From: Arenibacter antarcticus
GTDB lineage: Bacteria; Bacteroidota; Bacteroidia; Flavobacteriales; Flavobacteriaceae
Length of the DNA: 64,000 nucleotides
Assembly (NCBI RefSeq): GCF_041320605.1
Contig: NZ_CP166679.1
Location: 3,582,001-3,646,000, forward strand
Reading direction: 5' to 3'
The notes under the pieces are model-generated. The model saw only the letters and a list, made by a program, of their open reading frames with translations, did no database searches and was not told the origin of the DNA. Shown here piece by piece: positions 1 to 64,000 of the stretch; positions within the stretch are counted from its first letter, which is position 1, and the number at the start of each line of letters is the position of its first letter. Both the position numbers and the translations under genes were made by a program.

Positions 1-125
1 TACAAACCAAATTTGATAACCTGTAACGATAAGGTTTAATAATATATTAAACTTCTTTAAGAGACCTCTATAGTTTGAGTAGAGGGTAGGAGGAGAGATA
101 TAGAGTTCTATCGTTTGATTGAATT

Positions 126-419
126 TTATAAATGTCTGATAAAATCCATTCTTTCGCCTAAAACGCGGATTATGAAAATTCCATTATTAATCCTGTTATA
201 AAAGATTACATGCGATTTATACCGGTATCGAAGTAGCAAGGTTTCATTCCCATGCAGGTAGAACCTTCCCATTTCTGGCCTGTCGGTCAATTCTTGAAAA
301 CAGGTAATAAGACCATTCTTATAAACACGAGCTTGGTTAATTCCAAAATTTTCAATGGTATATTCCGCAATTTTTTCAAGGTCAGATTCTGCACTTTTAC
401 TAAGAAGGTATTTAGCCAT
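126..419 (-). CDS. ParE/RelE-family toxin
   Basis: Toxin half of a type II toxin-antitoxin pair; the family acts on gyrase (ParE) or on ribosome-bound mRNA (RelE). About 97 residues with the usual layout: an N-terminal helical hairpin (SAESDLEKIAEYTIENFG), then a beta-sheet core with LLLRYRYKSHVIFYNR and a C-terminal RVLGERMDFIRHL, the ParE ending. An ATG at 431 is also in frame, but ATG 419 gives the usual MAKY start and only a few bases of overlap with the antitoxin stop at 412. It is co-transcribed behind the antitoxin. ParE rather than RelE is inferred from the ParD-like partner. The pair sits at the outer edge of a degraded mobile island, where such modules commonly act as stabilisers. 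Confidence 0.85.
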   Translation of the reverse strand: MAKYLLSKSAESDLEKIAEYTIENFGINQARVYKNGLITCFQELTDRPEMGRFYLHGNETLLLRYRYKSHVIFYNRINNGIFIIRVLGERMDFIRHL

Positions 420-666
420 TCTTTTTGGCATATTTCAATTCGGCATCCTTCCAGATATCATCGACACTTTTATCGCTTACACCACTTGCTAAGCCCTCAT
501 CAAGCGCCATTTCAAGTGCGATTAGGTCTTGTTGAGTGGACTGATGGGTTCTGACCAAATGTCTTATATATTCACTATCGTTGGTGAAGTCGCCCTTTTC
601 AATCTGCTTCTTAATCCATTCATCCTGTTGCTCTGTAAAAGTTATTGATTTTCTAATTACCCCCAT
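412..666 (-). CDS. ParD-like antitoxin
   Basis: Antitoxin of the ParDE pair, 84 residues. The N-terminus (IRKSITFTEQQDEWIKKQI) is a ribbon-helix-helix DNA-binding domain, followed by GDFTNDSEYIRHLVR, the typical second helix of ParD/CopG proteins. The acidic C-terminal half (DEGLASGVSDKSVDDIWKDA) would wrap the toxin; GLASG followed by SVDDIW is common in chromosomal ParD proteins. The gene lies upstream of the toxin and overlaps it, the normal ParD-ParE order. Family knowledge predicts autoregulation of the operon; I did not identify an operator in the AT-rich upstream sequence. Confidence 0.85.
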   Translation of the reverse strand: MGVIRKSITFTEQQDEWIKKQIEKGDFTNDSEYIRHLVRTHQSTQQDLIALEMALDEGLASGVSDKSVDDIWKDAELKYAKKNG

Positions 667-864
667 AATGCACCAATATTATTATAATTGATGCAAATTA
701 ATAATTATTAAGACATCTTGCAATTATTTTATTTATAATTTTATTTGGATTTTTGCTATTGGAAATGCCCTGTCGGTTCTTCCTAGAAAAAGGGTGCCTT
801 GACGTATGGGTAAAAGGTTAGATTTATAATCCATCTCAAAATATACAATTTGTCCAAATAGGCT

Positions 865-1146
865 TTAGTAAAGTTTTTCTTCTAACGCATCCCTCCATTG
901 AATAAAACCCTTACTATCATTAGAATAATCGTGTATAATTCGGCTAAAGTTTACGGGTTGAGATTCCAAATAAAACTGCCTGCCCTGATTTCTAATTGTA
1001 TTCAATGCCGAATCAACAGAAGCTAGATGTTCCTTTAAGGGTGAGGTCTTTTTTTCGAAATGCCAAATGTAAGTCGCTTCTTCAGTATCTAAAGTTTCCA
1101 AAATCACATGGAATGGATTATCAAAAACTTGACCTATTAGCCTTTT
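865..1146 (-). pseudogene. C-terminal remnant of an unidentified protein
   Basis: An open frame of roughly 90 codons ending in IQWRDALEEKLY. It reads through from an in-frame TGA at 1147-1149 with no ATG; the only start available is an internal GTG at 1107. The peptide (VFDNPFHVILETLDTEEATY, later FSRIIHDYS) reads like the C-terminal end of a longer folded protein rather than a complete small one. I do not recognise the family with confidence. It lies in the decayed outer part of the island, so a truncated gene is the most likely reading; a short gene starting at GTG 1107 is the alternative. Confidence 0.4.
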
Positions 1147-1237
1147 TCATTTTGTACTAATATAAATAGCGAAATTGTTAATGTTGAGCGTTAACTAGTA
1201 AGTAGAATAATTGAAATATGGTAATAGGTTTTATTAC

Positions 1238-1275
1238 AAAATGTCCAGTTTATTAGTTAGAAAACTGGACATTTT
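1238..1275. repeat. Strong 14-bp stem-loop
   Basis: Perfect inverted repeat, arms 1238-1251 and 1262-1275 (AAAATGTCCAGTTT and its complement) around a 10-nt loop, ending in short A/T tracts on both sides. It could act as a bidirectional terminator or be the end of a lost element. No intact gene ends next to it. The rest of 1150-1639 holds no coding frame I can support. Confidence 0.5.
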
Positions 1276-1589
1276 GAATGCTTATGGATAACCAGTTTTT
1301 ATTGTAAACCTCTGAAAATATTGAGGACAAGATAGATAAGTTGCCTAAAAGGGTTAGAGCTCACCTATATAGATTTTTATAAAACAGTGACTAGGTGGGA
1401 AGCCATTATTAAATATCAATATAGAACGGCCGACTCCAGAAAAGAAAAAATACATTTAAGGAAGCCTATTAGGTTACTGAGGTTATTTGTGAAAAATTCT
1501 TTAGGCTGACTTTCTGTTCATGCCCCAAATCTTACCCCAAAACTTTGCGCCTGGATCCAATGCTGTTTTTGTAGTGTTCAGGCAGATAA

Positions 1590-1615
1590 GCCTACCTTGC
1601 CGTCAGGCAGGCGTA
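1590..1615. repeat. REP-like palindromic motif (TGCCGTCAGGCAGGC type)
   Basis: GC-rich imperfect palindrome (CTTGCCGTCAGGCAGGCG) standing out from AT-rich surroundings just downstream of the 1640-2104 gene. Related palindromes occur at about 12118-12152, 13742-13768 and, in shortened form, 43231-43245 and 59020-59065. Function unknown; dispersed short palindromes of this sort are usually REP-like elements. Confidence 0.4.
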
Positions 1616-1639
1616 GAGCAAAATCGGATAGGGCGCAAC

Positions 1640-2104
1640 CTACTTTGGATTTGTCTCTTTCTCTTTTTCCGTCCAAATCAGAAATCCCTTGTAGACTTCT
1701 GGGTGTTCACGGAAATACGTATTAAATTGTTTTGAAATAGCTGCTCTTCCCTCCTGGAAGGCTACTTCCTTTTCTTCCTCGAACTGTCTAACCTGATAGC
1801 CTAGATAGCCCAATGTGGAAATGGAAAGTATTGGAATCGCCAGTATCATAATTAGGAACCATTTCGGAATTAGGAGTGCCGTTTTTATTTCCTGTTTTAC
1901 TTCACTAAGCCCCGTATTTTGCTCTCGGAAGCGATTGTCCTGTGTTTTATTGAGTTCCTCCTGTTTGTACCGTATTCGGGATATATCCTGTACGGTCTCG
2001 GAACTGGTCAGTTCCTTGGTCAGTGTTTTCAATTGTACCAACATCTGTTTTAGTCCTTCCAGTTCATCGACCAATAATTCCATGATTTCGTCCAGCTTTG
2101 CCAT
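1640..2104 (-). CDS. Mobile-element-associated coiled-coil membrane protein (DUF6730-like)
   Basis: 154 residues. The N-terminal part (MAKLDEIMELLVDELEGLK through about residue 85) is predicted coiled coil; a hydrophobic segment follows (PKWFLIMILAIPILSISTLG, about 87-106), then a charged tail. From memory, short proteins starting MAKLDEI with this plan accompany relaxase/mobilisation genes in Bacteroidota integrative elements (DUF6730-like). I infer the same association here because VapE, an HTH protein and a tyrosine integrase lie in the same orientation upstream. About 20 bp upstream lies the tail of a broken gene. Function unknown; a role in conjugation or mobilisation is inference only. 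Confidence 0.55.
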   Translation of the reverse strand: MAKLDEIMELLVDELEGLKQMLVQLKTLTKELTSSETVQDISRIRYKQEELNKTQDNRFREQNTGLSEVKQEIKTALLIPKWFLIMILAIPILSISTLGYLGYQVRQFEEEKEVAFQEGRAAISKQFNTYFREHPEVYKGFLIWTEKEKETNPK

Positions 2105-2122
2105 AGTATTTTGGTTTAAATA

Positions 2123-2214
2123 TTAATATCCTATTTCCATTCCTACACTTTTTTGAATCGCTTGTTTGATGACTGTTTTAGCCAGTTTTATAGCGATATT
2201 CCCACTGAGCTCAG
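2123..2214 (-). pseudogene. Tail of a lost mobile-element gene
   Basis: The frame that ends at 2123 encodes LSGNIAIKLAKTVIKQAIQK and a few more residues before its stop, 18 bp ahead of the DUF6730-like start. This looks like the C-terminal tail of the gene that once preceded it, probably a mobilisation protein. At 2214/2215 the sequence switches abruptly to a copy of an oxidoreductase gene fragment. The identity of the lost gene cannot be told from so short a tail. Confidence 0.35.
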
Positions 2215-2448
2215 TGGCCCTTCCTTTCAGGAAAATGATAAGTGCCGGCCTCTCCATAAGGAGCAATTTCATTATTACTTTGTCCGGCAGGGTAAATCTG
2301 AATCTCAGACGGGATCGATAGATCGAAGGCCCAAAAAGGGGCATCCATATCATGACATCCAAAGTCTCCCAATGCACCGCAACCATATATCCAAAAATCC
2401 CGCCAAGTGACTGGCGAAAAAAGATCGTTATAGGGCCGAAATGGTGAC
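2215..2448 (-). pseudogene. Duplicated internal fragment of the Gfo/Idh/MocA oxidoreductase gene
   Basis: 234 bp match 10689-10922 on the same strand with five mismatches and no gaps, by direct comparison. The encoded stretch (NDLFSPVTWRDFWIYGCGAL and onward to YHFPERKG) is the same internal part of the Gfo/Idh/MocA protein at 10241-11668. There is no start, no NAD-binding domain and no C-terminus, so it cannot be functional. Both edges are sharp. The high identity suggests recent copying within the island. Confidence 0.85.
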
Positions 2449-2628
2449 TGTTCCAATCTAAATATTTAATAAGCTTATCAATTGACAAAAATAAGATTTG
2501 AATTTCTAGCATATTCAAATCCTAATGTACGGATTGTATCAAATTATAATTGAAGTGAGGTATAAGTACGCTGCTAAAATGAATAATTTATGGGGTCATT
2601 ATGTTGAACTTATAAAAAACAAGTCGGT

Positions 2629-4056
2629 ATGAAATTAAATGTTCTATTTATCAACGATGTGCACGGTTATTTGGAACCACACGCCGAAATATTTTATGAT
2701 GATACTGGTGAAGTTGTGGAAATTGCTGGTGGCTATGCCCATATTGCAGGCATCGTAGAAAAGATTCGAAAAGAAAACCCAAACACCCTCTTGTTTGACG
2801 GTGGCGACACACTCCACGGCACAAAACCGCTTGTAGATTCGAAAGGTGAAGCGCTAATCCCTATTTTAAATGCTTTAAAAATTGATGCTTTGGTGGGGCA
2901 TTGGGATTTTGCATACGGCCCTAATCATCTACAACAACTTGAGAAACAACTTGAATTTCCTGTATTGGGCTGCAATGTTTATCATGATGATGGTTCACAT
3001 TTTTTAGAATCCTCTTTAATGTTGGAGCAAGGAGGTATAAAAATTGGAGTCATCGGCATTTGTGCAATGATTGTGGATAAGGTCATGCCGAAAAAAATGT
3101 CCGAGGGCTTAAAATTTACAACTGGAAAAGAGGAAGTGCCAAAATATATCGAGCAATTGAAGGCCAAAGGTGCTGATATCATTCTGCTACTTTCCCATAA
3201 TGGATTTCCACAGGATTTTGAACTTCTGAAAGAAATCAAGGGCGTGGATATTTGCTTGAGTGCTCACACTCATAACCGAATCTATAAGCCAATTGAGGTG
3301 AATGGCGCACAGATTGTGCAATGTGGTTGCCATGGAACCTTTGTTGGAAACTTCAGTTTAGAATTGGAAAACAAAAAAATTAAACATATCAATTACGAGT
3401 TGATAAAAGTTGATGCCTCTATTCCCAAAGACGAGAAGGTGGCACAATTGGTGAAAGAAGCTATCAAACCATTTAAAAATATTAATGAAAACATAGTGGG
3501 AGGCACCAGCCAAACGTTACATAGATATACTACTCTAAATTCCACTATGGATGAGCTGCTTTTAAGAGCCATAGCCCAAAGCACCAATACCGAGATTGCC
3601 TTTTCTAATGGATGGCGCTATGGAGCCCCAATTGCTAAAGGACCTATTACTGAAAATGATTTGTATAACATTGCTCCAATGAATCCACCGGTTTCTACTG
3701 TAGAATTAACTGGAGCAGAAATCGAGCAAATGCTAGAAGAAAACCTTGAACGCACATTTTGTAGCGACCCTTTTGGACAAATGGGAGGCTATGTAAAACG
3801 CTGTTTGGGAATTCAGGTGAATATGCGCATCGAAAATCCAACAGGGCATCGCATTCAGGAATTATTTTTTGAAGGAAAACATATAGACCCTAAAAACACC
3901 TATCTGGTAAGTTTTGTTACCATGCAAGGTGTGCCAATAAAATATGGCAAAAACCGAAAAGAACATAATAAAAAAGCCATCGAAGCAATGAAGGATTTTT
4001 TACAAACAAACAAGGAATTTAATCCAAATAATCAATACGTTTTTAGGTTGGTTTAA
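2629..4056 (+). CDS. SoxB-like metallophosphatase / 5'-nucleotidase family protein
   Basis: Two-domain calcineurin-like metallohydrolase of the UshA/SoxB superfamily, 475 residues. Metal-site motifs are visible: NDVHG (9-13), DGGDTLHG (57-64), GHWDFAYG (90-97), LLSHNG and SAHTHNR. The GHWDFxYG motif replaces the GNHEFD of ordinary 5'-nucleotidases and matches the GHWEFTYG form I associate with SoxB, the thiosulfohydrolase of the Sox pathway. The second half is the 5_nucleotid_C domain (SNGWRYGAPIAKGPIT). There is no signal peptide, whereas classic SoxB is exported, so it should be cytoplasmic. It converges with a sulfur transport/persulfide operon, which supports a sulfur role. A nucleotide phosphatase remains possible. 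Confidence 0.8.
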   Translation: MKLNVLFINDVHGYLEPHAEIFYDDTGEVVEIAGGYAHIAGIVEKIRKENPNTLLFDGGDTLHGTKPLVDSKGEALIPILNALKIDALVGHWDFAYGPNHLQQLEKQLEFPVLGCNVYHDDGSHFLESSLMLEQGGIKIGVIGICAMIVDKVMPKKMSEGLKFTTGKEEVPKYIEQLKAKGADIILLLSHNGFPQDFELLKEIKGVDICLSAHTHNRIYKPIEVNGAQIVQCGCHGTFVGNFSLELENKKIKHINYELIKVDASIPKDEKVAQLVKEAIKPFKNINENIVGGTSQTLHRYTTLNSTMDELLLRAIAQSTNTEIAFSNGWRYGAPIAKGPITENDLYNIAPMNPPVSTVELTGAEIEQMLEENLERTFCSDPFGQMGGYVKRCLGIQVNMRIENPTGHRIQELFFEGKHIDPKNTYLVSFVTMQGVPIKYGKNRKEHNKKAIEAMKDFLQTNKEFNPNNQYVFRLV

Positions 4057-4118
4057 TGTAGTCTACAAGCGGAAATGATCTAAACCAACCCTAAATATAC
4101 TGACACTCTTATTGTAGT

Positions 4119-4532
4119 TTAATGAGGCAATTTCGTTTTTAAAACTCCATAAATAAGAGTTCCAATTAAAGCACCAAGAATAACGAGCAATATTGAAACA
4201 TAACCTGCTCCAGCCAGAACATACATGGGTCCTGGACATACACCAGCTAGAGCCCAACCCAATCCAAATACGATACCACCTACCAAATAGCGAGTGACAC
4301 TTTTTTCTTTGGGCTCTAAACTCATTTTATCCCCGTCGAGTGGTTTTATATTTTTTTGTTTGATGACTTGTATCCCAAGTATACCAAGTAACACTGCAGA
4401 CCCCATGAGTCCATACATATGAAATGAACCAAATTGAAACATTTCATAAATACGGAACCAAGATGCAGCTTCGGACTTGTACATTGTAATTCCGAATAAA
4501 ATGCCGATTAACAAATACGTTATATATTTCAT
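4119..4532 (-). CDS. YeeE/YedE-family sulfur transporter subunit (DUF6691)
   Basis: Small membrane protein, about 137 residues, with four hydrophobic segments and the signature GLGWALAGVCPGPMYVLAG around residues 92-110. The Cys-Pro-Gly motif is the conserved pore cysteine of the YeeE/YedE (TsuA-like) thiosulfate/sulfur-transport family. In Bacteroidota this half-size protein is usually encoded next to a second YeeE/YedE half. Here that partner is directly upstream, with one base between its stop and this ATG, indicating translational coupling. A TTG at 4541 is in frame, but ATG 4532 fits the family start better. Confidence 0.85.
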   Translation of the reverse strand: MKYITYLLIGILFGITMYKSEAASWFRIYEMFQFGSFHMYGLMGSAVLLGILGIQVIKQKNIKPLDGDKMSLEPKEKSVTRYLVGGIVFGLGWALAGVCPGPMYVLAGAGYVSILLVILGALIGTLIYGVLKTKLPH

Positions 4533-4533
4533 G

Positions 4534-5095
4534 TTATGCAAAAATTAGAGGGTATATTAAATGTACCATGATAATACCACCAATAAAGAAGCCTATGACA
4601 GCAATTAATGAAGGTAATTGTAAATTACTCATGCCAGATATGCCGTGACCTGATGTACAACCACCTGCATATCTCGCACCAAAACCTACCAATATCCCCC
4701 CCCAATAGAAGAATGGCAATATTAATTGGGTCGCCCAACGCCTCAAGTGAAAAAATCTCTGGAGGCAAATAATATTCACCCGCACTTGTAATTTGATAAT
4801 CGGTAGCAAGTTGTTGGGTTACTTCCGGATTAATTACCACACTAGAATTACCCATATAATTTGAAGCGATAAAACCTCCAAGGGTTGCGCCTACTACAAC
4901 TATTAAATTCCAGCGTTTGGACTTCCAATCATAATTAAAATAATCTGCCACTTTCTCTGCACCCATTGCTGCACACGCCGTACGTAAATTAGAAGACATT
5001 CCAAATTGTTTGCCGGCGAACAATAATAGGAACATAACTAATGCAATTAATGGCCCTCCTACATACCATGGCCAAGGTTCATAAATAACATTCAT
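4534..5095 (-). pseudogene. YeeE/YedE-family transporter subunit, frameshifted at a G8 run
   Basis: The first part reads MNVIYEPWPWYVGGPLIALV through [10 protein letters not shown]; the rest continues in another frame as [20 protein letters not shown] to PLIFA. Both parts belong to one family member of about 186 residues; AGGCTSGHG is the second conserved cysteine motif of YeeE/YedE. The switch falls in eight G residues on the coding strand (positions 4696-4703). Seven Gs would give an uninterrupted protein. It may be a real mutation, a slippage-controlled ON/OFF switch or a homopolymer sequencing error. The gene is the middle member of the MBL-rhodanese, YeeE, DUF6691 operon, 25 bp after the first gene. 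Confidence 0.8.
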
Positions 5096-5120
5096 AATAG
5101 AAATTTATATAAGTTTATAA

Positions 5121-6449
5121 CTATTTAAAATCATTTACTTTTTCGCCCAAATCATAAACTTTGGTGCTATTTAAGTTCTTTTCGATAATACTGCTTCCTG
5201 CCGCACTTCTGTAACCACCAGCACAATGCACTACAATGGGCTTGTTGGTCGGAATTTTATTGACACTGTCTCGCAATGTATTTAAGGGCATTGAAAGGGC
5301 GCTTTCAAATACTTTGCCCTCTTCCACCTCGCTTGTGTTGCGGACATCTATAATGGTATAATCTTTTGGATTTTTTTTAAAGTCCTTAATATCCAACGGA
5401 CTTGTTTCTTTTAGCTTAATGCTTGGTAGCGTCACAACTTTTTGAAGTTGGTTTTCATAACCAATTTTGGCAACACGTTCTAAAATTGTTTCCAAATCTT
5501 TTGGATGGTCAATGACCATGCTGAATTTTTCTTCAGGTTTAATGATAGCACCTAACCATGTTTCAAATTTGGCGGTTTCTGATGCAGCTTGTATATTGAT
5601 ACTACCTTTGAGGTGTCCTTTTTTAAATTCGCTTTCCTCACGTATATCAACGATAAGTCCGCGTACGTTGCTATTCATTTTAAATGCCACTTTCGCTATG
5701 GCTTTACGAATGGTTTCGGTTCCTTTTTTATTCACATCAACATTGTACCCAAAATACGAGGGAATGAAAGGTTGACTGTCCAATAATTCTTTCACAAATT
5801 CCTTTTTGGAAGTGGTTATAAAGGCCCAATTCTGTTTACGTTCATCTCCCAAAGTACTACTACTGGCGTCACCCATACTTTTACCGCAAAGCGAGCCTGC
5901 CCCATGCGCAGGGTACACGATGGCATCATCGGGTAGGTCGTGGAATTTGGTGTGTATGCTATCAAACATCGCTTCTGCAAGTTCTTGTTGTTTCTGTTTT
6001 TTATTTACACCGTCTTCTCTCAAATCTGGTCTGCCAACATCTCCTACAAAAAGTGTATCGCCTGTAAAAAGCACGGTTTTATCGCCCTCTTTGGCCACAA
6101 CAGTAATGCTGTCTGGAGAATGCCCAGGCGTATTTAAGGCCGTGAAATTAATGTTCCCTAGTGGTATTACATCCCCTTCGTCGAAGTTGGTATGAGGATA
6201 CATGGCACCTAATTTCTTACTGTTATAAATGGTAGCCCCAGTTTCTTTATGTATTTGCAAATGTGAGCTTACAAAATCCGCATGTGAATGTGTTTCAATT
6301 ACTGCTATAATCTTTGCGTTGTTTGCTGTGGCAAATTCATAATAGGCCTCGGGGTTGCGTTGAGGGTCAATAATAACCATTTGCCCCTTGCTGATGATGG
6401 CATAGGAGTAATGAGACAAAGGTCCATATTCAAATTGTTTAATTTTCAT
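5121..6449 (-). CDS. MBL-fold hydrolase with two rhodanese domains (persulfide dioxygenase-like)
   Basis: 442 residues. The N-terminal metallo-beta-lactamase domain has ETHSHADFVSSH (52-63), NTPGHSPDS, FTGDTLFVGDVGRPDL and YPAHGAGSLCG, the metal-site motifs of the ETHE1/CstB-like group. Two rhodanese domains follow. The first (VDIREESEFKKGHLKGSINI) lacks a catalytic cysteine, having SMVIDHP at the active-site position; the second carries the active loop HCAGGYRSAAGSS. Known relatives oxidise persulfides or transfer sulfane sulfur in sulfide/thiosulfate detoxification. It is the first gene of the operon leading into the YeeE/YedE and DUF6691 transporter halves, so imported sulfane sulfur is a plausible substrate. 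Cytoplasmic: no signal peptide. Confidence 0.87.
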   Translation of the reverse strand: MKIKQFEYGPLSHYSYAIISKGQMVIIDPQRNPEAYYEFATANNAKIIAVIETHSHADFVSSHLQIHKETGATIYNSKKLGAMYPHTNFDEGDVIPLGNINFTALNTPGHSPDSITVVAKEGDKTVLFTGDTLFVGDVGRPDLREDGVNKKQKQQELAEAMFDSIHTKFHDLPDDAIVYPAHGAGSLCGKSMGDASSSTLGDERKQNWAFITTSKKEFVKELLDSQPFIPSYFGYNVDVNKKGTETIRKAIAKVAFKMNSNVRGLIVDIREESEFKKGHLKGSINIQAASETAKFETWLGAIIKPEEKFSMVIDHPKDLETILERVAKIGYENQLQKVVTLPSIKLKETSPLDIKDFKKNPKDYTIIDVRNTSEVEEGKVFESALSMPLNTLRDSVNKIPTNKPIVVHCAGGYRSAAGSSIIEKNLNSTKVYDLGEKVNDFK

Positions 6450-6717
6450 ATTGGTATTTTGAAGTTCATAGTTTCATCAACCCAATATAATAAGCTTTTT
6501 TCGTTGTAATTATCTCATTCGAATGTAATTTTAATCGCATTTCATTTGTTCGGTTTCCTCCGTCACATTTCCATAAGGCAACATTTCTTAACCGAAATAT
6601 GGCTTGGTTCTTTCTTATTTCATCAGTTAATTCTTTTTTTCGTTTTTCTCTTACCTTCTTACCTAAGTCCCTGTTTATAAGGGTTGAGCGCTTAGGTGGG
6701 TTATTTTTTGATCTTAC

Positions 6718-6832
6718 CCTAATAGGTAGGATAGGTAATACCTAGGTAACTTGGGGTTAATGCATCTTACCTATGGTAGTTCCCGCAGTTAGGGCGGTCA
6801 TGGTCCATTAGGTAAGTAGGTAGGTGCAATTT
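6718..6832. repeat. Cluster of TAGGTA/TACCTA motifs
   Basis: Within the 390-bp gap between the sulfur operon and the VapE gene, the 6-mer TAGGTA or its complement recurs many times in both orientations (for example AATAGGTAGGATAGGTAA, TACCTAGGTAA, TTAGGTAAGTAGGTAGG); two more ACCTA-type copies lie at 6650-6710. Clustered short repeats beside a replication-type gene can be iterons, an oriT or operator sites. Nothing else in the gap looks coding. Confidence 0.4.
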
Positions 6833-6839
6833 CACTTTT

Positions 6840-8033
6840 CTAAGACTCAACTTCCCAGGGACTCTTGGCAAACACCGATTTGGCCAGATACCCATACACT
6901 TGGCGTTTGGGATGTTTCACCCGTTGGAAGTTGAACCCCGATAAGGCGCGTTCAAGGTTTATCTGGTTCAGTCTTACGTTTAAGCTACTCAGCTTGACCA
7001 ATACATCTGAGGCGGTTACGAAGTCGTTGATATCATTCGATTTTTCAAAATATTTGGAAACCAGTTCCTCCTCGGTGGTCAATTTGGTATATTTTTTATT
7101 CCGTTCTTCGTTCTCCATAATATCCGTTAGCGTGAGTTCTGGATTGAAGCCTGGATCAGAATAGGCGAGGTGGTAGGCCTGTATCCAGACGTTCTTGATC
7201 TCCACTTACTTGGAGTAGGAGAAATCTATTTTATCCATTAGCTCAAAGCACAACCAGCGTACGGATCCAGTCTCACCGTTTAGAAAGGACGACATATTGG
7301 TGGATCCCAAAAAAGAACAGATTCTGGGTAGGGTAGTATTCTTTCGGTCATAGGGCAGACGTTCGTTGATAAAGGTTTTGGAAAAGAACGCTTTCAGGGC
7401 ATTCACATCCTTTTTGGTCAGCACGGCCAGCTCGTCCAAGTTGTAGAGGAAGTTCCGGCACAATTGGATCCTAGCATCCTTATCATTACTGATGTCCTCC
7501 GCCATATAATCTGCCAGTTCCTGAGGGCAGATAAACCGGCACCAGGTAGATTTCCCCGAGCTTTGTCCCTTATGGCTGATGATCAAGGCCTGTTTATTGA
7601 AGTAGCCTGGTTCCAGTGCACATTTTATGGCACGTACCAACCATTTTTTTAAATGGTAAAGGAAAGCCTCATCATCATAGGTAGGGACGTAGGACGCCAG
7701 TTTTTGAATGTGGTCTTCCCCGTCCCATTTGGGAAGGGATTGGAAATAGGCCTTGATTGGATTGTATTTAGGAATGAGTTCCGACCGGATCAGGATTTCC
7801 AGTTTCCCGGTACTGATATCGACACCTGCTTTGGCAAGTTCAATGATCAGGGAATTGAGATTTAGATAGGACCATTCAGCTCGTTTCTTGAACGATATCT
7901 GGAAATCATGGGATATCTCATTGTACATGATATCGTACTTCCCTTCCAAGTATTCAATGGTATAATCCTAGATGGTCTTTTTCTTGGCATCCTTTACCTT
8001 GTAAAGTTGACCTTCATGGTCACCGACTATCAT
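6840..8033 (-). pseudogene. VapE/VirE-type P-loop protein with C-terminal DUF3874, two in-frame stops
   Basis: The gene starts at ATG 8031-8033, overlapping the HTH stop as ATGA, and reads to 6840 in one frame with two interruptions: TAG at 7968-7970 after KVKDAKKKTI and TAA near 7206 after KIDFSYSK. The protein has a Walker A SHKGQSSGKSTW, the LDELAVL and STNMSSFLNGETGSVRWL motifs of virulence-associated E / primase-type ATPases, and a C-terminal DUF3874 segment (VYGYLAKSVFAKS). Intact homologues are single polypeptides in Bacteroidota mobile elements, presumed to serve element replication. Without suppression neither piece would be complete, so I call it decayed. Confidence 0.8.
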
Positions 8034-8317
8034 GGCCGTCTATTTTTGAGAGTATGTCTCAGGGCCTCGTTCTCGATATCGGCTTTAGATTTTCTACTGT
8101 TCTGTAATAGCCAATTGTTCAGTTTCCTTTTTTCAAAGAAAATCATTTTTCCATTGGGCTTGGAGTGGGGGATCGTCCCGGAGGAAGTCAGTTTGTAAAG
8201 ATAGCTTCTCGATATTCCGGTGTAGTCACAGGTTTCCTCAAAAGTCAACACCTCTTTATGGGCAGTTAACAGTTTTTCCAAGCGATCTAAGCGATCAAAA
8301 ATTAAAATAGTGTCCAT
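8030..8317 (-). CDS. Excisionase-like helix-turn-helix protein
   Basis: 95 residues. The HTH_17/MerR-like core is LTFEETCDYTGISRSYLYKL followed by TSSGTIPHSKPNGKMIFFEK and the WLLQNSRKS helix, the standard form of AlpA/excisionase-type regulators preceding VapE genes in Bacteroidota integrative elements. The N-terminal 25 residues are a short coiled-coil extension. The stop overlaps the start of the VapE gene. It probably controls excision or replication gene expression, though the downstream gene is broken. Upstream, 8318-8768 is AT-rich and non-coding; it should hold the promoter but I could not fix one. Confidence 0.8.
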   Translation of the reverse strand: MDTILIFDRLDRLEKLLTAHKEVLTFEETCDYTGISRSYLYKLTSSGTIPHSKPNGKMIFFEKRKLNNWLLQNSRKSKADIENEALRHTLKNRRP

Positions 8318-8769
8318 TTGTTTCTCTTTTAAGATTAAGAAATGAACAAAAGCGCTTTTGTTTATCTTCTATAGGTTTGTTAAAATAAAAGTAGAAAATA
8401 GGTGGGCTGAAAGCGATGAGAAACACCAATAGTTATCCACAACTATTTGGTTTACAGTACCATGTATTATATGGTGCCAATTGATAGTAAAGGAATTTTC
8501 ATCTAATTTTATTTGATATCATAAAACATCAAATGGGACCAAATGTTATATTGGTCAAATTGGTGTTTTTAGGGAGAAAATGGAGTTATTAACAATTGAA
8601 AGCGAGGGAATTGGAGATTTGGTGTTGTGAAAACAGCAAATTTGGTTATTTTGTAGGAGCGCCATGCGTATCATTTTAAGTCAGTTTTTTGAGATATGCT
8701 TTTAGGTATGTGCAATTTTATGAATATTAAACTGTCTGATTTTTGGGGAAGCCTATAGACAAAATAAGA

Positions 8770-8787
8770 AAGCCCTGAAAAGGGCTT
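8770..8787 (-). terminator. Intrinsic terminator after the serine hydrolase gene
   Basis: Stem AAGCCCT/AGGGCTT around a 4-nt loop; on the minus strand it is followed by a T-rich tail (TTTCTTATTTT). It lies about 60 bp after the stop of the gene ending at 8848. The stem is short but GC-rich. Confidence 0.5.
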
Positions 8788-8847
8788 AAAGAGTTCGGTT
8801 CTCGTAAATTTATGGGCTTGTGCAACGGTTACTTTTGTTATACCCAG

Positions 8848-10020
8848 TTATTTATGCATAAGTGCCGGAATTATTCTGTCTTGTAAAACTCTCCAAGTTG
8901 ATTTTTCAGGCTCATCATTAATATTCCAACCATTAAAGACGATTATTAAATTATATTCTGGTGCCATCATTAAATACTGTCCTCCATATCCGTTGCCCGC
9001 ATAAATACTGGTTTTGCCATTATTAGTATATTCCGGGATCCACCATTGATAGCCATATCCCATATCACTTCGCCATTCAGGTTTTACGTCTTTGATAATA
9101 GGGCTGGTGGATGTTGTAACCCAACTTTCAGATACAATTTGCTTATTGTCCCATTTCCCATTATTCAGAAACAATGAACCAATTTTAGCCAAGTCTTCTG
9201 CCTTTAGATATAAACCACCCTCTGTATCAATTTCTCCATCAGGAGTTTCTTTCCAATAGTATTCTGTAATGCCGAGTGGCTCAAATAATTTTTCTTCTGC
9301 CCATTCGTCAATTCGTTTGCCTGTAATAGTTCTAATTATTTTACCTAAAAGCACAGTTCCACCGCCATTATACACGAATCTTGTTCCTGGTATTGTATCC
9401 ATAGGTTTGCTCAATACATATTCTATCCAGTTGTCACTTGACTCCAGTAAAAAACAGTCATTTGTATTGTCATTATGATCGGTCTCTTCATTCCATTGTA
9501 ATCCACTTCTCATAGTTAATAAATCTTCAATGGATATATTTTGCTTTCGTTTATCCTGAAAGTCAATGTCAAAACCATTCAACAAAGGCAGTGCTTTGTT
9601 GCCAACATTATAATCCTCATTCAAATCCAGCGCAAGACCAAAAAGGATTGACGTAATACTTTTGGTAACAGACTGAAGTGTGTGCAATTCACTTTTCTTG
9701 TAGTATGGATGCCAATCAGTACTGTTAAAATTGTATTGTTGATTGGTTGTGTCATATTTTTGAGCAATGGTTTTATAGTCCTGCACATATTTAAAATCTG
9801 CCAATAGCTCGTCATTTTGTATTACCATAAAACGGTCAATTAATCCATAATCTCCATTATTTATTTCTGAATTAATAGAATCAATTACGGCTGAAACGAA
9901 ATTTTGAGAAGGTACCTTTTGTGTGCCTTTAATCGACTCTTTGTTCTTGTCTTTTGTATTACAACCGGTGACCATCACTATAAACAAAATTGAGAATGTT
10001 AGTGTTTTAATTTTATTCAT
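8848..10020 (-). CDS. Beta-lactamase-family serine hydrolase, lipoprotein
   Basis: About 390 residues from ATG 10020, chosen because it gives a clean lipoprotein signal MNKIKTLTFSILFIVMVTGC with a lipobox cysteine; a longer TTG start at 10050 is possible. The class C beta-lactamase / penicillin-binding fold is shown by SVTK (catalytic Ser-x-x-Lys), the FVYNGGGTVLLG tyrosine motif and the late GNGYGGQYLMMAPE segment. Substrate unknown; family members are peptidases or esterases of the cell envelope. The export signal places it in a membrane, facing the periplasm or exterior. It is the last cargo gene of the array and is preceded by integrase relic R1 and a shared leader. Confidence 0.85.
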   Translation of the reverse strand: MNKIKTLTFSILFIVMVTGCNTKDKNKESIKGTQKVPSQNFVSAVIDSINSEINNGDYGLIDRFMVIQNDELLADFKYVQDYKTIAQKYDTTNQQYNFNSTDWHPYYKKSELHTLQSVTKSITSILFGLALDLNEDYNVGNKALPLLNGFDIDFQDKRKQNISIEDLLTMRSGLQWNEETDHNDNTNDCFLLESSDNWIEYVLSKPMDTIPGTRFVYNGGGTVLLGKIIRTITGKRIDEWAEEKLFEPLGITEYYWKETPDGEIDTEGGLYLKAEDLAKIGSLFLNNGKWDNKQIVSESWVTTSTSPIIKDVKPEWRSDMGYGYQWWIPEYTNNGKTSIYAGNGYGGQYLMMAPEYNLIIVFNGWNINDEPEKSTWRVLQDRIIPALMHK

Positions 10021-10094
10021 TAACATTCTCATAATTTTTATTGGGTACAATGTACGGATATAGTAACGAGTTACCTGATAGCTATATTATATGT

Positions 10095-10119
10095 AACTAA
10101 TATAAGTAATATTTCATTA
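10095..10119 (-). promoter_or_regulatory. Shared cargo-gene leader, copy 1
   Basis: On the minus strand this reads TAATGAAATATTACTTATAT followed by TAGTT. Closely related sequence lies 50-70 bp upstream of three other cargo genes (13313-13339, 16795-16819, 18502-18525). Conservation next to unrelated genes suggests a promoter or recombination site. Function is inferred. Confidence 0.45.
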
Positions 10120-10149
10120 AGATATCCACTGTACCTCTAACCCATCACT

Positions 10150-10236
10150 ACAACAAATCCAAATTCAACTAGGGGAGTAAGTTCGCAGCTTTCTTCATTT
10201 TTTCAGTAAATGATTTTGGCATAGATCTCTGTAGTT
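10150..10236 (-). pseudogene. Integrase 3'-end relic R1
   Basis: 87 bp match the last codons of the integrase at 18685 (the part encoding TTEIYAKII to NLLPKLNLDLL), in the same orientation but with a frameshift and stops. It sits just upstream of the serine hydrolase gene and directly abuts the 3' end of the Gfo/Idh gene at 10241. Confidence 0.8.
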
Positions 10237-10240
10237 CCAT

Positions 10241-11668
10241 TTACATAATCTTGGAAATATCCCATTCTTCATTGGATGGCTCCTTAACGATTGATTCTGC
10301 TTCCGGTAGTCCATTGACTTTCATGTTTTTGGCATCCCAATGTATCCGAGCACCATTCAGGCGAAGAGACATTACCCCCAGGAGGGTTAATTCGGTAAGC
10401 CGACTTCCATAATCAAGATTGGCACTGGATTGCCCTCCGTTTTTGATGGCATCTATCCAGTCGCGATGATGACCTTTCGATCGCGGAATCCGTTCCACGG
10501 GTGGTTGATAAGATTGTCTCAAGGATTCGGGGAATATCTGAGGAAAACGATCACCGCCATCGGTGATAATAACCCCTTTATCGCCCACGTACATGGCGCT
10601 CCTCCCTCCGAATTTATAATCTGGTGGCAAATGGGGATTCCAATCCGGTTTTAAGCCTCCGGAATACCAGTGTAATTTGAGTGCAGCCTGGCCCTTCCTT
10701 TCAGGAAAATGATACGTGCCAGCCTCTCCATAAGGAGCAATTTCACTATTACTTTGTCCGGCAGGGTAAATCTGAATCTCAGACGGGCTCGATAGATCGA
10801 AGGCCCAAAAAGGTGCATCCATATCATGACATCCAAAGTCTCCCAATGCACCGCAACCATATATCCAAAAATCCCGCCAAGTGACTGGCGAAAAAAGATC
10901 GTTATAGGGCCGAAATGGTGACGGTCCCAACCATTCCTTCCAATCAAAATCATGAGGAAGTGGACTGGTATTTTGAGGAAGACCTGTAATACCCGGAGTC
11001 CAGCGACCAGCAGGAACCCACGCATGGATTTCGCGTACTGTTCCGATAGCATCATCCTGTAGATATTCGACCAATGAACGCATGCCGTCCCGACTATGTC
11101 CCGAGTTACCCATCTGAGTGGCGAGTCCCGTTTCTTGTACTACTTTACGTACCATCCTCGTTTCCCATATATTGTGAGCCATGGGTTTCTCGCAATAAAC
11201 ATGCAGTCCTGCCTTAAGGGCTGCGATGGTGATAAAGGCGTGGGTATGGTCTGGGGTAGCGCAAAGAATGGCATCGATATCTTTTTCCTTATCCATCATT
11301 TCACTAAATCGTTTATATTGACGAACCACTTTGTTCTCTCCCTTTTTCTGATAATGATTCTCAATCATTTCACTGACCGGTTCCCGTCCGGCAATGGACT
11401 TGTAATAGAATCGATTCAAATCCCAATAACGACCCGGATCTGTGACCGATGTAATCTGTACGTCGTCTAGTTGAAGTAAATTACGAACATTACTCTGTCC
11501 CTGACCCCCCGCTCCGACAATGCCGATGTTTACTTTGTCGCTGGGTGCGGTATATCCTTTGCCTCCAAGAACATGCCTGGGAAGTATCACAATACCCCCT
11601 ACTGCGGCTGTTGTGTTTCGGATAAATTGTCGTCGGCCTGCAGAAGGCGTATTTGGATTCTTCATCAT
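10241..11668 (-). CDS. Gfo/Idh/MocA-family oxidoreductase, Tat-exported
   Basis: 475 residues, full length. The N-terminus carries a twin-arginine signal (GRRQFIRNTTAAVGGIVIL). The Rossmann motif is VNIGIVGAGGQG, and CEKPMAHN is the conserved EKP motif of the family; the C-terminal part is the alpha/beta sugar-binding half. Family members act on sugars or inositols with NAD(P), and Tat-exported Bacteroidota members are often found near polysaccharide-use genes. Its base composition looks more GC-rich than its neighbours. An internal 234-bp piece is duplicated at 2215-2448. It is the only large cargo gene without its own integrase relic directly upstream, so it may have arrived with the alcohol dehydrogenase unit or separately. 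Confidence 0.9.
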   Translation of the reverse strand: MMKNPNTPSAGRRQFIRNTTAAVGGIVILPRHVLGGKGYTAPSDKVNIGIVGAGGQGQSNVRNLLQLDDVQITSVTDPGRYWDLNRFYYKSIAGREPVSEMIENHYQKKGENKVVRQYKRFSEMMDKEKDIDAILCATPDHTHAFITIAALKAGLHVYCEKPMAHNIWETRMVRKVVQETGLATQMGNSGHSRDGMRSLVEYLQDDAIGTVREIHAWVPAGRWTPGITGLPQNTSPLPHDFDWKEWLGPSPFRPYNDLFSPVTWRDFWIYGCGALGDFGCHDMDAPFWAFDLSSPSEIQIYPAGQSNSEIAPYGEAGTYHFPERKGQAALKLHWYSGGLKPDWNPHLPPDYKFGGRSAMYVGDKGVIITDGGDRFPQIFPESLRQSYQPPVERIPRSKGHHRDWIDAIKNGGQSSANLDYGSRLTELTLLGVMSLRLNGARIHWDAKNMKVNGLPEAESIVKEPSNEEWDISKIM

Positions 11669-12089
11669 GCTACGTTTTTAATTTGAAATTCAAGGTAAGG
11701 ATTTATTTTGAAAACGAAGATGATTGTTGTTTAACGCATTGGGGCAGGATTAAGCTAGAAATCTGGGTGTAAATCCCTCGTTCCCGCGCGATTGCATCGC
11801 GTTGTACACTACGCTTCTGGAATCAAGAACTAAGAACCAAGACCATGCCTATGCATGGAGCAGAACTCGTAAAGGTGGTTGGGCAACAGCACAGAAGCCT
11901 ATTTTAGGCACGACCATTACTCACTAAGTGAGATTTGAATGCTCCGACCCTTAGGTCGATTTGTAATCGGTATTTTCCTTCGGATGCCTCATGGGCTTGC
12001 CCTGAGGTAATTTGACTTAAAAACGCTTAAAAACGCGAGGGTATTAATTATTGACCAATGTTTACTTAGAACTCAACCCATCTTTTTGC

Positions 12090-12270
12090 GAACCGCCGTA
12101 TATTAACCCGAATTAGATAGGCGGGCCTGCCCGTACGATTCAGGCGGGCGATACCGGCACATACGGTGGTGTACTCATGCATTTTATTTTTACAACAAGG
12201 TATTCGTGAATACTTTGGCATTTGAGAGGCCCAGTCCGTTTCTACTTAGGGGTGGACCCGCCTACTCGAC
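12090..12270 (+). mobile_element. Probable group II intron 3' end (domains V-VI), relic
   Basis: GAACCGCCGTAT (from 12090) can pair with ATACGGTGGTG (12161-12171), the strand pattern of a bacterial group II intron domain V. It is followed by a GAGAGGCCC...GGTGGACC stem and the ending CCTACTCGACT (12261-12271), like an intron domain VI and 3' terminus. A GC palindrome (about 12118-12152) has landed inside the domain V loop. No reverse transcriptase is present, and 11690-12089 shows no coding frame, so this is a remnant. It ends 9 bp from the stop of the gene at 12280 on the opposite strand. Recognised from memory of intron ends; an RNA-model search would decide. Confidence 0.5.
12118..12152. 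repeat. REP-like palindrome inside the intron relic
   Basis: Sequence of the GGCGGGCCTGCCCG...CAGGCGGGC type lying between the two halves of a putative intron domain V. It resembles the palindrome at 13742-13768 and the motif at 1590-1615. Confidence 0.45.
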
Positions 12271-12279
12271 TGAAGACCG

Positions 12280-13257
12280 TTAGTTTACTGTAATTACAAT
12301 TTTACCACTGTGCTGTCCATCCCCAAATCGTTGAATCGCCCAGGGTATTTTGTCAAAATTATATGGGCCATCTATGACACAATTTATCCTGTTTTCCTCA
12401 TAAAGCTGATTGATATATTCCAAGTCCTTGTTAGCTTTTAACATTACCATATGCATACGTTTCTTGCTAAACAACTTTAGTATCGGACTCATATAAACCA
12501 TTTGTAACAGCTTGCTGGTCTTACCACCTATTGAAACGTATTTTCCTTTCGGTCCAAGAACCTTTAAAAATTTCCAGAGTGATCGATTGGTCTTGCAATC
12601 AAGGATTAGATCATATTGCTGATCACTATTAGTAAAGTCTTCTTTTTTATAGTCAATTACTTTGTCAAACCCTTGAGTTGCCATTGCTTTTAATTTTTCA
12701 CCTGTGTCCACCCCTGTAACATCTGCGTTGTAAAGTTTGGCTATTTGAATTGCGAATGAACCAACACCGCCACCCCCGCCATTGATCAAAATCTTCTGGT
12801 GATCCTTAATTCGTCCCACATCCCGCAGACCTTGTAGGGCAAGCATTGCTGCGTGTGGAATACTAGTAGCTTCCTCAAAACTCATGTTATTTGGCTTTTT
12901 AGCTAGTGCTTTCTCATCTATGCAAAGGAACTCAGCAAAGCTGCCAAATCCGAATTCTGAGATGTCACCGTAAACGGCATCACCGACTTTAAACTTTGTG
13001 GCCTTATTCCCGACCTGCTCCACAATTCCTGCCACCTCCATACCGGGTATCCTTAATTTTTTCTTGGGACTAAACATTCCAAAGAACAAACGATAAGCTA
13101 AAGGCTTTCCTGTGGTAATGCACCAATCGTAATCATTGATTGTTGTTGCATAAACTTTAACCTTGACCTCGGTACTTTTAGGCATAGGTTGTTCAGCTTC
13201 TATAAGCCTAAGAACTTTATTAGGTTTTCCGTAGTTTTTAATATTATATGCTTTCAT
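12280..13257 (-). CDS. NAD(P)-dependent alcohol dehydrogenase / quinone-oxidoreductase-like (MDR superfamily)
   Basis: 325 residues, the usual length for the zinc-free medium-chain dehydrogenase/reductase group. The N-terminal GroES-like domain includes VKVYATTINDYDW and IPGMEVAGIVEQVGNKATKF; the nucleotide-binding domain has ILINGGGGGVGSFAIQIAK, and the C-terminus QRFGDGQHSGKIVITVN is family-typical. The structural-zinc cysteines are absent. It probably reduces quinones or enones with NADPH; the actual substrate is unknown. Cytoplasmic. It is a cargo gene of the island: integrase relic R2 and a diverged copy of the shared leader lie upstream, and an intron relic lies just past its stop. Confidence 0.88.
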   Translation of the reverse strand: MKAYNIKNYGKPNKVLRLIEAEQPMPKSTEVKVKVYATTINDYDWCITTGKPLAYRLFFGMFSPKKKLRIPGMEVAGIVEQVGNKATKFKVGDAVYGDISEFGFGSFAEFLCIDEKALAKKPNNMSFEEATSIPHAAMLALQGLRDVGRIKDHQKILINGGGGGVGSFAIQIAKLYNADVTGVDTGEKLKAMATQGFDKVIDYKKEDFTNSDQQYDLILDCKTNRSLWKFLKVLGPKGKYVSIGGKTSKLLQMVYMSPILKLFSKKRMHMVMLKANKDLEYINQLYEENRINCVIDGPYNFDKIPWAIQRFGDGQHSGKIVITVN

Positions 13258-13312
13258 ATATACTAATGTGCCACAATGTACGGATATAGGTATAAGTTAC
13301 TATATATCCATG

Positions 13313-13339
13313 TCTAACATAGACCTTATTTGATAAAAT
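13313..13339 (-). promoter_or_regulatory. Shared cargo-gene leader, copy 2 (diverged)
   Basis: Plus-strand CTAACATAGACCTTATTTGA corresponds to CTAATATAGGCCTTATTTCA of the copy at 16795. Between it and the gene, CAATGTACGGATATAG is shared with the serine hydrolase upstream region (about 10048). Promoter role inferred. Confidence 0.35.
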
Positions 13340-13489
13340 ACTCCCATTTATTATTGAAAAGTAGTTAACAATCAGATGTTTATAAATGAGAAGAGTTGGT
13401 GTAAGTTTCACGATAAGAATTCCATTAACTCATAGAAAATGAAAACTATATTTTAGAATAAATCTGATATTGTATCCTAGTCCGCCACC

Positions 13490-13735
13490 ACAACAAATCC
13501 AAATCCAATTTAGGAAGTAAGTTCGCAGCTTCCTTCATTTTCTTGTCAATGATTTTGGCATAGATCTCCGTAGTTCGTATTTCACGGTGTCCCAGACGTT
13601 TGGAAACGGTATAGATGTTAGCAAAATTTTCTGATAGAATTATTAACCCTTACATAGCACTCTTGGTTATGGCAATCAGATTGTATAATATAGTTAGATT
13701 GTATTGCTTTAGTACGAGCGTGACGTTTGTTTGGC
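13490..13735 (-). pseudogene. Integrase 3'-end relic R2 with shared hairpin spacer
   Basis: 13490-13618 match the integrase 3' end at about 90% identity by eye, and the encoded peptide (IYTVSKRLGHREIRTTEIYA onward) is unchanged except near the very end, so most differences are silent. Beyond 13619 the sequence is shared with relic R3 (GCAAAATTTTCTG to TTTAGTACGAGCGTGACG) and not with the intact integrase. It stands upstream of the alcohol dehydrogenase and downstream of the nuclease-like gene. Confidence 0.8.
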
Positions 13736-13741
13736 TGACAT

Positions 13742-13768
13742 AGGCAGGCCTGCCTGGCGGCAGACAGG
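13742..13768. repeat. REP-like palindrome interrupting a hairpin
   Basis: AGGCAGGCCTGCCTGGCGGC and following bases lie between ACGAGCGTGACG and CTCGCACCA. At 16030-16050 the same two flanks are directly adjacent (GAGCGTGACGCTCGCACCA), so this palindrome (with about 15 bp of flank) is an insertion. Confidence 0.55.
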
Positions 13769-13799
13769 CTCGCACCACGGGGGTAACTACCACTGCCGT

Positions 13800-15644
13800 C
13801 TATTTACTCAATGCTTTAATAATCCTTTCTTCATTGATAACTACATCTCTAAATAAAACATGTGGAAATTCTTTATATTTTGAAACTTTAAAGGCCTCGA
13901 AAATCTTAGATAAAGCGGAAGCTGTCAACAACGAAAGGTTTAATTCCATATTCATTTCACAATCAGTTATGAAATCATCACTAAATTCTGGAGCAATTAA
14001 TAATATTTTAGCGACTCTAATATCATTTTTCTCTGTGGCACTTTTATAAGATTTTAGTTGTCTTGAAACAGAGCTAAACTTGTTATAACCTCTTTCCTTA
14101 CTGGTTTTACATTCTACAATAATTACATCCCCATTTTCTAAATGCAGAAGGATATCAATAAGATCTTTTTTTGTATTTAATTTTTTTCTTAATTCTTCAT
14201 CAACGTTAAAGCCTAATTCTGAAAAAATCTTTCTAGTTAACTCTTCAAATTTGACACCTAATTCGCTTTCTTTAACTGAAATGCCATTTTCTTTTAAAGT
14301 ATTTAAATCTCGGTAAGCAATCTTATCGTAGTTTTCTAAATAAAGATTTTCGGCATCTTTATAATGCTCTAATGTATTCAGAATATCATCACCTCTTTGC
14401 TTAATCCCATTATCTAGAATGAATTTTTTAAAGTTTTCTTTGGTGATTAGATCTAAAATATCTCTTGGTTTAATATTATAATCTAAAAGTAGATTTGCTT
14501 TTAGAATAAATTCATCTTGAATCTCAAACTGATTTTTTATTTCCTTATTTAATTTTGGAAGTGATTCATTTAGTTCGGATAACATTTTTTCAAAACCGTC
14601 AAGCGAAATATGAATATTTTCGTCTTTTTCTACATTTTCGAAATATGTAATTAAACTTTCAATTTTGTCATCTAAAGTGCTTCCTTTTAGATTCTCAATA
14701 TTAAGTTTTCTATCGCATAATTCATTAAGCGTTTTCTTTTTTTCCGTAAGATTTGAGTCTTTTTTATAAATATCATGAGTTAATAGTCCTCTGAAAGAAA
14801 CACCCTCTAAAATTATTTCTTCGATTTTGTCTAGATAACTTAGACTTCTATCGATATTATGTTTTTTAGCTATTTGATTAATAACTGGCTCACGCAATAA
14901 TCTTAAAGTTCTTCTCAAAAATTTATCAGCAACTTCTTTTTTTCTTAATTTTCTTAGTAAGCGCACCATTTCGTCTGCCACGAAAATTGTATTTTCTTTT
15001 TTGGAATAAAATATTACTCCAATAGACTTTAGATTTGTAATTACCTCCATCACATCTGATTTTTTAATTGGAAGTATTGAGTAATTAATAAGCTTAATTT
15101 CTTCTTGAGAAAGTTCCAATTCTTTTGATAATGTTAAAATTATGGATAATTCGTCTGAAGTGATTTTTGCATCTCTATTATTCTCAAGATCATTTTTGTA
15201 CGCTATTTCTAAGCATGCTTTATATATTTTGTAGTCTCTTTTTCTTCCTTCTGAAATTTCAGATTTTTCATTTTCAAATTCTTCGTTTGTTTTTTTAATT
15301 TTTGTTTTTATGCTTTTTATTTCGGCATCATATAATCTTGAGAACCAATCTTGTTTCATTATACAATTGCCATCACGAATCAATATATCAATAAGAATGT
15401 CTAATTGTGAAGAAGTATCTTGAAATTCACATTTCAAATAATCGAAAAATTCATCTTCTATTAGGGAAAAAACTTTTGCTACATTTTGATTGTCAACTGA
15501 CTTTAAACCCTTGTCAGCTGAACTTAAAATCTCATCTATTTCCTTAGTGTTTTTTGGGCTATGTATAATTATGTTATCTATTGTCTTTATAAAATAGTTC
15601 TTATCAATCGAATTGAGCCTATCTAAAATTTTCTCTAATTTCAT
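13800..15644 (-). CDS. Large protein with C-terminal PD-(D/E)XK nuclease-like domain
   Basis: 614 residues, rich in Lys, Glu, Asn and Ile, and more AT-rich than its neighbours. The first about 450 residues are mostly helical, with no domain I can name. The last about 150 residues carry a restriction-endonuclease-like core: GVKFEELTRKIFSELGF, then DLIDILLHLENGDVIIVECK, giving the Asp...Glu-x-Lys catalytic pattern of the Mrr-like PD-(D/E)XK superfamily, then RVAKILLIAPEFS. No signal peptide and no partner methylase or helicase alongside. A stand-alone defence or DNA-repair nuclease is plausible from its place as island cargo; that is inference. Integrase relic R3 lies 165 bp upstream; this gene lacks the leader shared by the other cargo genes. 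Confidence 0.75.
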   Translation of the reverse strand: MKLEKILDRLNSIDKNYFIKTIDNIIIHSPKNTKEIDEILSSADKGLKSVDNQNVAKVFSLIEDEFFDYLKCEFQDTSSQLDILIDILIRDGNCIMKQDWFSRLYDAEIKSIKTKIKKTNEEFENEKSEISEGRKRDYKIYKACLEIAYKNDLENNRDAKITSDELSIILTLSKELELSQEEIKLINYSILPIKKSDVMEVITNLKSIGVIFYSKKENTIFVADEMVRLLRKLRKKEVADKFLRRTLRLLREPVINQIAKKHNIDRSLSYLDKIEEIILEGVSFRGLLTHDIYKKDSNLTEKKKTLNELCDRKLNIENLKGSTLDDKIESLITYFENVEKDENIHISLDGFEKMLSELNESLPKLNKEIKNQFEIQDEFILKANLLLDYNIKPRDILDLITKENFKKFILDNGIKQRGDDILNTLEHYKDAENLYLENYDKIAYRDLNTLKENGISVKESELGVKFEELTRKIFSELGFNVDEELRKKLNTKKDLIDILLHLENGDVIIVECKTSKERGYNKFSSVSRQLKSYKSATEKNDIRVAKILLIAPEFSDDFITDCEMNMELNLSLLTASALSKIFEAFKVSKYKEFPHVLFRDVVINEERIIKALSK

Positions 15645-15807
15645 TATTATAGTTTTTAGTTGGTAGTTATTGGTTGTTAAGACACATAGTTACAAAGTTA
15701 AAGTTACATGCTTTACTCTAGATTCTGATTTAGCCTAATTGATACTTGATTGTCTCTTATGATATTTTCGTTAAAGTAATCTAAAATTACGTCTCTATAA
15801 AACACTC

Positions 15808-16045
15808 TCCAAATTCGACTTAGGTAGTAAGTTCGAAGGTTCCTTCATTTTTCGTCTATAATTTTGGCATAGATTTCCGTAGTTCTTTTTTCACGGTGCC
15901 CAAGACGTTTGGAAACGGTGTAGATATCTGCAAAATTTTCTGGTAGAATTATGAACCCCTTTATACCAGTCTTGGTTACGGTTATCACAATGTATAAAGT
16001 GGGTCTGTTGTATTGCTTTAGTACGAGCGTGACGCTCGCACCAGC
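15808..16045 (-). pseudogene. Integrase 3'-end relic R3 with shared hairpin spacer
   Basis: 15808-15927 match the integrase 3' end (ADIYTVSKRLGHREKRTTEI), then break frame and stop near the former C-terminus. The adjoining sequence up to TACGAGCGTGACGCTCG, a 7-bp-arm palindrome at about 16020-16036, is shared with R2. It lies between the repeat-protein gene (ends 16147) and the nuclease-like gene (starts 15644). Confidence 0.8.
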
Positions 16046-16137
16046 GGGGAGCGTGACCAGTACGTACGGTTCTCTTCTCGTGTCCTGCAGGCGAGTGTGA
16101 GAGATTTAGGTGTGAGACTCCCTTTTACCTACTCGAC
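16046..16137 (+). mobile_element. Probable group II intron 3' end, relic
   Basis: GAGCGTGACCAGTACGTACGGTTCTC resembles a degraded intron domain V; GTGTGAGAG...GTGTGAGACTCCC and the ending CCTACTCGACTAT (from 16128) resemble domain VI and the 3' terminus. CCTACTCGACT is shared exactly with 12261-12271. It ends about 10 bp from the stop of the minus-strand gene at 16147, the same placement as the first relic. No reverse transcriptase nearby. Confidence 0.4.
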
Positions 16138-16146
16138 TATGCCCTT

Positions 16147-16737
16147 TTATTTTCTACATTTTCCCCAACCAACTGAATATGAGCCATCAGGATTTCTCAT
16201 ATAACTGTCATAAGTACCACCAACTGAATAGGATCCATCAGGGTTTCTCATATATCCATCATATGAACCACCAACTGAATAGGATCCATCAGGATTTCTC
16301 ATATACCCATCATAAGCACCGCCAACTGAATAGGATCCATCAGGGTTTCTCATATAACCATCATAAGCACCTCCAACTGAATAGGATCCATCAGGGTTTC
16401 TCATATAACCATCATAAGCACCTCCAACTGAATAAGAACCATCAGGGTTTCTCATATAGCTGTCATAAGCGCCACCACAAACGTAAGTCCCGTCAGGATT
16501 TCTCATATAGCTGTCATAAGCTCCACCAACAGAATATGTTCCATCAGAGTTTCTCATATAGCTGTCATAAGCTCCGCCACAAGCGTAAGACCCATCTGAA
16601 TTTCTCATATAACTATCATAACATCCTCCAACAGAATATGACCCATCTGAATTCTTCATATAACTATCATATTGGCCATAAGTCAATGTTGAATTCAAAA
16701 TTGTAAAAATTATAATTAGTAAAGTCTGTTTTTTCAT
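16147..16737 (-). CDS. Secreted protein of ten 17-residue tandem repeats
   Basis: 196 residues: a signal peptide (MKKQTLLIIIFTILNSTLTYGQ, cut after about residue 21), ten contiguous copies of a 17-residue unit with consensus YDSYMRNPDGSYSVGGA, then KCRK. Copies 1-4 differ most (NSDG, ACGG, VCGG) and copies 6-9 are almost identical, so the DNA shows a 51-bp repeat array that probably expands and contracts. Regular Tyr, Gly and Asp-Gly content suggests a surface repeat, perhaps metal-binding through the N-x-D-G turns; function unknown. Cargo gene of the island: relic R4 and the shared leader lie upstream, an intron relic beyond the stop. Confidence 0.8.
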   Translation of the reverse strand: MKKQTLLIIIFTILNSTLTYGQYDSYMKNSDGSYSVGGCYDSYMRNSDGSYACGGAYDSYMRNSDGTYSVGGAYDSYMRNPDGTYVCGGAYDSYMRNPDGSYSVGGAYDGYMRNPDGSYSVGGAYDGYMRNPDGSYSVGGAYDGYMRNPDGSYSVGGSYDGYMRNPDGSYSVGGTYDSYMRNPDGSYSVGWGKCRK

Positions 16738-16794
16738 TTTTGGTTATAATATTCAGGTATAGGAACAGTTTACTATACTTCCATTAATGTCAGT

Positions 16795-16819
16795 AACTAA
16801 TATAGGCCTTATTTCATTA
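16795..16819 (-). promoter_or_regulatory. Shared cargo-gene leader, copy 3
   Basis: Plus strand AACTAATATAGGCCTTATTT then CATTA, about 60 bp upstream of the repeat-protein start and 30 bp from integrase relic R4. Nearly the same as the copies at 10095 and 18502. Confidence 0.45.
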
Positions 16820-16849
16820 GGGCCTCCAATCTGCGTCAAAACCACCACT

Positions 16850-16927
16850 ACAACAAATCCAAATTCAACTTAGGAAGTAAGTTTGCAGCCTCCTTAATTT
16901 ATTCGTCTATTATTTTTGGCATAGATT
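16850..16927 (-). pseudogene. Integrase 3'-end relic R4
   Basis: The last roughly 25 integrase codons (IYAKIID...EAANLLPKLNLDLL and a TAG stop), with one internal stop, same orientation as the intact 3' end at 18685. Homology ends at about 16927; the following 16928-17169 is unique non-coding sequence. Confidence 0.75.
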
Positions 16928-17169
16928 AAACTTAAATGCCTGGCACTATTAAACCGAAATGGGTGGCGTGTAACGCACCGAAGTTTCCATTATTGGTAAG
17001 TGAAAAATTTTCACGAAAGGGATAGCGCTGGCCAACAAGTGCATGCAGCTCTCAGCCATTGTCAATAATCTGAGGAGAAATTCACCGAAAAATGTGTAAA
17101 AAGTGGTGCAAGTAACTTTGCTTTGTTTTTATCGCCCAAAATAAGCTTCCAAAAATGTAAGACCGTCTT

Positions 17170-17209
17170 TTAAGAGTGCTGGAAAAGGACCCGTTTTAAG
17201 CACTCTTAA
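17170..17209. terminator. Long-armed stem-loop, possible terminator
   Basis: Perfect 11-bp arms TTAAGAGTGCT (17170-17180) and its complement (17199-17209), with an 18-nt loop. It lies 70 bp beyond the stop of the SP-rich secreted protein gene. No T-tract, so it may instead be the end of a mobile unit. Confidence 0.35.
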
Positions 17210-17280
17210 TAGACTGCATTAGATTGGTTCCTATTTTAAAATTAATAGCTATTTAATTGTTACTTGCTTTGGCAATAAAT

Positions 17281-18438
17281 TTAATTTGCATCCAACTTAA
17301 TTCCGAGGCAATCACTATTAATAGTAATTTCATCGGTCCAAAGTCCATTCTTGTTTTCAGCATAATAATGGTAATCTCCGTTTGGTAAATAAAACTTTAT
17401 TATATCCTCCGTTGTGCTGCAACTTGGCGTCGTATTCCAATATTTGTCCATGTAACCGCCCCAATGTGCTTTGGTGTTACTTTCAATTGTTACCGAAATT
17501 GGTCCACCAAGATTGTCAGTGGAGGTATAGAAATATATTGTTCTTGGATATTCATAATTTGGAGCCTGCTTAAGCGGCTTAGTTTCATACAGATAAATGT
17601 CGCCATATCCTTTGTTTACTTCATTATCGGGGTAAACAATTTTCATTTTATAATTATTTCGGTCGAGAAAAAATTCATGAATATCAAAAATCATATTTTC
17701 AGCTCCAATATATTTTTTTGCTTCTCCGTTTTCAATATATATTTGTCTCTTGATGAAAACATTTTTTGTTTTTTCTCTAAAGCTAATTGTGGTGGAAAAA
17801 TTTACATCATACCAACCATCTGATAGCTGGTAAATCCTTATATTTTTGTTTCTATTTAAACGTCTTTCTTGGCGATTTGAATTAGACTTTATTCTTAGAT
17901 TGTAATTTTTATCTTTTCTTAATGAGTTTGTAGATAGTTTATTTAGTTTTTCCTGAATCCATCGTTGTTGAAATCCGTTGTTGGAAATTCTGTTTGTTTT
18001 AGATGCAATGTTATCCTTACTATAAGCTGGTGTTACAGAGTTTTTGACTGATTTTGTAGGTTGGGAGTAGTAATATGTTTTTTTACTGGGACTGGGACTG
18101 GGACTGGGACTGGGACTGGGACTGGGACTAGAACTAGAACTAGACCTAGAACTGGAACTGGAACTAGAACTGGAACTAGAACTTGTGGACGTATTTTTAT
18201 ATAAAGGTTTATTGTCCCTTGGAATATAACCGGCTTTTCTTGTGTAAGGATTAGTGTTGCCTCTAGTAGAGAAATTATCTCTGTTTGTTGTGTTCGGTGC
18301 CGTTCGGTAATGTGGTGCTACATAAGTTCCGTCCTTGCGAGTATATCCCTTTACACGAACATGCGTTGAATTAACTTGTGCAAGACCTTGAAAAATAAAT
18401 CCTAAGAAAAGTATTATAAGTAGTAAAGTTCTTTTCAT
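17281..18438 (-). CDS. Secreted protein with GYTRKDGTYV motif and Ser/SP-rich linker
   Basis: 385 residues. The signal peptide is MKRTLLLIILFLGFIFQGLA. The mature N-terminus HVRVKGYTRKDGTYVAPHYR and the NPYTRKAGYIP segment form a motif widespread in small secreted bacterial proteins of unknown role. A low-complexity stretch of about 45 residues follows (poly-Ser, then SPSPSP), encoded by a DNA hexamer repeat (18090-18180) likely to vary in length. The C-terminal 230 residues contain a predicted beta-rich segment (WYDVNFSTTISF, TIYFYTSTDNLGGPISVTIE). Function unknown. Cargo gene nearest to the integrase; shared leader copy 4 lies upstream. Confidence 0.75.
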   Translation of the reverse strand: MKRTLLLIILFLGFIFQGLAQVNSTHVRVKGYTRKDGTYVAPHYRTAPNTTNRDNFSTRGNTNPYTRKAGYIPRDNKPLYKNTSTSSSSSSSSSSSSRSSSSSSPSPSPSPSPSPSPSKKTYYYSQPTKSVKNSVTPAYSKDNIASKTNRISNNGFQQRWIQEKLNKLSTNSLRKDKNYNLRIKSNSNRQERRLNRNKNIRIYQLSDGWYDVNFSTTISFREKTKNVFIKRQIYIENGEAKKYIGAENMIFDIHEFFLDRNNYKMKIVYPDNEVNKGYGDIYLYETKPLKQAPNYEYPRTIYFYTSTDNLGGPISVTIESNTKAHWGGYMDKYWNTTPSCSTTEDIIKFYLPNGDYHYYAENKNGLWTDEITINSDCLGIKLDAN

Positions 18439-18501
18439 GGTATAATTTATAACAAACTTATATATAGAGAAGATTGTGGGAATACTTCCATTTCTTCAGT
18501 A

Positions 18502-18525
18502 TCTAATATAAGTCTTATTTCATTA
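18502..18525 (-). promoter_or_regulatory. Shared cargo-gene leader, copy 4
   Basis: Plus strand CTAATATAAGTCTTATTTCA then TTA, about 65 bp upstream of the SP-rich protein start and about 160 bp beyond the integrase stop. Best-preserved partner of the copies at 10095 and 16795. Confidence 0.45.
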
Positions 18526-18684
18526 TGAACTCTCCTTTGTTGGTTGAAATACTGCTTAGTAATCAGTTGTTTAGCTAACGATTCTAACCTTAAGACCTCA
18601 CCCGAAATTGTATAGGAAGTTATAGAAATAGAATCAATTTTATTTAGGAAAAGTTGTAGCTATGTGAAAAAACTCAACCACCCT

Positions 18685-19839
18685 TTACAATAAATCCAAA
18701 TTCAACTTAGGGAGTAAGTTTGCAGCTTCTTTCATCTTTTTGTCGATGATTTTGGCATAGATCTCCGTAGTTCGTATTTCACGGTGTCCTAGCCGTTTGG
18801 AAACGGTATAGATGTCTGCTCCATTTTCTAATAATAGCACTGCATTGGTATGCCTGGCGGAATGGAAGGTGATGTGTTTGTTAATACCGGCAAACATGCA
18901 CCAACGGAGGAGTTGGAGGTTCATATGGGCACTGTAACGGAGGCCTTTGAATACTCGGTCATTGGGACCTCTGCGTTCCCCTAATAGCTCCCTGGCTTGT
19001 TCTGAAATATATAAGTATTCTACGCCCTCTGTTTTCTTTTGCTGAAACACAATTCGGAAGATAAGATCCCCGGAATTGTCCGTACCCTCATCACGTACCT
19101 CTGACCACTTAAGCTTATTAATGTCGGACCAACGAATACCGGATAAGGTGGAAAAGAGAAAGGCGCGTTTTAATAAGGGAATAGAGCAAGGGGTCTTGGA
19201 TAATTTTTGAAGTTCATCGGAAGTAAGATATTCTCTGGTGGATTCTCCAGCAGAAAACCCCTTGACTTTCTTAATGAGGTTCTCATTTAGGTACCCTTCT
19301 TCAAATGCAGCATTTAAACAAGCTTTAAATTTATTGTAGTACGCATTTTTGGTGTTTTGGGATAACTTCTTTTGACTCTGTGTAACAGCAATGGTATCTA
19401 GGTATTTCTTGTACCCTTTAATAAAATCGACATCAATATCGTTAAAGATGATAGTAGGGGAGCAGTAGGCTTCTAGATGTTTCTGTGCTGCATCCCAATT
19501 GTCATAATTTCCTTTGGACTGGTAGCGTTCCTATTTCTTCTGGACATAAAAGTCTAATAAACCAACTTTTCCTTTGGTGTCGTTTTTAAGGTTATACTTC
19601 CCTTGGTAGACTTCGGCCTTTCTAATGGTTAGGATTTGTTCTGCGAGTTCTAGGGTTTCCTTGTTTTTCTTTATTTCAGAATCGGTCTTGGGATCGGTCG
19701 TGAGATAGAGCTCCAGATATTCAAAATCCCTTAAAATTTTGCTTTTACCTTGGGGCGTTGTGGTATGACCTTTATAGTGCTCTATATAAAGACTGGTCAA
19801 TCCGCTTTTTAGCTTTTTCTTTCTGAGATGAACTTTCAT
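18685..19839 (-). pseudogene. Tyrosine-type site-specific integrase, one in-frame TAG
   Basis: Reading from ATG 19839 (MKVHLRKKKLKSGLTSLYIE) the frame stops at TAG 19531-19533 after LLDFYVQKK, then continues open in the same frame to 18685 (ERYQSKGNYDNW and onward). The whole has the Bacteroidota integrase layout: arm-binding N-terminus, SAM-like core-binding domain (QNTKNAYYNKFKACLNAAF), catalytic domain with LSGIRWSDI (first Arg), HSARHTN (HxxR) and TTEIYAK (nucleophile Tyr). About 384 codons, the family norm. It lies 140 bp from the mnmE stop and points into the island. It is probably inactive unless the TAG is suppressed or is an error. Confidence 0.85.
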
Positions 19840-19979
19840 ACGAGATACAAATGGGATACAAAAATGTACGAAAATAAGATGAATAAGAGAAAGTAAAAAT
19901 CTTAAAGTGATTAACAATCTGTTGATTTTCAGCTATTTGTAGTCATGTGGTCTTATATGGTATCATATGAAATACTTAT

Positions 19980-19997
19980 TTATTTCCCGATACAGAA
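19980..19997 (-). other. Candidate attachment site at the mnmE 3' end
   Basis: The last 18 bp of mnmE read TTCTGTATCGGGAAATAA on the minus strand. SGI1-type islands use the equivalent last 18 bp of trmE (mnmE) as attB. An integrase gene directly follows here. I did not find a second copy within the window, so the other boundary is outside, eroded, or the site lies elsewhere. Confidence 0.4.
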
Positions 19998-21377
19998 ATT
20001 AGCGAAAATGTTCCCCAACAATTCGTCGTTAGTAACATGTCCAGTAATTTCTCCCAAATGGTAAAGAGCCTCCCGGATATCTATGGCCAAGAGGTCGCTC
20101 GGGGTGTCCTCGTCCATTCCAAACTGTACTCTTTCTATCTCCTCCAATGCTTTTAATAGGGCGTTATAATGACGGGTATTGGTAACAATAGTTTCGCTGT
20201 TTCGCAATGCCCCAGTATTTACAAATTCCAATAAGCGCGATTTTAGCTCTTCTACACCCAGACCACTTTTGGCGGATAGTAAATACAAATCGGGGAGGTG
20301 CAATTTTAAACCTTCTATTTCTTCCGGCTGCAGTCGGTCTACCTTATTGGCAATGACCAACAGTGGTTTTTGGGGATACCTATTTTTTATTTTTTCCAGT
20401 TCTATGATGCTGGTCTTTAATTTGTCAGGGTCGGAAGCCATTTCCCAACCGTCCACTAAAAGTACAACTACCTGAGCTTGTGCTATTTTTTCAAAGGTTT
20501 TTTTAATTCCAATACTTTCAACTACATCTACGGTATCTCTAATTCCAGCAGTATCAATAAATCGGAACCCCACCCCTCCGATGGTTATTTCGTCTTCAAT
20601 AGTATCCCTAGTGGTCCCTGCAATATCACTTACAATAGCGCGTTCCTCGTTCAACAAGGCGTTTAGCAAGGTAGATTTACCTACGTTGGGTTCGCCTACA
20701 ATAGCGATCGGAATTCCATTTTTAATGACGTTGCCCACGGCAAAGGAATCGATCAGACGTTTTAATACTTCTTGGATTTTTGCTAATAAGATCTTAAACT
20801 GACTTCGGTCTGCAAACTCCACATCCTCCTCTGCGAAGTCGAGCTCCAATTCGATGAGCGACGCAAAATTGAGCAATTGTTCGCGTAGTTTCTCTATTTC
20901 GTTACTAAATCCGCCCCGCATTTGTTGCATGGCTATTTGATGAGCGGCCTCGTTATCCGAGGCGATAAGATCGGCAACGGCTTCTGCCTGACTCAAGTCC
21001 ATTTTCCCGTTTAGAAATGCCCGGAGGGTAAATTCTCCTGCTTGTGCGGCCCTACAGCCATTTCTTAAAAAGAGCTGAATAATTTGCTGTTGTATATAGG
21101 GGGATCCATGGCAGGAGATCTCTATCACGTCTTCCCCAGTATAGGAGTTTGGGCCTTTGAAAACTGATAATAGTACTTCATCCAATACCTTGCTGTCCTC
21201 CACAATATGTCCTAAATGAATAGTGTGACTTTTTTGCACCTTGAGGTCCTTTCCGCGAACCGATTTGAAAAGTGGTCCGGTCAAGCTTATGGCATCCTTT
21301 CCTGAAACACGGATAACCGCAATGGCGCCAGCACCAGAAGGGGTGGCCAAAGCAATAATATTGTCGTTGTTGATCAT
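19980..21377 (-). CDS. mnmE: tRNA modification GTPase MnmE
   Basis: Works with MnmG to install the 5-carboxymethylaminomethyl group on wobble uridine 34 of tRNAs. About 465 residues from ATG 21377 (MINNDNIIALATPSGAGAIA); an upstream TTG adds three residues. The N-terminal TrmE domain is followed by the GTPase domain with P-loop GEPNVGKSTLLNALL, TTRDTIED switch region, DTAG (G3) and NKVD (G4), and the invariant C-terminal FCIGK. Complete. Core gene; its 3' end marks the border with the mobile island. Confidence 0.97.
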   Translation of the reverse strand: MINNDNIIALATPSGAGAIAVIRVSGKDAISLTGPLFKSVRGKDLKVQKSHTIHLGHIVEDSKVLDEVLLSVFKGPNSYTGEDVIEISCHGSPYIQQQIIQLFLRNGCRAAQAGEFTLRAFLNGKMDLSQAEAVADLIASDNEAAHQIAMQQMRGGFSNEIEKLREQLLNFASLIELELDFAEEDVEFADRSQFKILLAKIQEVLKRLIDSFAVGNVIKNGIPIAIVGEPNVGKSTLLNALLNEERAIVSDIAGTTRDTIEDEITIGGVGFRFIDTAGIRDTVDVVESIGIKKTFEKIAQAQVVVLLVDGWEMASDPDKLKTSIIELEKIKNRYPQKPLLVIANKVDRLQPEEIEGLKLHLPDLYLLSAKSGLGVEELKSRLLEFVNTGALRNSETIVTNTRHYNALLKALEEIERVQFGMDEDTPSDLLAIDIREALYHLGEITGHVTNDELLGNIFANFCIGK

Positions 21378-21682
21378 AAATAACAAGCTATAAATTTCCC
21401 GTTTCTAATAAATAAAATGGGAAGTTGTACTATTTTATATTTGAGGGTAAAAATACAATTTATTGAGGACAACCACAGCTAAGGAGAGTGGAGGACTAGG
21501 TAAAATGTATGTTTGTATTTAAGGATTGTTGCTTCACTATATCAAAAAAATAATTACAACATGGACTAAGAATAAATGAGGCATGGAATTTGTTATATAT
21601 AATACGACAGAGGAATAATTAATTATAGGAGGAAATAAAGAGGTAATTTTGTCGGCGAAAAAACACCTTGAAAATACCCGTC

Positions 21683-21741
21683 TATTATAGACAAGCAATT
21701 GTGTTATTCTTTTAATAAATTATTAGTAATTCAAGGTATGT
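21683..21741. promoter_or_regulatory. Palindromes upstream of the coiled-coil protein gene
   Basis: GTCTATTATAGAC is a short perfect palindrome at about 21680-21693, flanked by ACCTTGAA (about 21666) and its complement TTCAAGGT (about 21732), all within 120 bp of the start at 21783. They may be operator sites or part of a leader structure. The rest of 21387-21782 is AT-rich and non-coding. Confidence 0.25.
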
Positions 21742-21782
21742 TATATAAAACTATCTAAAGTAAAAATTGAAATAAAACACAT

Positions 21783-22235
21783 ATGAAAATGAAAAAAATT
21801 TTAGGATTGTTGCTACTGTTGATCTGTTTTAACTTTTCGTTTGCGCAAGAGACAGAAACTCTTCCTGTGCCTACCGATGAGCAGATAAAAATAGATCAAA
21901 ATATAGAAAAGCAGCGATTAAAAGAAGCAAAGGATTTGGAAAAACGCTTTGCTAAAGCAGATCGCGATGCTAAAAAAGCTGAGAAAGCTCAAAAAAAAGC
22001 GGAAAAGGAGCTAAAGAAACAAAATAAAATTGCTTCGAAAATCGATTCTAGGAATAGAAAAATTGACAAGGATATAAAGAAAGTAGAAAAGATCCAGAAC
22101 AAAATGGAAAGAGATGACAGCAGAGGAAAACTGTCTCCAAAGGCTATTGAAAAGTTGCATAAGCAAATTGACAAGCTAAATTCGAGCATCGAAAAAAACC
22201 AACAAACTGTGAGAAAACTATATCGGAAACAATAG
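21783..22235 (+). CDS. Small secreted Lys/Glu-rich coiled-coil protein
   Basis: 150 residues. The signal peptide (MKMKKILGLLLLLICFNFSFAQ) is cleaved around residue 22; the rest is almost entirely charged heptad-like sequence (EKAQKKAEKELKKQNKIASK, IDKDIKKVEKIQNKMERD), predicted long coiled coil. Proteins of this type are frequent in Flavobacteriaceae and unnamed. Periplasmic or envelope location is inferred from the signal peptide. No operon partner: the next gene starts 226 bp further on. Confidence 0.7.
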   Translation: MKMKKILGLLLLLICFNFSFAQETETLPVPTDEQIKIDQNIEKQRLKEAKDLEKRFAKADRDAKKAEKAQKKAEKELKKQNKIASKIDSRNRKIDKDIKKVEKIQNKMERDDSRGKLSPKAIEKLHKQIDKLNSSIEKNQQTVRKLYRKQ

Positions 22236-22461
22236 TAGTTGTAGAGGAATGATTTTTATGTAGTACGATGAATTTTTGTAACAATTCGGAAATTTTATCG
22301 TCTTACTATTACCATTCTATTTTTATTGAAAGTTTTTCCATTGTTTGTGCCTCTAGGTCTGATGAATTACAGTTAATATTTACTTTTATCCTATGATCAC
22401 GACAAAGACTCTTAATTAAAATGGAAGAAAATCTACTATTAACTTCTAAAGTATTTTTGAG

Positions 22462-22800
22462 ATGAAAGCCGAAAACAAACAACTATTGGTTATGACGCAT
22501 CTAAGTCAGTTATTGGATATCGTAACGGGCTTCGGGGGATTTATTGTACCCTTAATTTTGTGGTTGACACAGCGGGACAGTATCATAAATATGGATGAAC
22601 ACGGCAAATCTATTGTAAATTTCCAAATCAGTATGTTTTTATACGCCTTGATTTCTATTCCGTTAATCTTATTGTTTGGGCTGGGTATCTTGGGAATAAT
22701 TGGGGTAGCCTTACTTTGTATTATATTCCCCATAGTTAATGCAATTAAAGTATCTAATGGGGAAGCACCTCATTATCCACTGAGCATTAAGTTTGTGTGA
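22462..22800 (+). CDS. DUF4870-family small membrane protein
   Basis: 112 residues with three hydrophobic segments. MTHLSQLLDIVTGFGGFIVP, then LILWLTQRDS, DEHGKSIVNFQIS and the closing NAIKVSNGEAPHYPLSIKFV are the recognisable DUF4870/Tic20-like pattern. Function unknown; inner membrane. A strong terminator follows immediately. Confidence 0.87.
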   Translation: MKAENKQLLVMTHLSQLLDIVTGFGGFIVPLILWLTQRDSIINMDEHGKSIVNFQISMFLYALISIPLILLFGLGILGIIGVALLCIIFPIVNAIKVSNGEAPHYPLSIKFV

Positions 22801-22821
22801 TACCGACAAAATAAAATTAAA

Positions 22822-22857
22822 AAATCCGCATTGTGTTTTAAACAATGCGGATTTTTT
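22822..22857. terminator. Bidirectional intrinsic terminator
   Basis: Thirteen-bp perfect stem (AAATCCGCATTGT at 22822-22834 and its complement at 22842-22854) with a 7-nt loop, T-run on the plus strand and A-run at the left. It lies between the convergent DUF4870 gene and dnaN and can serve both. Confidence 0.9.
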
Positions 22858-22880
22858 TATGGGGTACAACTAAATATGTT

Positions 22881-23999
22881 TTAGCTATTCAACATCACAG
22901 GCATCACCAGCATGGTGACAATTTCCCCTTCATCCAACCCATCGATAGGGGTAAGGATACCTGCCCTATTGGGTAGGCTCATCTCTAACTGCACATCGTC
23001 AGAGGTAAGGTTGTTCAACATCTCCACTAAAAAACGAGAATTGAATCCTATTTGCATATCGTCTCCTTGGTAAGAACAGGTTAATCGTTCTTCCGCTTTG
23101 TTGCTGTAGTCAATATCCTCGGCAGAAATGTTCAATTCCGCACCCGCTATTTTCAAGCGTATTTGGTGGGTAGTCTTATTGGAGAAAATAGACACTCGTC
23201 TTACCGAACTCAAAATTTGAGTCCTGGAAATAGAAAGTTTATTTGGATTCTCTTTTGGGATTACTGCTTCGTAGTTGGGGTATTTCCCATCAATCAACCT
23301 ACAGATCAAAATAGTGTTTTCGAAGCTAAATTTGGCGTTGCTTTCGTTGTATTCTATCAGTACATCGGTTTCGCTACCTCCCAATATTCCTTTTAATAAA
23401 TTTAAAGGTTTTTTCGGCATAATAAACTCGGCCACCTTAGAAGCAGCGATATCCGTGCGTTGGTATTTAACCAATTTATGGGCATCCGTAGCTACAAAGG
23501 TCAGATTTTCAGGAGAAAACTGAAAAAAGACACCGCTCATTACAGGTCTTAGATCGTCATTTCCCGCAGCAAAAATGGTCTTGTTAATGGCTGTGGCCAG
23601 AATATCTCCCAATATTGTGGTAGAGGAGGGGTTGGACAGTTCCACTGATTTTGGAAATTCCGAACCATCGGCATAGGCCAAGGCGTATTTTCCGTGGTTA
23701 GAGCTTATCTCCACTGTATTATTGTCTTCAACAACAAATGTCAATGGTTGCTCTGGAAAGGTCTTCAGAATCTCTAACAATAGCTTTGCAGGTACTGCAA
23801 TGGTTCCTTTGCTGTCCGAATCCACTTCCAATACAGAACTCATGGTCGTTTCAAGATCTGATGCAGAAACGGTAAGTTCCCTTTGATCTAGATCGAAAAG
23901 GAAATTGTCCAAGATTGGCAGTGTATTGCTATTGTTGATTACCCCACCTAATATTTGGAGTTGTTTTAATAAATAGGTACTAGATACTATAAATTTCAT
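22881..23999 (-). CDS. dnaN: DNA polymerase III beta subunit (sliding clamp)
   Basis: 372 residues, full length. MKFIVSSTYLLKQLQILGGV, then TLPILDNFLF, the AVPAKLLLEILKTFPEQPL strand, GKYALAYADGSEFP, DLRPVMSGVFF and the C-terminal ending VTMLVMPVMLNS are diagnostic of the three-domain clamp. It holds the replicative polymerase on DNA. Monocistronic here, away from dnaA, as is usual in Flavobacteriaceae. A TAnnTTTG-type promoter lies about 96 bp upstream. Confidence 0.97.
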   Translation of the reverse strand: MKFIVSSTYLLKQLQILGGVINNSNTLPILDNFLFDLDQRELTVSASDLETTMSSVLEVDSDSKGTIAVPAKLLLEILKTFPEQPLTFVVEDNNTVEISSNHGKYALAYADGSEFPKSVELSNPSSTTILGDILATAINKTIFAAGNDDLRPVMSGVFFQFSPENLTFVATDAHKLVKYQRTDIAASKVAEFIMPKKPLNLLKGILGGSETDVLIEYNESNAKFSFENTILICRLIDGKYPNYEAVIPKENPNKLSISRTQILSSVRRVSIFSNKTTHQIRLKIAGAELNISAEDIDYSNKAEERLTCSYQGDDMQIGFNSRFLVEMLNNLTSDDVQLEMSLPNRAGILTPIDGLDEGEIVTMLVMPVMLNS

Positions 24000-24095
24000 G
24001 TGTCTCTTATTTATTTTTAAGGAACCTATATTTCATTATTCCCAATAGGTTAATTAGGCTAAAATCAGCAGGATTACTTGTATCTTAATCAAAAA

Positions 24096-24130
24096 CAAAG
24101 ATATTTTAATTGTCCTTTTTAAGGAAACAA
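24096..24130 (-). promoter_or_regulatory. Putative Bacteroidota sigma-70 promoter of dnaN
   Basis: On the minus strand a perfect -7 box TATCTTTG (24096-24103) is preceded by a TTTG about 24 bp upstream, slightly longer than the usual spacing of the -33/-7 Bacteroidota promoter. It lies in the 143-bp gap between the gldG stop and the dnaN start. Confidence 0.4.
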
Positions 24131-24142
24131 ACTTATTAACAC

Positions 24143-25810
24143 TTATTTCCCGTATTTTTTCCTTCTAAAGGCATTAATTGCCCACCCAAAAATAAGGGTC
24201 AAACCTAGTGGCAGGCCAATATTAATCAACTGCCATTTGTTTTTTTGATCTTCAATTTTCACCTCGTCTAAAAAAGGTATGGAGACCTGCTTTTTACGAA
24301 TGTTTATAAGTCCATTATCGTCTAAAAGGTAATTTAAGCAATTAATTAGGAATTCCTTGTTGCCATAATAGGTATTTGTCCATTTGTCATATCCCAGTTC
24401 CAAGGGCCTCTCATTTCGAATCTGGTTCTTAATAATATCGCCGTCGGAAATGACGATCATTTTATTGGCGGGTCCATTTTCCAATACTTCATTTAAGGCA
24501 ATTGGTTTCACTCTATTGGTGAAGGTAGAGGTGAAGTCGCCCTCGATCAAAACGGCTAATGGTTTGTTGCCATCCGCATAATCCTCCTTGTTTGTGGCAA
24601 CGTTAATAATGTCCAAACTAATCTGTCTAGGAACGCCCTCTGTTCTGGAAAGGGGAGAGCTTTGTAAAAGTATCTGTTTTTTATACTTATTGGGCAAGGT
24701 ATCCATAGACCCCGTAAACTGAAACCTAACGGCTTCCAGATTGGTATTTATAGGGTGATCGTTCTTGGAGAATACCATTGGATTATAGTACCAGGGAACC
24801 GGATTGTATTGGGAGTCATTGCCTTCCCCACTTGCCAAAACGATCTGTGTAAAATACATATCGTTAATTAAATTGGCATTTAACCTAACCCCATACCTAA
24901 AGAAAAAGTCCTTCAGGTTTAATTGTCGTGGCATGGCCATGGCACTACCGTTTTCGTTAAACAGACTGTCCATTTCCATCGCCACCTGGTCTATTAGCCA
25001 AAGCGATTTCCCTCCCCCGGTAATGTACTGGTCCAAAATAAATTTTTCTTCATCTGTAAAGGCCTCTGTAGGTTTGGCAACAATAGCCAAGTCAAATTTC
25101 CTCAGTTGATCCAATACGTTTTGGGGGTTGTTGGCAACAGAATCTAGCGTAATGGCCCCTATATTGTAATAGTCCCTAATAGTAGTCAGATAATCTGCTA
25201 TAAATATATCGTCCAATTCCCCATTGCCCTTAATAATGGCAACGCGTTTTTTGTTTGTTAGGTTCAATTGGGCAAAGGCATTGGCAAAGGCATATTCCAA
25301 ATGTTGTACGGAATTGTTTACACGATCTTCGGAGGTAGTACCCAGTTTGTTTTTTAATAACGGGACTTTCACTATTTTTTGGTTGTAACTGACCATTGCC
25401 CAGGGAAAAATAATTTCTTGGGAGACTTTTCCGTTTTGTTCCACCGTAACATTAGTAGGGGTCATTCCCAACCCTTGTAGTTCCGTTATAACAGTCTCTA
25501 TAGAGGTTGCACCTTCCATAGGATCTACAAAGGCGAATTGTATGTTTTTATTTTCCGCTGAAAATTCCTCCAACAATTGTCGGGTTTCGTCCTTTAACCT
25601 CGCAAATTCTGGGGGTAGGTTGCCGTCCAAAAGGATATCTATGGTCACAGGAGCATTAAATTTTTCCACAGAATTTATGGCGGGTGTGGATAAGGTATAT
25701 CTTTTGTCCTCTGTTAAATCTACCCTGGTGTAGAAAAAGCTACCTAATAGGTTAAGTAGCACCAATAGTAGCAATGCCTTTAAAACGGATAACCAACTTT
25801 TTTTTATCAT
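24143..25810 (-). CDS. gldG: Gliding-associated ABC transporter component GldG
   Basis: 555 residues. An N-terminal membrane anchor (LKALLLLVLLNLLGSFFYTR) is followed by VDLTEDKRYTLSTPAINSVE, the signature opening of GldG, then a large external domain (ABC_transp_aux) and a C-terminal anchor (LINIGLPLGLTLIFGWAINA). With GldF and the ATPase GldA it forms an ABC complex required for gliding in Flavobacterium johnsoniae. It overlaps gldF by 4 bp and is translated after it. No gldA in this window. Confidence 0.95.
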   Translation of the reverse strand: MIKKSWLSVLKALLLLVLLNLLGSFFYTRVDLTEDKRYTLSTPAINSVEKFNAPVTIDILLDGNLPPEFARLKDETRQLLEEFSAENKNIQFAFVDPMEGATSIETVITELQGLGMTPTNVTVEQNGKVSQEIIFPWAMVSYNQKIVKVPLLKNKLGTTSEDRVNNSVQHLEYAFANAFAQLNLTNKKRVAIIKGNGELDDIFIADYLTTIRDYYNIGAITLDSVANNPQNVLDQLRKFDLAIVAKPTEAFTDEEKFILDQYITGGGKSLWLIDQVAMEMDSLFNENGSAMAMPRQLNLKDFFFRYGVRLNANLINDMYFTQIVLASGEGNDSQYNPVPWYYNPMVFSKNDHPINTNLEAVRFQFTGSMDTLPNKYKKQILLQSSPLSRTEGVPRQISLDIINVATNKEDYADGNKPLAVLIEGDFTSTFTNRVKPIALNEVLENGPANKMIVISDGDIIKNQIRNERPLELGYDKWTNTYYGNKEFLINCLNYLLDDNGLINIRKKQVSIPFLDEVKIEDQKNKWQLINIGLPLGLTLIFGWAINAFRRKKYGK

Positions 25811-26538
25811 CTATTTTGATTTTTAAGTTGATTTACGGTAAGGAAAAGGAAGAATAGGCAAAGACCAACAAAATAGACAATGTCCCTAGTGTCTAATACA
25901 CCTCGGGCAATACTGTCAAAGTGGGCCTTCATACCTATATTCTTTACGAATAAAAACATACTTCCCGAAGGGATTAGGCCAGACAGACCTTCAAATCCGT
26001 AGAATAACAGGAAACATAGTACCATAGCTAGGATAAAGGCTACAATTTGGTTTTCCGATAGGGTAGAGGCAAATAGGCCTATTGCGGTATAACTCGCAAT
26101 AAGAAAAAGTAGGCCAAAATAGGATCCCATAACTATTCCCATGTCAAGATTTCCGACGGTAGTTCCCAATTCAGATATCGTATAGACATATAGCAGGGAA
26201 GGAAGAATGGCAATCAGGGACAGGGTGAAAGTGCCCAAAAATTTACCCATTACGATATTTCTAAGTGAAATTGGTTTTATAAAAAGGAGTTCTAAGGTCC
26301 CCATTTTTTTTTCTTCAGAAAAGCTCTTCATGGTGATTGCAGGAATCAGAAATAAAAATACCCACGGGGCAAGGAGAAAAAATAGGCCCATATCCGCAAA
26401 GCCGTAATCAAAGATATTGAAGGGCCCCTTAAAGACCCATAAGAATAGTCCATTAAGTATTAAAAACAGCCCTATAACAAGATATCCTATAGGGGAGGTA
26501 AAGAACGATTGGATCTCTCTTTTGAAAATGGCTATCAT
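25807..26538 (-). CDS. gldF: Gliding-associated ABC transporter permease GldF
   Basis: 243 residues, six membrane segments. IFKREIQSFFTSPIGYLVIG at the start and KSFSEEKKMGTLELLFIKPI after the second segment are the ABC-2 permease motifs typical of GldF. It forms the membrane channel of the GldA-GldF-GldG complex. Overlaps by 4 bp both the upstream monooxygenase-like gene and downstream gldG, so the three are translationally coupled. Confidence 0.95.
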   Translation of the reverse strand: MIAIFKREIQSFFTSPIGYLVIGLFLILNGLFLWVFKGPFNIFDYGFADMGLFFLLAPWVFLFLIPAITMKSFSEEKKMGTLELLFIKPISLRNIVMGKFLGTFTLSLIAILPSLLYVYTISELGTTVGNLDMGIVMGSYFGLLFLIASYTAIGLFASTLSENQIVAFILAMVLCFLLFYGFEGLSGLIPSGSMFLFVKNIGMKAHFDSIARGVLDTRDIVYFVGLCLFFLFLTVNQLKNQNR

Positions 26539-26840
26539 ACAGATTGCTTATTGACATTAACTTTTTGTAAGGACCATGCTTCCGGTTTTTCCGCGAATAG
26601 CAATTTGGTGGTTTTCCAAACGTTTCTAAAATATTCCGAATTTCTATACTTCTCCAAATCGGCACTACTGTTCCAATAGCTATGGGTAAAAAAAATGCGT
26701 TCGTCATCTACATCCTGAAGTAGTTCTAGAAAAGTACACCCCTCTATATTTTGGATTGCAATTTTGTGTTTGTCAAATATGGATTTAAAACTAGCGATGT
26801 TTTCCAATTTGAACGTCAATTTTACAATTCTTACCAACAT
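26535..26840 (-). CDS. Antibiotic-biosynthesis-monooxygenase-fold protein (quinol monooxygenase-like)
   Basis: 101 residues. MLVRIVKLTFKLENIASFKS, IEGCTFLELLQDVDDERIFF, HSYWNSSADLEKYRNSEYF and the final W match the ABM dimeric alpha/beta-barrel fold; such proteins precede gldF in many flavobacteria. Members include quinol monooxygenases and many uncharacterised proteins, so the reaction is not predictable. First gene of the gldF-gldG operon, 12 bp after the SAM hydrolase-like gene, so probably co-transcribed with it too. Confidence 0.85.
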   Translation of the reverse strand: MLVRIVKLTFKLENIASFKSIFDKHKIAIQNIEGCTFLELLQDVDDERIFFTHSYWNSSADLEKYRNSEYFRNVWKTTKLLFAEKPEAWSLQKVNVNKQSV

Positions 26841-26851
26841 GGTTATGTAGA

Positions 26852-27682
26852 TTATTCAAAGTTAATAACTATGGTATCCCTATAATCCAGCCCCAAAAGA
26901 GTAGAGGCCCCGCCAACCGTATTTAGGTCGCTCTTATAGATGGCAATTTCCAAATACCCAGAGGTATTAAAAAGTGCTACGATTTCCCCTGGAGATTTAC
27001 GCTGACTTTTTTCCAGTTTATAATCTACAATGTCGCCATATTTTCGGTGAATTTGCCTAATTTTTTTATTCCGCGCCAACACTTCAAAGGGTCTTCCTTT
27101 TCCATATTGAAGAAACTCTCTTTGTTCTATATTGGAAACAACATTTCCGTAATTATCAATATAGATGACACTTCCCGATAGGGTATTACCATCATCAGAA
27201 ATTCTGGGTTTAACATCCCTCAGGTCTTTTAAATCCTTAAAGTCCCGCCCTAAAACCTCCAATTTACCACCCCTTGCAATATGGCAGGCCGTCTTCACAA
27301 AAACGTCTAGAACTGGAAAAGCGCCATCCACGGGATTTGGCAATTGAATTTCCACTACTTTTTCCGGTACAATTTCAGAAGTTATCAGACCTATTACGCC
27401 ATTGTTTGCCATTATAAAATAATGGTTGTCCGCAAAAACTGCGATATGTTGATTCTCTGGGGAAAGTTCAGAATCTACCCCTACAATATGTATACTTCCA
27501 TCAGGAAAATTTTTGTAGGAATTTTTGAGGATATAGGCGCATTCCTGAATATTGAACGGCGCTATAGAATGCGATATATCAACGATTTTAGGGTCGCCCA
27601 GCTCCTTGTAAATAGTTCCTTTTATGGCCCCTACAAAATGATCTTTATATCCAAAATCAGTAGTTAAAGTAATTATAGGCAT
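26852..27682 (-). CDS. S-adenosyl-L-methionine hydrolase family protein (DUF62)
   Basis: 276 residues of the SAM hydroxide adenosyltransferase (DUF62) family, which converts SAM to adenosine and methionine; a few relatives are halogenases. Visible motifs: ITLTTDFGYKDHFVGAIKGT at the N-terminus, VDISHSIAPFNIQECAYILK, FIMANNGVIGLI and the C-terminal barrel start VIYIDNYGNVVSNI. Length and two-domain plan are normal. Cytoplasmic. Start of the operon leading into gldF and gldG. Confidence 0.9.
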   Translation of the reverse strand: MPIITLTTDFGYKDHFVGAIKGTIYKELGDPKIVDISHSIAPFNIQECAYILKNSYKNFPDGSIHIVGVDSELSPENQHIAVFADNHYFIMANNGVIGLITSEIVPEKVVEIQLPNPVDGAFPVLDVFVKTACHIARGGKLEVLGRDFKDLKDLRDVKPRISDDGNTLSGSVIYIDNYGNVVSNIEQREFLQYGKGRPFEVLARNKKIRQIHRKYGDIVDYKLEKSQRKSPGEIVALFNTSGYLEIAIYKSDLNTVGGASTLLGLDYRDTIVINFE

Positions 27683-27819
27683 AGGGGACTGTTGATATGT
27701 TTTTGGTTTGGCAAGTAGTTTTTTACTTAATTTACTTAATTTTGTTGAACAAAATTACACAAAAAAATAGCGAACCAAAATATATATTTATTTCTGAACC
27801 TTTCTAATACACATATTCT

Positions 27820-28773
27820 TTGAACGAACTTATCATAGAACTTACAGACATTGGCCCAAGAGAGTTTTTTGGACAGAATAATGAAAATATAGATTTGTTA
27901 AAAAAACACTTTCCAAAGCTGAAGATTGTTGCCCGTGGCAATAAAATAAAAGTGTATGGTGATGAGGAGCAGTTGGATGAGTTTGATCGTAGATTTGATA
28001 TGCTTACCGCACATTATGCCAAGTACAATAAGCTTGATGTAAACAGTATAGAGCGTTTGCTAGGCAGCAATGTTCAGGATGAGATTGAGGCTTCTGTAGC
28101 CAGTGGGGAAGTTTTGGTACATGGCGTTGGTGGCCGTCTGGTACGTGCTGTGACTGCTAATCAACGAAAGTTGGTAGACGCTGCAAACACCAATGATATG
28201 GTTTTTGCCGTGGGTCCTGCTGGGACTGGTAAAACCTATACTGGTGTCGCCTTAGCGGTAAAAGCGCTAAAGGAAAAACAGGTAAAGCGAATTATTTTGA
28301 CCAGGCCTGCAGTTGAAGCCGGGGAAAACTTGGGCTTTCTTCCCGGAGATCTCAAAGAAAAACTAGATCCTTATATGCAGCCGTTATACGATGCCTTAAG
28401 GGATATGATACCTCCTGAAAAATTAGTCCATTATTTAGAAAATGGGACCATACAGATAGCGCCTATGGCTTTTATGCGAGGTAGAACCTTGGACAACGCT
28501 TTTGTGATTTTGGACGAGGCACAAAACACTACCCATGCACAGATGAAAATGTTTCTTACCAGAATGGGGAAAAACGCTAAATTTCTGATCAATGGCGATC
28601 CTGGGCAAATAGATCTTCCACGACGCTTGGTTTCTGGACTGAAAGAGGCCTTATTGGTATTGCAGAATGTGGAAGGTATTAAAATCATCTATTTAGATGA
28701 TAAAGATGTAATAAGACATAAATTAGTAAAAAGTGTAATAGAAGCCTATAAAGGTATTGAGCATAACAATTGA
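27820..28773 (+). CDS. PhoH family ATPase
   Basis: 317 residues. The N-terminal small domain is followed by Walker A VGPAGTGKTYTGVALAVKAL (about residues 132-151) and Walker B FVILDEAQNTTHAQMKMFL; both are PhoH hallmarks, as is RPAVEAGENLGFLPGD. PhoH proteins are RNA-linked ATPases of unclear role in RNA turnover and stress. The start appears to be TTG at 27820, which gives the usual NELIIEL opening; no in-frame ATG lies nearby. purC starts 10 bp after the stop, so the two are likely one operon. Confidence 0.93.
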   Translation: MNELIIELTDIGPREFFGQNNENIDLLKKHFPKLKIVARGNKIKVYGDEEQLDEFDRRFDMLTAHYAKYNKLDVNSIERLLGSNVQDEIEASVASGEVLVHGVGGRLVRAVTANQRKLVDAANTNDMVFAVGPAGTGKTYTGVALAVKALKEKQVKRIILTRPAVEAGENLGFLPGDLKEKLDPYMQPLYDALRDMIPPEKLVHYLENGTIQIAPMAFMRGRTLDNAFVILDEAQNTTHAQMKMFLTRMGKNAKFLINGDPGQIDLPRRLVSGLKEALLVLQNVEGIKIIYLDDKDVIRHKLVKSVIEAYKGIEHNN

Positions 28774-28782
28774 TTTTACTTC

Positions 28783-29742
28783 ATGAGCAACACAATAATT
28801 GACACAAATTTTAATTTTCCGGGACAAAAAGGGGTTTACAAAGGAAAAGTAAGGGAGGTTTATACCTTGGAAAATGATATTTTGGTAATGGTGGCTACGG
28901 ACAGACTTTCTGCCTTTGATGTGGTAATGCCAAAGGGGATACCGTATAAAGGTCAAATTCTTAACCAGATCGCCACAAAAATGATGGCCGATACTTCCGA
29001 TATAGTGCCCAATTGGTTGTTGGCAACTCCGGACCCCAATGTTGCCGTAGGTCATGCTTGTGAACCTTTTAAAGTAGAAATGGTGATCCGCGGATACCTA
29101 TCCGGACATGCTGCTAGGGAATACAAACTTGGGAAAAGGGAATTATGTGGTGTAACCATGCCCAACGGAATGCGGGAAAATGATAAATTCCCAACCCCTA
29201 TAATAACCCCAGCAATTAAAGCGGAAATGGGCGACCACGATGAAGATATTTCTAGGGCAGCTATTTTGAAGCGTGGGATTGTTGGCGAAGAGGATTATAT
29301 AATATTAGAAAAATATACCGAGCTCCTTTTTCAAAGAGGAACGGAAATTGCCGCTAAAAGAGGCCTTATTTTGGTAGATACCAAATATGAGTTTGGGAAG
29401 ACCAAAACAGGGGAGATCGTATTGATAGACGAAATCCATACTCCGGATTCCTCACGCTATTTCTATGCCGATGGGTATCAGGAAAGACAGGATAAAGGAG
29501 AGACACAAAAACAATTGTCCAAAGAATTTGTTAGACAATGGTTAATCAGCAACAATTTTCAAGGCTTAGAGGGACAAGTAGTTCCCCAGATGACCGATGA
29601 TTATGTTCAGTCGGTATCCGATCGTTATATTGAGTTATTCGAAAATATTACGGGAGAAAAATTTGTGAAAGGCGATATTTCCAATATTCAGGCACGTATT
29701 GAGAATAATGTACTCCAATATTTATCCGAAACCTATAATTAA
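28783..29742 (+). CDS. purC: Phosphoribosylaminoimidazole-succinocarboxamide synthase
   Basis: 319 residues, the longer PurC form. Joins aspartate to CAIR with ATP in purine synthesis. Seen: [71 protein letters not shown] and [19 protein letters not shown], all SAICAR-synthase motifs. Follows phoH by 10 bp and ends 4 bp before the convergent exonuclease gene. Confidence 0.97.
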
Positions 29743-29746
29743 GTAG

Positions 29747-30412
29747 TTACCCAATCTTTAACAGATCTTTTAGCTTTAGGGGACCCTTTTCTTTAAGTCG
29801 CGACTTTATTTTTAGAAAGGCAATGGCAGTGATATAGGCATCCCCAATAGCGGTATGCCTGTCCTTCATGGAAATATCAAATTTTTCGGCCAATTCATCT
29901 AGGGAATAGTGTTCCTTTTTCTTGAAAATATTAGAGGATATAAGAGTACTCTTGTAAAGCTTTGAAGTGTCTAAAACTTGGTTTTTTAAATTGGGAAGTC
30001 CGTTTCTTTCCAATGCCTTGTTAATCATATTAAGATCAAAAACGGCATGGTGAGCTATTATTACCGCGTTTTGCAAATAGCCCAATAGTTGCTGTAAGGC
30101 CTCTGCCTCGCTTACCTTGTTGAGACCTCCACTTTTTAGGATTCCGTGTATTTTGGCAGTATCGGCATTGTAATGGTCTTGCTGCAAGTAAAGTTCCAAG
30201 GTCTGTGATAGGACTATTGTTTTGTTTTGCAAGCTAAGTGCCCCAATGGAAAGGATCCGTTCATGGATATAATCAAAGCCAGTAGTTTCCGTATCCAATG
30301 CCACAAATCGGATATCCTCGATATCCGTTGGCATTTTTTGCTCAAAACTTTGAACATATTCGTCCCAGAACTTAGGATATTGGACGGGTTTTTTTCTGAA
30401 GAAATTTATCAT
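29747..30412 (-). CDS. DnaQ-like 3'-5' exonuclease (DEDDh)
   Basis: 221 residues. Exo I FVALDTETTGFDYIHERILS, Exo II AHHAVFDLNMINKALERNGL and Exo III DRHTAIGDAYITAIAFLK supply the four acidic residues and the histidine of the DEDDh class. Similar to the Pol III epsilon-type proofreading nuclease but short and without a polymerase-binding tail, so it may act in repair. It overlaps the upstream cNMP/CBS/DUF294 gene by 4 bp, an arrangement common in Bacteroidota. Confidence 0.9.
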   Translation of the reverse strand: MINFFRKKPVQYPKFWDEYVQSFEQKMPTDIEDIRFVALDTETTGFDYIHERILSIGALSLQNKTIVLSQTLELYLQQDHYNADTAKIHGILKSGGLNKVSEAEALQQLLGYLQNAVIIAHHAVFDLNMINKALERNGLPNLKNQVLDTSKLYKSTLISSNIFKKKEHYSLDELAEKFDISMKDRHTAIGDAYITAIAFLKIKSRLKEKGPLKLKDLLKIG

Positions 30413-32331
30413 CGCATTAAATTTGAAACCTTGAATCTTACACTGATCAATTCCTGAATATCCTTGATCGTCTTAAATGTTCTCTTTAATTTAATCCGTT
30501 CTTCCTTAGAAAGTTTGTCGATCGCAATATACCTACCAGAATCGTTGTGTAATAAACCCTGTTTGGTGCGGAACTTTAACAAGGCCTTGGTTGCGTAGGA
30601 ACAGGCTAAAAAGGTTTCCTCGTTATTCGGTTCCAATTGCGCAAGCTTTTCAAAACGCTCTGCAGTATTGTTGACAAATTTTACGGAATGTGATAAAATA
30701 AGCACCCTTGCCGCATCGGTCAGTGGCATCAGTGCCCTGCGTTTTAAATCGAAAGAATCCTTATGCTCCCCATCTGCTTCTAATAATAGCTGTCTAAAGA
30801 ATCCCGTTGGGGACGGATTCTGTAATGCCCCACTGGCCAAATGTAAATAGAAAATGGGATAATTTTGAGTAGTTTTAAAAATATGCTTTGATAATTCGTC
30901 GGCCAAGCCAACATCGCCAAAGGTGACATTATAATCGAAAAAGATGGAAGACAGCAACACCTCATCCGCTCCCGGATTGGTTATCCATTGCGTAACATTG
31001 GTTTTCCATTTATCTAGGCTATGGCACCAATTGGGGTTGGAGGCCATCATTTCCGCAGGACAATACGCATAACCAATATCAAACAGTCCTTTGTTTATGA
31101 TTTTAGCCAGTTCTAGAAAGTAATCGGTGGTTTCCTTGAGATTTTCTTCAGGGACATTTTCAAAGACTAGGGCGTTGTCTTGATCGGTCTGTAGTAATTG
31201 TTCACTACGACCCTGACTTCCCATAGAAAGCCATGTGAACTTTACAGGAGGTTTGTCGGACATTTTTCGAAGGGAAATTTTAATGACCTGCTTAATACAA
31301 ACATCGTTTAGTTCGGTTATAATCTTTGAGGTAAGGGTCATTGGAATATTTTGCTCCAAATAACCGGATAACAATTGATCGATACTTTTGCGTATCCGTT
31401 TAATGCTCTTTATTTTCTTGGTCCTCTTTATGGCTTTGATCAATACGGCTGGATTATTTCCCAATGCCACCATAATATCGTGTTTGGATAATATACCGAT
31501 GGCTTTGGAGTCTGAGGTACCGTCCTTGGTGATACATAAATGACTAATATCACTTTTCATCATGGCCATTTGTGCTTGTGTAATGGTCAGGTTTTTGGTA
31601 AAAGTAAGCACAGGAGACACCATAATCTTAGAGGCTTTCACGGTAATTGGATATTTTCCGGTAACAATATTATTGCGGAGGTCTCGGTCCGTAATGATAC
31701 CTATTGGCAGCTTGTCCCTTAAGATCAACATTGCTCCAACATTGTTCGCGGTCATTTTCTCCGCTATGGTTTTTACGGGAGTGTTTTCTGTACATGTGAC
31801 TAGTTTTTTGGAATATTCTACTTTTTGTAGGTCCAATAATGGAGTATTTTGGGCATTGGGGTTTAATTCTAATCCCTCCTCATACAATTTGCCCCTATGG
31901 CTTTTGGAATATGGATTTCTGGTGTTTGATGCAAAACTTGCAATCAAATAGTCCCCAACCTCATTATTGCGTTGCGCATAGGGTTTAAAAGTGTCTATTG
32001 GTATGGCATATAAAATACTTTCTTCCTGTGCCCTGGCCTCCATTTTATAATTTTCCAAGGCCATTAACGGTCTTAACCCAAAAATATCGCCCTCATCACA
32101 TAGGTCCATCATACTTTTTTCGTTACTTTTTTTTAGGGCGATGGCTCCTTTGTGTACCACATAAAAATGTTGATGTGGAATGTCGTTTTCCAAAAAAACG
32201 GGACTGTCCTTTTCCTTGTATATGATGGTGATCTGACCCGATAATGTTTGCAGATCAGCAGCTGCCAACAAATTAAAAGGAGGGAAGTTTTTTAAAAAAT
32301 CGGCAACCCTATGGGAAATGGTATTTTTCAT
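30409..32331 (-). CDS. cNMP-binding / CBS / DUF294 nucleotidyltransferase-like protein
   Basis: About 640 residues from ATG 32331 (MKNTISHRVADFLKNFPPFN); an in-frame start 60 bp upstream is less likely. Order of domains: cyclic-nucleotide-binding fold (VFLENDIPHQHFYVVHKGAI), two CBS domains (NVGAMLILRDKLPIGIITDR; ISHLCITKDG), then the DUF294 nucleotidyltransferase-like domain with GSQGRSEQLLQTDQDNALVF and a helical C-terminal DUF294_C region. Family members are presumed signal-sensing regulators; substrate unknown. It is cytoplasmic and forms a coupled pair with the exonuclease gene. Confidence 0.9.
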   Translation of the reverse strand: MKNTISHRVADFLKNFPPFNLLAAADLQTLSGQITIIYKEKDSPVFLENDIPHQHFYVVHKGAIALKKSNEKSMMDLCDEGDIFGLRPLMALENYKMEARAQEESILYAIPIDTFKPYAQRNNEVGDYLIASFASNTRNPYSKSHRGKLYEEGLELNPNAQNTPLLDLQKVEYSKKLVTCTENTPVKTIAEKMTANNVGAMLILRDKLPIGIITDRDLRNNIVTGKYPITVKASKIMVSPVLTFTKNLTITQAQMAMMKSDISHLCITKDGTSDSKAIGILSKHDIMVALGNNPAVLIKAIKRTKKIKSIKRIRKSIDQLLSGYLEQNIPMTLTSKIITELNDVCIKQVIKISLRKMSDKPPVKFTWLSMGSQGRSEQLLQTDQDNALVFENVPEENLKETTDYFLELAKIINKGLFDIGYAYCPAEMMASNPNWCHSLDKWKTNVTQWITNPGADEVLLSSIFFDYNVTFGDVGLADELSKHIFKTTQNYPIFYLHLASGALQNPSPTGFFRQLLLEADGEHKDSFDLKRRALMPLTDAARVLILSHSVKFVNNTAERFEKLAQLEPNNEETFLACSYATKALLKFRTKQGLLHNDSGRYIAIDKLSKEERIKLKRTFKTIKDIQELISVRFKVSNLMR

Positions 32332-32647
32332 AACTGGTATTTGTGATAAATTTACTTTATAAGGTCCATCATTAAAAGAAAAAAGAGTCAAAAACCAAAA
32401 TTTTCATTTATAATTCTCCACTAGCCGTTTATTACGTGGAGATGCTTACAATTAAAAGTATCAATTGAGGTAATTTGATGAAATCGTTTTAAAACAAAGT
32501 TGTATTTTTAGGGGCATGAATATTATCTTGTAATGGGACCACCAATGCCTTTGAGATAATTGAAATTAAGTCGACTGGATATGTATTCATGCGATTCTCT
32601 AATTTAGAAACGAACCGGGGTTCGAAGTAATTTTAATGTATAGTACT

Positions 32648-33088
32648 ATGAGTGAAAATTATATTTTTCTTGCCGATGATGATGAGGATGACCGTATGTT
32701 ATTTTCCGAAGCTTTAGAGGAACAATGTCCGAATGCTTCTATTCTTACCTTTGACAATGGGGTGGACCTTATGGCCAATTTACTGAATAAGGATCAACAT
32801 CTCCCAGATGTAATTTTTCTAGACTTAAATATGCCCATGATGAACGGGGAGGAGTGTTTGAACGATATTAGAATGGAGCCCAAATTAGCTAATATTCCCG
32901 TTATAATCTACTCCACTTCATTGGACCCACAGCAAGTGGAAACTTTGAGAATTAATGGGGCCAACAGGTATTTAAAAAAACCGGAAAACTTTAATAAACT
33001 AAAACTTACGCTAGATAGAGCCATAAAATCGGTTTTAAACAAAGAAAATGAAATTGCTTCCGATTTGGAATTCGTAGTGAAATATTGA
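32648..33088 (+). CDS. Stand-alone response regulator
   Basis: Single receiver domain, about 146 residues, starting MSENYIFLADDDEDDRMLFS. Acidic pocket DDDEDD, phospho-acceptor in DVIFLDLNMPMMNGEE and the conserved Lys in RYLKKPENF are all present. No output domain, so it should act by protein contact (CheY-like); this subfamily is common in Bacteroidota. A start 12 bp upstream (ATG 32636) is possible. Its stop overlaps the small gene at 33085. Confidence 0.92.
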   Translation: MSENYIFLADDDEDDRMLFSEALEEQCPNASILTFDNGVDLMANLLNKDQHLPDVIFLDLNMPMMNGEECLNDIRMEPKLANIPVIIYSTSLDPQQVETLRINGANRYLKKPENFNKLKLTLDRAIKSVLNKENEIASDLEFVVKY

Positions 33089-33291
33089 TCGTAATATACA
33101 AGCGCACCAAGCTCTGGATTTTGAATTTTTTAAACAGAGGAGAAAAATTTAAAGGAATAATTAGTGCTGAGGATTGGGACACTACACCCTTAGGAACCCA
33201 AAAATTGGCTCCTTTATTATGGAATCAATTTAGTCCGTTAGCGTTCAAATATTATTTATTAGAGCGCTTGCCAAGGAAGGGAATACTATAA
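33085..33291 (+). CDS. Hypothetical 68-residue protein, possible gene fragment
   Basis: Overlaps the response regulator stop by 4 bp, as a coupled gene would. The peptide is basic; AEDWDTTPLGTQKLAPLLWN recalls the DWxxTPLGP motif that opens some PAS-type sensor domains, though the rest does not continue such a fold. It may be a broken sensor-kinase start or an unrelated small gene. Confidence 0.35.
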   Translation: MIVIYKRTKLWILNFLNRGEKFKGIISAEDWDTTPLGTQKLAPLLWNQFSPLAFKYYLLERLPRKGIL

Positions 33292-33319
33292 TTTTAAGGA
33301 AATTATAAATCGAATCGCC

Positions 33320-33640
33320 ATGGAATTAGCATATCAAGATTGTATAGACGCCTGTCTTAAGTGTATTAGGGACTGTGAGTATTGTTTAATTCAAATGTCG
33401 GGAATGGAAAGTAAGAACGAATGTCCCAAATGCTGTATACTTTGTATAGAAGCATGTTCTGCCACTATGAAGTTTTTAATGGCCGATAGCAGTTTTGCGA
33501 AGGAATACTGTGGATTATGTGCTGAAGTATGTCAATGGTGTGCAGAACAATGCGGGCAGCACGACCATAAGCATTGTGAAGATTGTGCAAATTCCTGTGT
33601 AAAATGTATGGAAGAATGTAGAAAACTTGTCGCTGCATAA
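33320..33640 (+). CDS. Cys-rich four-helix-bundle copper-binding protein (Csp/DUF326)
   Basis: 106 residues with 20 cysteines, placed in CxxxC and CxxC pairs along predicted helices (DCIDACLKCIRDCEYC, CPKCCILCIEAC, CGLCAEVCQWCAEQC, HCEDCANSCVKCMEEC), the pattern of Csp copper-storage bundles in which cysteines line the core and bind Cu(I). No signal peptide, so cytosolic (Csp3-like). It stores or buffers copper by family knowledge. The next gene, an SLC13 transporter, starts 30 bp downstream. Confidence 0.88.
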   Translation: MELAYQDCIDACLKCIRDCEYCLIQMSGMESKNECPKCCILCIEACSATMKFLMADSSFAKEYCGLCAEVCQWCAEQCGQHDHKHCEDCANSCVKCMEECRKLVAA

Positions 33641-33670
33641 GCGTATGATTATAAAATAATTCCACATGGG

Positions 33671-35488
33671 ATGACAACAGATATAATTCTGGTTTTTCTC
33701 GTTTTAATTACGGTGATCGTGTTGTTCGCCCTAGAAGTTTTCCCAGTAGATAAGATTGCCTTTTTGATTATTGTATCCCTAACACTATTAGGGTTAATAT
33801 CACCAGAGGAGGCCATTAGCGGATTTTCCAATGGTGCTACAATAGCCGTTTTAGCATTAATGATATTGGCAATAGCCATGGAGGAGAATGGCGTAATTTC
33901 CTGGTTAACCTCTGGACTGGGAAAGGTGAAAGGACTTCCCCTTTTTATTTTGGCCCCATTGTTTATGGTGGTCACGGCTGGTATTTCAGCATTTATTAGC
34001 ACTACCGCTGTGGTAATTGTTTTTATTAAGATCATAAATCAGCTTTCGGAACGCTTTAAGGTTCCTAAATCCAAACTTTTGCTTCCAATCTCATTTGCAG
34101 GTATCTTAGGTGGATCATGTACTTTAATGGGGACCTCTACCAACCTGATTGTGAATTCAGTTGCCAAAAACTTAGGAGCTCCAGCTTTGGGTTTTTTCGA
34201 ATTTAGCATGATGGGACTCATTTTTCTTGGTGTTTCTGTGGTCTATCTGACCTTTGCACTAAAATGGCTGCCCTGGAGTAAGGACAAAAACTTGGACGAG
34301 GATTATAGTATTGGGAATTACATTACCAGTGTGCGGATCAAGAGTGAATCTAATTTGGTGGACAAAAGAATAGAAGAAACCTTTTTATACAATAATCCAG
34401 AGTTATCCGTGCTACAATTAACGCGGAACAATAGGGTGCATAATTCACCGGGAAAATACATCACACTTAAAGAAAATGATGAATTGCTTTTAATGTGCGA
34501 TATCACAGCCCTATCCAAACTTAACGAATCTGAAAGCCTTGGGGTAAACGAGCAACATTATTGGATGATCCCAGAAAAGAGTACTGAGGAAAGGGAAAGT
34601 GTATCAAAACTGGAAGAACGTGTATTTGTGGAGCTCCTAATGTTGCCTGGAGCAGCATTACTAGGTAAGACTTTGGGAAATCTTAGAGGTTATATGCAGC
34701 AAGACGTATTGCCCTTAGCAATTAAGAAACGGAAAACACTTACCAACCTACGTGAAAGAATGGTATTGAGCAGCGTAGATAAGTTGGTCCTAAAAACAGG
34801 CGATCGTTTATTGGTAGATGTTAGTAAACAAAATGTAAATTCCCTAGAGACTATAGATAATATTGTATTGTTACAAAAATTGGATAGACCAGAAAACCAT
34901 GCACCCTTTAAAAAATATTTTTCCTTAGCGGTTCTTTTGATGGTAGTTGGTCTTGCGGCTACTGGTGTCCTGTCTGTTATGGTAAGTGCGCTCTCCGGGG
35001 TTTGCTTATTGCTACTTACGAATAACCTGCATCTGGATCGGGTCTACAAAAAAGTAAATTGGCAAATATTCTTTTTATTGGCAGGGATGATCCCCCTAGG
35101 TGTTGCCATGCACAATAGTGGGGCAGATATATGGATCTCCGAACAGTTATTGAGCTTTTTAGATAATCAATCAAAAATGGTGGTTATAGGGACCCTATTT
35201 TTTGTCACTATGGTTATGAGCGGGGTAGTTAGTAACAATGCTACCGCCATTATTATGACGCCTATTGCAATAGCGGTGGCCCAAGGCTTGCAACTAGATT
35301 TTAAACCTTTTATAATGGCTGTTATGTTTGCGGCAAACTTTAGTTTTTTCACTCCCGTAGGGTATCAGACCAATACGTTGATCTACGGTATCGGGAATTA
35401 CAAATTCAAGCATTTTTTTATCATAGGAGGAATATTGAGCCTTATTCTATGGGTTTTGGCCACTGTACTATTATCCCGTTTAATTTAG
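33671..35488 (+). CDS. SLC13-family permease with RCK/TrkA-C domains
   Basis: 605 residues. Membrane segments 1-5, then two soluble TrkA-C-like domains (about residues 220-300 and 315-390; VLQLTRNNRVHNSPGKYITL, GDRLLVDVSK), then the second membrane half (MVMSGVVSNNATAIIMTPIA). LGGSCTLMGTSTNLIVN and VVSNNATAIIM are the paired substrate/sodium motifs of the DASS/SLC13 fold. Transports dicarboxylates or sulfate in known members; substrate here unknown. It may be co-transcribed with the copper-binding protein gene. Confidence 0.9.
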   Translation: MTTDIILVFLVLITVIVLFALEVFPVDKIAFLIIVSLTLLGLISPEEAISGFSNGATIAVLALMILAIAMEENGVISWLTSGLGKVKGLPLFILAPLFMVVTAGISAFISTTAVVIVFIKIINQLSERFKVPKSKLLLPISFAGILGGSCTLMGTSTNLIVNSVAKNLGAPALGFFEFSMMGLIFLGVSVVYLTFALKWLPWSKDKNLDEDYSIGNYITSVRIKSESNLVDKRIEETFLYNNPELSVLQLTRNNRVHNSPGKYITLKENDELLLMCDITALSKLNESESLGVNEQHYWMIPEKSTEERESVSKLEERVFVELLMLPGAALLGKTLGNLRGYMQQDVLPLAIKKRKTLTNLRERMVLSSVDKLVLKTGDRLLVDVSKQNVNSLETIDNIVLLQKLDRPENHAPFKKYFSLAVLLMVVGLAATGVLSVMVSALSGVCLLLLTNNLHLDRVYKKVNWQIFFLLAGMIPLGVAMHNSGADIWISEQLLSFLDNQSKMVVIGTLFFVTMVMSGVVSNNATAIIMTPIAIAVAQGLQLDFKPFIMAVMFAANFSFFTPVGYQTNTLIYGIGNYKFKHFFIIGGILSLILWVLATVLLSRLI

Positions 35489-35667
35489 CTGTTATAAATG
35501 AAATTCCTATAGCACCTACTTTTCCGAATAGTATATACAAGAGTGGAATGTATTTCTACTTTCCTAGTACCGCACCATAAAATATAAAGTGCTATTTTGT
35601 GATCTTAATTTGGGATGATGAGGTTTGGTTCCTTGGTATTAGGTAGAATTGGATAATTTGAATTGGT

Positions 35668-37248
35668 ATGAAAAAGTTTGTTCTCTTAAGTGTTTTGTTG
35701 GTTCTTTTTTATGCTTGTTCGGAACGGAAAAAGGGAGGTGAAGAAGTAGACATCGTAAAAATTCCAATTTCTAACCTGCAGGGAAATCAGCTTGCCCGTA
35801 TCCATTGTTCCAATTGCCATCTTTTTGTACCCCCAGATAGTTTGCCTAAATTTAGTTGGAAAAATGATGTATTGCCCGCTATGGCCCATCGCTTGGGGAT
35901 ATATAACGGAGACCATCAACCAGATAGTTTGTTTGATAGGGGCAGTGGTGGAGATATAGTAAGAAAGGCCAATATTTTCCCCGAACAACCTTTATTAGCT
36001 AGGGCAGACTGGGATAAAATTGTGGATTATTATATTGACAATGCCCCCGATTCCATGCCAGCCATAGCAAGGACCAAAAAGATAAATATGGGTTTACGGC
36101 ACTTTAACTATAAAGAAGTAGCTTATTCCCATCGACCTCCTTTGACCACCATGGTGAAAATTAGACCAGAGGGGAAGGGAGTGGTGTATGCGGACGGGAA
36201 ACAAAATATAAATAGCCTAACTTTCCTGACTCCGGACCTGGAAAAAGATTATGTTGTAGGATTAAAGACCAGTCCAGTACATTATTACGAAAAAAAGGAC
36301 ACCATTTATTTAACTACTGCAGGGAAAAGTATTTTTCCACACGATGCTGCCGAGGGAACCTTATTAAAGATAAGCAGATCAGGACCACAGCAGCGATTTA
36401 ATAATTCCAAAATGGGTATTGAAAATATGCAGCGTCCAGTGTATATGGCCTATGGGGATTTAAATGGAAATGGGAGGGAGGATATAGTGGCATGTGAGTA
36501 TGGGAACCATACCGGAAAGTTGGTCTACTTTATTAATCAGGGCAAGAATGGCTATGAGAAAAACCTGTTAAATAATAGGCCTGGCGCTATTACTGCGATT
36601 ATTAAGGATATGAACGGAGATGGGCTTAATGATATAATGGCATTAATGGCACAGGGAGATGAGGGGATATTCTTTTATGAAAATAAAGGGGACGGTTCTT
36701 TTGTTGAAAAAAGATTGTTATCATTTATGCCCCTCTTTGGATCCCAATATATGGAATTGGCAGATTTCAACAATGATGGGTTGGATGATATTATTTATGT
36801 ATGCGGGGATAATGCGGACAAGACCCCTTACCTAAAAAATTATCACGGAATCTATATATTTCTAAATGAAGGTGATTTAAAGTTTAAACAAGCCTATTTT
36901 TATCCTTTAAATGGCGCTTATAAAGCTATGGCCAGGGACTTTGACCTTGATGGGGACCTGGATATCGCCGCCATATCTTTCTTCCCAGACTACATCCACC
37001 ATCCAGAAGAGAGTTTTGTATATCTGGAAAATAAAGGGCAAATGGATTTTGTGGATTACTCCTTCCCACAATCCACTAACGGCAGGTGGATAGTTATGGA
37101 TGCCGAAGATATGGATGGAGATGGAGATGTGGACATCGCCTTGGGGTCCTTTGTTTATTTTACACCAGCTGGGGATACCACTGGCCTAGGGAAAAAATGG
37201 CTTACTACCAGTCCATCAGTAATTATTCTGGAGAATACGATAAGATAA
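35668..37248 (+). CDS. VCBS/FG-GAP repeat lipoprotein with CxxCH haem motif
   Basis: 526 residues. The lipoprotein signal is KKFVLLSVLLVLFYAC (lipobox Cys about 17). Near residue 48 comes HCSNCHLFVPPDSLP, a CxxCH c-type haem motif, and WDKIVDYYIDNAPDSMP closes a small cytochrome-like region of about 100 residues. From about residue 250, FG-GAP/VCBS repeats carry calcium-binding loops (DLNGNGREDI, DMNGDGLNDI, DFNNDGLDDI, DFDLDGDLDI, DMDGDGDVDI) and form a beta propeller. Outer-membrane, surface or periplasmic; redox or adhesive role is inferred. Confidence 0.85.
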   Translation: MKKFVLLSVLLVLFYACSERKKGGEEVDIVKIPISNLQGNQLARIHCSNCHLFVPPDSLPKFSWKNDVLPAMAHRLGIYNGDHQPDSLFDRGSGGDIVRKANIFPEQPLLARADWDKIVDYYIDNAPDSMPAIARTKKINMGLRHFNYKEVAYSHRPPLTTMVKIRPEGKGVVYADGKQNINSLTFLTPDLEKDYVVGLKTSPVHYYEKKDTIYLTTAGKSIFPHDAAEGTLLKISRSGPQQRFNNSKMGIENMQRPVYMAYGDLNGNGREDIVACEYGNHTGKLVYFINQGKNGYEKNLLNNRPGAITAIIKDMNGDGLNDIMALMAQGDEGIFFYENKGDGSFVEKRLLSFMPLFGSQYMELADFNNDGLDDIIYVCGDNADKTPYLKNYHGIYIFLNEGDLKFKQAYFYPLNGAYKAMARDFDLDGDLDIAAISFFPDYIHHPEESFVYLENKGQMDFVDYSFPQSTNGRWIVMDAEDMDGDGDVDIALGSFVYFTPAGDTTGLGKKWLTTSPSVIILENTIR

Positions 37249-37685
37249 TCTGGCGCTATCTTACTTAAAACTAAAGTAATATAGAAAGTATCCTTTAATT
37301 TCATACTTATAATATACTAGTGTATTGCATGCTTTTGCCCAATTGCGTTGGTATGGAAACATAAATATTGATTTTCAATTGGATTAGCATTCCTAATCGC
37401 CAAATTCTAATTTCCATCAAAATTGTTTAAATCGCACTACTCAAATTCAGTATAAGCTTAGATCTGTGAGGTTTAGGTTTTAGAATATATCAATTGCAAC
37501 ATTGGAGAAATCGATTTAGTTATAGCGTAAGATTTTAAAAATTACTTTGTAAGTAATTGGTACTAGCTAATTAAAAAAGTATATTTAATGTTTTTGATTG
37601 TACTAGCTGTTGATTTTTCTAATAGATTTCCAGGCCGAGTAGTATAAATAGATTCACTTTAAATTTAATTAATTTATTAAGATTA
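37249..37685. other. Non-coding gap upstream of the sensor kinase
   Basis: AT-rich, no supported ORF, RNA gene or strong hairpin. It presumably holds the kinase promoter and 5' leader. Confidence 0.4.
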
Positions 37686-39245
37686 ATGGAAAAAAAACTG
37701 GTTGTTATATCTGTAGCACTATGTATTATAACAACCTTTGTTATATGGGAAATCTCAATCCAAAGAGTTGAAGTTTATCGAAATAACATAGAGCTTGTAG
37801 AAAATATTCAGGCCAAGGACCGACTTAAGGATGCTGAATCCCAATTAAATGAATTATACGACATAAGTAAGAAAAATGTGTTGTTTATTAGGGATTTAAT
37901 TGAATTGGATTTGAAAGCTAAGGCCCCAATGGAGGTGACGATCCAAAAGCTAGAGCGATTTTTAAAAATCGACAATAATTATTTTCAAACAAGGTTTATC
38001 AATCCCAAGGGGATGGAAATTATTCGGGCAGAGGAAGGGAAGACCACAAGTCCGGGTAATTTTCAGTATAAAGGAGATCGCTACTATTTTATAGAAACTA
38101 TTGGTTTAAAGCAAGGGGAAATTTTCACTTCTGATTTGGATATGAACGAAGAAAATGGAGAAATTGAAATTCCCTATAGACCGACCATTCGTTTTTTTAC
38201 CCCCATATTTAATGATAGTGAACTAAAAGGTATTGTAGGATTAAATCTAAATGCACTAACATGGCTAAATCATTTTGAATATACGGACATCAACTTATTA
38301 AATTCCAATAATCAGGTAATTTATGGGAAGAATGAAAAATTATATTCTATTTCTTCCAAAGATTTACACCAAAAGGACCCTTATGGAAATTCTTATTATG
38401 TTTCTAAAATAATTAGTTTGGAAGGAAATTATTCGTGGACAATTTATACAGGAACGGATATAAACCTTATAGGTGAAAAGGTAGGGGAATATAGAAAAAC
38501 AACTTTTTTAACCGCATTGATCTTGAATGTTGGAGTAGTATTATTTTTAATAATAATTTATAGTTTTTATAGAAAGAATTCCAGAATATCACTTTTAAAT
38601 CATAGAGTAGAAATAAGGATCAAGGAGCGAGATATCTTGCTAAAGGAAATTCATCATAGGGTAAAAAACAATCTTCAGGTGATAACAAGTTTATTAAGTC
38701 TACAGTCAAGTTTTATAAAGGATGAGGAAACAAAAGGACTTTTTAGATATGCCCAATACAGGATAAATACGATGTCCATTATCCATGAAATGTTATATAG
38801 ATCCAACGACCTTACAAAAATTAATTACGGGGAATACCTGAATCGCTTAGTGTCTAACCTATTCAATTCCATGAAAGGGAGTAACCACAAAATAGGAGTT
38901 CGAATTAAAGCAGAGGAACTTTATCTTAATTTGGATACCTCTGTGCCTCTAGGGTTGATAATAAATGAGATTATTACCAATTCTTTAAAATATGGAATCA
39001 AAAATAGGGATAAAGGCACTATTTATATCGAGATCGAAAAATTAAATTACCCCAATCATATTCTTAAAATCGGAGATGATGGACTTGGCTTCCCAAAGGA
39101 TGTAGATTTTAGGAATACAACAACCCTAGGATTAAAACTGATACATAAACTTATAATACAGCTTAAAGGGAATATAGAAAAGGACAACTCAAAAAAGGGT
39201 ACACATTACATAATTGCATTTCAGGAAATAGAACAAACATCATAA
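37686..39245 (+). CDS. Membrane sensor histidine kinase (HisKA_2 class)
   Basis: 519 residues. A membrane helix at 5-23, an extracytoplasmic Cache-like sensor to about residue 270 (FQTRFINPKGMEIIRAEEGK, IYTGTDINLIGEKVGEYRKT), a second helix (LTALILNVGVVLFLIIIYSF), then the kinase: H-box LLKEIHHRVKNNLQVITSLL, N-box GLIINEIITNSLKYGI, G-boxes IGDDGLGFPKD and TTLGLKLIHKLI. The HHRVKNNLQ form defines the HisKA_2 subgroup, often paired with stand-alone regulators. The response regulator starts 4 bp after its stop and is its likely partner. Ligand unknown. Confidence 0.93.
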   Translation: MEKKLVVISVALCIITTFVIWEISIQRVEVYRNNIELVENIQAKDRLKDAESQLNELYDISKKNVLFIRDLIELDLKAKAPMEVTIQKLERFLKIDNNYFQTRFINPKGMEIIRAEEGKTTSPGNFQYKGDRYYFIETIGLKQGEIFTSDLDMNEENGEIEIPYRPTIRFFTPIFNDSELKGIVGLNLNALTWLNHFEYTDINLLNSNNQVIYGKNEKLYSISSKDLHQKDPYGNSYYVSKIISLEGNYSWTIYTGTDINLIGEKVGEYRKTTFLTALILNVGVVLFLIIIYSFYRKNSRISLLNHRVEIRIKERDILLKEIHHRVKNNLQVITSLLSLQSSFIKDEETKGLFRYAQYRINTMSIIHEMLYRSNDLTKINYGEYLNRLVSNLFNSMKGSNHKIGVRIKAEELYLNLDTSVPLGLIINEIITNSLKYGIKNRDKGTIYIEIEKLNYPNHILKIGDDGLGFPKDVDFRNTTTLGLKLIHKLIIQLKGNIEKDNSKKGTHYIIAFQEIEQTS

Positions 39246-39249
39246 AAAT

Positions 39250-39624
39250 ATGCCAATAAAAATTTTGATCGTAGAGGATAATATGATCATCCAGATGTTT
39301 TTGGAGAGTACTATAAAAGAAATTAAGAATACCGTTGTTTTAACGGCAAACAATGGGGAAGAGGCATTGGCCATGATGGAATTAGATACCCCAGGTCTTC
39401 TACTTTTAGATATTGGTTTAAGCGGAAAGAGAAATGGAATTGAAATTGCTGAATTGGTCAACATTAAATATGATATCCCTATAGTTTTTATAACTGGAAA
39501 TTCTGATAAGTGTACCTTGGAAAGGGCTGTGAAAACAAGACCTAGGCATATAATAAATAAACCAATAGATGAAAATAAACTGAAATTTGAAATTCAGGGT
39601 ATCATTAAAGATTTATCCTTATAG
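39250..39624 (+). CDS. Response regulator paired with the upstream kinase
   Basis: 124 residues, one receiver domain: KILIVEDNMIIQMFLESTIK, phospho-Asp in LLLLDIGLSGKRNGIEIA, Thr in IVFITGNSD, Lys in INKPIDENKL. No DNA-binding domain. Immediate downstream partner of the HisKA_2 kinase in one operon. Confidence 0.93.
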   Translation: MPIKILIVEDNMIIQMFLESTIKEIKNTVVLTANNGEEALAMMELDTPGLLLLDIGLSGKRNGIEIAELVNIKYDIPIVFITGNSDKCTLERAVKTRPRHIINKPIDENKLKFEIQGIIKDLSL

Positions 39625-39659
39625 ATAGTACCAATGTAGTACGGTGACATGGCCTATCG

Positions 39660-39708
39660 GAGCAAAGGGCGGTTTTAGTTTTTCTGCTCCAATACACATA
39701 ATTATGTG
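39660..39708. terminator. Inverted repeats between convergent genes
   Basis: GGAGCA (39659) pairs with TGCTCC (39685) around a GC-poor loop, followed by CACATAATTATGTG, a perfect 14-bp palindrome (39695-39708). The position, between the response regulator stop and the DUF808 stop, fits weak terminators. Confidence 0.3.
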
Positions 39709-39793
39709 GAGAAATTATAGGGTTTAATGCTGTCTAGCACTTTAACCATTAAATTTAGGTGTCTAGGACCGGACTATGCAGAAGATGTTTTAT

Positions 39794-40660
39794 TTATCGC
39801 TTAATTATCTTTTTTACCAGTAGTACCACTAGTAAACAGACAAAGCCAACTGCGAGTCCCACAATAAATTCACCTAAGATTGCGGGTATTCCCGTAAACC
39901 AGTGATGTAGAAATTCCAGATTGTGCATAAAAATTCCGCCAGCTACTAAAAGAAGGGCAAGGGTGCCTATAACAGATAAGCTTCTAATTACCATGGGAAG
40001 TGCTTTTACCAAAAAATTCCCGAGATAGTCAGAGATGCTATTATCCCGTTCATTCAAAGCAATCAATTTAAAACCAAAATCATCCATTCTTACGATAAGT
40101 GCCACAATACCATACACTCCAACCGTAGCAATCAGGGCAATTATAGACACTACCAAAATCTGGGTGACAATAGGTTCCTTTACGACCGTACCTAAGGCAA
40201 TGATCACTATTTCTACAGAGAGAATAAAATCAGTAAGGACGGCAGATTTAATTTTATCTTTCTCCAGACTCAATATTTCCTCTTTACTGAGTTGTGGCTC
40301 CAGCTGTACCTTCTCCCCGTGGTTGCGATGAAACAAAAATTCATAGATTTTTTCTACTCCTTCAAACCCTAAATACAAACCTCCCAACAACAATATGACG
40401 GTTACTGCCCAAGGCAAAAATGCACTTAAAAGGAAGGCTATTGGTAAAATAATCAGTTTGTTAAGAAGGGACCCTTTAGATATGGCCCATAGTACGGGTA
40501 TTTCCCTAGAGGAAACAAAACCCGAGGCTTTTTCTGCATTTACGGCAAGATCATCCCCCAAAATGCCGGCAGTTTTTTTACCTGCAATTTTGCTCATCGC
40601 CCCAACATCATCCATTAAACTCGCAATATCATCCAACAATGCAAAAAAACCTGAAGCCAT
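39794..40660 (-). CDS. DUF808 family membrane protein
   Basis: 288 residues, about six membrane segments. ASGFFALLDDIASLMDDVGA, AGILGDDLAVNAEKA, REIPVLWAISKGSLLNKLII and a Glu-rich EKIYEFLFH loop are the DUF808 (YedI-like) pattern. Inner membrane; function not established. Confidence 0.9.
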   Translation of the reverse strand: MASGFFALLDDIASLMDDVGAMSKIAGKKTAGILGDDLAVNAEKASGFVSSREIPVLWAISKGSLLNKLIILPIAFLLSAFLPWAVTVILLLGGLYLGFEGVEKIYEFLFHRNHGEKVQLEPQLSKEEILSLEKDKIKSAVLTDFILSVEIVIIALGTVVKEPIVTQILVVSIIALIATVGVYGIVALIVRMDDFGFKLIALNERDNSISDYLGNFLVKALPMVIRSLSVIGTLALLLVAGGIFMHNLEFLHHWFTGIPAILGEFIVGLAVGFVCLLVVLLVKKIIKR

Positions 40661-41018
40661 GTTTATAATTTTGGATTCAAGAATACGAATATTTTTGATT
40701 TTTATGGTATTCTAAAAGCAGTAATTATTAATTCATATACAATTATATTGTGCTGTTTTGCATGGAAGTTTAGAGATGCTATTTCACTGGATGGCGCTGA
40801 TGTTATTGTCGTTCATCACTGGTTCTCACTACTAATCAGAACCTAATATGCTGGATTGGGTTTTTCGAAAACATTAAAATTTTATTGAACAGGGTTAATG
40901 ATCTAAGGAACAGTGTGTTAATTTTAGTATTAAAGAGAGATATGTCCATTGGGTTTAGAACAGCTTTAATAGGGGTATCTATAATCTAGCAATGAATATT
41001 AAATTTAAAAAACACGGT

Positions 41019-41555
41019 ATGAAAACTTTAAAATCTTTAACTACTATGGTCATAGTATTGGTGACCTTTGGTGCCATTGCCCAGAGCAAAGAGGATCAAA
41101 AAATTATTAACGATGCAAAAAAGGCGAAAATGCACATTCAGAAAATGGATGCCGGACTGGATCTGTTCTTCAGTAATGCCTCGGGTTATGTAATCTTCCC
41201 TAATGTAGGGGAAGGTGCATTTATTGTTGGAGGAGCTTCCGGAAATGGGGCTGTATACCAGAATGGTTCCGTTGTGGGAATGGCAGATCTTAAAAAACTG
41301 GATATTGGATTGCAAGCAGGTGGGCAAACGTTTACCGAAATCATCTTTTTTGAAACAGAAGATGCATTAAATCATTTTAAGCAGGGAGAGTATGAATTTT
41401 CTGCCGAAGCCAAAGCAATTGCTTTGGAAAAAGGAGTTGCAGCCAAATCAAACTATAACGATGGTGTTGTAGTGTTTGTGCTGCCAAAGAAAGGCCTAAT
41501 GGCAGATTTATCGGTTGGGGGACAAAAATTTTCATATGCCCCTATTAATAAGTAG
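41019..41555 (+). CDS. SYLF-domain (Ysc84-like) lipid-binding secreted protein
   Basis: About 178 residues from ATG 41019, chosen because it gives a clean signal peptide (MKTLKSLTTMVIVLVTFGAI); ATG 40992 adds nine residues. The body, DLFFSNASGYVIFPNVGEGA, GGASGNGAVYQNG, GVAAKSNYNDGVVVFVLPKK and the ending GQKFSYAPINK, follows the SYLF/Ysc84 fold, a phosphoinositide/lipid-binding module. Periplasmic by the signal. Role in bacteria unclear. Confidence 0.87.
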   Translation: MKTLKSLTTMVIVLVTFGAIAQSKEDQKIINDAKKAKMHIQKMDAGLDLFFSNASGYVIFPNVGEGAFIVGGASGNGAVYQNGSVVGMADLKKLDIGLQAGGQTFTEIIFFETEDALNHFKQGEYEFSAEAKAIALEKGVAAKSNYNDGVVVFVLPKKGLMADLSVGGQKFSYAPINK

Positions 41556-41575
41556 AATGAATAATCTTATTTTCA

Positions 41576-41605
41576 ATAAACCCTGGTGCTTGCATTGGGG
41601 TTTAT
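41576..41605 (+). terminator. Weak terminator after the SYLF gene
   Basis: Eight-bp stem ATAAACCC/GGGTTTAT with a 14-nt loop, 20 bp after the SYLF stop; only a poor T-tract follows. Confidence 0.4.
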
Positions 41606-41802
41606 AATTCTAAAAACGCTGATTTTTAATTTAATAGGCGGTTTTAAGTGATTATTTATAGTGAATTGAGTGCAATGCATTGGCGTTTAGTAGGTTTAGG
41701 ACAATTTAAAATTTTAACCCAATCCATTCAAATTTTCACTCCAAGAAGCTAAACCTCCATTTTTATCTTACTAATTCCGTAACTTTATATAAAGCGAGAA
41801 AC

Positions 41803-42621
41803 ATGCAAAAGCCAAACAGAAGATTGGAACATCAAACTTGTATAGTTACTGGTGCTAGTTCGGGTATAGGTAAGGCTGTAGCCAAGTCTTTGGGCATGGA
41901 AGGCGCTAATGTTGTAGTCAACTATTACCAGGGAAAAAAAGAAGCAGAGGAATTGGCTCATTGGATCTGTGAAAATTCAGATTGTGGACAGGCTATTATT
42001 GTTAAATGCGATGTAAGTAAAGAGAATGAGGTAAAAGCCATGTTTAAAAAAACAGTCTCACATTTTGGGACTGTAGATGTTTGCGTTGCCAACGCGGGAA
42101 TTCAATTAGATCACCCGCTTCATAAAATGCCCTTAGAAGATTGGAAAAAAGTCCTGGATGTTAATCTTACCGGTCAATTTTTATGCGCAAAGGAATCGAT
42201 AATCGAATTTAAACGAAGGGGTATGCGTAAGGAAGTGTCCAAATCGTTGGGCAAGATTATACATATGAGTTCGGTACACGAGGTAATCCCATGGGCGGGA
42301 CATGCTAATTATGCGGCTTCTAAAGGAGCACTTTTAATGTTGATGGAAAGTATATGTCAGGAATATGGACCAGAGAAAATTCGCTGTAACAGTATTGCCC
42401 CAGGGGCCATAAAAACTGAAATTAACAGGGAGGTATGGAGTACCAAAAAAGGGGCTGCGGGAATGTTAAAGCTTATTCCCTATAAAAGGATAGGGATCCC
42501 GGAAGATATTGGAAGTGTAGCCAGTTGGTTGGCTTCTGACGAATCTGAATACATCAACGGAACGACCATCTTTGTGGATGGTGGTATGACCTGCTATCCA
42601 GGATTCACCACTAATGGGTAA
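41803..42621 (+). CDS. Short-chain dehydrogenase/reductase (glucose 1-dehydrogenase-like)
   Basis: 272 residues, classical SDR. Cofactor motif TGASSGIGKAVAKSLG, NAG at ANAGIQLDHPL, catalytic Ser and Tyr-x-x-x-Lys in MSSVHEVIPWAGHANYAASK, and the C-terminal GTTIFVDGGMTCYPGF. The sequence resembles glucose/sugar 1-dehydrogenases of spore-formers and soil bacteria; the true substrate is not determinable. Cytoplasmic. Confidence 0.9.
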   Translation: MQKPNRRLEHQTCIVTGASSGIGKAVAKSLGMEGANVVVNYYQGKKEAEELAHWICENSDCGQAIIVKCDVSKENEVKAMFKKTVSHFGTVDVCVANAGIQLDHPLHKMPLEDWKKVLDVNLTGQFLCAKESIIEFKRRGMRKEVSKSLGKIIHMSSVHEVIPWAGHANYAASKGALLMLMESICQEYGPEKIRCNSIAPGAIKTEINREVWSTKKGAAGMLKLIPYKRIGIPEDIGSVASWLASDESEYINGTTIFVDGGMTCYPGFTTNG

Positions 42622-42681
42622 TAATGGAAAAAGGGTAAAATAATAATAGGTTTATTAAATTAATCTTTTAATCGTGATGCA

Positions 42682-43143
42682 ATGGAAATGGATAAAATAC
42701 AATGGGAAACAAAGTTGGATGATTTACTCTGCGAAATCGTAGCTTCCAAAGAAGCTTATGAAAAACTTGCCACAACAGAAGAATTACCGGGTAGAAAGCA
42801 CTTTTTTAAGGAACAAGCACTGCAAAGAATGGAATTTGAAACAATCTTGAGCGAGGAAATACTTGTTGTAAAAGAAGGGGGAATGCTTAAGCGAAGAACA
42901 CCAGACACTTGTGTCTTTGACAATGTGGTGGCTACCGTCACCAGTAGAAGGTTGACCGCTATAGAAGTAGATCGCCTGATATTGCAAAAAGAACAGGATC
43001 TTATTAAAAAATACCAGGAGGTTTTAGAATATCCGTACATTCCGGATGCCACGGATGCACTTTTACAGTCTCAGGCCGAGGATATGAACGATGTTGCACA
43101 AAAACTTAAATTGGACCTGAATTTGGAAGAAAATAACTTTTAA
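42682..43143 (+). CDS. Conserved helical protein of unknown function
   Basis: 153 residues, wholly helical and acidic, without signal or membrane segment. The N-terminal half (LCEIVASKEAYEKLATTEEL) and the ELPGRKHFFKEQALQRMEFE stretch recall ferritin-like or four-helix bundles such as DUF2383-type proteins, but I cannot name the family. It follows the SDR gene by 60 bp in the same direction, so they may share regulation. Confidence 0.65.
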   Translation: MEMDKIQWETKLDDLLCEIVASKEAYEKLATTEELPGRKHFFKEQALQRMEFETILSEEILVVKEGGMLKRRTPDTCVFDNVVATVTSRRLTAIEVDRLILQKEQDLIKKYQEVLEYPYIPDATDALLQSQAEDMNDVAQKLKLDLNLEENNF

Positions 43144-43230
43144 TTGAAATACCTATAAAAGAATAAACCATTTTCATAAAATGAGCATAAACGAAAATTG
43201 GTCGCCAATACCAATGAAGAAATGCGATCC

Positions 43231-43287
43231 TGACTGCCGTCAGGTAAGTTTACATATGACCGTTAAAAAAACAATTAATAGCTACCT
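43231..43287 (+). promoter_or_regulatory. Repeated leader element, copy A
   Basis: TATGACCGTTAAAAAAACAA followed by TTAATAGCTACCT leads directly into ATG 43288. The same block stands directly before the start codons at 54432 and 58971 on the minus strand. It is preceded by a TGACTGCCGTCAGGT palindrome-type motif. Confidence 0.55.
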
Positions 43288-43419
43288 ATGAAAAACATTA
43301 TAAGAGCTTTGCTGGCCGGTTGGGGAGCAAAAAAAATAGGAGGAGGTAAATGTGGCTGTATTGGGGTAGTCGTTGTTTTTTTAATTCTCTATTGGCTTTT
43401 GGGTCATGTGTTTAACTGA
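43288..43419 (+). CDS. 43-residue membrane protein (GWGAKKxGGGxxG type)
   Basis: MKNIIRALLAGWGAKKIGGG, then a Cys-Gly pair and one hydrophobic helix (GVVVVFLILYWLLGHVF). This miniature protein type, with a GWGAKK-GGG head and single helix ending WLLG, recurs in Flavobacteriaceae from memory. Too short for ordinary ORF calling. It starts exactly at the end of the repeated leader element, which supports expression. Inner membrane; function unknown. Confidence 0.65.
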   Translation: MKNIIRALLAGWGAKKIGGGKCGCIGVVVVFLILYWLLGHVFN

Positions 43420-43597
43420 TTTTCATCTAGTTGCTGAGATGACTACAAAGGCAAAGAAATATCCAACAAAGGCGATTTTAATAGCGTTTCAGTTCCAAAT
43501 AATGGTGTCAACCCTTTGCCACAACATGAGGATTCATTGCCATTCTTGTTCTTTGTTTCTGAAATTATAGTTTCTGAGAAAAGCAGAATATGGAATA

Positions 43598-44008
43598 TTA
43601 TTTTTTAAGAGTTCCACCAACATAGTTAAAGATTTCGGCTTTTAGACCTTTAAAATCGTCCGTACAATCCAAAATTTCCATTTCTAGATCATCGTGTTTG
43701 TGATAAAAGGAGGAATCCAAGGTGGCGGTACCAAATTGTATTAATCCACCAAGATGGTTTTCGTGTTTGGAAATTAGCTGCCTTAATTTTATTTTACGAG
43801 CTTCAAATTGTTCTAATCCCCCTAAATATTGCTGTATCCTTTCAAATAGATCTTGAGTATTGGGCTTAAAAATATCCGACTTTAACAATTGATCTATAAA
43901 CCGGGTTTCATCCTCCATAAACTGAAGGTCCGATTTCCAATGTTGTATGTGCCAATGCACCTTTTCAATTTTTGTGATAGGACTAATTTCTTTACGGTTA
44001 TTTTCCAT
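43598..44008 (-). CDS. Hypothetical helical protein
   Basis: 136 residues, soluble and mainly helical: ITKIEKVHWHIQHWKSDLQF, LFERIQQYLGGLEQFEARKI, ISKHENHLGGLIQF. No recognised family; the size suggests a small regulatory or stress protein. It sits alone between non-coding stretches. Confidence 0.55.
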   Translation of the reverse strand: MENNRKEISPITKIEKVHWHIQHWKSDLQFMEDETRFIDQLLKSDIFKPNTQDLFERIQQYLGGLEQFEARKIKLRQLISKHENHLGGLIQFGTATLDSSFYHKHDDLEMEILDCTDDFKGLKAEIFNYVGGTLKK

Positions 44009-44279
44009 TTGATCCTTATTTTGATAATTATCAATAATAGGATTTTTTTAAAGGGAATACTATGACCAATGTCAGTAATACTAAAAGATGTATTAACCTA
44101 TCAGCTTCGTTTTTAAATTCGTGCCATATTCGGGAGCTCTTGAAGAACTACATAGGTTTTTTTATGAGCCTATACTAGTTCCTTATTATTACTATTTCAT
44201 CATTTAAAATGATATAATTTTAAAATCGTTTCATGGGCTTACCCTAGGGTGTTTGACTAACCGCATATAATGTTCAATT

Positions 44280-47200
44280 TTACTGATCACTCGAAATCAA
44301 TGATTGTGATTTTTCAACTATATCTCTGATAATCAAATCTAATTCTACTGCCGATGAATATATGTGGTTCAGTAACTCTGTTTTCTCCTCCTCGGTTACT
44401 AAGCCATCCTTTATCAAATAAATCATCCCCATTAACCTCGCCAACGGAGCCCTTACCACGTGAGACTGAGTCCATGCTATATCCCTTAATTTTTGGTTTT
44501 GTGTCTCTATATTAAGCGCACGTTCCTCTAATTCACTATTGAGCTTTTGTAGGGACTCTTGATAGGTCTTTCGAAATGTTATATCGGTCATTGCTCCGAT
44601 AACTCGGATTGCTTTGCCACTTTTATTCCTAATTACAGTCCCTTTATCCCACACATAAACACTATCCCCGTTTTCTTTTAAAAATCGATATTCCGATTCC
44701 CATTTATTTAATTGTGAATCGTTGATAACTTTATATAATGAATCAATTACCCGTTCCTTATCCTCTGGATGCAACTTATTTTTCCATAATTGGAGATTAT
44801 CACTTTCTGAACGTATATCATGCCCAAAAAGAGATTTAAAAACTTCACTTACGTACATCGTATTTTCGGCAATATCCAAATCCCAAATAACGTCATTTGT
44901 TGCTTGGGAGACCCTTTTAAAACGTTCATGGGAAATTTTAATGGTAGCTTGCGAAGTTATTCGTTCACTCACATCTTTAATGAAAATGGAGATCCCATTA
45001 TCCGATGGATAGCTATTTATTTCGTACCATGTATTATAATCGGGGAAATAATCTTCAAATGTGAATTTGTTTTTATTTCTAATCGATTTAATAAATGTTT
45101 TAAAAATTTTATGGTCAGTAATTTGAGGAAATACCTTTTCTATATGTTTTCCTATAATTGTTTCTCGGTCCATATCAAAGCAATCTTCGGCTTTGCTATT
45201 CCAATAAGTGATTATTCCTTGGTTGGTTACAGAAATAAATGCATCACCAATACTTTCTAAAATTAAACTTCTCTCATCATTCGCAGCTTTAGAAGCTAAT
45301 TGTGATGCTTTAAGTTCATGTATATCCTGAAAACTTCCGTAAATTCTACTGCATAGGTTGACATTGGTTTCAGGTTTACCAATGATCCTGACCCACCTTT
45401 CTTGCCCTTTTGCAGTTAAGATTAATAGCTCTACATCAAAGGGCTCACCTTGATGAAACGTATTTTGGAGTAGGTCTGAAAATATTTTAGAACTTTTATG
45501 ATCCTTGTAAAAACCTATGATGCTATCGAGGGTGGGGACATAATTATTTTCTACCTCGTGTATTTTCTTGGTCATCTCCGACCAAAATACCGTGCCCTTA
45601 TCGAAATCAATTTCCCATGCACCTATACGAGCCAGTTCGGTCACCTCCTTAAGTAACTCTTCCAGCTGCTTTTTTTCTGTAATATCAGATCCAACACAAT
45701 AGATAGTACCTTTTTCTTGAGTTTGGTTGGCAGACCAACTAAGCCATTTAATTTCACCGTCCTTTGTTAGGTAGCAATTTTCAAAAGACTGAACAGATTC
45801 TCCCTGTTTAAGTAGATTTAGTTGCTCTATAGTGCTTATTTTGTCTTTTGGAAGTACGAACTCCATTAAATTTTCCCCAAGGAGTTCCGCTTCGGAATAG
45901 CCCAAAAGTTGGGTTGCAGCTGGATTAATTTTTTGAAATATTCCATCTTCTCTTATTTTACATAAAATGGCAGGGGTAAACTTGAAAATTTCATCAAGCT
46001 CAATTTCTAATTGTCTTCGGTTGATTGCCGTCCCTAAATAGGTTTGCAATTGTTTGAACAACGCACCATAGAATATTGGATTCTTTAATTTATCTTCTAT
46101 ACCTAATACAAGTATTCCTTTAACATCATCATTGTGTATCAGTGGTATGCCGACAACTTCTTGAGGGCAACATACATCAGAAGAAGGATTTCTTTCAAAA
46201 ATAGTTGCTTTTTCTATAGTATCCCATGCGGTTATTTTCTGATTTTCCCATAGAGTTCCGGGAAGCCCTTTACCGAATTGAAAACTGGTTGGGCTGGTAT
46301 TAGTAGTTAAAAAAGAATTACCCATTCCAGTTTGCGAATACTGGGCCACAAGTTTCATGGTGGTTTTATTTGAATCTGGCAACCATATTTGTCCTACATT
46401 GTAATTTATTTTTTTGGTTAAGTATTGTATTATGTTTACCAAGCAGGCCTCCAATATTCCATCTTTATTGAACAAAGCCCCAATTTCGTTCAAAATCTTT
46501 TTTTGCAGCTGTGAATTCTTTATTTCAGTTACGTCACGCTCTATGGAAACCCAATGTGTATATCTACCATTGTCATCAGCTACGGGACTTACAACGAAAT
46601 TCACCCAATAATCCTCACCAAGTTTGTTTTTACTCGTAATTGTCATTTCAAAAACTTCCCAACGAGACATCGCTTTTTCAATTTTCTTTAGTTCCGAAGG
46701 GGTTGTATTTGGACTTTTTAATATAGATGTGGTTTTTCCAAGGACTTCTTTTTCTGTATACCCCGTCATTTTAACGAAAGCCTGGTTGACATAAATAATT
46801 TTTCGTCCGCCTTGCTCGGATGGTTCTGCTTCGGTTATCATTACAGCTTCCGCGGTATTGGTCACCACAGACTCTAATAACCTAAGGTGCTGTTCTTCCT
46901 TTTTCTGATCTGTTATGTCTTGGATAGTGCCTTCGAAATAGTCTGGGTCACCTTTAGAATCCAAAACAAGATGGCCCAATCCATGCGCCCATCTTATAGA
47001 GCCATCGGGTAAAATAATTCTATAGGTGAAGTCTTGTATTTTATAATGTGAAGATGTTAATTGTTCCTTTTTTATAAATTGGGCTCTATCATCAGGATGA
47101 ATAGCGGCCAAAATGTTGTCATAAGTAAGGTCAAAAGTTTCCCTATTTCTCCCATAAATAGTATAAACCTCGTCGGACCAATAAACTGAATAATTAATCG

Positions 47201-48914
47201 GATCAATGCTGTAGTGACCAAGTTTGGCTATGGCTGCCGTAGTTTTCAATTTGCGTTCCGATTCCTTTAAACCATGTAAATACAATTCTCTTTGGGAAAC
47301 ATCAATACAGCTGATCAACATGCAGTCACGATCTTTAACCTTTATAGGGTGACCTACTATTTCTAACTGGGATAACGCTCCATTTTTACTTTGGTGTGTA
47401 AAAATGCCATAGTTAATTGTTCCATCTATGGATTTTGAGTTTTTTACAGAGTCGATGAATACTGGTACTTCAATTTTTGGTTTAAGGCGTATTACCTCCA
47501 TTCCTATCAACTCCTCCCTGCTATAACCAAAGTGCGTTACCATGTTGTCATTAACCTCAAGGATTTTATAGCTACCGAGATCTAAAATATATTTTGGGAA
47601 AGGATCTGAGTTGAAAAGGAAGCGCCCCTTTTCTTGTGAGGACTTTAGGTTATGAGGTATGGACATTCTTTCTGTAATGTCTCTGGCATTGACAACTATA
47701 CCTTGTATTACTGGATCTTCGCGTAAATTAAGTAACAATACTTCAATCCATTTCCAACTACCATTTTTGTGTTTAATTCTGAATGGTTTTGAAATATAGG
47801 GCTCATTTTTATAAAACTTTATAAAATTATAATAGGTGAATTCCCTATCCTCTTCATGCACAAAGTTGAAAATGTTCTTCCCGCTCAGTTCATCCGAGGT
47901 ATAACCCATGGGAAGCCCAGAACCCCCACTTGTAAAAATAAAATCCCCATCGGCATCTATAATAGTGAGCAAGTTATACCCAGCTTGGACCACTGAGGTA
48001 AACTTGGGCGATAAAAAATCGATTTGCTCCCAAACCTTTTTCTGTGGGGTAATATCATGAATTTCACCTTCAATGAAAGTAAGGTGGGCAAACTTATTTG
48101 AGGTTATCTTATTTGCTTTAATATGAATCCAAATAATCTGACCTGACTTGTGAAACATCCTAAACTCAATCTCATTCTGTAAGTTGCTTTTTTGGATCCA
48201 GATGTCAAGTCCTAAATTAAATTTGACCCTGTCGGAAGGGTGTATTAAATTCACCCACTGATTGAGGGTTTTAACCGCAAATTCATTCGGCGTATATCCG
48301 AGAATTTCTACAAAAAATGAGGGGTTTATATAGAATTTGTGCGATCCAATTTCCAATTTCCATGAGGTGACGCTGGTAACCACAATGGAATCTTCAACTG
48401 AAAAATTCCATAATTCGGTTAAGTCTATTACTTCATTGCTAGTTTTTTTTTCCTTTTTAACCGATATTAAGGAAACCGTGTGATCCGCTAGGGTTTGCAT
48501 TCCGTTGCGTTCTTTTGGACCTATAACCTTGGCATGGATATCGGATATAAAAAGAAGCCCTTCTGTTAAACCTAAGGAGTTCACTAAGGGTACTATGGCT
48601 ATAAAACTTGGATGATTCTCTGTAAGTTTAGCTGTTAAATCCTCCCTACTTTCGTCTTCATGGATGTTTTCAATGATCCGAATTTTGTTGGAGCCAGTAG
48701 AAAGATAGTCATTCAATAGGTTTTCAATCCAGGTTGTTGATTCTGGAGAAGATTCCTCGAAATATGATTTATTTTCAGGAATTTCCAACAAGGCTACCAT
48801 ATGGTGTGGAACCTCAAGTATAATAGAAGTTAGTTGGCAAATTTCCTCATAGATTTTATGTGGAAAAGCTAATTTTCGGTAGGACGGGAGGAACGAAACG
48901 ATATCTACAGACAT
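44280..48914 (-). CDS. Giant multi-PAS/GAF sensor protein ending after the H-box
   Basis: 1,544 residues. An N-terminal GAF-like region (to about 165) is followed by a series of PAS/PAC modules, seen from the repeated IxDITxxKK or IQDI linkers (GEIHDITPQKK, ARDITERM, IDVSQREL, IQDITDQKK, ERDVTEIK, GSDITEKKQ, FQDIHELK, IKDVSERI, MTDITFRK), with a second GAF around residues 800-960. The C-terminus has a coiled coil and an H-box-like helix (WTQSHVVRAPLARLMGMIYL) and stops about 60 residues later, with no HATPase domain. It is probably cytoplasmic, having no signal or membrane helix. It could be phosphorylated by, or dimerise with, another kinase; the missing domain is not encoded downstream on this strand (44009-44279 is non-coding). 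Confidence 0.85.
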   Translation of the reverse strand: MSVDIVSFLPSYRKLAFPHKIYEEICQLTSIILEVPHHMVALLEIPENKSYFEESSPESTTWIENLLNDYLSTGSNKIRIIENIHEDESREDLTAKLTENHPSFIAIVPLVNSLGLTEGLLFISDIHAKVIGPKERNGMQTLADHTVSLISVKKEKKTSNEVIDLTELWNFSVEDSIVVTSVTSWKLEIGSHKFYINPSFFVEILGYTPNEFAVKTLNQWVNLIHPSDRVKFNLGLDIWIQKSNLQNEIEFRMFHKSGQIIWIHIKANKITSNKFAHLTFIEGEIHDITPQKKVWEQIDFLSPKFTSVVQAGYNLLTIIDADGDFIFTSGGSGLPMGYTSDELSGKNIFNFVHEEDREFTYYNFIKFYKNEPYISKPFRIKHKNGSWKWIEVLLLNLREDPVIQGIVVNARDITERMSIPHNLKSSQEKGRFLFNSDPFPKYILDLGSYKILEVNDNMVTHFGYSREELIGMEVIRLKPKIEVPVFIDSVKNSKSIDGTINYGIFTHQSKNGALSQLEIVGHPIKVKDRDCMLISCIDVSQRELYLHGLKESERKLKTTAAIAKLGHYSIDPINYSVYWSDEVYTIYGRNRETFDLTYDNILAAIHPDDRAQFIKKEQLTSSHYKIQDFTYRIILPDGSIRWAHGLGHLVLDSKGDPDYFEGTIQDITDQKKEEQHLRLLESVVTNTAEAVMITEAEPSEQGGRKIIYVNQAFVKMTGYTEKEVLGKTTSILKSPNTTPSELKKIEKAMSRWEVFEMTITSKNKLGEDYWVNFVVSPVADDNGRYTHWVSIERDVTEIKNSQLQKKILNEIGALFNKDGILEACLVNIIQYLTKKINYNVGQIWLPDSNKTTMKLVAQYSQTGMGNSFLTTNTSPTSFQFGKGLPGTLWENQKITAWDTIEKATIFERNPSSDVCCPQEVVGIPLIHNDDVKGILVLGIEDKLKNPIFYGALFKQLQTYLGTAINRRQLEIELDEIFKFTPAILCKIREDGIFQKINPAATQLLGYSEAELLGENLMEFVLPKDKISTIEQLNLLKQGESVQSFENCYLTKDGEIKWLSWSANQTQEKGTIYCVGSDITEKKQLEELLKEVTELARIGAWEIDFDKGTVFWSEMTKKIHEVENNYVPTLDSIIGFYKDHKSSKIFSDLLQNTFHQGEPFDVELLILTAKGQERWVRIIGKPETNVNLCSRIYGSFQDIHELKASQLASKAANDERSLILESIGDAFISVTNQGIITYWNSKAEDCFDMDRETIIGKHIEKVFPQITDHKIFKTFIKSIRNKNKFTFEDYFPDYNTWYEINSYPSDNGISIFIKDVSERITSQATIKISHERFKRVSQATNDVIWDLDIAENTMYVSEVFKSLFGHDIRSESDNLQLWKNKLHPEDKERVIDSLYKVINDSQLNKWESEYRFLKENGDSVYVWDKGTVIRNKSGKAIRVIGAMTDITFRKTYQESLQKLNSELEERALNIETQNQKLRDIAWTQSHVVRAPLARLMGMIYLIKDGLVTEEEKTELLNHIYSSAVELDLIIRDIVEKSQSLISSDQ

Positions 48915-49579
48915 TAAAATTTTATATTTAAATAAAGATCTAATTTCTTCTTATTATAAAACACAAATTTATTATTTACGGTTTAATACTCAACGGAAAT
49001 AATAAGCTTAAATTTTGAAAGATTTAAACATAAAAATAAACCGGAATATAACTAGTAGAACTTGAAATTCAAGTTTGTTAAAGTACTAATAAATTAATTT
49101 AATGTCGATTAAATATCATTTTTTGTCGATTAAATGTATATTTTAATTCTTTTCTATCTCAACATCACTAACATTTCGTGAAGCTAAATTTCGGATATTT
49201 ATACTTTAAGACACTAACAGATAGTAGTTTAATCGTTTTTTGAAATAGTCCTTGGAGTTGATACTATTTTAAGAAAAGTCTCAGATTCGGTAATCTTTTA
49301 AATTCTACATTTCCTTTGATTAATTTATTGAGGTTTTAAGTGTTCCTTGCTGTCGTGAAAATCAGACACATTCCAAAAAGGATATGTACTACGAGTGTTT
49401 ACTTAAATAAGTAAGAAATTCCCTCAAAATAAGAAGCACTTGATAAATTCTTGACTTTGATTCTAAGAGAATAGCAGAGAAATGAAAAATTTCATAATTA
49501 ATATGAATTCTTTATTTTGTGCTAAAGCAAGATGAGTTTATTATCTACATTGATGGAAAGGTAAAAAAGGTGTATTTGC
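48915..49579. other. Long non-coding gap with a direct repeat
   Basis: Two copies of TGTCGATTAAAT (49103-49114 and 49124-49135), 21 bp apart (two helical turns), lie about 190 bp upstream of the PAS protein start; a plausible operator. The remainder is AT-rich without ORFs or RNA genes I can support. Confidence 0.35.
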
Positions 49580-50261
49580 TTAATAATTTAAAGGTAACTC
49601 TAAATATTCTACATACACCCCAAACAGAATATGCCAAATGAAATAATGGCCCAGTCGCATTGTTAAGGATACCAAAAATCCGGATTTTTTAAAATGAATG
49701 GCTTGTAAAAGATTCATTGTAAAACCAGTAACTAGAGAATATATAACTACTGGTAGTATTTGGTCGCCAAGCTGTTCTATGGGCTCCCTTAAGGAGGTGA
49801 GGACTGCAGCTGTCCAGAAAAACCCTGCTAGATGCCTTCCTTTTTTATAATAGGCACCCAATAACATGATAAGGGTCAACGGAATTAACCGGTAAAACAC
49901 TTCTATTTCAAAGGCACTGGATACATATAGAAAAATAGAATAGGGGAATGGCTGTAAAATTGGAGGTAACTCCTGATAGGGTTCGGGATGTAGAATAAAA
50001 CTTGAATATAAGGAGATCTAACAATCCAAAGAATAATCCAACACAAAAAGGTATTATAAATCGATTTCGTAAGGGGACATTCCTTTGCCAAAAATTGGGC
50101 AGGTTGGCCTTATCTTGAAGAAAGATAAATGGGATTCCGATACATAAGATTAAAATGTTCGTTATATCCCATATCCGAATATTGATATGTGTATTGGTGA
50201 TTCTGTTACCATAGAGGATTCCTATCCCCGCCAATAATAACAGCCATATTACAGCAAGCAC
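49580..50261 (-). pseudogene. CPBP-like intramembrane protease relic, frameshifted
   Basis: Two frames overlap around 49930-49945. The first (MLAVIWLLLLAGIGILYG to about ATSRTLSGV) has several membrane segments; the second continues as PYSIFLYVSSAFEIEVFYRL and ends GVYVEYLELPLNY. The EIEVFYR motif and a later GHYFIWHILFG resemble the Glu/Arg and His motifs of CPBP (Abi-type) membrane proteases. Joined, they would give about 226 residues. A one-base indel splits the gene. Confidence 0.5.
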
Positions 50262-50535
50262 CCTCTTCCAGTTTATCCCTATAAACAGTTATACTATATA
50301 TTCCCGAACCCGTTTATTGATCAATCTACTACCTTCTTGTTAGCTTCAAAATTGATTTTAGAATACAGCACAACAAAAAATAGGGAACAATCATTAGGTT
50401 TTGGTAGCTGGCTAAATTAAAATGTTCTATGAAAATTAGGCTATTGGTTGGGATAGGGTTGGTAAGGATATTTGGCGATAAAATAGGCGTAGGATTGGGA
50501 GATGAATTTTTGTAAATATATTTGTTAGCCAGAAT

Positions 50536-51000
50536 CTATTTTGACCATTTTATTCTTACGGCAGTTATTTTGTCTAACTCAAGTCTGTTTTCTTCTAATT
50601 TCTTAAATCCATTTTTTAAGTAAAACCTCAAAGGAGATTTATAAATTTCTCCGTTTTTCTTCCTGTCATTACTGTGGTCAATTACCCAACCATTTAATTC
50701 AGTTTCTTTCTCTTTTGCCAGATTAAGAACCTTGGTTCCAAACCCTCTACCGTGAAGTTTTGAATCTATAATTAGCGTAAACCATTTGTCATTGTCTCGC
50801 TTAAAGGCAAAATACCAACCTGTGATTTCTTGACTTTCATCAATCATTAAAATATGAGATTGTTCTGTTTTATTAATGAGATAATGATCAAATTCCGCAA
50901 GAGTTTGATAATTCAATTTTTCAGGATATTCCCTATTCCAAAGATTTAGAATTTCTATTTTGTCAGTTTTTGATAGCTGTGTCAACTTGATAAATTCCAC
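50536..51000 (-). CDS. GNAT-family N-acetyltransferase
   Basis: 154 residues. The GNAT core is visible: EITGWYFAFKRDNDKWFTLI (strands 3-4) and the acetyl-CoA loop DSKLHGRGFGTKVLNLAKE, then a C-terminal segment with RFYLKNGFKKLE, typical of strand 6. Substrate unknown. Single gene. Confidence 0.88.
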   Translation of the reverse strand: MEFIKLTQLSKTDKIEILNLWNREYPEKLNYQTLAEFDHYLINKTEQSHILMIDESQEITGWYFAFKRDNDKWFTLIIDSKLHGRGFGTKVLNLAKEKETELNGWVIDHSNDRKKNGEIYKSPLRFYLKNGFKKLEENRLELDKITAVRIKWSK

Positions 51001-51145
51001 TTTTATGTTTTGACTGGTTAAACTAGATACAATGCTTTCGGACTACAATCTAGAACACTTTAGAAACGTGTACAAATCCCACGGGACTAGGTTAGCTAGG
51101 GGCTCACGGAATGCCTTCTGTGCCTATTTTTATGTTGTGGTTGTC

Positions 51146-53128
51146 TTATTTAATTAGTTTATGGAACTGTTCTATTTTACGCTGATTTCCTTGAATATAA
51201 ATAATGTCCCCTTGTTTTATTATTTCGTCTGGTTGTATACTTTCCAACATTTCATTTTTTCTTTTAATGGCCAATATATTTATTCCGTATTTAACTCTTA
51301 AGTTCAATTCCATTAATGGTTTTCCTAAAAATTTATTACTGTCTGCACTTATGCGTAAACATGTAATGTTGAAATCTGCCACTTCGCTGGGCCTGTAGGT
51401 TATCGGGCGTTTTAATTCCCCTTTAAATAATTGGTAATTGTCTGCCCTAATCTTTTCAATTAGTTGGTCAATATCGTCTTCAGGTACAAGAAAATTTTGA
51501 AGTACATGGGTAAATATTTGTACTGAAGTTTCAAACTCTTCAGGAATTACTTCATCGGCGCCTAAAGCAATTAATTCAGAGGTTTCCTTAACGTACCTAG
51601 TGCGTACCACCAAATAGATCGAATTAGAATGGGAACGAATATTTTTAATGATGCTTCGGGTGGCAAAGTTGTCTGAAATAGCAATTACAGCCGCTCTGGC
51701 ATTAGAAAGCCCTACAGTTTCTAGAATATGGTCTTGTGTAGCGTCACCGAAAATAATAGGTATGCCTTTTGCTTTTTCACGTTTAACTGTATTGGCGTTC
51801 ATCTCAATAACAACATACGAAATATTACTCGCACCTGCTGCCTTAGCCAAATTACTACCATTTACCCCATAACCGATTATGACTAAATGATTTTGGAGTG
51901 TGTGATCTACAATTTCTGCCTTATCTTTTTCTGAAACTAAAGTTCTACCTAATCCTAGTTTTTTTGAGACACCAATAATCCATTTGGCAATATGCTCTGA
52001 AAAAATGATTACAAAGGGCGTAAGGATCATTGATACAATAGATACAGATAAGAAATATTGGTTAGTTTCAGCGCTTAATAGATTATATTCTATGCCCACT
52101 TTTGAAAGAATAAAAGCAAATTCCCCAACTTGAAAAAGGGACAAACCTGTCAATAATACGGTTCTAGTGGGATACTTAAGAATAGCCACCGCTGCAGCTG
52201 TTATAGATGATTTTACAATTAATACTACCAAAAGTAAAAGTAGGATGACAGGAATATTATTTAAGAAAAAGTTTAAATCGAGCAACATTCCTACGGAAAC
52301 AAAAAAGAAACTTGTAAAAAGCTCTCGAAAAGGAAGAATAATACTCGTGGCTTGATGGCTGTATTCTGATTCAGAAATAATTAGACCTGCAATAAAAGCT
52401 CCTAATGCCAGTGACAACCCTGCTACTGAGGTGAAAAAGGCAATAGCAAAGCATAGGGTAATGGTAACTAACAGGAAAAGTTCTTTACTATTGGTTTTTG
52501 CAACGGCATGCATTAATCTTGGAACAACATAGCGTGCGCTAATATATGTGAGGACAAGAACAATCCCTGATTTCAACAATAGTGAAAGAATACTCATTCC
52601 AATATTAGTTGATTCTCCTGCTATCATTGGAGTAATAAGCATCATGGGTACTACAATGATGTCCTGAAAAATTAAAATCGCCAATGCATTTCTTGCATGG
52701 GGAGTAGAAATCTGTTGTCTGTCTTGTAGCGTTTTTAAAACTATTGCTGTACTAGATAAGGAGAAAAGAAACCCCACAAATACTGATTCATTCCACGGAT
52801 ATCCTAAGAGGTGATATACAAGCGCTGCTACAGCGACGGTTATACCTACTTGAAAAAAACCACCGATAAAAAAGGTTTTTTTAATTGAGACTAATTGTTT
52901 TATGGATAATTCCATACCAATCACAAAGAGCAATAGAATTACTCCAATTTCAGAGAGAATTTCCACTTGCTCTAGAGCATTAATTAGGCTTAATCCATAG
53001 GGTCCAATAATTACCCCTGTCAGTAGAAATCCAATTATAGAAGGAAGTTTCAGCTTTTGAAGCACAAAAACAATAACGACCGAAAAACCTAAAAGGATGA
53101 GTATGTCCTGTAGTAATGGTAAATGCAT
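51146..53128 (-). CDS. Kef-type monovalent cation:proton antiporter (CPA2) with TrkA domains
   Basis: 660 residues. Membrane part of about 12 helices (IIGFLLTGVIIGPYGLSLIN, FLFSLSSTAIVLKTLQD, SLFQVGEFAFILSKVGIEY), then a TrkA-N Rossmann domain (LVIIGYGVNGSNLAKAAG, IIFGDATQDHILETVGLS) and a C-terminal TrkA-C domain (YGINILAIKRKNEML). The plan is that of KefB/KefC-like potassium efflux systems with nucleotide gating. Probably exports K+ during electrophile or pH stress; inferred from the family. Confidence 0.92.
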   Translation of the reverse strand: MHLPLLQDILILLGFSVVIVFVLQKLKLPSIIGFLLTGVIIGPYGLSLINALEQVEILSEIGVILLLFVIGMELSIKQLVSIKKTFFIGGFFQVGITVAVAALVYHLLGYPWNESVFVGFLFSLSSTAIVLKTLQDRQQISTPHARNALAILIFQDIIVVPMMLITPMIAGESTNIGMSILSLLLKSGIVLVLTYISARYVVPRLMHAVAKTNSKELFLLVTITLCFAIAFFTSVAGLSLALGAFIAGLIISESEYSHQATSIILPFRELFTSFFFVSVGMLLDLNFFLNNIPVILLLLLVVLIVKSSITAAAVAILKYPTRTVLLTGLSLFQVGEFAFILSKVGIEYNLLSAETNQYFLSVSIVSMILTPFVIIFSEHIAKWIIGVSKKLGLGRTLVSEKDKAEIVDHTLQNHLVIIGYGVNGSNLAKAAGASNISYVVIEMNANTVKREKAKGIPIIFGDATQDHILETVGLSNARAAVIAISDNFATRSIIKNIRSHSNSIYLVVRTRYVKETSELIALGADEVIPEEFETSVQIFTHVLQNFLVPEDDIDQLIEKIRADNYQLFKGELKRPITYRPSEVADFNITCLRISADSNKFLGKPLMELNLRVKYGINILAIKRKNEMLESIQPDEIIKQGDIIYIQGNQRKIEQFHKLIK

Positions 53129-53177
53129 TAGCTATTTATGACTTTTGTTTACTAATTAAGTTCGAATCCCGTAATGT

Positions 53178-53756
53178 TTATTGGTTTTGTTGTAAAATGT
53201 TATGTTCTATACAGTCTATTTTATTCAATAATAATAGCAAGCCTATTACGAAAATAGTACACCCTAATGCGGTATAAACTAAATTGCTCCATAGAAAATA
53301 ACCCAGACCCATAAAAACTGCTCCTAATACTGTCATTATACACCCAATTAAATTCGATTTAATAAAATTAAGCGCGTGAATTGAAAGTCCAAGAAATAAC
53401 AATGAGGGACCAACATACACAATGGGAAAAGCAATGGCAGGAGTGTTGGACAATTGATTGTAAAAGGCTTTCCGACTAACAATATCATCTGCAAAACTCC
53501 ATGAAATAAAATCGATTGTATTTAGTCCAATAAATGCTATTACTCCCAAGGATGTAAGTAAAGAACCAATCTTACCGATTTTATTTTTTGGGAATATTCT
53601 ATTAAAATTAATGAGTAATACAGCTCCTATCAAATTCAGCCAATGAGCAAAATCGATAGGTTTTTGAGCATAGGCAAATTCATTTCCTTGAGTGAAAATC
53701 CAATAGCTTACAACAAAAAGGACAAGTCCGGTTATACAGGTCGTTTTTAATTTCAA
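53178..53756 (-). CDS. Hypothetical membrane protein
   Basis: 192 residues, six hydrophobic segments (TTCITGLVLFVVSYWIFTQG, FPIVYVGPSLLFLGLSIHAL, LIGCIMTVLGAVFMGLGYFL, ALGCTIFVIGLLLLLNKI). No family recognised. It lies 49 bp upstream of the antiporter gene in the same direction and may form an operon with it. Confidence 0.6.
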   Translation of the reverse strand: MKLKTTCITGLVLFVVSYWIFTQGNEFAYAQKPIDFAHWLNLIGAVLLINFNRIFPKNKIGKIGSLLTSLGVIAFIGLNTIDFISWSFADDIVSRKAFYNQLSNTPAIAFPIVYVGPSLLFLGLSIHALNFIKSNLIGCIMTVLGAVFMGLGYFLWSNLVYTALGCTIFVIGLLLLLNKIDCIEHNILQQNQ

Positions 53757-54000
53757 GGGTCTTTTTTAAATGATTTATATCGTTTACTATATGGAAGTAG
53801 GGCAGTAGCAAGGTATAAACTTTCAAGTTTACAATGCGCTAAAACCTTGTATTTTGATATCGTTTTTTATTCTAAAGTCGATACATCACATTTCAAAATT
53901 GCGTAATATTCTATTTATTGGACATCATAACACGAAAAAGCCTGTAAACACAGCATTTTATGCTTAATTTGCTAGAGCCATTGTTGTGGTGTAAATTTTT

Positions 54001-54432
54001 TCATTCTTTAGAATTAGAATTAGAAATCAAATTATCTAATTCTAAATAGTTGCTTTTCATAAAGCTCAATGCAAAAGCTGCAGCAGAAGCGGTATAAACA
54101 GAAAAGTCAAGGGCTCCCTTAATTCCAGTTGAAAAAGTCATTGATAATGCGAAAATTAACAGTAAGAGTCCACTCAATTTAGCAATCAGTCTCGTTTTAA
54201 ATCCAATAATCAAGAAAAGGGCAAAAATAATTTCGGCTGCGGTGGCTAAGATTCCAATTGTAGGAATTAGCTGGTGGGGAATCCATGGATTTATAAGTTG
54301 GGTGTAGCTCAAGAAATTATCCCAATTTCCCCAAGCAGAAACTTCCTTGGGCCACATTCCAATTCGGTCAGCAACTGCTGATAAAAACCCAATTGAAATA
54401 GCAAGTCTCAAGAATAATTTTACAATTTTCAT
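54001..54432 (-). CDS. DoxX-family membrane protein
   Basis: 143 residues, four membrane helices. RLAISIGFLSAVADRIG, ATAAEIIFALFLIIGFKTRL and LIFALSMTFSTG fit the DoxX fold, small quinone-pathway/redox-linked membrane proteins. Its start codon is directly preceded by repeated leader copy B, shared with two unrelated genes. Function in this organism unknown. Confidence 0.82.
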   Translation of the reverse strand: MKIVKLFLRLAISIGFLSAVADRIGMWPKEVSAWGNWDNFLSYTQLINPWIPHQLIPTIGILATAAEIIFALFLIIGFKTRLIAKLSGLLLLIFALSMTFSTGIKGALDFSVYTASAAAFALSFMKSNYLELDNLISNSNSKE

Positions 54433-54504
54433 ATGCAGCTATTTATTGATTTTTAACGGTCATACTTCGGCTGCACCTACCTCCGGAAGGTAAACTCCAG
54501 TGCG
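54433..54504 (-). promoter_or_regulatory. Repeated leader element, copy B
   Basis: Minus strand: TATGACCGTTAAAAATCAAT then AAATAGCTGCAT and ATG of the DoxX gene. Upstream of that, ACTGGAGTTTACCTTCCGGA and GGTAGG are shared with copy C. Confidence 0.6.
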
Positions 54505-54651
54505 TGGATCTAAACTAGGTTGTGAATTAAAAAACCATTTTATTTTCCCCCATGTTATACTAATGCGTGTTACAACCTTCACTTTATAACTTTAGAGCAC
54601 CTCATGTTAGTAGAATGGATCAGACGCTAAGAATACTGTAGCTAGTTCCCT

Positions 54652-55104
54652 CTACGCCTCCCGTTTCTTCCCTGTAATCTCTTGTATTCTTATCTGATAT
54701 ACAATAGGGGTGCCCTTAGTATATGATTTGCTCGAAAATTCATTGATAAATTTGACCTCTTTATTTTCTTTTCGGTGGATGATATTTTTTACCCCTTCAA
54801 AAAAGTCATGCAATTTTTGCTTGGCAAAGCTACCTTCTAGCTCTTCAAAATCACCTTGAATTTGGACTGACTTCCAGTTTGCCAAGGATTGTACCTGCTC
54901 AGTAACCATTGAAACCGATGGGTTTTGTCGCATGGCTTCTATTTTATGCCCTTCCGAGGTATAGCCTATTATGCAATTCTCTGTTGGGTCAAAATAATAA
55001 GTTATTGGAATCACATAGGGCTTCCCTTGAAATACATAGGCTAAGTGACCGTTGTAGTTATTTCTAAGGATGCCGGTGCTTTCATTTATTGTTAAATCTG
55101 TCAT
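54652..55104 (-). CDS. Pyridoxamine 5'-phosphate oxidase-like flavin-binding protein
   Basis: 150 residues. GHLAYVFQGKPYVIPITYYF, CIIGYTSEGHKIEAMRQNPS and WKSVQIQGDFEELE match the split-barrel PNPOx-like family (NimA/HugZ-type), which binds FMN or haem. Substrate unknown. Just upstream, overlapping its start, is a universal-stress-protein relic. Confidence 0.85.
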   Translation of the reverse strand: MTDLTINESTGILRNNYNGHLAYVFQGKPYVIPITYYFDPTENCIIGYTSEGHKIEAMRQNPSVSMVTEQVQSLANWKSVQIQGDFEELEGSFAKQKLHDFFEGVKNIIHRKENKEVKFINEFSSKSYTKGTPIVYQIRIQEITGKKREA

Positions 55105-55300
55105 TGTTTTTATTTTGATGGTTATGGATAGTTTTAATAGTCACTTTACCTGAGAGGACCAATAATGGCACCTCAGAATACATACTTATATCATCGATTA
55201 CAGGTTCACGGATCAACCGCTGATAAAGACCGCTCCGATTGTGTACCATGGAGAACAGGTCTATTTTCAACTTATGATTAGGATCTAGACACATTTTCAT
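55082..55300 (-). pseudogene. C-terminal relic of a universal stress protein
   Basis: 72 codons. IDLFSMVHNRSGLYQRLIRE followed by PVIDDISMYSEVPLLVLSGK is the C-terminal half of an UspA-domain protein (His-motif strand, then the VPLLVL strand), with no ATP-binding N-terminal part. Upstream sequence shows no matching frame, so the 5' end is lost. It overlaps the next gene by 23 bp. Confidence 0.55.
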
Positions 55301-55801
55301 TTCATCCTATATAGTAACTTCAAAGTTAGTGGGGAACAGTGACAATTGAAATGACTTTGGTCACCTTACAAAAGTTAAACAGCGTACTGATCCTTTTACA
55401 TTTGTTATTGGATAACTTTTATATTAGCGCTTTTGATTCAACACCTTTGAAAGATAGGGGTAAGGGTGAGAATGATCTTATAATTTGATGTTGTGTGTGT
55501 TTGTGGTGGGACTCCATAATAGATTCTATCTAAACATTTTAAGGGTTTGTATGAAATGTTAATTTTTTTTTAATATTATGTTAAAATACCCTATATTGGG
55601 CATTTTAAATTTTTGAATTATAGCATAATTTGGGTTTCAACACTAGTATTGAAAGCCAATTTTAACGGTCGAAAAGAATGACACCGGTCTGTAGTTAGAA
55701 TTTCCGGGGTAGTTAACTAAAATGAATACTAAAAAAAATAAGCGAGATAATTGGCAGTATAAGTTGCCGTTTTTTAACCAAACCAAATTTAAAAATCAGA
55801 T
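55301..55801. other. Non-coding gap upstream of the DUF5723 gene
   Basis: AT-rich; no supported ORF or RNA gene. It probably contains divergent promoter signals that I could not fix. Confidence 0.35.
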
Positions 55802-57139
55802 ATGAAAAGTATTGTATTAAGTTTAGTCCTCTTTGTTGCGTTCACCTATCAAGTAAATTCTCAATATTACGGTGGATTGGAAAATGATAATTTTAACGGG
55901 CTTCATGGGGTTATGATAAATCCTGCCAATATTGTTGATTCTCGGATCAAGACTGAAGTCAATATTTTTTCCGTACAAATGCTGCTTGGAACGGATTATA
56001 TTCCTTTAACAATTGATAATGTCACCAATATGTTAAATGATGATACTTTTGAAGTATTTCCGAAAGATGATAATGAAATGCTCCTCAATTTAGATGTAAT
56101 GGGACCTTCCTTTATGTTTAACCTTACCGAAAAGAGTAGTATTGGTGTTCTTACCAAGGTACGTGCCGCTAATAACTCAAGAAATATAAATGCCGATTTA
56201 ATGGAGTCTTTAATCTCTAATTTTTCTGAGGATGACTTTAATTTTAACATGCAAAAATTAAACCAGACAACCCATGTATGGGGCGAAATTGGTCTGGCCT
56301 ATGGAAGGATTATTTTGGATAAGGAAAATAATTTTTTAAAGGCAGGGATAACCCTAAAATACTTATTAGGAGGAGGTGTTTTACAGGCAACTTCTAATTC
56401 CCTTACTGGAGAATATGAATATAATCAAAATGATCCTTTACAATCTGTTGTAAACTTAAATGGAGACCTTTCTTATATGGTGAGCTACGAAAACGAGGAT
56501 GATTATTTTAGTACCATTACTCCTGGTTTTGGGACTGATTTAGGGATGGTATATGAGTATAGACCAGAAAGTACAAGAACCATAACGGAAGGAAGTAATG
56601 GAAAAGGCCAGAATAAATATAAAATGAAAATTGGGTTATCTATTTTGGATATTGGTAGCATTACGTATAAAGAGAGAGAAGAAACCGACTATGTTATTAA
56701 TGGTTCCGTGTCAGCTGAAGAATTAGAGAATGATACACAACAAGCCTTAGAAGATAACTTTCCAGGAACTACCACGGTAAAGGATCTGAAGGTGAGTTTA
56801 CCTACTTCCTTACAATTGAACATAGATTATAGGGTAGCCAATCGTTTTTATGCCAGCCTTAGTTATAACCAATCGCTATTGGATCAGGATACGCCATACA
56901 ATAATCATGGATTAAATATATTCAGTATATCTCCAAGATTTGAATCAAAATTCTTTAGCTTATATCTCCCGGTAGGTTTTAGTAAATTGGGAGGTACCGC
57001 TGTTGGTGCTGGACTAAGACTTGGCCCATTGTTTGTGGGGTCTGGGAGTATTATATCCAATCTTATTTCTGACAACGCCATGGCGGCCAATATTTATGCT
57101 GGCTTAAAAATCCCGTTGTACCAAAAGAGAAAATTATAA
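55802..57139 (+). CDS. DUF5723-family outer-membrane beta-barrel protein
   Basis: 445 residues. The signal peptide is KSIVLSLVLFVAFTYQVNSQ. Mature start YYGGLENDNFNGLHGVMINP, NPANIVDSR and later alternating strands ending in a C-terminal aromatic strand (MAANIYAGLKIPLYQKRKL) fit DUF5723, a Bacteroidota outer-membrane barrel of unknown role, sometimes linked to gliding/type IX secretion genes. A strong terminator follows. Confidence 0.87.
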   Translation: MKSIVLSLVLFVAFTYQVNSQYYGGLENDNFNGLHGVMINPANIVDSRIKTEVNIFSVQMLLGTDYIPLTIDNVTNMLNDDTFEVFPKDDNEMLLNLDVMGPSFMFNLTEKSSIGVLTKVRAANNSRNINADLMESLISNFSEDDFNFNMQKLNQTTHVWGEIGLAYGRIILDKENNFLKAGITLKYLLGGGVLQATSNSLTGEYEYNQNDPLQSVVNLNGDLSYMVSYENEDDYFSTITPGFGTDLGMVYEYRPESTRTITEGSNGKGQNKYKMKIGLSILDIGSITYKEREETDYVINGSVSAEELENDTQQALEDNFPGTTTVKDLKVSLPTSLQLNIDYRVANRFYASLSYNQSLLDQDTPYNNHGLNIFSISPRFESKFFSLYLPVGFSKLGGTAVGAGLRLGPLFVGSGSIISNLISDNAMAANIYAGLKIPLYQKRKL

Positions 57140-57148
57140 GTGGATTCG

Positions 57149-57186
57149 ATAAGTATAAAGGGCTATTTAAAGCCCTTTATACTTAT
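57149..57186. terminator. Strong palindromic terminator after the DUF5723 gene
   Basis: Sixteen-bp perfect stem, arms 57149-57164 and 57171-57186 (ATAAGTATAAAGGGCT), 6-nt loop. It should stop transcription of the DUF5723 gene and, in the other direction, of the SDR gene. Confidence 0.85.
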
Positions 57187-57333
57187 ATGAATTATTTGGT
57201 GTAATTAAGTAGGAGCATCCTTTTAATTTCTAAGATATTAATGGCTAGAGGGTGAAATAACTTAAGGCATTAATATCATCCATTGGAAATATTAAAAAAA
57301 TATTACTTGAATACAATGCTGAAAATGACCTTA

Positions 57334-58137
57334 TTATTTACGACCGGTGAAATGTTCCATAGTTTTATATATTCCTAATACATTACCAGCAAACCAATCG
57401 AATAAGTTTAGAGACATTATTGCCTGCCCTAGGCGTGTAAATCTGTATATGTAACCTGGAATGGTTATCATTTTTTTATTGCTCTCAATCGCTTTTACAA
57501 TGGTAAGAGCTACAACTTCTGGCTCTAGTATTGGAAGCTTGGACTTTACCCCATCAAACATTCCAGTATTTACGTAATAGGGCATTATTGTAGTAACACT
57601 TATGTCTTTCTTCAGTTGTTTCATTTCTAAACGCAAACTATCAGACCAACCAATAAGGGCCCATTTGCTCGCAGCATATACTGACATTTTGGGATTTGAA
57701 ATTAAACCACCTGATGATGCTATATTACATATGTGTCCAGAATTTCGATTTAGCATATCCGCTAAAAATTCTAACGTGACAAGCATAGGTGCGTTAGCGT
57801 TGATATTCATTGTATTTGTAATATCTGTAACCGAATGTTCCTTAAAATATTTACCTATGACGATTCCGGCATTATTTATCAGGACGTCCACTCCACCTAT
57901 ATCCTGTTTTACTTTTTTACCAGTCTCTTGTATTTGCTGAACATTAGATACATCTACATTAAAACCAAAAAGATTTTCGTTGTTAGAAAACTCAGATAAT
58001 GTTTCATCAATATTCTCTTGATTAAAATCCCAAATGATCACTTTAGCATGGCGTTCTAACATTAAGCGAACCATTATTTTACCAATGCCAGATGCACCAC
58101 CTGTTATTAATACTATTTTCCCTTTTAAATACTTCAT
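57334..58137 (-). CDS. Short-chain dehydrogenase/reductase
   Basis: 267 residues. TGGASGIGKIMVRLMLERHA (cofactor), NNAGIVIGKYF, catalytic Ser in IASSGGLISNPKMS, YAASKWALIGW (Tyr-x-x-x-Lys). The C-terminal region is longer and hydrophobic, as in classical SDRs acting on lipids or ketones. It follows the esterase gene by 21 bp in the same direction, so probably an operon. Substrate unknown. Confidence 0.88.
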   Translation of the reverse strand: MKYLKGKIVLITGGASGIGKIMVRLMLERHAKVIIWDFNQENIDETLSEFSNNENLFGFNVDVSNVQQIQETGKKVKQDIGGVDVLINNAGIVIGKYFKEHSVTDITNTMNINANAPMLVTLEFLADMLNRNSGHICNIASSGGLISNPKMSVYAASKWALIGWSDSLRLEMKQLKKDISVTTIMPYYVNTGMFDGVKSKLPILEPEVVALTIVKAIESNKKMITIPGYIYRFTRLGQAIMSLNLFDWFAGNVLGIYKTMEHFTGRK

Positions 58138-58158
58138 TTTATTGTTATAAGGTACTTT

Positions 58159-58971
58159 CTATAATTTAAAATAATCATTAAAAAATAGAAGCTGATATTT
58201 TATCGAATTTGTCCAGTAATTCCAATTGTGTTTTCCTGGACGTTCTGTATAGTCATGTGCTATATTTCTTTCAACTAGTTTTTCATGTAATCTTTTGTTA
58301 GCATCGTAAAAGAAATCACCAATTCCACAGTCAAATACGATTTTCAAACTATTTTCCGTTAATTTATATACCATATTAATTACCGTGTTTTCTTCCCAAT
58401 TTTCTTTATGGTCAGCATATTCTCCCAATCGTTTTTTTAGATCCCAGTTATTAGGGAAAGGACGAATATCTAAACCTCCGCTCATACTACCAGCTGCTCC
58501 CCAAATATCTTGATGTTTAAAAGCTAGATAAAATGCACCATGTCCACCCATACTTAAACCTGTAATAGCTCTCCCAGACTTTGTGGCTGTAGTATTATAT
58601 TCTTTATCTATAGTGCTAATGAGTTCCTTTGAAATATAAGTTTCGTATTTCATTTTTTCATCAATTGGACTATCAAAATACCAACTAGTAAGACCTCCGT
58701 CAGGGCAAACAATTATAATGTTATAGGTATCAACATATTCTTTTAATTCTGGAACCTTTGATACCCAATCAGCATAATTTCCACCAGCACCATGAAGTAG
58801 ATATACTACGGGGTAGCTTTCTTTTTGAGTGGAATAATTATCGGGTGTTATTACCATATTGGGAATAGATTTATTCATGGATTTACTCACAACCATAACT
58901 GTATCTACCTGAGAGGCGTTTACGATTATAGTATTAACAGTTAAAAAAAGGAATAGTAATTTTAGTTTCAT
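58159..58971 (-). CDS. Secreted esterase (alpha/beta hydrolase, esterase D/feruloyl-esterase-like)
   Basis: 270 residues. The signal peptide is KLKLLFLFLTVNTIIVNA. YPVVYLLHGAGGNYADWVSK, nucleophile in GLSMGGHGAFYLAF (Ser of G-x-S-x-G), and GKHNWNYWTNSIKYQL with the catalytic His match the PF00756 esterase family (esterase D, antigen 85, feruloyl esterase). Exported; likely removes acyl or phenolic esters from carbohydrates. Leader copy C lies directly before its ATG. Confidence 0.88.
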   Translation of the reverse strand: MKLKLLFLFLTVNTIIVNASQVDTVMVVSKSMNKSIPNMVITPDNYSTQKESYPVVYLLHGAGGNYADWVSKVPELKEYVDTYNIIIVCPDGGLTSWYFDSPIDEKMKYETYISKELISTIDKEYNTTATKSGRAITGLSMGGHGAFYLAFKHQDIWGAAGSMSGGLDIRPFPNNWDLKKRLGEYADHKENWEENTVINMVYKLTENSLKIVFDCGIGDFFYDANKRLHEKLVERNIAHDYTERPGKHNWNYWTNSIKYQLLFFNDYFKL

Positions 58972-59040
58972 ATGTAGCTATTTAATGTTTTTTAACGGTC
59001 ATAGTTCAACTGCGCCTACCTCCGGCAGGTAAACTCCAGT
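58972..59040 (-). promoter_or_regulatory. Repeated leader element, copy C
   Basis: Minus strand: ACTGGAGTTTACCTGCCGGA...GGTAGG, then TATGACCGTTAAAAAACATT and AAATAGCTACAT directly before the esterase ATG. Same block as at 43231 and 54433. Confidence 0.6.
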
Positions 59041-59331
59041 ACGGGTATGTTACCCCACCGACGGCAGTCAAGTTCACATTTCTTCATTAGTATTTACAAC
59101 CAATTTTCGGTCATGCTTAAAACGTATATGTTTAATATTATTTAGCGCCCTAATATAGGGCTAGTATTTTTCTTTTAAGGTATTGTACTGTTATTTATAG
59201 GCGAGAAATCATGCTGTTTATTAAAACTCCTTGTTAGTGATAATTTAGTAGTATGGCGCGTATCTGACTTTATACTAGCTGAGCGTTTTATTTTCTAGAA
59301 AGCCCCTGTAGTAAAAAAAAATATTTTGTTT

Positions 59332-59979
59332 TTACACCTTGTTTTGGATTCGCTTTTTAGCAATTAATACGGTGTGAATTTCTTCACTCTTATCAGGTTT
59401 TTCATAATTAATAGAAATTGTTTCTTCCATTTTAAAATCGTTACTTTCTAGGTCGTTCTTAATTCTGCTTAAATCGTGATAGTAAAAAAATAATCTGTCC
59501 CCGCTACTACCAGATTGAAAATTAGAGTTTCGATAATTGCCTTCTACAAAACTCAAATAAATAACTCCAGAATCTCCCATTAACTTGGAACTATCATTAA
59601 TTAGTTTTGAACAATCAGCTCTAGATAAATACGGAATACAAAATCCAGCAATAATGGCATCGCATTTAATTTCTAGTTGGTCAATGGCTCTACAATCTAA
59701 AATTTTAAAGTCTGCAGTCGGATTATTTTTTTTAGCCAACTCTATCATATTTGGAGCAATATCTATGGCAGTAATTCTAAAATCTGATCGTTTGTTCAAT
59801 AGATATTTTGTGATATTACCTGGTCCACATCCTATTTCTAAAATTCTAGGATGACCCTTTATGATCAAATTTGAAAATATTTCATAGGTGTCATTGTATA
59901 AATCTAAGTGCATAAACTTATCCTGATAAATAGAAGCTATTTTATTCCAAGTCTGAAAGGTTTCTTCGTATTTATCCAT
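59332..59979 (-). CDS. Class I SAM-dependent methyltransferase
   Basis: 215 residues. Motif I LEIGCGPGNITKYLL, acidic ITAIDIAPNMIELAKKNNPT and motif IV region CDAIIAGFCIPYLSRADC show the Rossmann methyltransferase fold, UbiE/Methyltransf_25 type. Substrate unknown. The 350-bp gap upstream of the esterase operon holds only the repeated leader and GC palindrome motifs. Confidence 0.87.
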   Translation of the reverse strand: MDKYEETFQTWNKIASIYQDKFMHLDLYNDTYEIFSNLIIKGHPRILEIGCGPGNITKYLLNKRSDFRITAIDIAPNMIELAKKNNPTADFKILDCRAIDQLEIKCDAIIAGFCIPYLSRADCSKLINDSSKLMGDSGVIYLSFVEGNYRNSNFQSGSSGDRLFFYYHDLSRIKNDLESNDFKMEETISINYEKPDKSEEIHTVLIAKKRIQNKV

Positions 59980-60247
59980 ATTCTATATTAAATTACAACC
60001 TTTTCAGTTCTCAATATTTTCACAATACATATTCCGATAAGATCGTAGTGTATCCATTAAATTCAAAACCAATTACTACATTTACTTGTTTTTGAACCGT
60101 ATCCGGTAGCAGCGCTAGCCATACTCTTACCAAAATCCATTTACCAATGTCATGAGGATAATGGTTGTAAGAGGCAATAGTATTTTGAGTGTTTGTTTTG
60201 TCTCTTCGTCATACCATTTCAGGTTTGCCTTAGTTTATTTTCTAATT

Positions 60248-61528
60248 CTACTCCAATAATTTCTGAAAAAGCCAGTCATCTCTTTGTTCCCGTTGCTCAG
60301 GGAAGGTCCAGTGCTGGGTTTCCTGATATACATGTAACTCTTTTTGCGCATTAATGACGTTGTAGGCTGCGTGCATGGAAGTGGGTGGACACACGTTATC
60401 GTTATATCCCCAACTGTACCATCCCGGAACCTTTACAAATCGGGCAAAATTAACCACATCGAAATATTTTGAGGTTTCCACCTTTTCTGGTTTGTTGGTG
60501 AATGAATCGCGAAACAATTGAGGCCATCCTCCAGCGCGATTGTGCAAATAACCGGTTAAATCGGACAATGCTGGGTAAAAAGCTGCCAAGTAATCTATGC
60601 GATCATCTAGTCCCGCAGTGATAATGGAAAGTGCTCCGCCCTGGCTGCCACCAGTTACGGCAATGTCTTCCCCATTAAAATAATCTAACGATTCAATAAA
60701 GTCAACCGCACGCACACAACCAAGATAAACACGCTTGTAGTAATAGTGGTCCTTATCGTCCAAGTTGGCCTGCCAGTAGCCATCCAGCGCACCCTTCCCT
60801 AAATTGTCGTAAACATTCCGATCTAGGTTCAACGGTATTCCGTGAATCCCTATTTGGAAAACGATAATTCCTTTTTCGGCCCTCCAGGTGTCGCCGTATT
60901 GTGGATAGACGCCGGCCCCTGGAACATACAAAATGGCCGGGTATTTCCCTTCGGCTTTGGGTCTGCTTAAAATGCCATAAATTTTCCCCTTAATATTGTC
61001 GATACTCACGTGATAGACATCCACTTTGTCTGTGCAACGTTCGGGGATCAGGGTTAAAACCGGATTTACTGGCACTTGCCCGAGTTGGGCTTTGGCTTCT
61101 TTCCAGAACTGTTCAAAATCTGACGGTAGCGTAGTGGTAGGCTCAATTTTATCCGGCGAAAAACCTGCTGTGGCATAGGAGGAGTACGTTTTTCCGTCGA
61201 CCTCCACCGAAGCGTGGCACCGTAAAAAACCGGCATCTTTGAACGGTTTAGCCTTTAGCGTAGCTACGCCTTTTTTTAGTGTCAATTTTCCTTCTTCCCA
61301 GTTGTCCATTTTTTCGGGATTGATGCGGTAACTCACTTCAATATCTTCTAACTGCACGTTGTTTTTCATCACGGTAATTTTAAATTCCGCACGGTCGCCT
61401 TTGTCGTAGGTCCAGTCAGTCTTATTGGGCGTAACAATGACCTGTACCAATTGCTTGGTAGATTGGCCGAAGCTTTGAAAGCATATTCCTGCAATGAAAA
61501 GGGTAAGCAAAATAAATCTGGTCTTCAT
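60248..61528 (-). CDS. Acetyl-xylan-esterase-like enzyme (CE7 family)
   Basis: About 426 residues from ATG 61528, which gives the signal peptide MKTRFILLTLFIAGICFQSF. After an N-terminal Ig-like region (VSYRINPEKMDNWEEG), the alpha/beta hydrolase domain has VPGAGVYPQYGDTW, nucleophile GGSQGGALSIITAGL, SWGYNDNVCPPTS for the acid and ETQHWTFPEQRE for the histidine. This matches CE7 (AXE1) enzymes that deacetylate oligosaccharides. Exported. It stands next to the sialidase-like gene in the same orientation, so both may serve the use of acylated glycans. Confidence 0.9.
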   Translation of the reverse strand: MKTRFILLTLFIAGICFQSFGQSTKQLVQVIVTPNKTDWTYDKGDRAEFKITVMKNNVQLEDIEVSYRINPEKMDNWEEGKLTLKKGVATLKAKPFKDAGFLRCHASVEVDGKTYSSYATAGFSPDKIEPTTTLPSDFEQFWKEAKAQLGQVPVNPVLTLIPERCTDKVDVYHVSIDNIKGKIYGILSRPKAEGKYPAILYVPGAGVYPQYGDTWRAEKGIIVFQIGIHGIPLNLDRNVYDNLGKGALDGYWQANLDDKDHYYYKRVYLGCVRAVDFIESLDYFNGEDIAVTGGSQGGALSIITAGLDDRIDYLAAFYPALSDLTGYLHNRAGGWPQLFRDSFTNKPEKVETSKYFDVVNFARFVKVPGWYSWGYNDNVCPPTSMHAAYNVINAQKELHVYQETQHWTFPEQREQRDDWLFQKLLE

Positions 61529-61631
61529 AATTTTTAATTGTATTATGGAATAATTCAATGAATAGTTTGGCAGTTAGGGTCGGTAAATTTATGGTTGTTT
61601 TTTTTTATGAATTAAATACAGCTAGCTCTTT

Positions 61632-62918
61632 CTAATTATCCCCATCCCATATTGTTGCAGCAATATGGTGTAAATCATCCTTGGTAGACCAATAATATAG
61701 CGCGACCATCTTACCATCTTTACGTTTCAGTAATTGAGGATACCCAAGATCAATAGTCTCCATATCAACAGAGCCATACCCATCCCTCAGAATCTTCGGT
61801 TTGCTCCACGATTGCCCCTCATTATCGCTATAAACAACCATCATAGTTCCCGGCTCTTCTCTGTTACCAAAAATTGCAACCAGTCGCCCATTGTCAGTTA
61901 TATTGAGCGCTGGAGGATTCCCATTACCTGCTCCCGCATCTCCAACTTCTGAAATGAATGTCCATGTGACACCCCCATCTTCTGAAGCATAAGCATCTAC
62001 CCAATTATGTTTTTCATATCTTCTTCGCATTGCGGAGATCAACTTGCCATTATCAAGTCTGATAGTTTGGGACATCACTGCTCGGGATTGATCTGGATGG
62101 GGATTTTTGGCATCATCCTCCTCCAGTTTAATTTTCAAGGAAAGATCAACCTTCTTTTCGTCATAAGGAGGCACAACCCATCCCACGAACTTAAATGATT
62201 TTCCTCCGTCAACTGTACGCATACAGAAAAGTCGGTCTGTTCCGAAATTGCCTTCCTCGCGTACAGACATAAATACAAGGCACTCATCCTTTCCTTCCAC
62301 CACATAATCTGTCCTTGGAGTCAATTCAAGATCCCCAGGAAAAGCTGAGTTCTTCAATTCGGTCCATTCCCGGATATTATCAATCCCAAGTCGGTAGGGT
62401 CCATTCCATGATTCACCTGCATCATAAGTAAAGAAGAAGTGGCCTCTCTCATCATAGGCACCATGGTAGGAAGTTCCTACAACACGCATAGCAAACTGTG
62501 GATGGGAAAAATCTATAGGGTTTACCAATGTTTGCAGTTCCGGTTTTTTATCAAAGTCTCCGACATAATCTTTTGGATCATACCCTTTCCAGGTTTTTCC
62601 CATATCAGAACTCCTAGCGAGCCAGCTTTCCTGATTTCCTCCAATGTTGTGATTTCCAACGATAAGTTTATAATCTCCACGAGTAAATCCAACGAGCATG
62701 TTTTCTCCGTCTGCGGACCATGCTCCATTATTTGCTGGCCAACCAAGGAATTTACCTTCTTCGTGGTAAACAACAATATGTTCCGCATTGTCAACCCTTT
62801 GATAGTTTAATTCATTAGTACTACTTGCTTGGGCCTTTGCATTTTGAAATTGGAGGACAAACAGGATCATAAAACATTTCACCACTGCTATTTTAGGCAG
62901 TTGATTTAGATTGGTCAT
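61632..62918 (-). CDS. Secreted BNR-repeat sialidase-like protein
   Basis: About 428 residues from ATG 62918 (signal peptide ending FQNAKAQA); upstream in-frame starts to 63023 would disrupt the signal. Asp-box repeats (S-x-D-x-G-x-T-W type): SSDMGKTW, TYDAGESW, TVDGGKSF, SEDGGVTW, SDNEGQSW, spaced as in a six-bladed propeller. An FRIP-like N-terminal arginine motif is not clear, so hydrolysis of sialic acid is not certain; other BNR glycan enzymes are possible. Exported. Confidence 0.85.
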   Translation of the reverse strand: MTNLNQLPKIAVVKCFMILFVLQFQNAKAQASSTNELNYQRVDNAEHIVVYHEEGKFLGWPANNGAWSADGENMLVGFTRGDYKLIVGNHNIGGNQESWLARSSDMGKTWKGYDPKDYVGDFDKKPELQTLVNPIDFSHPQFAMRVVGTSYHGAYDERGHFFFTYDAGESWNGPYRLGIDNIREWTELKNSAFPGDLELTPRTDYVVEGKDECLVFMSVREEGNFGTDRLFCMRTVDGGKSFKFVGWVVPPYDEKKVDLSLKIKLEEDDAKNPHPDQSRAVMSQTIRLDNGKLISAMRRRYEKHNWVDAYASEDGGVTWTFISEVGDAGAGNGNPPALNITDNGRLVAIFGNREEPGTMMVVYSDNEGQSWSKPKILRDGYGSVDMETIDLGYPQLLKRKDGKMVALYYWSTKDDLHHIAATIWDGDN

Positions 62919-63023
62919 CATTTGTTTGTTCACAGGTATAACTCTTAGTGGGTTTCTCATCATTCTTTGTTTTTTCTCTATGCAGTTAATAATTAAGGAT
63001 TTTAAATGCCCTATCGGATACAA

Positions 63024-63497
63024 GTGTTTTCATTATAAAAGCCAAATGCTAAAGATTTTACGGACATTATAAATATACATTTACTTTGGATAAAATACCA
63101 AAACCCAATTATATTGTGTGTCGCTTTGTGCGATTTGTCAATTTGTATGGGTAGGGAAATTTATTTCTGGCTATCATAAATTTCGTGAAACAGAAACCTG
63201 ATTATAACACCTATTATGTTATGAGCAGTCCAATACCAGAGACAATTACGTTGGAAGGTAAAAAAAAATAGACATTGACAAGCATCCTATCAACCCACAA
63301 AAAGGGATAAACCTGCTATAAATCTGTTCTTTTTAAGGTTGTATAAGGGCGGCAATATTTGTAATACAGTACTAAAGTAAAATGAAGCAACCCTAACAAA
63401 AAATTAAAAGCGGCCTAGAACGGTGAGGAAAAGGTTATTGTGCTGTAATAACTATTCCCAAATGTGACAAATGAAAGAGTAGTTAAAATTTTCTATT
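63024..63497. other. Non-coding gap
   Basis: No supported ORF. A 16-codon frame at about 63221 (MSSPIPETITLEGKKK) looks like a gene tail or chance. No strong hairpin. Confidence 0.3.
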
Positions 63498-64000
63498 CTA
63501 AATTAAAGATTGACTTAATAATATGGTGCCGACACAGATTAATCCTATATAAATATATTTTAAAAAAGCTCCGTCATTTAATTGATGATTAAGATATCTG
63601 CCAAGGAAAATGGCAGGGAGTATAACAGGTATTGTAATTAAAAAATAATATGTTACGGTCGGATTCCACAGGCCTTTGTACCAATAGCCAATCATTCCAA
63701 GAATACTTGCTGGTAGAAAATATGCTTGTAAAGTGGCTCTAAATGTTTTAGCCGTCCAGTTGCGAAGGTTCCCGTAAATAACAAGCGGCGGTCCATTTAA
63801 ACCATATGCACCACCAAATATTCCTGATAAAAAGCCGCATAAAAAAAGCCACGTTTTATCATCAGTTTCTAATTTTAAATTATTTTTTTAAAATAAGGAA
63901 TAGACGGCATATAAAATGATTAATAATCCTAATATTATTTTCGCTATATCATTATTTCCATAAACAAGCAGTAATAATCCAATCGGAATTCCTAAAATCG
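63498..64000 (-). pseudogene. Sulfite exporter TauE/SafE-family permease, in-frame stop, cut by window edge
   Basis: The C-terminal half has GGAYGLNGPPLVIYGNLRNW, the GPP motif of TauE/SafE proteins, then two more membrane segments to the stop. Reading upstream in the same frame, TAA at 63888-63890 interrupts the loop after the LYAVYSLF helix, and the frame stays open beyond to the window edge (GIPIGLLLLVYGNNDIAK). The family transports sulfite, sulfonates or other anions. Either a nonsense mutation in the central loop or a split gene; the 5' part lies outside the window. Confidence 0.6.

Follow-up and report, generated by a model that had tools for sequence, protein, structure and literature searches.

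The leader shared by three unrelated genes in a 64,000-nucleotide stretch of the Arenibacter antarcticus chromosome (hereafter the window) is best explained as a small, non-autonomous mobile element that probably inserts at start codons. The three leaders are degraded copies of a sequence that is dispersed through this chromosome and has relatives across the family Flavobacteriaceae.

Copies of the element in the window

A preliminary description of this DNA had reported one motif directly 5' of the ATG at 43288 (+), 54432 (-) and 58971 (-), and all three occurrences were confirmed in the sequence. The copies (A, B and C) and the genes that follow them are:

43176..43290, + strand: copy A, with ATA as the decayed form of its left NTG and ending in the 3' ATG at 43288-43290; profile matches to both ends
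43253..43258, + strand: inner hexamer CATATG of copy A, pairing at 5/6 positions with the terminal CCTATG at 43285-43290 (read from the sequence by the pairing rule)
43288..43419, + strand: hydrophobic 43-aa ORF whose start codon is the 3' ATG of copy A; without a match in Pfam
54430..54515, - strand: copy B, 3' half only, 3' ATG at 54430-54432; no match to the left-end profile
54001..54432, - strand: DoxX-like protein with its start from copy B; Pfam E 4.7e-4 at 21.2 bits, just under the Pfam cut-off of 23.6
58969..59125, - strand: copy C, a long form (161 class) with decayed left end, 3' ATG at 58969-58971
58159..58971, - strand: esterase with its start from copy C; PF00756, E 8.1e-34

Copies B and C do share upstream DNA, as had been claimed, but the similarity extends over 98 nt at 82% identity (about 20 nt of it coding) instead of 35 bp. 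Copies A and C have a 58-nt upstream block in common (84% identity), a 5' part that is absent from B. The earlier statement that identity ends at the start codon was nearly right: ATGAAA is common to all three copies and divergence begins only after it. A weaker match at the antiporter start (53128) was rejected as a fourth copy as far as tested, because its upstream sequence lacks GACCGTTAAAAA and the 3'-end profile gave no match (E<=10).

Anatomy and copy number

The element is about 90 bp in size, with longer forms that reach about 177 bp, and has the layout NTG-AAAYGAGCAT...CATNTGACCNTTAAAAAACAATAAATA...CANATG. Its motif recurs in the chromosome far beyond chance. With at most one mismatch, TATGACCGTTAAAAA occurred 36 times in the 4.69 Mb chromosome vs 3 times for a reversed-pattern control, and the 27-mer GACCGTTAAAAANCAATAAATANCTAC, with at most three mismatches, occurred 34 times vs 0 for the control. 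At least 41 two-ended copies were found in the same chromosome using nhmmer profiles of both ends on the fetched DNA, and 33 of these 41 have the left NTG. The preliminary description had allowed for these being the only copies; instead, there are dozens. The two ends, AAAYGAGCAT and CANATG, show no inverted-repeat relationship when compared. Several size classes of long form occur repeatedly, and a REP-like hairpin is shared, position included, by the long forms of two genera. GTAG is the tag of canonical REPs; it lies within an extra module of several long forms in this chromosome and is absent from the 93-nt consensus.

Two other identities were considered for the element and rejected. Rfam covariance models, HEARO included, gave no match to the element up to E 5 in the window region 42000-60000 and up to E 2 at 13 loci, which argues against a known RNA family. 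Many copies of this chromosome have a second reading frame that stays open until about 10 nt upstream of the start codon. However, differences by codon position (4, 21 and 17 in 11 copies of 93 nt) have no coding pattern, and, across all genomes, only 30/73 of the copies whose left end is clear keep the frame, so that a coding element was also rejected.

Position at start codons

Downstream of terminal copies, an ORF of at least 40 aa begins in 34/37 cases in this chromosome and in 75/80 cases in other genomes (counting ORFs that run off the locus). By comparison, of the 247 remaining ATGAAA sites in this chromosome's DNA whose ORF is closed, 73 give an ORF of that length. The start itself is ATGAAA in 33/37 and 76/80 of these terminal copies, respectively. 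The downstream genes tested against Pfam belong to the ketoacyl synthase, cytidylyltransferase, GTPase, GAPDH, CDP-alcohol transferase, thiamine phosphate synthase and pirin classes (the names fabF and kdsB are our own reading of such matches), and no common pathway is evident among them.

There is an appreciable chance that the element targets NTGAA(A) anywhere, with start codons as such going unrecognised and copies inside genes being purged. Such a target motif is likely given the predominance of ATGAAA starts, and ATGAAA is common at starts in general. The window contains 13 ATGAAA sites at gene starts (including the window's own element copies), 28 in intergenic DNA and 59 within genes, although these numbers rest on crude ORF calls and some of the intergenic sites may be true starts; ATGAAA is in frame within the first 25 codons of 16/57 window genes. 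With genic copies purged, the 13 vs 28 sites predict about a third of copies at starts, in contrast to the 34/37 observed.

Spread, empty sites and probable recent movement

Relatives of the element were detected in 17/18 genomes of the genus Arenibacter and in 72/397 genomes of the family, with the reversed-pattern control at 0 in every genome listed in the family survey. Among congener regions, the element is present in 8/91 and missing in 83/91. In the element-free regions (n=77), the last 16 nt of the left flank, placed so as to end at the start codon, are 0.50 identical (background 0.31), and the best of the tried offsets falls exactly at the start codon in 25/77. Of 25 sites tested, only 12 have a relative with the best offset within 1 nt and identity of at least 0.69, the other sites being too diverged to judge. 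Where alignable, the flanks of empty sites join the start codon directly.

The gene kdsB offers the clearest view of a filled and an empty site. The empty relatives G002 and G003 start with GTG. In the filled copies, GTG stands to the left of the element in our genome, G006 and G001 (ACG in G017) and ATG to the right in 4/4, so the element carries its own start codon. No target duplication was seen at kdsB between filled and empty relatives. The reading of the leader as an insertion is quite probable. In the copy-rich genome G216, 34/97 copy pairs are at least 95% identical while their flanks are only 0.37 and 0.25 identical, a pattern that points to recent movement.

Of the two readings in the preliminary description, a mobile promoter/5'-UTR cassette or a translation-control element, the mobile 5'-UTR cassette is the one favoured by the dispersed copies, their unrelated flanks, the empty sites and the family-wide spread; a translation-control role is possible. 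No match was found in plasmids and phages (blastn with a 97-mer) or in viral contigs (one exact pattern), and a literature search, largely of openly accessible journal papers, returned no published description of the element.

Pairing of the element's hexamers and a possible mechanism

The inner hexamer pairs with the terminal hexamer that holds the start codon in 113/130 strings (shuffle maximum 67), with inner CATNTG as the partner of terminal CANATG in a covarying helix; a second helix also covaries. When all 87 clear copies were taken without selection, pairing was found in 474/522 and 443/696 cells for the two helices, both above every shuffle. The inner hexamer lies 25 nt from the element end, with no conserved hairpin. 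CATNTG is kept in 17/21 short copies of our chromosome and in 0/18 long ones.

Under the insertion reading, the element would enter in a single orientation directly behind a start codon, on its 3' side, with genes beginning NTG-AAA as the preferred targets. The old start codon would stay to the left, and the last three bases of the element, ATG, would take over as the new one, thus leaving the protein unchanged. It is possible, though we hold this only tentatively, that a trans-acting protein moves the element in single-stranded, hairpin-bearing form, in the manner of IS200/IS605 or RAYT enzymes, and that the inner hexamer helps to choose the cleavage site. We give this less weight because no long copy in our chromosome keeps the hexamer; since long forms nonetheless recur, an essential guide is disfavoured. 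Start codons may be a tolerated niche because the host bacteria would not rely on Shine-Dalgarno sequences, which the available text of PMC6847099 describes as absent in Bacteroidetes, and because the element would supply an A-rich leader. As a speculative extension, the element may represent a start-codon-homing class in which CATNTG has the double role of marking the 3' end of the element itself and reading the target start codon, SD-free initiation in Bacteroidetes makes the site safe, leaders and start codons of housekeeping genes are swapped repeatedly, and a separate enzyme mobilises the copies.

Candidate mobilising systems and a regulatory alternative

Copies contained no transposase gene at the 20/48 PF01797 places examined in the genus, and no PF01797 gene lay inside an element at the 30/45 places examined in 9 copy-rich genomes. 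Elements near PF01797 genes belong to neighbouring genes, and the Y1 genes considered as an autonomous partner (L212, L201) were rejected as lying upstream of element-bearing genes. It is rather doubtful that the element is a REPIN-like passenger of a trans-acting RAYT (TnpAREP). At least one PF01797 gene is present in 9/9 copy-rich genomes searched outside the genus, and the only one in G216, which has 61 element matches, reads as a RAYT; the REP-like hairpin and GTAG of the long forms also fit. However, the G216 RAYT is flanked by other palindromes, with one left end of the element about 0.9 kb upstream, congener G002 has 28 element matches and no PF01797 match, and the core consensus is without GTAG.

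It seems unlikely that the copies are a cis-acting RNA leader kept for translation control, in which CAUNUG would mask the start codon by pairing with CANAUG, and which spread by regulating genes. A start codon within a helix that covaries across genera would be consistent with this, as would the retention of CATNTG in most short copies and a second frame that stops shortly before the start. The kdsB copies differ: pairing holds in the last copy of our own genome, in G001 and in G015, but is lost in G006 and G017. Among 27 distinct copies of G216, one pair of the first helix is disrupted by A-C in 4 and reduced to G-U in 5, which looks like unselected mixing of halves. The hexamer is also lost from the long copies, most congener regions do without the element, and the genes tested share no evident pathway.

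A bridge RNA is the guide of IS110-type recombinases. The pairing of the element's guide with its own end is reminiscent of this, and the shared TG could be an exchange point, but movement by such a recombinase is very unlikely, as PF02371 (IS110) is absent from 5/13 copy-rich genomes searched, including G216 and G198, which are both 99% complete (completeness is 84-87% for the other three). The other account that the preliminary description had allowed for, remnants of duplicated gene 5' regions, explains the shared leader itself and nothing more, and can be dismissed on the unrelated flanks and genes of dozens of copies.

Significance and comparison with known systems

Important genes are normally disrupted by the mobile elements that reach them. 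Here, the element sits at the starts of genes of housekeeping type (fatty-acid, LPS-sugar, GTPase, GAPDH and others) with the protein intact, and it can thereby accumulate across a genome at the very sites that are most sensitive. In Flavobacteriaceae, it could lead to wrong annotation of 5' regions. The copies also form a natural series of leader swaps for the study of SD-free translation, and they point to an activity that inserts DNA at an NTG(AA) target.

MITEs such as ERIC, Correia and RUP are non-autonomous dispersed repeats of about 100 bp. The element resembles them in all of these respects but differs in having no terminal inverted repeats that we could see and no target duplication at kdsB. 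Like REPs and REPINs, it is small, structured, present in many copies and without an enzyme of its own, and its long forms have a REP-like hairpin and GTAG; in contrast, it lies at start codons in one orientation with a 93-nt core that lacks GTAG, whereas REPs lie mainly between genes. Rickettsia palindromic elements are likewise small repeats that enter genes without destroying them, although, in the available text of PMC10969869, many are in frame inside proteins, whereas our element precedes the coding sequence and renews the start codon. The TAACTGA repeats of Beggiatoaceae also lie immediately upstream of the start codons of unrelated genes, but they are heptamer direct repeats of another sequence, and the abstract names no insertion mechanism (PMC4679880).

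The element differs from IS200/IS605 members in that no transposase or RNA-guided nuclease gene was found in it and its sites are start codons. Its guide would form 6 bp of Watson-Crick pairing vs a tetranucleotide at a hairpin foot, and its distance from guide to end, 25 nt without a conserved hairpin, also differs (both compared with the available text of PMC6006769). NTG or NTGA is given as the target-adjacent motif of several IsrB proteins in the accessible part of PMC9581776. The element nevertheless resembles IS200/IS605 in its lack of inverted ends and of a target duplication at kdsB, its fixed orientation, its hairpins, a left-flank motif that recurs at its right end, and internal bases, lost from the long copies in our chromosome, that pair with the right terminus.

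Leader copies in the window and on the chromosome

The preliminary description had placed one leader directly before three unrelated ATG codons, and we found it at all three:

43288, + strand: copy A, before a 43-aa ORF with no Pfam match
54432, - strand: copy B, before a DoxX-like gene (Pfam match slightly under the cut-off)
58971, - strand: copy C, before an esterase gene (Pfam)

The fourth leader it proposed, at 53128, does not appear to be a copy. A search with TATGACCGTTAAAAA and ≤1 mismatch gave 36 matches in the 4.69 Mb chromosome, of which the window is positions 3582001-3646000, versus 3 with a reversed-pattern control; the 27-mer of the 3' end (≤3 mismatches) gave 34 and its control 0. 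A profile search of 195 kb of A. antarcticus DNA around places from earlier searches recovered at least 41 two-ended copies, a lower bound that omits five places matched by the left profile only and four matched by the right profile only, window copy B included. At least two of these nine one-ended places look like chance matches. The window also holds nine tandem copies of a repeat (16067-16722; spacing 51 bp, 64-100% identity to the reference copy), an ACTGGG/ACTAGA-type hexamer array with a copy spacing of 12 or 18 bp (18073-18180), and a direct repeat of 242 bp at 97% identity (2215-2456 and 10689-10930).

The unit is bounded by NTG at the left and ATG at the right, with conserved AAAYGAGCAT at the left end and CATNTGACCNTTAAAAAACAATAAATA...CANATG at the right end. 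In A. antarcticus the commonest length, counted from NTG to ATG, is 93 nt (11/41 copies), with longer forms of up to 177 nt; with all genomes pooled, the length is 92-94 nt in 78 of the 87 copies whose left end is clear, in a tally that allowed lengths of 86-102. The 41 left junctions of A. antarcticus read ATGAAA (28), GTGAAA (3) and TTGAAA (2), and 8 are decayed. Tandem copies occur at single start codons, as 4 of these 41 and 27 of 107 copies elsewhere directly precede another. Long forms from two genera (A. antarcticus and G216, a copy-rich genome of the family) carry a REP-like hairpin, GTGCTGAGCGSAGYCGAAG, at the same place (A. antarcticus 1088790 and 1648144; loci L284, L295 and L305), and all five matches to it (≤2 mismatches) in the A. 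antarcticus DNA fetched lie inside elements.

Position at gene starts

The right-hand ATG of the element is a gene start. Among 37 terminal copies in A. antarcticus, the downstream ORF reaches at least 40 aa in 34 and at least 100 aa in 33, the three exceptions being ORFs of 19, 14 and 10 codons. Elsewhere, 75/80 non-tandem copies precede an ORF that either reaches 40 aa or continues past the edge of the locus. By comparison, 73 of 247 other ATGAAA sites with a closed ORF in the same A. antarcticus DNA reach 40 aa. Among seven A. antarcticus N-termini tested, Pfam confirmed members of seven families (ketoacyl synthase, cytidylyltransferase, GTPase, GAPDH, CDP-alcohol transferase, thiamine phosphate synthase and pirin); gene names such as fabF and kdsB are our reading of such matches and of the N-termini. 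Targeting of NTGAAA motifs, with copies inside genes then being lost, accounts for part of this pattern. By crude ORF calls, ATGAAA sites in the window fall at starts (13), inside genes (59) and between genes (28), and such targeting predicts, leaning on these calls, that about one third of copies would stand at starts, whereas about nine tenths do.

Empty sites and the probable point of insertion

Searching 28 A. antarcticus proteins against five congeners gave 91 regions for 26 of them, picked by eye among the hits (the proteins at 3225604 and at copy B were omitted). The element was present in 8 of the 91 (profile, E<=0.05), a count that badly decayed copies may escape and that may include paralogues among the best hits. 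In element-free regions, where alignable, the left flank runs on into the start codon (e.g., 4107129 versus locus L184; 1088702 versus L129). In 77 element-free regions the protein match starts at residue 1; over these, the final 16 nt of flank aligned best when ending at the start codon, where identity averaged 0.50 against a background of 0.31, and the best offset fell exactly there in 25. For 12 of 25 sites, one or more relatives aligned to within 1 nt with an identity of at least 0.69, the other sites being too diverged.

At kdsB, the start is GTG in two empty congeners. The left codon of filled sites is GTG in A. antarcticus, G006 and G001 and ACG in G017, with a right ATG in all four; G015 likewise has GTG at left and ATG at right. 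The right ATG is thus the element's and the left codon the old start, with no target duplication there. A pirin-type gene starting ATGAAT still has ATGAAA at its left junction, which puts the exchange point 5' of the sixth base. One A. certesii copy, with ATGCAA at right, would put the exchange at TG, unless that reflects later mutation.

According to PMC6847099, Bacteroidetes start translation without Shine-Dalgarno sequences, and upstream adenines and low structure are favoured. DNA inserted between a 5' region and the start codon would therefore do less harm in this group, and the element would supply an A-rich leader; its base at -3 is C rather than the favoured A, so that this leader is not ideal.

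Recency and spread

G216 has 61 matches. Among 24 clear copies from 30 of its loci, 97 pairs are of equal length, and 34 of these share at least 95% identity, with flank identities of 0.37 (left) and 0.25 (right). In the genus search 17/18 genomes matched, with 2 to 69 pieces each (E<=0.1). Across 299 genomes of the family, a 97-nt query found matches in 45 (E<=1e-6; scoring was limited to three candidates in each genome), and a fixed-length pattern matched 72/397 genomes and 57/237 genera (control, 0 among the matches listed). An exact-pattern scan of named genomes gave four loci, in Arenibacter certesii, A. nanhaiticus, A. latericius and Salegentibacter tibetensis. Both A. certesii and S. 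tibetensis belong to the Flavobacteriaceae, so the genus and family sampled here are probably Arenibacter and Flavobacteriaceae. Plasmids, phages and viral contigs gave no element match.

Pairing between the inner and terminal hexamers

In the fixed-length pattern, the inner CATNTG and the terminal CANATG each have one unconstrained position. Among the matches listed, the two were complementary in 113 of 130 distinct genome-and-string pairs (50 genomes), whereas 10,000 shuffles averaged 47 and never exceeded 67, and the complementary strings span all four Watson-Crick types. In 40 aligned copies, picked by eye, the hexamer helix was 97.5% paired and a first helix (columns 6-13 with 52-59) 64.7%, with two-sided changes at 8/8 of the latter's pairs. 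Taken together, the helices exceeded 500/500 shuffles in the number of paired cells, in that of cells with two-sided changes and in covariation score, and 499/500 on two other measures; they also exceeded every slid control, a comparison biased in favour of the structure because it was derived from the same sequences. Across 87 clear, unselected copies, 474 of 522 hexamer-helix cells and 443 of 696 first-helix cells were paired; both counts lie above the highest values reached in 2000 shuffles, 454 and 394. Many of the unpaired cells are a GA/GA tandem, with Watson-Crick pairs instead in some lineages. Against one fixed fold, RNAalifold unaided recovers only the terminal helix, and the A. antarcticus consensus, folded as a single strand, takes another structure, and its z-scores are weak (-1.67 as RNA, -1.41 as DNA; -2.56 to -3.76 for two other types).

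The helix could be kept for regulation or needed for movement. At kdsB, G001, G015 and the last A. antarcticus copy retain an intact helix, and G006 and G017 have a broken one. A. antarcticus copies of 90-122 nt keep CATNTG in 17/21 cases, and those of at least 130 nt in 0/18 (commonest reading AGTATG). Because these long forms come in several recurring size classes, their lack of CATNTG counts against both roles. On balance, we favour a mobile, mostly selfish element.

Possible mobilisation and comparison with known systems

No Y1 gene lay inside a copy in 20 loci examined of 48 places in the genus, nor in 30 loci out of 45 places across nine genomes rich in copies, and the congener G002 had no PF01797 (Y1/RAYT) hit at all. 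The single PF01797 gene of G216 (L315:1474-2025) reads from its motifs as a RAYT, inside what appears to be a trp operon, and is flanked by other palindromes, CAAAACCTGTGAGGTCT. On the same locus, the left end of an element lies at 571, on the preceding trpF-type gene. IS110 genes (PF02371) were absent from 5/13 copy-rich genomes, three of these only 84-87% complete.

The element stands 3' of the old start codon in a single orientation, its inner hexamer reading its own terminal ATG, as a cleavage-site guide would in single-strand transposition. As described in PMC6006769, IS200/IS605 guide tetranucleotides sit at hairpin feet, and IsrB proteins of the IS200/IS605 superfamily read NTG or NTGA, according to PMC9581776. 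We take these likenesses as parallels only.
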